Below, piece after piece: positions 1 through 20,410 of a stretch of 20,410 nucleotides of DNA. The position numbers and the translations under genes are program-made. Position 1 is the first letter of the stretch. Each line of letters begins with the position of its first letter. The DNA comes from a virus, in the IMG/VR virus record IMGVR_UViG_3300033894_000071, positions 1-20,410 of that record, one strand, 5' to 3'. The notes under the pieces were generated by a model. The model did not search any database and had not been told where the DNA came from. It saw nothing but the letters and a program-made list of their open reading frames with translations.

Positions 1-573
1 TCAAGGCTTGTCCCACGTTTTTGTCAAATCTCTAATCTTCTTTCTCACAAGGTCCCTCAGTGCTTCTCCGTAGTAGTTCATTAACTCCCGCCCAAGCTCT
101 GAGGTGAGGAACTCCACGACCAGCCCTCGCCTTAGGACTTCTCCTATAATCATCTCTACCGTCCCTTCCGCAAAATTCTTTTTGCTCCACACCCACTTTT
201 GATGCGGTGGTGGTTTGGGAGGTTTGGGTGGTTTGTTTTCTGTTTCTTCTTCTTTTTCTGTTCTTTCTCTCGTGGTCTTGCCGTTGAATATATCTTCATA
301 CCTCAGTAGTGGCTGGGCTTCTGGCTTTTCTTCTATCCCACAATACCAGCCCTTCACTGCCTCTACCAGCCATTCTATGCTTGCAATCTCATATCCGCCT
401 TTCTCCCATATCCGCTTGGCATACTCAAAATCTTCTATGTAGGCGTATGTAAGCGTGTATCTGATGTTGAACTTCTCAAGCGCCTCTTGTGTTTCTCTTG
501 TCATATCAAGCAATAGATGGTCGGAAAGGATAACTACTTTCTCGTTTCCTTTCTCAAGGAAGTATATCCACAT
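1..573 (-). CDS. Hypothetical protein, last gene of the lysis block (190 aa)
   Basis: I do not recognise this protein. It starts with ATG directly after the TAA of the endolysin gene (no gap, GGAG about 10 nt upstream), so it is translationally linked to the lysis genes, and it ends in TGA at the window edge. Residues 1-95 look like a small folded domain with many aromatic residues. A charged stretch (about 97-112) and a proline-lysine linker (PPKPPKPPP, about 114-122) follow, then a helical C-terminal segment of about 65 residues. No signal peptide or membrane segment is visible. The two-domain, linker-joined design fits a morphogenesis or host-takeover accessory protein, but no function can be assigned from sequence. 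Reality as a gene is well supported by context and length. Confidence 0.75.
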   Translation of the reverse strand: MWIYFLEKGNEKVVILSDHLLLDMTRETQEALEKFNIRYTLTYAYIEDFEYAKRIWEKGGYEIASIEWLVEAVKGWYCGIEEKPEAQPLLRYEDIFNGKTTRERTEKEEETENKPPKPPKPPPHQKWVWSKKNFAEGTVEMIIGEVLRRGLVVEFLTSELGRELMNYYGEALRDLVRKKIRDLTKTWDKP

Positions 574-1176
574 TTACCAATATCTCCACCGCCCATCCTC
601 CCCTCGGCGGTATCTCTCAGCATATCTATATATCAATAAGGAATATTGGTAGTTGATCTCGCAAGCACTCCTATATTGCTTGCATTCAGTCCCTGCTTTC
701 CACACGCACACCCATCCTCTCCTGCAATTTTGCAGACATTTCTCCCACTCCCACGACCCAGCTCGCTTACATTCTCTGATGACCCAGTTCCCACCGTTGT
801 ATCTCTGGTAAGCCACCCAGAGGCGTGGGGTAGGGGTGCTTTGGATGAGCGTGCTTAGGTAGTAAGCAAAGGCATAAAAGTGGTCTTTGCTGTATGGCTT
901 TGTGTAATCAGGGAATAGTGGGCGTAGTAGTGGGTCTAAAAATTTTGGTGTCAACTGGAAATATCCGACCGAACCGTGCCCGTCGGTGCTTTCTCTCCAC
1001 CGGCAGGAGGTTTCCTTCTCTGCGGTGGCTATGTTGTAGTGGACTGGATAATCTTTAGCTGTGTATTTATGCGAGGCGTCTCGTATAGCAGGGTCAAGCT
1101 TTAAACATCTGGGATTAGCCCAGAGCAAAGACCAGCCCGATATAGATAAGCAAAGCAATGGTATAAATCTTGTCAT
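574..1176 (-). CDS. Endolysin, SLT-type lytic transglycosylase with signal peptide
   Basis: Predicted to cleave the peptidoglycan glycan strand at the end of infection. Three motifs of the soluble-lytic-transglycosylase/goose-lysozyme fold are visible: the catalytic-Glu segment AEKETS (Glu55), GSVGYFQLTP (68-77, equivalent of GAxGLMQIMP) and AYQRYNGGNW (122-131). I chose the ATG at 1176 rather than an upstream in-frame TTG (1194) because GGAGAG lies about 8 nt before it and residues 1-20 then form a Sec-type signal (TRF, hydrophobic core, SLLWA/N). The mature part holds eight cysteines (24, 58, 136, 147, 151, 157, 165, 172), an even number, suggesting disulfides formed after export. It overlaps the holin gene by 62 nt. 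About 200 aa is normal for a phage SLT endolysin. Family assignment is fairly sure; the disulfide idea is inference. Confidence 0.87.
   Translation of the reverse strand: MTRFIPLLCLSISGWSLLWANPRCLKLDPAIRDASHKYTAKDYPVHYNIATAEKETSCRWRESTDGHGSVGYFQLTPKFLDPLLRPLFPDYTKPYSKDHFYAFAYYLSTLIQSTPTPRLWVAYQRYNGGNWVIRECKRAGSWEWEKCLQNCRRGWVCVWKAGTECKQYRSACEINYQYSLLIYRYAERYRRGEDGRWRYW
723..734 (-). repeat. Dispersed 12-mer TGCAAAATTGCA, copy 1
   Basis: Exact copy on the minus strand inside the endolysin gene, reading LQNC; flanked by C and G, giving the 14-bp near-palindrome CTGCAA-AA-TTGCAG. Confidence 0.85.
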
Positions 1177-1393
1177 AAGGGTCTCTCCAGTCAATGAAAC
1201 CTACTTTCAAAACTCTTGTGATGTAGTAATAGACCAAGCCAGCCGAGGCAAGGGCTACCTTGCGGGCTATCGCACTTAAAAGTGTGGGCTGGTCATAGAC
1301 ATAAGCAAAAGCCACAAGCATAAACACGACCGCAAGAGCGATGTCTAAGCTATAGTGTCTGAGGATTCTTCTTAGCAACTCTATTGCTTGCAT
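1115..1393 (-). CDS. Holin (three membrane segments, 92 aa)
   Basis: Small inner-membrane protein expected to form the lysis hole and set lysis timing. Three hydrophobic segments are visible at about residues 17-33, 46-62 and 75-92, separated by short charged loops (RK at 44-45, DWRDPYDK at 68-75). This matches class I holin topology and the general look of holins of Mu-like transposable phages (ARK-ALASAGLVYYYITR pattern). The start is ATG with GGGAGGT about 9 nt upstream. It overlaps the outer spanin at its 5' end by 13 nt and the endolysin at its 3' end by 62 nt, so the lysis genes are translationally interlocked. The call rests on topology and position between spanins and endolysin. Confidence 0.8.
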   Translation of the reverse strand: MQAIELLRRILRHYSLDIALAVVFMLVAFAYVYDQPTLLSAIARKVALASAGLVYYYITRVLKVGFIDWRDPYDKIYTIALLIYIGLVFALG

Positions 1394-1623
1394 GTCTCTA
1401 TTACCTCCCTTAAGAGCTGGTTCTCTCTCTCAAGTTTGAACATGTAATTGAGTAAAGACTGCAATTTTTCAGTGTGTGGTTGGTCTGGTTTGATTATGGG
1501 TCTTTCTGTTTTGGGGACTTCAGGGACAGGACACTTTACGATAACTTCTTTTTCTATCACTTGCGGTTTTGTGGCACAGGAGAACACAAACAGGCTAAGG
1601 GCTAAAATGCTTAGCAGTCTCAT
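1381..1623 (-). CDS. Outer-membrane spanin, Rz1-like lipoprotein (80 aa)
   Basis: Expected to sit in the outer membrane and, with the inner spanin, fuse the two membranes in the last lysis step. Residues 1-15 form a lipoprotein signal with a lipobox-like VFSC ending at Cys16. A proline-rich stretch (about 32-50, PVPEVPK...PIIKPDQP) typical of Rz1 proteins follows, then a charged helical C-terminus. The ATG has AAGGAG 7 nt upstream. The gene starts inside the 3' end of the inner spanin gene (29-nt overlap in another frame), the usual overlapping Rz/Rz1 arrangement. A near-copy of the dispersed 12-mer (1460-1471) lies inside it. Spanins are found in phages of diderm hosts. Confidence 0.83.
   Translation of the reverse strand: MRLLSILALSLFVFSCATKPQVIEKEVIVKCPVPEVPKTERPIIKPDQPHTEKLQSLLNYMFKLERENQLLREVIETCKQ
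1460..1471 (-). repeat. Near-copy of the dispersed 12-mer (one mismatch)
   Basis: TGAAAAATTGCA on the minus strand in the outer spanin gene (EKLQ). The same one-base variant occurs again at 11981-11992 in the portal gene (EKLQ). Confidence 0.55.
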
Positions 1624-1945
1624 TTATCATCTCCTTGAGTGCTTGGCATTCGTCCGTATGCGGAGGGATGCTCACTTGTGGGATAGGCTCGGTAGCTTTT
1701 TTCAGGAGGGCGGTATATCTCTGTTCTATCTTTCTTTTGTCAAGCTCGCATTTACTTTTTAGCTCGGAGTAAAGGCTTGTGTATTTGACGAGGTTCTCTT
1801 GTGTGGATTTCAGTTCAGCTTGGCATTGGGTGAGGGATTGCATGGCTCTAAAGTGGGCTTTGCGTTCATGCTTGTAAATGGCATAAAACAGGGCATTGGA
1901 AAGGAGGGAGAGGGTGAGAAGGATGCTAAGTAGTCTAAGAAGCAT
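1595..1945 (-). CDS. Inner-membrane spanin, Rz-like (116 aa)
   Basis: Predicted inner spanin subunit. One N-terminal transmembrane segment (about residues 3-22) is followed by a periplasmic coiled-coil region (about 28-85, alternating hydrophobic and K/E/Q residues). A short proline-containing C-terminal part (PIPQVSIPPHTDEC) could contact the outer spanin. Three cysteines (in QCQAEL, SKCELD, DECQAL) could give intermolecular disulfides, as in known spanins. The ATG has AAGGA about 8 nt upstream and overlaps the 3' end of the 65-aa gene by 11 nt. Sequence conservation in this family is poor, so the call rests on architecture and on the adjoining lipoprotein partner. Confidence 0.8.
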   Translation of the reverse strand: MLLRLLSILLTLSLLSNALFYAIYKHERKAHFRAMQSLTQCQAELKSTQENLVKYTSLYSELKSKCELDKRKIEQRYTALLKKATEPIPQVSIPPHTDECQALKEMINETAKHFSP

Positions 1946-2132
1946 CTATGGGTTCCTTGATAAAAACTCCATCTCTATATACATAATCTTGTGGTTTTTC
2001 AGGTAGCCATACTTCGTGATTTTCGTCTATCTCTATAAGCTGGACATCTGGGTGGTCTTGGATGTAATCTTCCCAGCTTGTGAAGCCCTGAACTCTCCCA
2101 TCTGAACCGACGATAACAAATAATCTTTCCAT
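1935..2132 (-). CDS. Small protein after the tail fibre (65 aa), unknown
   Basis: I cannot name this family. It begins with ATG at 2132 after an excellent SD (AAGGAGGTGTGAAG) and overlaps the inner spanin start. The sequence starts MERLFVIVGSDGRVQGF and goes on to an acidic segment (LIEIDENHEVWLPE) and DYVYRDGVFIKE. It looks like the short beta-rich proteins that often directly follow tail fibre genes in phages, some of which are fibre assembly or accessory proteins. That comparison is by position and general look, not by a recognised motif. No signal peptide or membrane segment is present. Confidence 0.72.
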   Translation of the reverse strand: MERLFVIVGSDGRVQGFTSWEDYIQDHPDVQLIEIDENHEVWLPEKPQDYVYRDGVFIKEPIDAS

Positions 2133-2145
2133 TCTTCACACCTCC

Positions 2146-3045
2146 TTAAGTTGGTTGAATAAAGCCTTTAAAGTTTAGTTCTCTGATGATAGGGTAATAA
2201 CCACCACCACTCACAGTGTTATTAACTCTAACTCTCCAATACTTGTAATATCCCCGCTTGGCTATGTATAGCGTAGTAGTCGTGCTTGTAAATTCTTGGT
2301 TGAATGTCTGGATGTCTATAAATGTGCTACCGTCGTTAGACGCCTGTATAGTTATAGAGTTAGGGTTAGAGCTATTTCCAGAACTGCCATTTCCTATCAG
2401 CGTGATTGTATGGACGAACACAGGACTTACAAATTGATATTGTATCCACTGCGGCAGACCTCCTCCAGCCTGCCAATATGTGTTTGTATTTTTATCGAAA
2501 GCCTTGAATACTTCATACCCTGAACTGGAAATACTACTTGCAGATGCCACTCCCTCTGGTGCGGTGTTTGAGGTCATTGTTGGGACTTCTTTTACGTTTA
2601 TTGTGCTGTTGATGAAAGTATTCCATGCAGTCGTGTTATTTCTGATAGCATCTAACGCAGTTTGAGAGTTAATCACAGCGTCCATAGCAGTGCTGGAGTT
2701 AATCACAGCATTCATAGCAGTGCTGGAGTTAATCACAGCATTCATAGCAGTGCTGGAGTTAGCAACAGCGTTCATAGCAGTGCTGGAGTTAGCAACAGCG
2801 TTCATAGCAGTGCTTGAGTTAGCAACAGCGTTCATAGCAGTGCTTGAGTTAGCAACAGCGTTCATAGCAGTGCTGGAGTTAATCACAGCGTTCATAATGG
2901 CTTGGTCCCATACGATTAACCAAAGCGGAGTTGAAAAATTGGGATTTTGCAGTAGTGCTTCGAGATTGCTGCCGTTGCCACTGAAGATCAGTTCAAGTAT
3001 GCTGTCTTTTCGTGCTGAAATTCCTAAGCTAATGATCTTTGCCAT
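2146..3045 (-). CDS. Tail fibre / receptor-binding protein with decapeptide repeats and F5/8C-like domain
   Basis: Probable host-recognition fibre. Residues 1-50 form an N-terminal attachment part. Residues 51-148 are tandem 10-residue repeats of the MNAVANSSTA type (eight close copies, then two decayed ones ending in WNTFINST), of the kind seen in phage fibre shafts. Residues from about 165 to the end resemble an F5/8 type C (discoidin) galactose-binding fold: A-S--SSGYEVFKAFDKN---YWQ, then PQWIQYQF, SITIQASNDGSTF and YYKYWRVRV. Such domains bind glycans, which suits adsorption. The ATG is preceded by GGAGGTGTAAGC. The gene lies between small virion-type genes and the lysis cassette, the usual fibre position. 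Family calls rest on visible motifs; the receptor is unknown. Confidence 0.82.
   Translation of the reverse strand: MAKIISLGISARKDSILELIFSGNGSNLEALLQNPNFSTPLWLIVWDQAIMNAVINSSTAMNAVANSSTAMNAVANSSTAMNAVANSSTAMNAVANSSTAMNAVINSSTAMNAVINSSTAMDAVINSQTALDAIRNNTTAWNTFINSTINVKEVPTMTSNTAPEGVASASSISSSGYEVFKAFDKNTNTYWQAGGGLPQWIQYQFVSPVFVHTITLIGNGSSGNSSNPNSITIQASNDGSTFIDIQTFNQEFTSTTTTLYIAKRGYYKYWRVRVNNTVSGGGYYPIIRELNFKGFIQPT
2656..2895 (-). repeat. Eight tandem 30-bp repeats inside the tail fibre gene
   Basis: Eight consecutive 30-bp units encode MNAVINSSTA, four of MNAVANSSTA, two of MNAVINSSTA, and MDAVINSQTA. Two more decayed units follow towards 2600 (LDAIRNNTTA, WNTFINST). Units differ at only a few bases, and all are multiples of 3, so gain or loss of units keeps the frame. 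Near-identity at DNA level points to recent duplication or ongoing homogenisation by slippage or recombination. Confidence 0.93.
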
Positions 3046-3047
3046 GC

Positions 3048-3305
3048 TTACACCTCCATTCCATCTATAAAGATATTAATTTGCAAATTAGAGCCGACTT
3101 TGATTGTGTCGCCGGCATCAAGGCTGAATTTCTCTATAAATAGCCCAGCAAAGGTGCCTGAGAAATAAACAAGGTTATTGATTTTTATCGTGACGGTGGA
3201 GGTAGACGGAGCGTATATGCGTAAGAATACATAAGCTTTTTTGTTGGCTGGGCAAGTGTATATTGTTTGCTCTGTGTTGTTAATTGTGTCTTGTGCAAGC
3301 ATCAT
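3048..3305 (-). CDS. Small beta-rich protein, probably virion-associated (85 aa)
   Basis: Family not recognised. The start is the ATG at 3305 (a second ATG follows directly at 3302), after an AGGTGA SD, and it overlaps the previous gene's stop as ATGA. The sequence alternates short hydrophobic and polar strands (TIYTCPANKKAYVFLRIYAPS, VTIKINNLVYFSGTF, IKVGSNLQINIFIDG), like small beta-sandwich proteins that follow or decorate tail fibres. The motif QTIYTCP-NKKAYV resembles many short phage proteins of unknown role encoded next to fibres. No membrane segment is present. The neighbours (tail proteins before, tail fibre after) argue for a fibre or baseplate accessory protein, which is inference. 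Confidence 0.75.
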   Translation of the reverse strand: MMLAQDTINNTEQTIYTCPANKKAYVFLRIYAPSTSTVTIKINNLVYFSGTFAGLFIEKFSLDAGDTIKVGSNLQINIFIDGMEV

Positions 3306-3733
3306 TCACCTCCAAAGAAGAATGCCATTACTCTACTCGTAAGCAGGGCGGAGTCTATCTGTGAGACTGCTTCTTGCCGTTTTTGTTCAATACTTGATAG
3401 GGCGTTAGTTTTTGCTGTAGAGATAGCGGATATGGCGTCGTCTCGACGTTCATTGATCATGGCATCTGCGTTTTGTCTCAATGTTTGTATTTCAGCAACT
3501 GTCTCGTCCGCTATGGTTTTTCTCTCTTCTATAAATTCAAAGGATGGTCGTAAGACTTCTTCAATGCGAAGTAGCCCATATCGGGTGACCTCATTTACAG
3601 CATACTGCCAGTCTTTCTTGATGTCTTCTAAGGCTGTAAGGCGTAAGTCTATATCCTTAAAGACTGCGTTGAAAACCTCGTCGGAGAGAGGCGTCCTTTT
3701 GGTAAAGCGATACTTATCAAACCTGCTCGGCAT
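3302..3733 (-). CDS. Helical coiled-coil tail-associated protein (143 aa)
   Basis: Unknown function. I choose the ATG at 3733 (MPSRFDKYRF) rather than ATGs at 3739 or 3775 because GGAGG lies 6 nt upstream of it and the longer forms would run far into the 48-aa gene. The N-terminal 30 residues (RFTKRTPLSDEVFNAVFKDIDLRL) are followed by a long predicted coiled coil, rich in A, E, K, R and Q with hydrophobic heptads (about residues 35-125). It ends hydrophobic (VMAFFFGGE). A rod-like trimeric connector between tail protein and fibre would fit the shape and position, but this is inference. It shares 17 nt with the 48-aa gene before it and ends in an ATGA overlap with the 85-aa gene. Confidence 0.78.
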   Translation of the reverse strand: MPSRFDKYRFTKRTPLSDEVFNAVFKDIDLRLTALEDIKKDWQYAVNEVTRYGLLRIEEVLRPSFEFIEERKTIADETVAEIQTLRQNADAMINERRDDAISAISTAKTNALSSIEQKRQEAVSQIDSALLTSRVMAFFFGGE

Positions 3734-3863
3734 TTTCATCCTCCAATTTTTCAACTTTGTCTTTGATGAGTTCATACACCTCGGGGGCTACTTCAATAAT
3801 TTGTCCAGCATAGAAGCGCCTGCCGTAGAGTTCAAAGTCTTCTAAGACTTTAACCTTCACCAT
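3717..3863 (-). CDS. 48-aa small protein with strong ribosome binding site
   Basis: A short gene that length filters would miss. ATG at 3863 follows TAAGGAGGTAAAGC, one of the best SD sequences in the window. The frame stays open for 48 codons to TGA, filling exactly the gap between the 719-aa tail gene and the 143-aa gene. The product begins MVKVKVLEDFELYGRRFYAG and continues with an acidic helical tail. The N-terminal part has the look of the small SH3-like/beta-barrel phage proteins (short strands, then Y--G--I-V-PEV-ELI), which are widespread and functionally unassigned. Without this gene the spacing of the neighbours would be anomalous in this tightly packed operon. Confidence 0.72.
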   Translation of the reverse strand: MVKVKVLEDFELYGRRFYAGQIIEVAPEVYELIKDKVEKLEDENAEQV

Positions 3864-3874
3864 GCTTTACCTCC

Positions 3875-6034
3875 TTAATAAGCTATGTCAATGCGTTCAA
3901 CGACCACATATGGTGCAACATCAGAAGTTCTTGAACCGGAAAGCTTGATCTTGTAGCGTTGAATACCGGCTGAGATGTTAAAAGTGAAAGTTTTGCGTAT
4001 GGTGTCTTCGTCTTCTTGCTCGGTTGCAACAACGGCTGGGTTGTAGGTAGTGTTGTCTGCTGTATTAATAAGCTGGCAATTGATAGTGTGCTTAGCAGGA
4101 TCGAACTTATGTAGAAGCACTTGCACCTCTATATTTTGCCTTGAAGCAGAGAGAACTCTCTCTGTGGAGGTTGCGAAAAAGGTTGTTGCGGGTCTGCTTG
4201 CGGTGATCGCCTGCTCGGTGAGGATTAGGGCTGGTTGCAAATCTGCAGTGCCAAGCATAACCGCCCTCAGTGGCACGATGTCGGGAGCGGAGGAAAGCCT
4301 GCCGGTCTCTTTTAAAGGATACCATTTTCCGCCTACATTGATCTCATAGATCAATTCCGTCCCTTCTGGCACGATGGCGGGGGCTACGATCTGGAGGTCA
4401 GTGATGCCTCCGGCGAGGCTTACGGGTTGAAGCTGAACTTCAGTCCTTGCTTGCTTAAATTGTGCTGCGTAGAGTTTAAACATAATATCTTTAGTTAAGT
4501 CGCCCGTAAAGTAATCTCCATCTGTGCCGTAGAAGAGGGTTCCTTGCAAGTAGTTTTGTCCCGAGACGGTTGCAACTCTATAGTCTCCTTGTGTGATGAA
4601 GCAAATGGCATATCTTCCGGGCTTTAGGAAGACTGGTGGCAGATTGATGATGGTTTCAGAGGGGTATTTTTGCACATCCGATGGGTTTAAAGTTACATGG
4701 GTTAAAGTTTTTTGGAGGACTGGTTTTCCGCCTTCGGTTTCGCAAATCACAATGTGTATATCTGCATTGCTGTCTTTTTGAGTGAAGTATAGACCAAGCC
4801 CCGCAAGCCACATCGGAGAGGAGATCACAAAGGTTTGGGCAACTATTGCCCCGTTTATGGTCTGGGTTGTCTCTTGAAGTCTATATTCTGTAATTGGATA
4901 AGATACCCAATATCCACATCTTCCATACCACCAATAGTCGTATCCCCAATACCAATTCCATCTGCTGTAATACCAGTTCCAGTAGCAGTTCCATCCCCAG
5001 CCATAAGTCCAATAATATCGGTGATAAGTGTATTTTTGCAGGGTGAGGGTCTGCCATTGGTATCTTGAAATAGAGATGTCTCCGGAGTAGCCTTTTGTCT
5101 CAAGCTTCGGGACAAGGTCATACTTTGGAAGAACTAAGTTATCGAATCTTTGTATGTTTGGGTCGTATGGGTTAAACAGTGCGAGGTTAGCCCTTGCTTC
5201 TCCTGCGCTTGGGAATAACAAGCCGTTGAAAATCTTCGCCTGCGTGTTGTCTGTATCTATCTTTGATGTATCTCCAAAGTAATCTGCATCGTAGCTGTGA
5301 AAGGTGCTTGGGAGGTTGAGTTTTTCTTTTACACGAGCCATGTCTGCCATGAGCTCAAGGACTGCTTTTAGGTCGGCTTTTCCGTCTGTTTTTTTGGCAA
5401 GGGTTGAGAGGTCAGTAACGATTGAAATTAAGCGGGGCTCTGTTAAAGCCCTCCAGTTTTTCAGCTCTTTCACATCTGCTTTAGTTTCATATAAACGAGG
5501 TAGGACATAATCTTCAACTCGGGCTATCTTTTCAATGCCGGTTGTGGTGAGGTAGATGTAAGCAACAGGCACTACGTTTTCCTGAAGGGCTGGAGGCTGA
5601 GGGTCAACGGATTCCACGCCCGGGACAAGGTTTACATTAGCCTTGTTAATATGAGTCATGGCAACAGCACGAGGTTCCGTTGTCCCCTGCACGACATCAA
5701 TTAGGAAATCCCTTGGCTCAACCTCTGTTTCTGTCTCGGAACCCCATATAACCACCGCAACTACTTTTTTGGTGTTTAAGGGCAGATGCTGAAAGATATT
5801 GAACTCAAGAGACTGTTCGGAAATGTAGATTTTGCCATTGGCATACAGTCTCCCCGGGGCTACTGTTATCTCGGTGGAAGAGTTTTGCGTAACCTCAAAG
5901 CCAGTGTAGTGATAGCGGTTGGAGATTGCATCGGTGATAACTGCTTCTATAGACTGGGCAGTAAAGTCTTGGGTGTTGTTCAAGTCTTTTGCCTGAAGTT
6001 CCTGCCTGTCTCTGTAGATAACTTTTTTAAACAT
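3875..6034 (-). CDS. Large tail protein (719 aa) with tryptophan/tyrosine-rich patch
   Basis: Probable baseplate/tail appendage protein. It directly follows the gpI-like gene (8-nt overlap) with a strong SD (CAGGAGGTCATAA), where Mu- and P2-like phages keep fibre or receptor proteins. The N-terminal segment (about 1-185: RDRQELQAKDLNNTQDF, then TVAPGRLYANGKIYIS, then PVAYIYLTTTGIEKI) resembles the N-terminal module of DUF4815-like phage tail proteins. Residues 335-384 are extraordinarily aromatic (11 Trp and 14 Tyr in 45 residues from 335). The rest, about 390-719, looks like successive beta-sandwich domains (WLAGLGLYFTQKD, FLKPGRYAICFIT) suited to surface binding. The family call is moderate; the tail location is well supported by context. 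Confidence 0.78.
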   Translation of the reverse strand: MFKKVIYRDRQELQAKDLNNTQDFTAQSIEAVITDAISNRYHYTGFEVTQNSSTEITVAPGRLYANGKIYISEQSLEFNIFQHLPLNTKKVVAVVIWGSETETEVEPRDFLIDVVQGTTEPRAVAMTHINKANVNLVPGVESVDPQPPALQENVVPVAYIYLTTTGIEKIARVEDYVLPRLYETKADVKELKNWRALTEPRLISIVTDLSTLAKKTDGKADLKAVLELMADMARVKEKLNLPSTFHSYDADYFGDTSKIDTDNTQAKIFNGLLFPSAGEARANLALFNPYDPNIQRFDNLVLPKYDLVPKLETKGYSGDISISRYQWQTLTLQKYTYHRYYWTYGWGWNCYWNWYYSRWNWYWGYDYWWYGRCGYWVSYPITEYRLQETTQTINGAIVAQTFVISSPMWLAGLGLYFTQKDSNADIHIVICETEGGKPVLQKTLTHVTLNPSDVQKYPSETIINLPPVFLKPGRYAICFITQGDYRVATVSGQNYLQGTLFYGTDGDYFTGDLTKDIMFKLYAAQFKQARTEVQLQPVSLAGGITDLQIVAPAIVPEGTELIYEINVGGKWYPLKETGRLSSAPDIVPLRAVMLGTADLQPALILTEQAITASRPATTFFATSTERVLSASRQNIEVQVLLHKFDPAKHTINCQLINTADNTTYNPAVVATEQEDEDTIRKTFTFNISAGIQRYKIKLSGSRTSDVAPYVVVERIDIAY

Positions 6035-7235
6035 TTATGACCTCCTGTATTTTGATTGATTGCCCTGCGGTTATGGTGCCATCCGCTGTTGGTGTTCTTT
6101 TTGTCTTTGTGTCTATAAAGATTTTGTCTCTTACGCTTTTGTAGTCGTTTATAAGCTTTTGTGTTTCGTGTAAAGCCCGTTTAGGCGTGGCGATAAGGAA
6201 TTTAAAGAAGAACCTCGGGTGGGCTTTGTCTTTTGTGTCTATAAGAAGCTCAGCGTTGTAAGGTGGGATTCGGATAGGTTTTTCATCTAAGAAGGTGTAG
6301 GCGTTGCGTCGCTGTGGGATTACTTCTGGGTCAAAAAGGCGGAAGCGTTTCCAGATGCGTTTTTCTGCGTCAAGGTCTGTAGTGTGTCCGTGTGTGTATG
6401 AAATAAAAGCGATCTTAGAATTGGCATTTCCTTTCTCTTGCAAGATTTCATATTTTGAGTTTATCGGTTCTGTGGAAGGTGTGATGGTTTCGGTGCGGGT
6501 GATTGGTTCGTAATCGGTGTAAAGGACAGGTAAGCTTAGGGTGTAAAGTCTTTCTTTTGCGTTGTGATTGACGAGACATTTTAAACGGTTTGATCCTGTA
6601 AAAGAGCCGTAAGCTTTCCCTTCTTTGCGGACCTCTACTTTTTCCTCTGCGGTCTTTTCTTTTTGTGCGAACTGTATAGTGTAGGTTTTGAGGGGTTGAA
6701 GGATGCTATTTTTGACTAAGTATGCCCTGTGCCCATAACGATTTATTGCAAGCTGGTTGCAGGGGTGCAATTTTGCAGAGAGGAAATCTTTTTGGTAGGG
6801 CTGGTATTTTTTGCCGGGGAAGGAGAACTTTGTGAGGCGTAGTTCAGGGAAAAGCTCGTAAAATCTGGCCCGGTCTTCATCCGTAAGGGAAAGGCTAAAA
6901 TAGGTTTTTATCTCGGGCGTTCTTGCCCGGATAAGCCTTGAACCTGCAAGTTGGCATGCGGTCTTGATGCCCAACAGGGTGCCCTTGCATCTATGAAGAT
7001 CGATTGCCTTTTTGATTAGGTTGCGTTTTTCCTGAATGGTCTGGGCTTGTTCGTAGCCCTCAATGTGAAATTGCCAAGCCAGGAGGTCAAGGATTTTTTC
7101 GTTTTCTATCTCATCTATGCGAGGGTAGATAAGAACATTGATGATGCGATTCTTCAGTCCTTCAAAGCTTGTGGCAAAGGTATCTACTAAGTGTTGAAGT
7201 TCTCTTATGCTTGGAGGAGTAAGTTCCTTAATCAT
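6027..7235 (-). CDS. P2 gpI-like baseplate/tail protein with long C-terminal extension (402 aa)
   Basis: Predicted baseplate wedge component. The N-terminal part (about residues 1-100) shows the P2 tail protein I pattern: LTPPSIRELQ, ILDLLAWQFHIEGYE, KRNLIKKAIDLHRCKGTLLGIKTA. P2 gpI is under 200 residues, so roughly 250 residues here are an extension of unknown role, with a central PSTEPINSKYEI region and a basic tail. I choose the ATG at 7235 because GGAGG is 8 nt upstream; an upstream in-frame ATG at 7259 has no SD. It overlaps the gpJ-like gene by 8 nt. The W-J-I order is the standard contractile baseplate order. A copy of the dispersed 12-mer lies at 6766-6777. Confidence 0.82.
   Translation of the reverse strand: MIKELTPPSIRELQHLVDTFATSFEGLKNRIINVLIYPRIDEIENEKILDLLAWQFHIEGYEQAQTIQEKRNLIKKAIDLHRCKGTLLGIKTACQLAGSRLIRARTPEIKTYFSLSLTDEDRARFYELFPELRLTKFSFPGKKYQPYQKDFLSAKLHPCNQLAINRYGHRAYLVKNSILQPLKTYTIQFAQKEKTAEEKVEVRKEGKAYGSFTGSNRLKCLVNHNAKERLYTLSLPVLYTDYEPITRTETITPSTEPINSKYEILQEKGNANSKIAFISYTHGHTTDLDAEKRIWKRFRLFDPEVIPQRRNAYTFLDEKPIRIPPYNAELLIDTKDKAHPRFFFKFLIATPKRALHETQKLINDYKSVRDKIFIDTKTKRTPTADGTITAGQSIKIQEVINV
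6766..6777 (-). repeat. Dispersed 12-mer, copy 2
   Basis: Exact TGCAAAATTGCA on the minus strand inside the gpI-like gene, frame T-GCA-AAA-TTG-CA (reading SAKLH). Confidence 0.85.
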
Positions 7236-8328
7236 CCACCAAACCTCCGTAGCGAACATTTACATTTCGTGCGTGTGCTATTTGTTCAATGGTGAGTTCC
7301 TGCTTTGTGGGTAAGGCTAAATCTACCCTGTAAGCTCCTGCTTGCTTGACAAGTCTTATTAGTTCCTCTGGTAAGATGTCCCTTCCGATCTTGGATCTTG
7401 TCCAAGCGATAAAGTCGTTGACCGCCTTTTCAACGGCAGACTGGATAAAAGAAAGCTTTGAAGCATCTTTTTTGTTCGCATAGAAGGTTAGATCAATGTC
7501 GTAATAGACTATCTCGGGGGCTGAGACTAAAACTTGGTCGGTCAAGGGACGCACACGCTCTGAAGACAGATAATCCCTAACAAGGGAGAGCATGCTTGCA
7601 TCTGGGATGTTGCCACCTTTCATGGTAAAGATGACTTTCACCTGTCCGGGGGCGGGGCTATAGACTTCTACATCTTCTATGTCTTGATGGGCGGAGAGGG
7701 TGTGGTAGATGTAGGCTTGCCTTGAACCCGCATTGGTGAAGCGTTCAATGGATAGTCTTATCCTCTCACGGAAGCGTTCGTCGTCTTCTTCGTCTGCACC
7801 GTATAGGCTCATGGTGATGTTTGAGACAGAGGCAACATAAGGCAATGGGTCCATGAGGTCTTTTATCTGTCCGGGAGAAAAGCCGTTGCCTTTTATGCCT
7901 GCTTCGCTACACTCGGCTAAAACATCAACGAACAAGCTTCCAGCTGGGATCTTTGCTTCCTGCAAAGTTGCAAAGTAGAGGTCTCCTCCTGTGGATGCCC
8001 TCGTCCCGGCAGGGATGACCACATCAAAGTTCAATGATTCTGCTAAAGAAAAACGCAAGATGGTTTGGGCTTTCCGGGCGGGAAGTCTTTGAATGCTGTA
8101 AAACTGTGCGAGGGCGTCAAGATATTGTTCTTTTGCGAAGGCAAGCAAATTTTGCTTTGCGGTTTCGTTTATGGCTATGGCTAAAAGAGTGCTGGCGTAG
8201 GTCTGAAGATTGATTAGCAAGCGTTCAGGGTCTGCTGGGTAGAGTGGGCGCTGTGTGATGTTTTCATAGGCATCAATCAGTAAGTCTTCCCAATAAGTTG
8301 CGTCTGTCTCTACAAACTTTATATCCAT
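7228..8328 (-). CDS. Baseplate assembly protein J-like (P2 gpJ / Mu gp47), 366 aa
   Basis: Baseplate wedge protein of contractile tails. Diagnostic features are a helical N-terminal region (about 1-85), then SLAESLNFDVVIPAGTRAST and the beta-rich GNGFSPGQIKDLMDPLPYVASVSNIT segment. These are followed by GADEEDDERFRERIRLSIERF and AGSRQAYIYHTLSAHQDIEDVEVYSPAPGQVKVIF, a signature of the baseplate J family. Length 366 is within the usual 300-400. The ATG overlaps the gpW-like stop by 10 nt. Downstream it overlaps the gpI-like gene, so W, J and I are translationally coupled. No anomalies. Confidence 0.93.
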   Translation of the reverse strand: MDIKFVETDATYWEDLLIDAYENITQRPLYPADPERLLINLQTYASTLLAIAINETAKQNLLAFAKEQYLDALAQFYSIQRLPARKAQTILRFSLAESLNFDVVIPAGTRASTGGDLYFATLQEAKIPAGSLFVDVLAECSEAGIKGNGFSPGQIKDLMDPLPYVASVSNITMSLYGADEEDDERFRERIRLSIERFTNAGSRQAYIYHTLSAHQDIEDVEVYSPAPGQVKVIFTMKGGNIPDASMLSLVRDYLSSERVRPLTDQVLVSAPEIVYYDIDLTFYANKKDASKLSFIQSAVEKAVNDFIAWTRSKIGRDILPEELIRLVKQAGAYRVDLALPTKQELTIEQIAHARNVNVRYGGLVDD

Positions 8329-8624
8329 AGCGTCTGCCTCGTTTCTATGTCTTCAATGGCTAAGAGAAGTTCTATCTTTGTCCGTTCAAGGCGTCTATCA
8401 AGTCTGACTTCCTTGACCTTTACCCTTGGTTCCCATCTCTCTATTTCATCTACAATGTAGGCTTTGATCTTGCCAGCGGTCAAGGCAGTCAAGGGTTGAT
8501 CTATAAACTTATAGAGTTCTGAGCCAAAGTCGGGACGGTGCACATCGGAACCCTTAGGCGTGGTCAAAATCACACGGATATTTTGCAAGACGCTTTTTAC
8601 AGCGTCTTGTTCAATAACAGTCAT
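8319..8624 (-). CDS. Baseplate protein gpW/gp25-like (101 aa), first gene of the fibre-lysis block
   Basis: Small baseplate wedge protein of the GPW/gp25 family: VKSVLQNIRVILTTPKGSDVHRPDFGSELYKFIDQPL, a helical middle, then IERWEPRVKVKEVRL and a beta C-terminus. The first in-frame start is a TTG at 8675, but I choose ATG 8624 (MTVIEQDAV) because it gives the normal family length. No SD precedes this ATG; the upstream 33 nt are pyrimidine-rich and lead to the late box at 8658-8672. Absence of an SD on the first gene of a block, while most inner genes have one, is shared with three other operon heads here. It overlaps gpJ. Confidence 0.9.
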   Translation of the reverse strand: MTVIEQDAVKSVLQNIRVILTTPKGSDVHRPDFGSELYKFIDQPLTALTAGKIKAYIVDEIERWEPRVKVKEVRLDRRLERTKIELLLAIEDIETRQTLWI

Positions 8625-8657
8625 AGTAAAAAGGATGGCAGATAGGAAGGAAGATTT

Positions 8658-8672
8658 CAAGCAAAGATTGCA
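8658..8672 (-). promoter_or_regulatory. Late box A (TGCAATCTTTGCTTG)
   Basis: Exact 15-mer on the minus strand, 33 nt upstream of the SD-less ATG of the gpW-like gene and 13 nt after the stop of the preceding gene. It contains the dyad GCAA-TCT-TTGC. The identity with box B continues for seven more bases (AAATCTT). Interpreted as a promoter or activator site for the baseplate-fibre-lysis block; no conserved -10 element is visible. Confidence 0.62.
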
Positions 8673-8685
8673 CAAAGGGGATTAG

Positions 8686-9075
8686 TCAGCCAAAGATCGG
8701 CCAGACTTCGCAAACGTCTTCAAAATAGTTATGGACTTTGTCTGTCCACTCCGGGTCTGTTAGAACGTCTCCACCTGCGGCCGTAAACACAATCGCCCAA
8801 CGCAATTTTTTATCATCTATCCTCGTTAAAAACTCTTTAGCCTTAGCCCAGTCCCCGCGTTTGAGGTATAAGGTGAACAGATCACTCCAGATGTGATTGA
8901 GAATGGTTTGGGGATTTTCATATCGTTTGAGCCTTTGAAGATACTCCTCTTTAGTTTTAGGGTAAAAATATTCGTGCCCGAACCATTGCAGTCTTTCCTC
9001 TTCCGTTAGTCCGTGGTCGTAAATTGTCTCTATGTCCGCTGGGAGGGTTTTATTTTTTCCGCCTCCTCTTGGCAT
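8686..9075 (-). CDS. Hypothetical protein ending the head block (129 aa)
   Basis: Not recognised. ATG at 9075 has AAGGAGG about 10 nt upstream (and AAGGA closer) and overlaps the 3' end of the head-morphogenesis gene by 26 nt, so it is coupled to it. The sequence has a basic N-terminus (MPRGGGKNK), a helical, aromatic, mostly acidic body (LTEEERLQWFGHEYFYPKTKEEYLQRLKRYE, ILNHIWSDLFTLYLKRGDWAKAKEFL) and ends PIFG. The GDWAKAKEFL section resembles a TPR-like helix pair. It lies where Mu-like phages encode small head proteins, but no motif identifies a role. Confidence 0.72.
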   Translation of the reverse strand: MPRGGGKNKTLPADIETIYDHGLTEEERLQWFGHEYFYPKTKEEYLQRLKRYENPQTILNHIWSDLFTLYLKRGDWAKAKEFLTRIDDKKLRWAIVFTAAGGDVLTDPEWTDKVHNYFEDVCEVWPIFG

Positions 9076-11146
9076 ATTCCTTAACCTCCTTTTGGAATTC
9101 TTCGTTGCTCAGCCTCAAGTTAACCATATCCCATACTATAACACCACTTGGAATTTCTGGAAGGTTAGTCTTTGTGCTCAACCAATCCACGAACCTTCTG
9201 TAAATGTTCCGGCTGTCCTCAAACAAAATGCCCTTCAATTCCTCCACCGCCTCTTTCTCGTTAATCTTGAACGTTTGTAGGACATACCTAAACCTCCAAA
9301 CATAAGTTTGGTAGCCTAAAGAGTCTTTTATTAATTCTTTTTGATAGTTTGGCTTGGCTTTTGGTCTCAGCATCCTAAAGAACTCATCATAAGTATGCCG
9401 TGCTATAAATTCAGTTATTGTCTCTAACACATTATCTTCAGGGTCGCTGAATTGCCATTTGAAGAGGTCCTTGGTTCGTAGGTGGGTCAGTTCATGCCAC
9501 AGGACGAGGAGCATACTCTCATCCTCTTTAGTCAATTGGACTTTATTTCTGAAGCTTTGCAAGGCGGATATTAATGGGGCTTCGTATTTTTTATTAATAA
9601 AAATCGTCCCAGTCCTGTCGCTATAGCCGATACATGCCATTATATACCTCTTATTTTCCACAACCTTCACGTCTCTAACCCTATAGTATAGAAGGTCTGG
9701 ATGCTTTTCCGAAAAATCTTTCAGGAATTTCTCTACATCCTGAATGCTACGGAACTCGTATTTATCAATGAAGGCTTGAGGCTTGCGTGTTTGGGCTTGT
9801 CTGGCTCCCAAAAGTTTGACAGTTGCGGACGGAGAATCTTTGGAAAACCCAGACAGCCAGCTCTCTATATCTTCTTTTAGGCGTCCAGCAGTTTGGATAG
9901 CAAGGCTTTCGTCGTTAGAGATTACATAAACACCGTTTTTGACGAAAATGTAATTGGTTTCATACTTTTTGGTCTGAGGGTTGAGGACCCTCTGGATAAA
10001 GACATGCTCGGGCTTTTTTATCACTTCATAGCTTAGCTGTTCGTATTCCTTTAGAGATTGCACGTTTAAGTCTTTTGCATGCTTTTCAAACTCCGCTTTA
10101 AGTCTGCTGGCTTTTGCATCAAAGGTGCCATCGGGATTACGCCTCCAATCACTTCCAAGATGGGCTTTAATCCTTGCTGTTAATTCTTCAGGTCTTAAGG
10201 CTTTTAACTCGGTGGTCAGTTCCTGCAAAATTGCAGTTTCCTCCAGAGATCTGGGTGGGACAGCTGGTTCTACGACGACTGGGTAGGGTTCTTCAATTTC
10301 TTCAATAAAAGAGACGATCCTGCATCGGCAGTGTGGGTGGGCTGGTGGCATCTTTGAGGGCATTTGTGGGCTTGGCAGGCTTTTTAGCTTATCTAAAGGG
10401 AAGCTTGTCAGGAAAGGTTTTACTTCAGGTAAAGATGCAGGGTCGGACTCTATAAGCTCTAAGGTTCTGATTGCCTCTCCTGTGTCAAAAATTCTCCCGT
10501 CCATACTCCGGCAATAAGGACATGTTAGCCTATCTCCCACCGCATCCCAGCGGTATTTTGTGATCCTTGCCTTTGCTATAGCCCTTAGCCTTGCGGAATT
10601 TCGGAGATGATTAACTGAGGTATCTATGATCTGCCTTGCTTTGCCTTCCGTTCTTTGTTTGAGATGGCCTCCGAACTCGTTAAAAAACTGTTTGATGCCC
10701 TCTTGTCCTTTGCCGATAGGGTTTCCCTGTTCTAAGTAATACTTAGAAAGCCACTTGACCACATCTAAGCGAAGTTTTTGGTCTCCCTGAAAGAACTTGC
10801 CAAGATAGAAATCGGTTAAGGAGAGGGCATAGTTGATGGAGCGTTCATCTGCCATGTTGAAGTCTATCCGTATCGGCATCCCCGCGGTGGCTTCTTTTTG
10901 TGTTTTTTCGTAGATCCTTCTAAACTCAGAGTAAAGCATTTCTTTGTGTTCTGGTGATAGGCGGACCTTCTGTTCTAATTCTTGCATAATGAAGCGGGTA
11001 AAGTCGTTGAAGCTGATGAAGTAGGGGGCAAAGCGAAAGGCTTGGGCAAGGGCGGACTCTACTTTCTTTATAAAATCGGGAAGGATTCTTTTCAGTAGTT
11101 CATCTATGAACTCGTTTCCTTCCGCATCCCAGTCGTATTCCGCCAT
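9050..11146 (-). CDS. Mu gpF-like head morphogenesis protein fused to a zinc metallopeptidase domain (698 aa)
   Basis: Minor head protein following the portal, as in Mu (gp29 portal, gp30/F). The F-like module covers about residues 1-280. It ends with the typical KYRWDAVGDRLTCPYC (Cys209, Cys212) ... PPAHPHCRC (His270, His272, Cys273, Cys275) signature, which can bind a metal. After a proline-rich linker and a charged region, a C-terminal domain carries WHELTHLR with an HExxH motif (His551, Glu552, His555). A downstream ETITEF (Glu575/Glu579) could give the third, gluzincin-type ligand. Mu F itself is much shorter, so this is a fusion. It could process head proteins or act on host targets after injection; neither is shown. 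Start ATG with GAGGAG, just after the portal stop. A 12-mer copy sits at 10224-10235. Confidence 0.85.
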   Translation of the reverse strand: MAEYDWDAEGNEFIDELLKRILPDFIKKVESALAQAFRFAPYFISFNDFTRFIMQELEQKVRLSPEHKEMLYSEFRRIYEKTQKEATAGMPIRIDFNMADERSINYALSLTDFYLGKFFQGDQKLRLDVVKWLSKYYLEQGNPIGKGQEGIKQFFNEFGGHLKQRTEGKARQIIDTSVNHLRNSARLRAIAKARITKYRWDAVGDRLTCPYCRSMDGRIFDTGEAIRTLELIESDPASLPEVKPFLTSFPLDKLKSLPSPQMPSKMPPAHPHCRCRIVSFIEEIEEPYPVVVEPAVPPRSLEETAILQELTTELKALRPEELTARIKAHLGSDWRRNPDGTFDAKASRLKAEFEKHAKDLNVQSLKEYEQLSYEVIKKPEHVFIQRVLNPQTKKYETNYIFVKNGVYVISNDESLAIQTAGRLKEDIESWLSGFSKDSPSATVKLLGARQAQTRKPQAFIDKYEFRSIQDVEKFLKDFSEKHPDLLYYRVRDVKVVENKRYIMACIGYSDRTGTIFINKKYEAPLISALQSFRNKVQLTKEDESMLLVLWHELTHLRTKDLFKWQFSDPEDNVLETITEFIARHTYDEFFRMLRPKAKPNYQKELIKDSLGYQTYVWRFRYVLQTFKINEKEAVEELKGILFEDSRNIYRRFVDWLSTKTNLPEIPSGVIVWDMVNLRLSNEEFQKEVKEYAKRRRKK
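10224..10235 (+). repeat. Dispersed 12-mer, copy 3
   Basis: Exact TGCAAAATTGCA on the plus strand, so opposite to the coding direction of the head gene, which reads TAILQ there. Flanks complete CTGCAAAATTGCAG. Confidence 0.85.
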
Positions 11147-11148
11147 GC

Positions 11149-12387
11149 TTACTCCTCGGGACCGTAGCCAAGCTCTTTTTTGGCGGTTTCAACATCAATA
11201 ATGCCAGCTTGGAGGAGTTGGATTATTCTTTGAGTTTCTTTAAGTCTTGCCTCGGCTTTCTTTTGAGGTTCAAAGTCCGGAAGCGGGTTGAAGATGATGT
11301 TCACATCATCTATGTCAAAGCCTTTAAGCATCAGGTGCAGACGGTAGACAAACTCTAAGAAGCGTCTGACAAGTCTTTGGATGCTTTCAAGCTGTGCACT
11401 AAAGACATGTAAAGCAACAGTTGCCCAGGTTTCAGTGTAGCCATCTGAAAAGCCTAAAACTGCTGGCTGGCTTTTTGCTCCCTCGATCAACCATTTCTCC
11501 GCAAGGTCTATGATTTCTCTTATGCCTCCCGCATTGGGTGATATTTCTTTGAATTCCGCCTCAGTGCCGTCAAAGTGTAGGAATATGCCTTTAGTCATGT
11601 TCTCGCTTACCTGCTGTGCGATGTTCTCAAGCCATCTGAGTGCCCTCTCTTGGTATTCCGTTTCTGTTTCATTGGGGGCTTTGGCAAGCGGTGGGAATTT
11701 AACATCCAGAAAGCCGATCAGACCGATTTTCTGTGCCAACCCTTTTAACTCCGTGATCATGCTTTCCACCACTTCTACGATAGAGAGGGAGGCAAGGAAT
11801 GGAGGGATTGCGTAGGGCGAATCTTCAAGGGTAAGTAAGGGCAAGTATTTATAGGTCATTGGATTGAGTTTTATAGGTTCTGCGTTGCCAACCCATTGAT
11901 AAGGTTCGTATTCGTCCGTCTCTTCGTTGTAGGTGAAATACACAGTAGCGGACGGGACAAACACGACCTTTTTTACACCCTGCAATTTTTCATCCACAAC
12001 CACTTCAGCTGATATGGCTCCGGCGATGTTTATCTGTGCGATTAGCTGATTGATTAAGTGGTCTGTGTTGAGAAGGAATGCAAGCTCTTTGAGTTCCTCC
12101 CTTGCCTTCTCTGCGTCTCTACCCTCAACCTGAACAGTGTGCCCTGTGTTTGCTAAGTTGATCGTGAGGTTATGCACTTGGGAAAGGATAGGATTTGCAA
12201 CAACTGCTTTGGCTATGGTGTTTAGCCATTCTCTTGGATACTTGGGATTAACGAACTTATACCGCACGTCTAAGGTCTTTGGAGTTAAAACCTTCTCGGA
12301 CTGGATTGAGAATCTGGTTTTAGGAAGGTCGGCTAAGTTTATCTTCTCGGAACCAAACAGGCGTTTAAAATAGCGCACTAAGTCCAT
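11149..12387 (-). CDS. Portal protein (412 aa)
   Basis: Forms the dodecameric ring at the capsid vertex through which DNA is packaged. It lies directly between the large terminase and the Mu-F-like head gene and has portal-like content: an N-terminal KFVNPKYPREWLNTIAKAVVANP segment, a central beta wing (VVFVPSATVYFTYNEETDEYEPYQWVG), helices around KGIFLHFDGTEAEFKEISPN and AVLGFSDGYTETWATVALHVFSAQLESIQRLVRRFLE. A C-terminal charged helix with RIIQLLQAGIIDVETAKKELGYGPEE is typical of portals. This pattern fits DUF935/SPP1-gp6-type portals, as in Mu-like phages. The ATG overlaps the terminase end by 23 nt. A one-mismatch copy of the 12-mer is at 11981-11992. Confidence 0.87.
   Translation of the reverse strand: MDLVRYFKRLFGSEKINLADLPKTRFSIQSEKVLTPKTLDVRYKFVNPKYPREWLNTIAKAVVANPILSQVHNLTINLANTGHTVQVEGRDAEKAREELKELAFLLNTDHLINQLIAQINIAGAISAEVVVDEKLQGVKKVVFVPSATVYFTYNEETDEYEPYQWVGNAEPIKLNPMTYKYLPLLTLEDSPYAIPPFLASLSIVEVVESMITELKGLAQKIGLIGFLDVKFPPLAKAPNETETEYQERALRWLENIAQQVSENMTKGIFLHFDGTEAEFKEISPNAGGIREIIDLAEKWLIEGAKSQPAVLGFSDGYTETWATVALHVFSAQLESIQRLVRRFLEFVYRLHLMLKGFDIDDVNIIFNPLPDFEPQKKAEARLKETQRIIQLLQAGIIDVETAKKELGYGPEE
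11981..11992 (-). repeat. Near-copy of the dispersed 12-mer (one mismatch)
   Basis: TGAAAAATTGCA on the minus strand in the portal gene (DEKLQ), identical to the variant at 1460-1471. Confidence 0.55.
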
Positions 12388-13675
12388 AGTTCATCTCCCT
12401 CTTTTGGTTTGCAAAAAGCACAGGTAAAAACTCTTTAGTTTCCTCTTGGCTTGAAGCGTGCAAAGCTAATGCCAAACTCCAAAAGCGGTCTGCGTGGCTG
12501 TCTTGGGTTTCTCCCTCGTAGCGGATATTCCCGGCTGGAGTTAAGGTTCTTTTCACAGAGTGCAAATCTTCAATCAGGTCTTTGTCGGGCGGTATGCTGA
12601 TAATTTTGTCTTCAAAGACTGCTTTTACCCTGCTTGCAAGCTCTTCTTTTGCCTTAGCTGTAAAGTAAACCCGCAGGACTTTAAGCTCTCCCCACTTCTT
12701 AGCCAACTCCTCCGCCAGTTGCATGCCTATTCCTGTTTCGTCTACTGCAACTTTGCGGGCGTATGCGGTTAGGTGGTCTATGACTTTGAACTGCTCGGAG
12801 AAAGGAAGCTTCTTTAGGATTTCCTGCTTGCGTAGATAATGCCTGCCTGCCACCTTCTCCAAGATGCTTATCACCGTTAGGTCATGCCTTCTTCCAATGT
12901 CAACGCCAAGATAGACATCTCCAGTCAATTCTCTTATATCTGCCTCTATACCCTCCACAGTGCAAGAATGCAGGACTTCATAGGGCAACAAGACACTCTC
13001 TTCGTCCATAAACTCGCACATATACTCTTGAAGCCATATATCCTGATTGGGCACGCCCTTTCTCAGTTCCTCCACATCCACATAAAGCCCAAGACTGACT
13101 GCGTCATAGATTGTTAGCTTTTGCCTGAACCAGAGATCATTTCCCTCCGACATCTGCCAGAGGTGTCCAAAAATATCGTTTTTTGCCCTCGGAGTTGAGA
13201 TAACGACAAGCTTAAAGTCCCTGTTTCTGGTTATGCTTGGGAATATAGCTTGATAGACTTTATAGCCATCCTTGAAAAATGCCGCCTCTTCTAAAATCAC
13301 ATCACCAGTTAGACCTCTTACGCCATCAGGGTTTGCGGGAAGTCCAATAATCCGAGAACGGTTTGGGAACTTCACTTCAAGCACATTAGTTTGCGTATCC
13401 TCGAAAAACTCCACATCACCAGTTAGCTTGCCTACCTGCCTAAGAAACTCCACATGCCTTTTGACCTTTTCCATCAATTCTTTGGACTGTCTTTCGGTGG
13501 GCGAGATAATGGCTACCAGATGGTTTTTTCTCTCAATAGCCCGCAAGACTGCAAAAAGGGACACTACAAAGGACTTCCCCGTTTGCCTTGACCACATAAG
13601 GATGGAATACTTTTTCTCAAGCATTTTCTGCAGGGCATGGCGCTGATATGGAAGGAGGAGTTTTTCAAACTCCAT
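12365..13675 (-). CDS. Terminase large subunit (436 aa)
   Basis: ATP-driven DNA-packaging motor with nuclease. The ATPase domain has Walker A SRQTGKS (29-35) and Walker B DVILEE (125-130, catalytic Glu about 129/130). The coupling motif is VVISTPR (157-163). The RNase-H-like nuclease domain has three expected acidic positions: VDIGRRHD (Asp259), VDETG (Asp312) and SHADRFWS (Asp396). Length and layout match Mu gp28-like/terminase 6 proteins. The ATG at 13675 has TAAAGGAGGAGATAT and overlaps the small terminase by 11 nt. All key residues are present, so it should be active. Confidence 0.95.
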   Translation of the reverse strand: MEFEKLLLPYQRHALQKMLEKKYSILMWSRQTGKSFVVSLFAVLRAIERKNHLVAIISPTERQSKELMEKVKRHVEFLRQVGKLTGDVEFFEDTQTNVLEVKFPNRSRIIGLPANPDGVRGLTGDVILEEAAFFKDGYKVYQAIFPSITRNRDFKLVVISTPRAKNDIFGHLWQMSEGNDLWFRQKLTIYDAVSLGLYVDVEELRKGVPNQDIWLQEYMCEFMDEESVLLPYEVLHSCTVEGIEADIRELTGDVYLGVDIGRRHDLTVISILEKVAGRHYLRKQEILKKLPFSEQFKVIDHLTAYARKVAVDETGIGMQLAEELAKKWGELKVLRVYFTAKAKEELASRVKAVFEDKIISIPPDKDLIEDLHSVKRTLTPAGNIRYEGETQDSHADRFWSLALALHASSQEETKEFLPVLFANQKREMNYGLSALF

Positions 13676-14162
13676 ATATCTCCTCCTTTACAAGCTTCAA
13701 AAACTCTGGGTCTATGTTTCTCTTCTTGCCCTCCTCTTCTATCTTTTCCACCACCTTCTGCAATTTTGCAGAGACGTATTCCTCTAAACTCTTTGTCATC
13801 TGCGTTAGTTCCTTGACTGCTTTGATAAGTTCTCCGGGCTCATCAAACTCCATAAAGTCTATGTCTTTTACGAACTCAAGCACATGCTGGGTCAGGATAG
13901 AAACAAGGGCTGAAAGCATAAAGCTTGTTGGTTTGTTTTGTGTTTGTTCAACAAGGATTTTTATCTTGTCCCACCACTCATTGTATTGTTTAGCAAGTTC
14001 TTTGTAGTCTTTGTAGGCACGGTGGATGCTTGAGCGTGAGATGTCGTAGCCCTCCGAACGCAGTAGGCTTGCTATTGCCCGGAAGTCTTTCTTCTCTTCC
14101 TCGTAAAGATATACAATACGCTGTATGAGGTCGTAAAGTTCTGCCTTCTTGCGTCTTGCCAT
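13665..14162 (-). CDS. Small terminase-type protein, DUF3486/Mu gp27-like (165 aa)
   Basis: Expected to recognise phage DNA for packaging. The N-terminal 60 residues (MARRKKAELYDLIQRIVYLY, then FRAIASLLRSEGYDISRSSIHRAYKDYKELAKQY) form a helix-turn-helix like that of Mu gp27/DUF3486. A helical middle (residues 60-135) and an acidic C-terminus follow. The position directly before the large terminase agrees. The SD GAGG is about 8 nt before the ATG. The 12-mer at 13759-13770 lies in the codons for SAKLQ near residues 131-135. Confidence 0.85.
   Translation of the reverse strand: MARRKKAELYDLIQRIVYLYEEEKKDFRAIASLLRSEGYDISRSSIHRAYKDYKELAKQYNEWWDKIKILVEQTQNKPTSFMLSALVSILTQHVLEFVKDIDFMEFDEPGELIKAVKELTQMTKSLEEYVSAKLQKVVEKIEEEGKKRNIDPEFLKLVKEEIYGV
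13759..13770 (-). repeat. Dispersed 12-mer, copy 4
   Basis: Exact copy on the minus strand inside the small terminase gene, reading SAKLQ. Flanks complete CTGCAAAATTGCAG. Confidence 0.85.
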
Positions 14163-14165
14163 CGT

Positions 14166-14450
14166 TCAATCCTCGGGAGGAAGGACAGTGTCATCTATGA
14201 TCTCGCCGTCAAGTAGGTCAATCCCTTTTGGCGTGATCTTGTAAAGCGTCCTGTAGCGTCTTTTGTCATATGGAATAGCTACCTTCTTGACTTCCACATA
14301 GCCCTTATCAACGAGGTATGCGAGGGCTTGTCTGATTTCCGTGTCTCTGTGGTATTGATAGAAAACCGCAATGACTTCAAGTTCTTCAATCTCCCGAGGG
14401 TAGATCCTTTTCAGGAAGTCTAAAATCAAGCCTCTCAAGCTTTTACTCAT
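14166..14450 (-). CDS. Winged-helix DNA-binding protein (94 aa)
   Basis: Probable DNA-binding protein with winged-helix fold. LRGLILDFLKRIYPREIEELEVIAVFYQ is followed by IRQALAYLVDKGYVEVKKVAIPYDKRRYRTLYKITPKGIDLLDGE, the recognition helix plus wing ending in the common KITPKGIDLL pattern. I choose ATG 14450 (MSKSLRG), with GGAGG 7 nt upstream, over an in-frame TTG at 14465. It overlaps the previous stop as ATGA. Mu-like phages have a small gene at this place before the terminase (gp26 position). It may help packaging-site recognition or regulate late genes; the sequence does not decide. Confidence 0.78.
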   Translation of the reverse strand: MSKSLRGLILDFLKRIYPREIEELEVIAVFYQYHRDTEIRQALAYLVDKGYVEVKKVAIPYDKRRYRTLYKITPKGIDLLDGEIIDDTVLPPED

Positions 14451-14809
14451 CTTTGAACCTCCCAAAGTTTGTCCAAGACCTTTGAAAGCTTGTCCTCAAG
14501 CTTCTGTATCTCTGCCCTCCAACCACTCACATCCTGGTAGTATTCCTCTTTTGAGACGCCGTATTTCTGCAGTTCTTCAAGCTTAGAGATGAGCCTGTTT
14601 AGTTCGTGCCTCCAACCGCTTACATCTCGGTAATACTCTTCCTTGCTTACCATCTCCTTATGGTAGCCTTCCAGCTTTTCCTCAAGCCTTTTCATTTCGT
14701 TCCCAAAACTCTCAAGCTTCTTCTCAAACTTGAGAAGCAAATACAACAAAAAAGCAATGCTTGCAACCCAGCCACCTTGAAAAATCAGCGAAAGAATTCC
14801 TACTTCCAT
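14447..14809 (-). CDS. Membrane-anchored coiled-coil protein with internal duplication (120 aa)
   Basis: First gene of the packaging-head block. An N-terminal transmembrane helix (about residues 5-27, LSLIFQGGWVASIAFLLYLLL) is followed by a long coiled coil. Within it a unit of about 27 residues starting VSKEEYYRDVSGW occurs twice (about residues 54-80 and 84-110, second copy VSKEEYYQDVSGW). It resembles the DUF2730-type proteins located before the small terminase in Mu-like phages. Neither ATG (14809, MEVGIL; or 14821, MFKQM) has an SD. I prefer 14809 because it puts late box B 34 nt upstream, like the 32-35 nt seen at the other boxes. Function unknown. Confidence 0.78.
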   Translation of the reverse strand: MEVGILSLIFQGGWVASIAFLLYLLLKFEKKLESFGNEMKRLEEKLEGYHKEMVSKEEYYRDVSGWRHELNRLISKLEELQKYGVSKEEYYQDVSGWRAEIQKLEDKLSKVLDKLWEVQR

Positions 14810-14843
14810 TTGTTTAAACATTGCATCAAGCGTAAGAAGATTT

Positions 14844-14858
14844 CAAGCAAAGATTGCA
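14844..14858 (-). promoter_or_regulatory. Late box B (TGCAATCTTTGCTTG)
   Basis: Second exact copy on the minus strand, one base beyond the stop codon of the gpV-like gene and 34 nt upstream of ATG 14809. Together with box A it is identical over 22 bp (14837-14858 and 8651-8672). It lies before the packaging-head block. Possible -10-like TGCAAT lies 11-16 nt before the ATG, but it is not conserved at the other boxes. Confidence 0.62.
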
Positions 14859-14859
14859 A

Positions 14860-15294
14860 TCAGTGGCTGTGGTGAGGTGTATTTCCACCCTCGTCTATTA
14901 TGGAACCCGTGGCGTGGATATTTCCGATAACATTTACATTGCCCTCAATAATAACTGTTTGTGCTTTGACCCGGAGGATATGGGTTTTCCTATCATACTC
15001 AATCTCTGTCCCGTCCTCAAATCTCACAAAGAACTTATCCTTGCTGGCAACCGGTGGCGTATCCTTGTTGTTGTAAATGGCTCCTAACACATAGCCGTCC
15101 GAATGTTCTCCTTCCTCATCAAAGGCAACCACTACATATTCTCCTATGTCAGGAAGCCAGTAAGTCTTATCTTTTTGGGTCTTGTGATGCACAATTGGAA
15201 GCCAATTGGAGACTAAGCCGTCAAGGTCTGGCATCTGCACTCTTACCCTTGCTGTTTTTTCATCAACTGCTACAACTATGCCTCGCCTGATCAT
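14860..15294 (-). CDS. Baseplate spike protein, P2 gpV / Mu gp45-like (144 aa)
   Basis: Membrane-piercing tail spike. The N-terminal OB-fold-like domain (GIVVAVDEKTARVRVQMPDLDGLVSNWLPIV, then YWLPDIGEYVVVAFD and DGYVLGAIYNNKDTPP) is followed by a beta-helix (EIEYDRKTHILRVKAQ, VIIEGNVNVIGNIHATGSIIDEGG). It ends in TPHHSH. The terminal HxH matches the iron-binding apex motif known from P2 gpV and phi92/Mu spikes. The ATG overlaps the gpD stop as ATGA, with AAAGGAGGAAGAA as SD. It is shorter than P2 gpV (211 aa) and close to the compact members. A confident family call. Confidence 0.92.
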   Translation of the reverse strand: MIRRGIVVAVDEKTARVRVQMPDLDGLVSNWLPIVHHKTQKDKTYWLPDIGEYVVVAFDEEGEHSDGYVLGAIYNNKDTPPVASKDKFFVRFEDGTEIEYDRKTHILRVKAQTVIIEGNVNVIGNIHATGSIIDEGGNTPHHSH

Positions 15295-16319
15295 TTCTTT
15301 CTTCCTCCTTTACCTTTGCTTTCTCCGGGCTTTTTCAAAAATTCTATTCGTGTAGTGTAGCCGTCCCTTCTCATCTCGTGCTCCACTTGGGCAACATAAT
15401 AAACACCGTCAAATCTGTCAAAACCTTTGAGTTCAATAGTTCCGCTTGCGTAGATGGAAGGGATGCCAACGCAGGTAAGTCTTCCTTTGAGTTCCTTCAT
15501 CTCGTTTAGTGTTTTTTGGGCGTTGCTTATTCTCTCAGCTTGTGCTTTGTTCTCTACTCTAACTCTCTCAACCTGCTTGTCTTGGCTTGCTTTCACATTA
15601 GCCTTCTTTTTGTCTGCGGTTGGTTCCTTCTTTTGTGGGTCAAGATAGACCACATCCACAGTCCCAGCGTTCAGACTTGATACCTCTATTTCAAGGTCTA
15701 TCACCCACTCGGGCGTTAGCACGAACATAACATTCCGATTGAGGATGCTTTCTACTCCTTGAATGACGATTTTTCCGTCTGCAATCTTGCAGGTGTATCC
15801 GTAGCGTTTGCAAAGCTGGTATAGAAACTCTAAGTCCCTTTGCTTGTATTGGTCTATCCTCTGAAAATTTATGTCTGAACCTTCAAAGTAAAGCTTGTAG
15901 CCATTCCTTTTGGCTATGTCCTCTGCAATCTTCTTTAAGCTTGTGTTTTCAAAGGCGGAGGTCTTAAGCGTTCTAAAGCTTGCCTTGACATCTTTAGCTA
16001 AAGCTTTAATGGTAAAGGTTGCACCGCTTTGGGAGTATCTAAATGTGTAGCTGTCTATGAAAAATACTCCCGCATCTCGCACTGCTTCTTCGTAGCCAAA
16101 GCGGACTTTCAAACTTGACCCTCTGGCTGGAGGGTTTTTCCTGAAAAAACCGATGCTATCCTCAACCTCAATCTCCACATCGTCGCTTTCATCCTTGTCC
16201 AAGCCGTCGTTGTCTATGTAGCGAAAGCTAAGAAGGTGGGGCGTGATGTATGCTGAAACATCCCTGTTGTTTATCTCAATATAAAGGAATGGTTTGTAAA
16301 GCCTTATTCCGTCTGCCAT
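15291..16319 (-). CDS. Tail hub protein, P2 gpD-like (342 aa)
   Basis: Baseplate hub (late control D family; equivalent of Mu gp44 and T4 gp27). Recognisable parts are the N-terminal LYKPFLYIEINNRDVSAYITPHLLSFRYIDN with DEVEIEVED-type acidic strand (SDDVEIEVEDSIGFF), RGSSLKVRFGYEE, GVFFIDSYTFRYSQSGATFTIKA and KKIAEDIAKRNGYKL. QYKQRDLEFLYQLCKRYGYTCKIADGKIVI is the family hallmark. The C-terminal region holds a charged insertion (KKANVKASQDKQVERVRVENKAQAERISNAQ). The SD is weak and distant (AGAGGT about 13 nt away), so translation probably depends on coupling from gpX, which it overlaps by 16 nt. Confidence 0.92.
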   Translation of the reverse strand: MADGIRLYKPFLYIEINNRDVSAYITPHLLSFRYIDNDGLDKDESDDVEIEVEDSIGFFRKNPPARGSSLKVRFGYEEAVRDAGVFFIDSYTFRYSQSGATFTIKALAKDVKASFRTLKTSAFENTSLKKIAEDIAKRNGYKLYFEGSDINFQRIDQYKQRDLEFLYQLCKRYGYTCKIADGKIVIQGVESILNRNVMFVLTPEWVIDLEIEVSSLNAGTVDVVYLDPQKKEPTADKKKANVKASQDKQVERVRVENKAQAERISNAQKTLNEMKELKGRLTCVGIPSIYASGTIELKGFDRFDGVYYVAQVEHEMRRDGYTTRIEFLKKPGESKGKGGRKK

Positions 16320-16519
16320 GGCGCTTTTATGACCTCTGGCTCGTTTTCAACCTCTATGATCGGAATCTGCAATTTTGCACCGGGTGGTGGGTAGGGCAAA
16401 CCTATATACTGAGGGTTAGCACGGAGGATGGGCTCATACATGTAAGGGTCTCCGTAAAACTGCCAAGCTATTGTATCCCAGCGGTCTCCCTGCTTAGCTA
16501 TGTAAAAGAGATATTCCAT
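16304..16519 (-). CDS. Tail protein X, LysM-type (71 aa)
   Basis: Small P2 gpX-like protein with one LysM-like fold: YIAKQGDRWDTIAWQFYGDPYMYEPILRANP, then PPPGAKLQIP. The pattern GDRWDTIAWQFYGD...I..ANP is characteristic. It probably links tube or hub components during tail assembly. I choose ATG 16519, which has GAGGTG with 6 nt spacing; an upstream in-frame GTG (16528) is possible. It begins five bases after the gpU stop and overlaps gpD. A 12-mer copy at 16368-16379 encodes the GAKLQ motif. Confidence 0.9.
   Translation of the reverse strand: MEYLFYIAKQGDRWDTIAWQFYGDPYMYEPILRANPQYIGLPYPPPGAKLQIPIIEVENEPEVIKAPWQTE
16368..16379 (-). repeat. Dispersed 12-mer, copy 5
   Basis: Exact copy on the minus strand inside the gpX-like gene, reading GAKLQ. 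Confidence 0.85.
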
Positions 16520-16524
16520 AGTGC

Positions 16525-17010
16525 TCACCTCGTGATGATGGGTTTATATTGCGAGGGTTGCACTTGCTGTTGGGAGTTTTTGCTTTTCTTGGCTGGTGCT
16601 TTTTTCTTCGTTGTTCTTATTTCTCTTGTCTGAAGTTTCTTTTCTCGGTATTCCGTAAGTCTCATAGTGCAATAGATTGCGACGGGTTTGCCCCAAACAT
16701 CCACCTGCTTGACCTCTGCGGTGATGCTTTCTATTACGAAATCTCCGTAGACCTGCTCGGCAATTATCAGTTTTTTGGGTAAGCCTTCTTTAGCAACGTC
16801 TTTTAGTTTTTGATATTCCTCAAGCGGATTGCAAAAATCACGATGAAAGCCCACCTTGATTTCAAGGCTCAGGAGTTCCTCGCCGAGAAACTGCAAACTG
16901 GAAGGTGCAAAGATGGTTCTGTGCTTGGCTACGGCGTATTCGTTTGTTTCTCTGTGCTCAAGGTATGAGTAGACTTTGAAGACGATGTCTCCGAGGGAGG
17001 CGTATTGCAT
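16525..17010 (-). CDS. Tail terminator / gpU-like tail protein (161 aa)
   Basis: P2 gpU family. The pattern KHRTIFAPSSLQFLGEELLSLEIKVGFHRDFCNPLEEYQKLKDVAKEG, then YGDFVIESITAEVKQVDVWGKPVAIYCTMRLTEY, matches gpU domains that cap or terminate the tail tube. The C-terminal 30 residues are basic and glutamine-rich (KKKAPAKKSKNSQQQVQ), probably unstructured. ATG 17010 has no SD; late box C lies 32 nt upstream. It heads the U-X-D-V tail block. Confidence 0.88.
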   Translation of the reverse strand: MQYASLGDIVFKVYSYLEHRETNEYAVAKHRTIFAPSSLQFLGEELLSLEIKVGFHRDFCNPLEEYQKLKDVAKEGLPKKLIIAEQVYGDFVIESITAEVKQVDVWGKPVAIYCTMRLTEYREKKLQTREIRTTKKKAPAKKSKNSQQQVQPSQYKPIITR

Positions 17011-17042
17011 ATATCAATATTTGATGCATAAAAGCACTCAAT

Positions 17043-17057
17043 CAAGCAAAGATTGCA
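17043..17057 (-). promoter_or_regulatory. Late box C (TGCAATCTTTGCTTG)
   Basis: Third exact copy on the minus strand, seven bases beyond the stop of the DUF2513 gene and 32 nt upstream of the SD-less ATG of the gpU-like gene. The interval is AT-rich (TCAAATATTGATAT directly before the ATG) and could contain a -10 element. Interpreted as the start signal of the U-X-D-V block. Confidence 0.62.
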
Positions 17058-17064
17058 AAGAGTT

Positions 17065-17427
17065 CTATTGGATCAGGCTTAGGACGATGTTTTTGGCAAG
17101 CTCTTTTGCAAGGTCAAAGGTAAGGCTCAACCCGAGCTCCCTTGCCCTCTCTTTGACCTTATTCCAAACGGATGGGTTGCGAATGCTATTTAGAAACTCG
17201 TGCCCCTGCCAAGTCAAACTGATGGCATAGTAGATAGGAGGAGAGCTCAGAGATTTAATGCGGTCTGCCTCAATCAATTCTGCTTGGGAGAGGAGCTTAA
17301 TATGGTAGGAGACTTTTTCCCAGTCATGAAAAGGCTGAAATGCATGTGGCATTAACCGTCCCTCTTGCTCCGGGAGTTCTTCAAGCTTAAGAAGGATTTC
17401 CCGCACAAGTTCCCAGTCAAGCTTCAT
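17065..17427 (-). CDS. DUF2513 family protein, winged-helix-like (120 aa)
   Basis: Clear DUF2513 pattern: MKLDWELVREILLKLEE, WEKVSYHIKLLSQAELIEA, YYAISLTWQGHEFLNSIRNPSVWNKVKE. Members are common in phages and prophages. Their fold suggests a winged helix, but a biochemical role is not established. Here it stands alone between two late boxes, with its own box (D) 35 nt before its SD-less ATG. Because it sits between the repressor and the first late block, it is one candidate for the activator that reads the boxes, but this is only positional inference. Confidence 0.85.
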   Translation of the reverse strand: MKLDWELVREILLKLEELPEQEGRLMPHAFQPFHDWEKVSYHIKLLSQAELIEADRIKSLSSPPIYYAISLTWQGHEFLNSIRNPSVWNKVKERARELGLSLTFDLAKELAKNIVLSLIQ

Positions 17428-17462
17428 ACAAGAAAAAAGCTAAGCTACTTTTCACAAAAAGA

Positions 17463-17477
17463 CAAGCAAAGATTGCA
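17463..17477 (-). promoter_or_regulatory. Late box D (TGCAATCTTTGCTTG)
   Basis: Fourth exact copy on the minus strand, five bases beyond the repressor stop and 35 nt upstream of the SD-less ATG of the DUF2513 gene. TAGCTT occurs twice in tandem between box and ATG (one at 10-15 nt before the ATG), a weak -10 candidate. Confidence 0.6.
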
Positions 17478-17482
17478 AAAAC

Positions 17483-18160
17483 TTAGAGTTCTACTCTTTT
17501 TATAGCTTCTACTGCTACACCCACAATCCGCAACTCTTCCGTTTTAATCTGTTCTGGTGAGATGGGTGGGTATTTTGGATTATCTGAAGTTAGCACAATC
17601 AAGCCGTTTATCCTCGTAAGCCTCTTAACTATTAACTCTCCGTAATGATTTCGCACTACTACCACCTTTCCACTCGGAATATCCGACCCATCACCAACAT
17701 AGGTTTTAAACACCACGAAATCGCCATCGTGCAGTGTGGGCTCCATACTATCGCCATGCACTTGCACTGAAAACTTTCCGCCCCTCTGAAATGTTTCCTT
17801 ACTAACAAGAACATAGCCCACCACATCCAAGTCGGCTGGGCTTTCTGGGAACCCTGCCCCCGCACGCCCTACAACTGGAATACGAACAAGCTTTTCAAGA
17901 ACCTCTCTTGTTTTTGCCTCTAACTCTTCTAATAATGCTTTCTCTCTTTTCTCCCACATCTCCCCCTGTCCTGTTTTTAGCCATTCATAGGAGACGCCGA
18001 AGGTGGAGGAGATGAGTTTGAGGACTTTATCGGGTGGGTCATACACTCCCCTTTCATACAGCCCAAGCATTTTATAGGTGATGCCTATTTTAGAGGCAAA
18101 CTCTGTTTGCGTTAGCCCTAAGGTTTGCCTGAGCTGTTTAATCCTCCTGCCAACATTCAT
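17483..18160 (-). CDS. S24-type phage repressor (CI/LexA-like), 225 aa
   Basis: Immunity repressor. Residues 1-66 form an HTH_3/XRE domain (RRIKQLRQTLGLTQTEFASKIGITYKMLGLYERGVYDPP). A helical linker follows, then a C-terminal S24 autoprotease domain with cleavage site Ala100-Gly101 (VVGRAGAGF), nucleophile Ser138 (HGDSMEPTL) and general base Lys179 (ELIVKRL). All residues needed for RecA-stimulated self-cleavage are present, so induction by DNA damage is expected. I choose ATG 18160 because it begins exactly at the HTH domain; an open frame up to 18391 would run through the operator and the early gene. The stop lies in a small AGAGT-TCT-ACTCT hairpin. It is divergent from the early operon. 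Confidence 0.93.
   Translation of the reverse strand: MNVGRRIKQLRQTLGLTQTEFASKIGITYKMLGLYERGVYDPPDKVLKLISSTFGVSYEWLKTGQGEMWEKREKALLEELEAKTREVLEKLVRIPVVGRAGAGFPESPADLDVVGYVLVSKETFQRGGKFSVQVHGDSMEPTLHDGDFVVFKTYVGDGSDIPSGKVVVVRNHYGELIVKRLTRINGLIVLTSDNPKYPPISPEQIKTEELRIVGVAVEAIKRVEL
17485..17500. terminator. Weak bidirectional terminator-like hairpin
   Basis: AGAGT-TCT-ACTCT (5-bp stem, 3-nt loop) overlapping the repressor stop. A T run follows on the plus strand, and TAAGTTTTT follows on the minus strand. The stem is short and AT-rich, so it would be weak in a thermophile; listed as a possibility only. Confidence 0.3.
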
Positions 18161-18204
18161 GGGACATTTTTCCCTTTCCCTCTTGACAAGTGGGAAATTT
18201 TTCC
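18161..18204. promoter_or_regulatory. Putative repressor operators O1 and O2
   Basis: Two related sites in the same orientation, 31 bp apart (about three helical turns): GGGACATTTTTCCC at 18161-18174, touching the repressor ATG, and GGGAAATTTTTCC at 18192-18204, which fills the spacer of the early promoter. Both have dyad symmetry (GGGA/TCCC; GGAAA-TT-TTTCC). The position is ideal for a dimeric CI-like repressor to block the early promoter and its own gene. Inference from symmetry and position; a third site is not clear. Confidence 0.5.
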
Positions 18205-18210
18205 TATAAT
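18183..18210 (+). promoter_or_regulatory. Early rightward promoter (TTGACA-16-TATAAT)
   Basis: Both hexamers match the sigma-70 consensus exactly: TTGACA at 18183-18188 and TATAAT at 18205-18210, spacer 16 bp. The expected transcription start is 18217 (plus or minus one), practically at the ATG (18218) of the first early gene, so the mRNA should be leaderless. Operator-like O2 covers the spacer. Confidence 0.85.
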
Positions 18211-18217
18211 ATTCCCT

Positions 18218-18511
18218 ATGGGTAATAACCTTACCATAAGAGAAATTGTAAAGGAGAAGAGCAGGGAGAGGGGAATAAGCTTGGCAAAGCTTGCTTTTGA
18301 ACTTGGAGTCAATCAAGTTTATCTCCTCAATGTTCTTCATGGGCGGAAGTCCTCCCGCCCTCTCATCTGCAAAATTGCAGAGACCCTTCATATCCCTGAC
18401 CTCCCAGCAAAGTATGAGATTTATTTAGCGGAGAAGCGTGTAGAAAGCAAGGGTAAAACCTCTCCAAACAAAGCTTGCAAGAAGAAATCCCATAAAGGAG
18501 GTGTATCATGA
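18218..18511 (+). CDS. Small HTH protein, Cro/Ner-position regulator (97 aa)
   Basis: First gene of the early operon, divergent from the repressor: the place of Cro in lambda or Ner in Mu. The sequence shows an HTH at about residues 20-42 (ISLAKLAFELGVNQVYLLNVLHG) after LTIREIVKEKSRERG, and a basic C-terminal tail. I start at ATG 18218 because the promoter -10 ends only 8 nt before it; an upstream extension would lie across the promoter. There is no SD, in line with a leaderless mRNA. The last codons overlap the SD of the next gene and the stop overlaps its ATG (ATGA). A 12-mer copy at 18368-18379 is inside the gene. Probably represses the repressor or its own promoter. Confidence 0.82.
   Translation: MGNNLTIREIVKEKSRERGISLAKLAFELGVNQVYLLNVLHGRKSSRPLICKIAETLHIPDLPAKYEIYLAEKRVESKGKTSPNKACKKKSHKGGVS
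18368..18379 (+). repeat. Dispersed 12-mer, copy 6
   Basis: Exact copy on the plus strand inside the small HTH gene, frame TGC-AAA-ATT-GCA (CKIA), a different frame from the others. Flanks complete CTGCAAAATTGCAG. Confidence 0.85.
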
Positions 18512-18969
18512 AGCACTCAAGCTTCAACTGGGTGTTTAGGGAGTTCATCTCCCGCAAAAGCCCCTACGCACTGGCTTCCCGTTTAGGGAAGTCCGAGAAG
18601 CTGATTTATGCGTGGGCTCAGGATGAGAGTAGTCCCTTCCACCGGAAGGACCCGCTGTCCTACGCCCTTAACACACTCAGGGTGATTAATGACCACATCC
18701 CTGAGCTGGCATTCAAGGCACTCCAAGAAATAGCCCATGAGTTAGGGTATCGGTTGGAGCCGTATCCTTCGGAGAGGGAAGTTCCCTTTAAAGAAATCCT
18801 CAAAGAACTCAACGACGCCGAAGAAGCTTTAGTGGATCAGGATAACAGCTTGGAGGAAGACCTCAAGGAAGTGGAGGAGGCTATTTACAGCCTATTGATG
18901 AAAAGGGCGGAGTTAAAGAAAAAGCTTATAGAAAAAGCCGAGAGGGAGAAAGCCCCTCGGAGGAGGTGA
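18508..18969 (+). CDS. Early regulator with HTH and C-terminal coiled coil, CII-like (153 aa)
   Basis: Probable DNA-binding regulator. The N-terminal part has an HTH-like segment (about residues 17-40, SPYALASRLGKSEKLIYAWAQD). A helical region (LSYALNTLRVINDHIPELAFKALQEIAHELGY, about 50-82) and a charged coiled-coil C-terminus (about 95-150) follow. The arrangement and position after a Cro/Ner-like gene recall phage regulatory CII-type (CP76) proteins, but the match is by general pattern. Translation is well signalled: CATAAAGGAGGTGTATC before the ATG, which overlaps the previous stop as ATGA. Confidence 0.75.
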   Translation: MKHSSFNWVFREFISRKSPYALASRLGKSEKLIYAWAQDESSPFHRKDPLSYALNTLRVINDHIPELAFKALQEIAHELGYRLEPYPSEREVPFKEILKELNDAEEALVDQDNSLEEDLKEVEEAIYSLLMKRAELKKKLIEKAEREKAPRRR

Positions 18970-18972
18970 GCA

Positions 18973-19197
18973 ATGACACACACAGATATGAATAATATAG
19001 CACTGAAGTTTGCAAGTGGCGTAGTTTTCACTGTCTTGAACCTGCAATATTACAACTGGCGGTGGCTGAAGCCTTGGGAGTTAATAGAAGTAGAAATAAG
19101 CAGGGGGCGTTTGGTCTTTGAGGTCTGCAAGTTGGAAACTGGAGAAGATAGGCTTATCGCTGTCGTTCGCCCTATAAAACAGGAGGTGGAGAGATGA
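18973..19197 (+). CDS. Hypothetical early protein (74 aa)
   Basis: Unrecognised. ATG at 18973 has AGGAGGTGAGCA, and the SD itself lies at the end of the upstream gene. The sequence is a compact alpha/beta protein (MTHTDMNNIALKFASG, LQYYNWRWLKPWELIEVEIS, GRLVFEVCKLETGEDRLIAVV) with several tryptophans and an acidic profile. The stop overlaps the next ATG as ATGA. The tight coupling to other early genes supports reality. Role unknown; it may be an anti-host or regulatory protein as is common in early operons. Confidence 0.7.
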   Translation: MTHTDMNNIALKFASGVVFTVLNLQYYNWRWLKPWELIEVEISRGRLVFEVCKLETGEDRLIAVVRPIKQEVER

Positions 19198-19361
19198 GGC
19201 TACCAGAGAGGGATTCAGACTGGCAGTTGATTATTAGTTCATTGATGCTTGCCTGCTCCATCTTCCTCGTTGTCCTTGCCGAAGCAAAGAACAGGCAGGT
19301 TTTAGAGATGCTAAAGGAAGTAAGGAAAATAGAACAAAACATAAAGGAGGTGTGCAAATGA
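19194..19361 (+). CDS. Small single-span membrane protein (55 aa)
   Basis: Short gene that overlaps its two neighbours by ATGA at both ends, which strongly supports translation. AGGAGGTGGAG precedes the ATG. The product has a charged N-terminus (MRLPERDSDW), one hydrophobic segment of about 18 residues (11-28, QLIISSLMLACSIFLVVL) and a charged helical C-terminus (EAKNRQVLEMLKEVRKIEQNIKEVCK). The topology fits a membrane-anchored helix of unknown role, perhaps an early exclusion or inhibitor protein; that is inference. Confidence 0.72.
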   Translation: MRLPERDSDWQLIISSLMLACSIFLVVLAEAKNRQVLEMLKEVRKIEQNIKEVCK

Positions 19362-19660
19362 GCGAATGGAAGAAGTATCCTAAGCGGGAGGAACCGCAGC
19401 CACAACATCCACAAGAGGCTAAAGAACAGAGGAGAGAAAGCGGGAAGTGGGTTGAGATTGTCAACCTTTACCATCAGGGGAATGGAAACACATACAAAAA
19501 GCTCGGCGTGTATGTGTCCGACGATCTCAAGGTGATACTTTCCCTAACAGAGGGAGAAGCAAAGGGAGAATACACAAGGATAAACTTCCAGTTGTCCGAA
19601 CAGGAATTGATCTATTTAGCAGAAAAGCTAAGGCACTTGTTTTTCAGGTTAGGGAAGTGA
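19358..19660 (+). CDS. Hypothetical early protein (100 aa)
   Basis: Unrecognised. ATG 19358 (MSEWKK) has CATAAAGGAGGTGTGCAA, with the SD 7 nt upstream, so I prefer it over the in-frame GTG at 19352. The N-terminal 32 residues are charged and Q/P-rich (YPKREEPQPQHPQEAKEQRR), probably disordered. A folded part follows (WVEIVNLYHQGNGNTYKKLGVYVSDDLKVILSLTEGEAKGEYTRINFQLSEQELIYLAEKLRHLF), with a beta-rich half and a C-terminal helix. It is the last gene before the tandem hairpins. Confidence 0.75.
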   Translation: MSEWKKYPKREEPQPQHPQEAKEQRRESGKWVEIVNLYHQGNGNTYKKLGVYVSDDLKVILSLTEGEAKGEYTRINFQLSEQELIYLAEKLRHLFFRLGK

Positions 19661-19702
19661 AAATGCTCCGAGGAGCTTCCCTCCTCCCCCTCTATCTCCT
19701 TT

Positions 19703-19727
19703 GCGGGGTCCCAAGCCCCGCCTTTTT
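19703..19727 (+). terminator. Rho-independent terminator of the early operon
   Basis: GCGGGG-TCCCAAG-CCCCGC (6-bp GC stem) followed by CTTTTT, 43 nt after the stop of the 100-aa gene. It is a strong canonical hairpin on the plus strand, expected to end the early transcript. Confidence 0.82.
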
Positions 19728-19762
19728 ACAAGAGGGTTCTTCCTCCTTGTCAGTTGGCATTT

Positions 19763-19790
19763 GGGAAGGTGCAACGCCTTCCCGCTTTTT
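19763..19790 (+). terminator. Second rho-independent terminator-like hairpin
   Basis: GGGAAGG-TGCAACG-CCTTCCC (7-bp stem) followed by GCTTTTT. It lies about 35 nt after the first terminator. Between them is a bulged hairpin ACAAGAGG...CCTCCTTGT (19728-19750), and before them is GCTC-CGAG-GAGC (19664-19675). The ParB-like gene starts 41 nt further on, with no clear promoter visible in between. Confidence 0.72.
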
Positions 19791-19831
19791 ATCAAAGCAA
19801 AAAACCAAATCTCATAAAGGAGGTGTAAGGC

Positions 19832-20410
19832 ATGATAGTAGAACTTGAACTCAAAGACTTAGTAGTGCCGCAAGGTCTATTGCCCCGTGTCCTAACTGGC
19901 ACGGTGGAAGAGAAAGTGGAAGAGTATAAGGAAATGCTGGAGCAAGGGGTGGAATTTGACCCCATAACCGTCTGGAAACGCCCAGACGGACAATACTGGA
20001 TAGTGGATGGCGTGCACAGAACAGAAGCACACAAAAGGGCAGGAAGAACCACAATAAAGGTAAAGATCGTAGAACTGAAGGATGAGCTGGAATATCGGAT
20101 TGAGGCAATCAAGGCGAACCTGAAGCACGGATTACCATTACAGAAAGAAGAGAAAATCCTTTTAGCACAGACCTTATACAAGCTTGGCGTTCAGACTGCA
20201 GAACTTAAAAAGCTGTTTGGGGTGGCGGAGAGGACGCTGTATTACTGGCTGGAGCCAGTGAAAGAAAAGGAAAAGGAGGAGCTGAAGAAAAAGGCTTTGG
20301 AAATGAAGAGGCAAGGCTTATCCACAAGAGAAATAGCAGAAAGGCTTGGAGTAGATCAGTCCACAATAGTGAGGTGGTGCGGTGAAGAAAGTGATGCAAA
20401 ATTGCAATAA
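19832..20410 (+). CDS. ParB-like protein with two helix-turn-helix motifs (192 aa)
   Basis: Residues 1-95 are a ParB/Srx-type domain: ITVWKRPDGQYWIVDGVHRTEAHKRAGRTTIKVKIVE contains the DG-HR motif (Asp59, Gly60, His62, Arg63) of ParB nuclease/CTPase-type proteins. IEAIKANLKHGLPLQKEEK continues the family pattern. HTH-like segments follow at about 119-140 (VQTAELKKLFGVAERTLYYWL) and 163-184 (LSTREIAERLGVDQSTIVRWCG, resolvase/MerR-like look). Such proteins occur in early regions of transposable (Mu/B3-like) and other phages. The SD is CATAAAGGAGGTGTAAGGC. The gene ends with a 12-mer copy (20395-20406) just before its TAA. It may bind DNA sites; which ones is unknown. The family call is good, the role uncertain. 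Confidence 0.88.
   Translation: MIVELELKDLVVPQGLLPRVLTGTVEEKVEEYKEMLEQGVEFDPITVWKRPDGQYWIVDGVHRTEAHKRAGRTTIKVKIVELKDELEYRIEAIKANLKHGLPLQKEEKILLAQTLYKLGVQTAELKKLFGVAERTLYYWLEPVKEKEKEELKKKALEMKRQGLSTREIAERLGVDQSTIVRWCGEESDAKLQ
20395..20406 (+). repeat. Dispersed 12-mer, copy 7
   Basis: Exact copy on the plus strand at the very end of the ParB-like gene (DAKLQ-stop). Confidence 0.85.

Follow-up and report, generated by a model that had tools for sequence, protein, structure and literature searches.

A recurrent 15-bp box at putative activator-dependent late promoters in a group of Mu-like phages of Aquificota

The activator Ogr of phage P2 has its site near -55, and the site of the lambda CII protein reads TTGC-N6-TTGC. 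In phage T4, the activator MotA replaces the -35 contact, and the MotA box is centred near -30. In phage Mu, four late promoters whose elements depart from consensus (Plys, PI, PP and Pmom) are switched on by the activator C (PMC4461284). BldC binds 9-bp direct repeats in a head-to-tail manner (PMC5859096). A literature search of incomplete coverage found no papers on late promoters of Aquificae viruses.

The stretch of DNA analysed here (the window) is the whole IMG/VR record IMGVR_UViG_3300033894_000071, a phage fragment of 20,410 bases. A re-scan for the 15-mer TGCAATCTTTGCTTG returned the same four exact minus-strand copies that the initial annotation had reported, and no others. As it had also claimed, a chance origin is unlikely, because 0 copies are expected from 100 dinucleotide shuffles. 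Allowing up to three mismatches adds five weaker matches in the 20,410-nt window, the best of which (2 mismatches, 18465-18479) has no other promoter features. Two of the four boxes have 8 further flanking bases in common.

Each box is located 1-13 nt after the preceding stop and heads a block of minus-strand genes, the contents of which had been assigned correctly. The first box (8658-8672) heads the W-J-I-fibre-lysis block, which starts with the baseplate wedge gene gp25/W (8319-8624; PF04965, phrog_43), and is kept before W in the relatives L005-L015, L248 and L253. The second (14844-14858) heads the packaging-head block, in which the first gene (14447-14809) is followed by the terminase small and large subunits, portal and head morphogenesis genes. 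For this first gene, ATG 14809 was chosen as the start, in line with the initial annotation, because the upstream position is not an ATG in the relatives L016 and L029. The third box (17043-17057) heads the U-X-D-V tail block, beginning with a P2 GpU-like tail protein (16525-17010; PF06995), and the fourth (17463-17477), directly after the repressor stop, heads a DUF2513 gene (17065-17427; PF10711, phrog_585). All four are exact matches, and the second to fourth likewise have counterparts in relatives. The distances from box to ATG were re-measured as 33, 34, 32 and 35 nt, identical to those given before, and the 22 nt preceding all four ATGs contain no Shine-Dalgarno (SD)-like sequence, so that the starts were rightly described as SD-less.

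The initial annotation saw no shared -10 element, which turned out to be wrong. Of 38 non-redundant sites from related phages, 82% have the hexamer nAnnnT 21-26 nt after the box, which leaves a constant gap of 20 nt; in 2,000 shuffles the share never exceeds 37%. Because the sites share descent, they do not count as 38 independent cases, yet the pattern recurs in separate lineages. The A and T of the hexamer are the only strongly conserved positions downstream of the box. In the window phage the element is weak and reads CATCCT (8632-8637), CAATGT (14818-14823), AAATAT (17017-17022) and TAGCTT (17437-17442) for late promoters 1 to 4, all on the minus strand and at the fixed gap.

The predicted transcription start, about 7 nt beyond the -10 hexamer, coincides with the ATG in the window phage (approximately ATG 8624 for promoter 1). 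Counted from this position, the box extends from about -48 to -34 and its final TTG from about -36 to -34, a placement that would correspond to that of a class II activator. Leaderless starts would suit the host phylum: in those Aquificae genomes for which leaderless genes are predicted, they make up 26.5% on average and are accompanied by a TATAAT-like signal (PMC3160421). A sigma-54 reading with TTGC as the -12 element was rejected by inspection, as the conserved upstream GG is absent.

Compared with the described systems, the locus shares individual traits with each. Like the P2/P4 Ogr/Delta late promoters, it has a candidate activator site common to several late operons, with tail genes of P2 type among them. 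However, the box overlaps -35 instead of lying near -55, and no protein in the searched phage records matched the Ogr_Delta zinc-finger activator over the cut-off. A direct-repeat-like site overlapping -35 is also found in class II activation by lambda CII, but the period there is 10 bp and that of the box 9 bp, and a CII-like (CP76) gene is present in only some of the box-carrying phages. The letters TTTGCTTGA resemble those of the T4 MotA box. The position, in contrast, does not agree, as the centre of the box at about -41 is 6-7 bp further upstream, and the E lineage changes the MotA-like letters entirely. The Mu late promoters agree in logic and genome type: both cases concern a Mu-like transposable phage with one late activator (here a candidate), and both would use host RNA polymerase at several separated promoters with poor -35 and -10 elements (PMC4461284). 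The box differs from that of Mu, however, as do the predicted leaderless starts and a candidate activator with Xis/BldC fold whose gene is often headed by the box. A Mor/C family activator (PF08765) gave no match over the cut-off in 8 records, some of them fragments. By analogy, late regulation in the window phage would work like that by Mu C but outside the C family, since the defining C/Mor protein was not found.

Dozens of related contigs carry the box before the same late genes. In distant lineages the geometry is kept and the letters differ, e.g. TCCAACCTGTCCTAA, CGCCACAGTNAACAG in the G146 prophage (with the same 20-nt gap to the -10 element) and TGAAATCTCTGCTTG in the G050 prophage. A Sericytochromatia prophage has wwwAAATATTGCTTG boxes of the same geometry with an ATG at 32 nt. 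In the E-type phage of G014, whose terminase is 59% identical, nine TCCAAC[C/A]TGTCCTAA boxes are found, all of them 20 nt before TATCTT, TAACCT, TATGGT or TATTGT and followed either by an ATG after 32 nt or by a start with SD after 53-58 nt; L281 contributes five more boxes of this type. The -35 position of E-type phages reads TAAnnn. In G042, a tentative box GCAAAAYRGGAAG has two exact sites and one near match. A search based on geometry alone (a 15-mer recurring at least 3 times, nAnnnT at +21 to +26 and a start codon close by) returned the known box as well as new ones, and none in almost all reversed-sequence controls; a few low-complexity families in Sericytochromatia flanks and in the controls there (L277, L279) were weak and not counted. 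The GCAA-TCT-TTGC dyad pointed out in the initial annotation is not conserved in relatives. Binding of this dyad by a symmetric dimer was discarded, since TGAAATCTGTGCTTG, TGAAACCTTTGCTGG and TCCAACCTGTCCTAA do not keep the inverted repeat.

The divergence of the boxes is coordinated. Boxes of different genes in the same phage differ at 0.78 of 15 positions; across phages, the boxes before any one gene differ at 2.95 of 15 positions, and this contrast was reached in 0 of 10,000 permutations. Uniformity within and divergence between phages would be the outcome of a single diverging protein reading every box of a genome. It also contradicts, together with the nAnnnT result, the scarcely credible notion that the box is a chance repeat, a recent duplication, a recombination site or an RNA-level element. 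The flanking bases that two of the window copies share would favour it, but the boxes occupy the same places across phages with terminases 59-62% identical, where the flanks are unrelated and the letters lineage-specific, and the -10 element is located downstream of the box.

To assess phage specificity, host genomes were scanned for the box, as had been proposed earlier. In the genomes of lysogens, exact boxes are found inside the prophage, with stray single copies as the only exception. The genomes G050 and G146 each contain exactly four copies of their own box, all inside the prophage, and E-type boxes cluster in the prophages of G093 (all 6 copies), G102 (all 8 copies) and G095 (8 of 9 copies). 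Scans with the reversed pattern gave near zero matches. A factor that reads the box is, given this confinement, not a host-wide regulator. A plain 15-mer scan of IMG/VR returned at least 119 stretches, mostly with single and probably chance matches, and loci found by homology were used instead. The degenerate pattern TGMAATCTKTGCTTG had 9 matches in 136 genomes: two CRISPR spacers, one D-type phage, a possible promoter (L263), an uncertain case (L259) and otherwise apparently intragenic sites.

The regulatory region of the window bears on a further explanation, namely that the box is an operator through which a repressor silences late genes in the lysogen. A gene for an S24-peptidase/HTH repressor (17483-18160, minus strand, likely start at about 18160; PF00717 and PF01381) lies next to a consensus early promoter, TTGACA-16-TATAAT (18183-18210, plus strand; 12/12 match). 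The overlap of the box with the -35 position would suit repression as well as activation. The box scan found no late box in the repressor/early control region, though, this promoter included, and the box is not the usual palindrome. Moreover, promoters with such weak -35 and -10 elements (TAAnnn at -35 in E-type phages) would need help rather than silencing, which makes the operator reading improbable. Downstream on the plus strand follow a CII-like (CP76-type) early regulator (18508-18969), whose homologue in G014 matches PF06892 with E 4e-4, below the cut-off, and a ParB-like/HTH early protein (19832-20410) that reaches the end of the record and is assigned by family matches. The remainder of the early operon (MuA, MuB, HTH_17) is located beyond the window fragment, and the gene order was taken from G003, G005 and G014.

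For the factor acting on the box, an activator, an alternative sigma factor or a phage RNA polymerase had been offered. A strong 15-bp box whose distance to the start is constant would be compatible with recognition by a sigma factor or phage polymerase. Yet no homologue of sigma-70 region 2 was found in eight phage records (some fragments), and an ordinary -10 is present that does not change when the upstream element changes its letters; such an element is very improbable here. An activator fits best and is preferred because of the negative sigma-region-2 search, the ordinary -10 and the variation of the box letters at a fixed position. As in activator-dependent late regulons, a shared, phage-confined site precedes several late operons at a constant distance to the -10. 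The earlier proposal of a late-promoter class coordinating separated operons is upheld by the same late genes in relatives, the confinement to prophages and the fixed distance to a sigma70-type -10. Such a class, coordinating the separated late blocks, is well supported by the sequence comparison; the identity of its activator is what we infer.

Very probably, a phage-encoded activator binds the box at late promoters of host sigmaA, most of which would be leaderless. Box, fixed gap, -10 element, phage specificity and coordinated divergence are each shown by comparison of the phages, from which we infer binding of a protein to the box, activation and a transcription start at the ATG. In the proposed mechanism, the activator would occupy approximately -48 to -34, with the final box bases overlapping the place of the -35 and the -10 following at the fixed distance of 20 nt. 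Host RNA polymerase would meet a weak -10 together with a -35 that is poor or missing, and would be recruited or activated by the bound protein. All separated late blocks would then be switched on together, late in infection. Transcription in the window phage would begin at or next to the ATG and yield leaderless mRNAs, while other members of the group would produce a short leader with an SD sequence. As the gene of the putative activator itself is often headed by a box, positive feedback may occur.

Which protein serves as the activator is suggested by the early operon. We lean slightly towards the small HTH_17 protein of Xis/BldC fold encoded at its end. HTH_17 proteins (PF12728, over the cut-off) are found in lineages with TTGCTTG-type boxes and a complete early region, and in G146. 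The structural model (mean pLDDT 79) has a winged-helix fold matching Pukovnik Xis and BldC (4j2n, 6amk, 6ama). An iterated HTH17 profile was discarded, as it caught MuA and ParB helices, and the non-iterated profile was used. The gene is headed by a box in L253, L254, L245, L249, L278 and G146 and by an imperfect one in L252 as well as L026; that of G050 has no box of its own. G003 and G042 encode a divergent HTH_17 protein and have a different candidate box. E-type phages, in which the box differs, lack a clear HTH_17 and have no more than a weak MerR/HTH_17-like gene (E 0.0006-0.002). Like the small winged-helix HTH_17 proteins BldC and phage Xis, the candidate combines this fold with a box readable as 9-bp repeats, TGC-AATCTT-TGC-TTG in lineage A and TCC-AACCTG-TCC-TAA in E, where both half-sites have changed alike. 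HTH_17 protomers may bind these repeats head to tail. The like-changed half-sites and the BldC parallel are suggestive of HTH_17 but not proof. BldC, in contrast to the candidate phage late activator, regulates pleiotropically in Streptomyces and has varied sites.

It is less likely, though worth weighing, that the activator is a conserved early treble-clef/Myb-like or other early protein and HTH_17 only one of the late targets. The treble-clef/Myb-like protein is encoded in every box-bearing Aquificota lineage with a complete early operon, including E. However, no such protein was found in the Sericytochromatia prophage, although this carries TTGCTTG boxes along with two HTH_17 genes, and the protein is truncated in L026, where the boxes are still present. 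The CII-like gene was rejected as the activator, because it was not found in the box-carrying G005, G012, B, C and D records (some fragments).

The window phage is a member of a group of Mu-like transposable phages whose hosts are Aquificota, bacteria of hot springs. In longer relatives, genes of the Mu-like type lie outside the part corresponding to the window: a MuA-like DDE transposase, weak in its Pfam match but alignable across lineages, is accompanied by a MuB-like ATPase (in L247 at 9257-10714, DDE_3, weak and below the cut-off, and 8577-9260, phrog_296, respectively). Further genes of these relatives encode ParB-like and treble-clef/Myb-like proteins, a DnaC-like loader and the small HTH_17 protein. 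No relatives of the Sericytochromatia MuA turned up in a scan. The relatives of the terminase are viral contigs and one Aquificaceae genome bin (77% identity), with no identity above 37% to any named phage in the collection searched. The host is assigned to Aquificota also because prophages are present in genomes of the class and CRISPR spacers overlap the box in two Aquificota genomes. In one case, 33 of 37 spacer positions agree with the W promoter of G006; in the other, good agreement is limited to the box.

As of 2020, the phylum Aquificota had yielded no virus isolate (PMC7689252). For its phages, the result describes a late regulon, and it would add a Mor/C-independent type of late-gene control for Mu-like phages. 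Tentatively, and with somewhat less confidence than the assignment of the candidate itself, Xis/BldC-fold HTH_17 proteins may represent an unrecognised class of phage late activators, with lineage-specific protein-box pairs, 9-bp repeats in class II position and mostly leaderless mRNAs in thermophilic hosts. With at least 5 diverged site versions at one promoter geometry, the co-evolution of activator and site is directly testable, and the geometry can be used to predict where transcripts start and where operons begin and end in phages that are otherwise uncultured.

The tail and packaging blocks of G003, the related longer phage record, carry the TGCAATC box. Its head block adjoins a divergent HTH_17 gene, and the candidate box there is of another kind, similar to the GCAAAAYRGGAAG of the G042 prophage (loci: L247:6240-6420 in G003; L307:4919 and L306:14047 in G042). 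G003 appears to be mosaic and may require two activators. The distant Sericytochromatia prophage encodes a tandem pair of HTH_17 genes (L278:10094-10539), the second of which is headed by the box. A lone TGAAATCTTTGCTTG is found at the end of an Aquificota contig (L272, G117:C227:21304); TATACT occupies precisely positions +21..26, and the associated start has an SD. The site may belong to a fragment of a phage or be a late promoter that has been captured.

A palindromic element distinct from the late box, TCTGCAATTTTGCAGA or near copies of it, is dispersed along the window phage and often intragenic (721-736, 6764-6779, 10223-10236, 13757-13772, 16366-16379, and 18366-18381). In B-type phages, TGCAATTTTTGCAGG(TTGCGACAT) is repeated close to the contig ends and upstream of the repressor. 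Such palindromes may serve as transposase end sites or as operators, or they may represent a palindrome that is widespread in the host.

Early genes of the window are preceded by a strong, repeated ribosome-binding region, AAATCYCATAAAGGAGGTGTA (18485-18505, 19334-19354, and 19807-19827), whereas the late genes are SD-less. The gene at 2146-3045, likely encoding a tail fibre or adhesin, contains 30-nt tandem repeats (2608-2907) coding for MNAVANSSTA units, a possible length-variable array.

Spacers covering the late box are present in Aquificota CRISPR arrays (L274, G070:C29; L273, G117:C38), and a single spacer of this kind could therefore match several sites in one phage.
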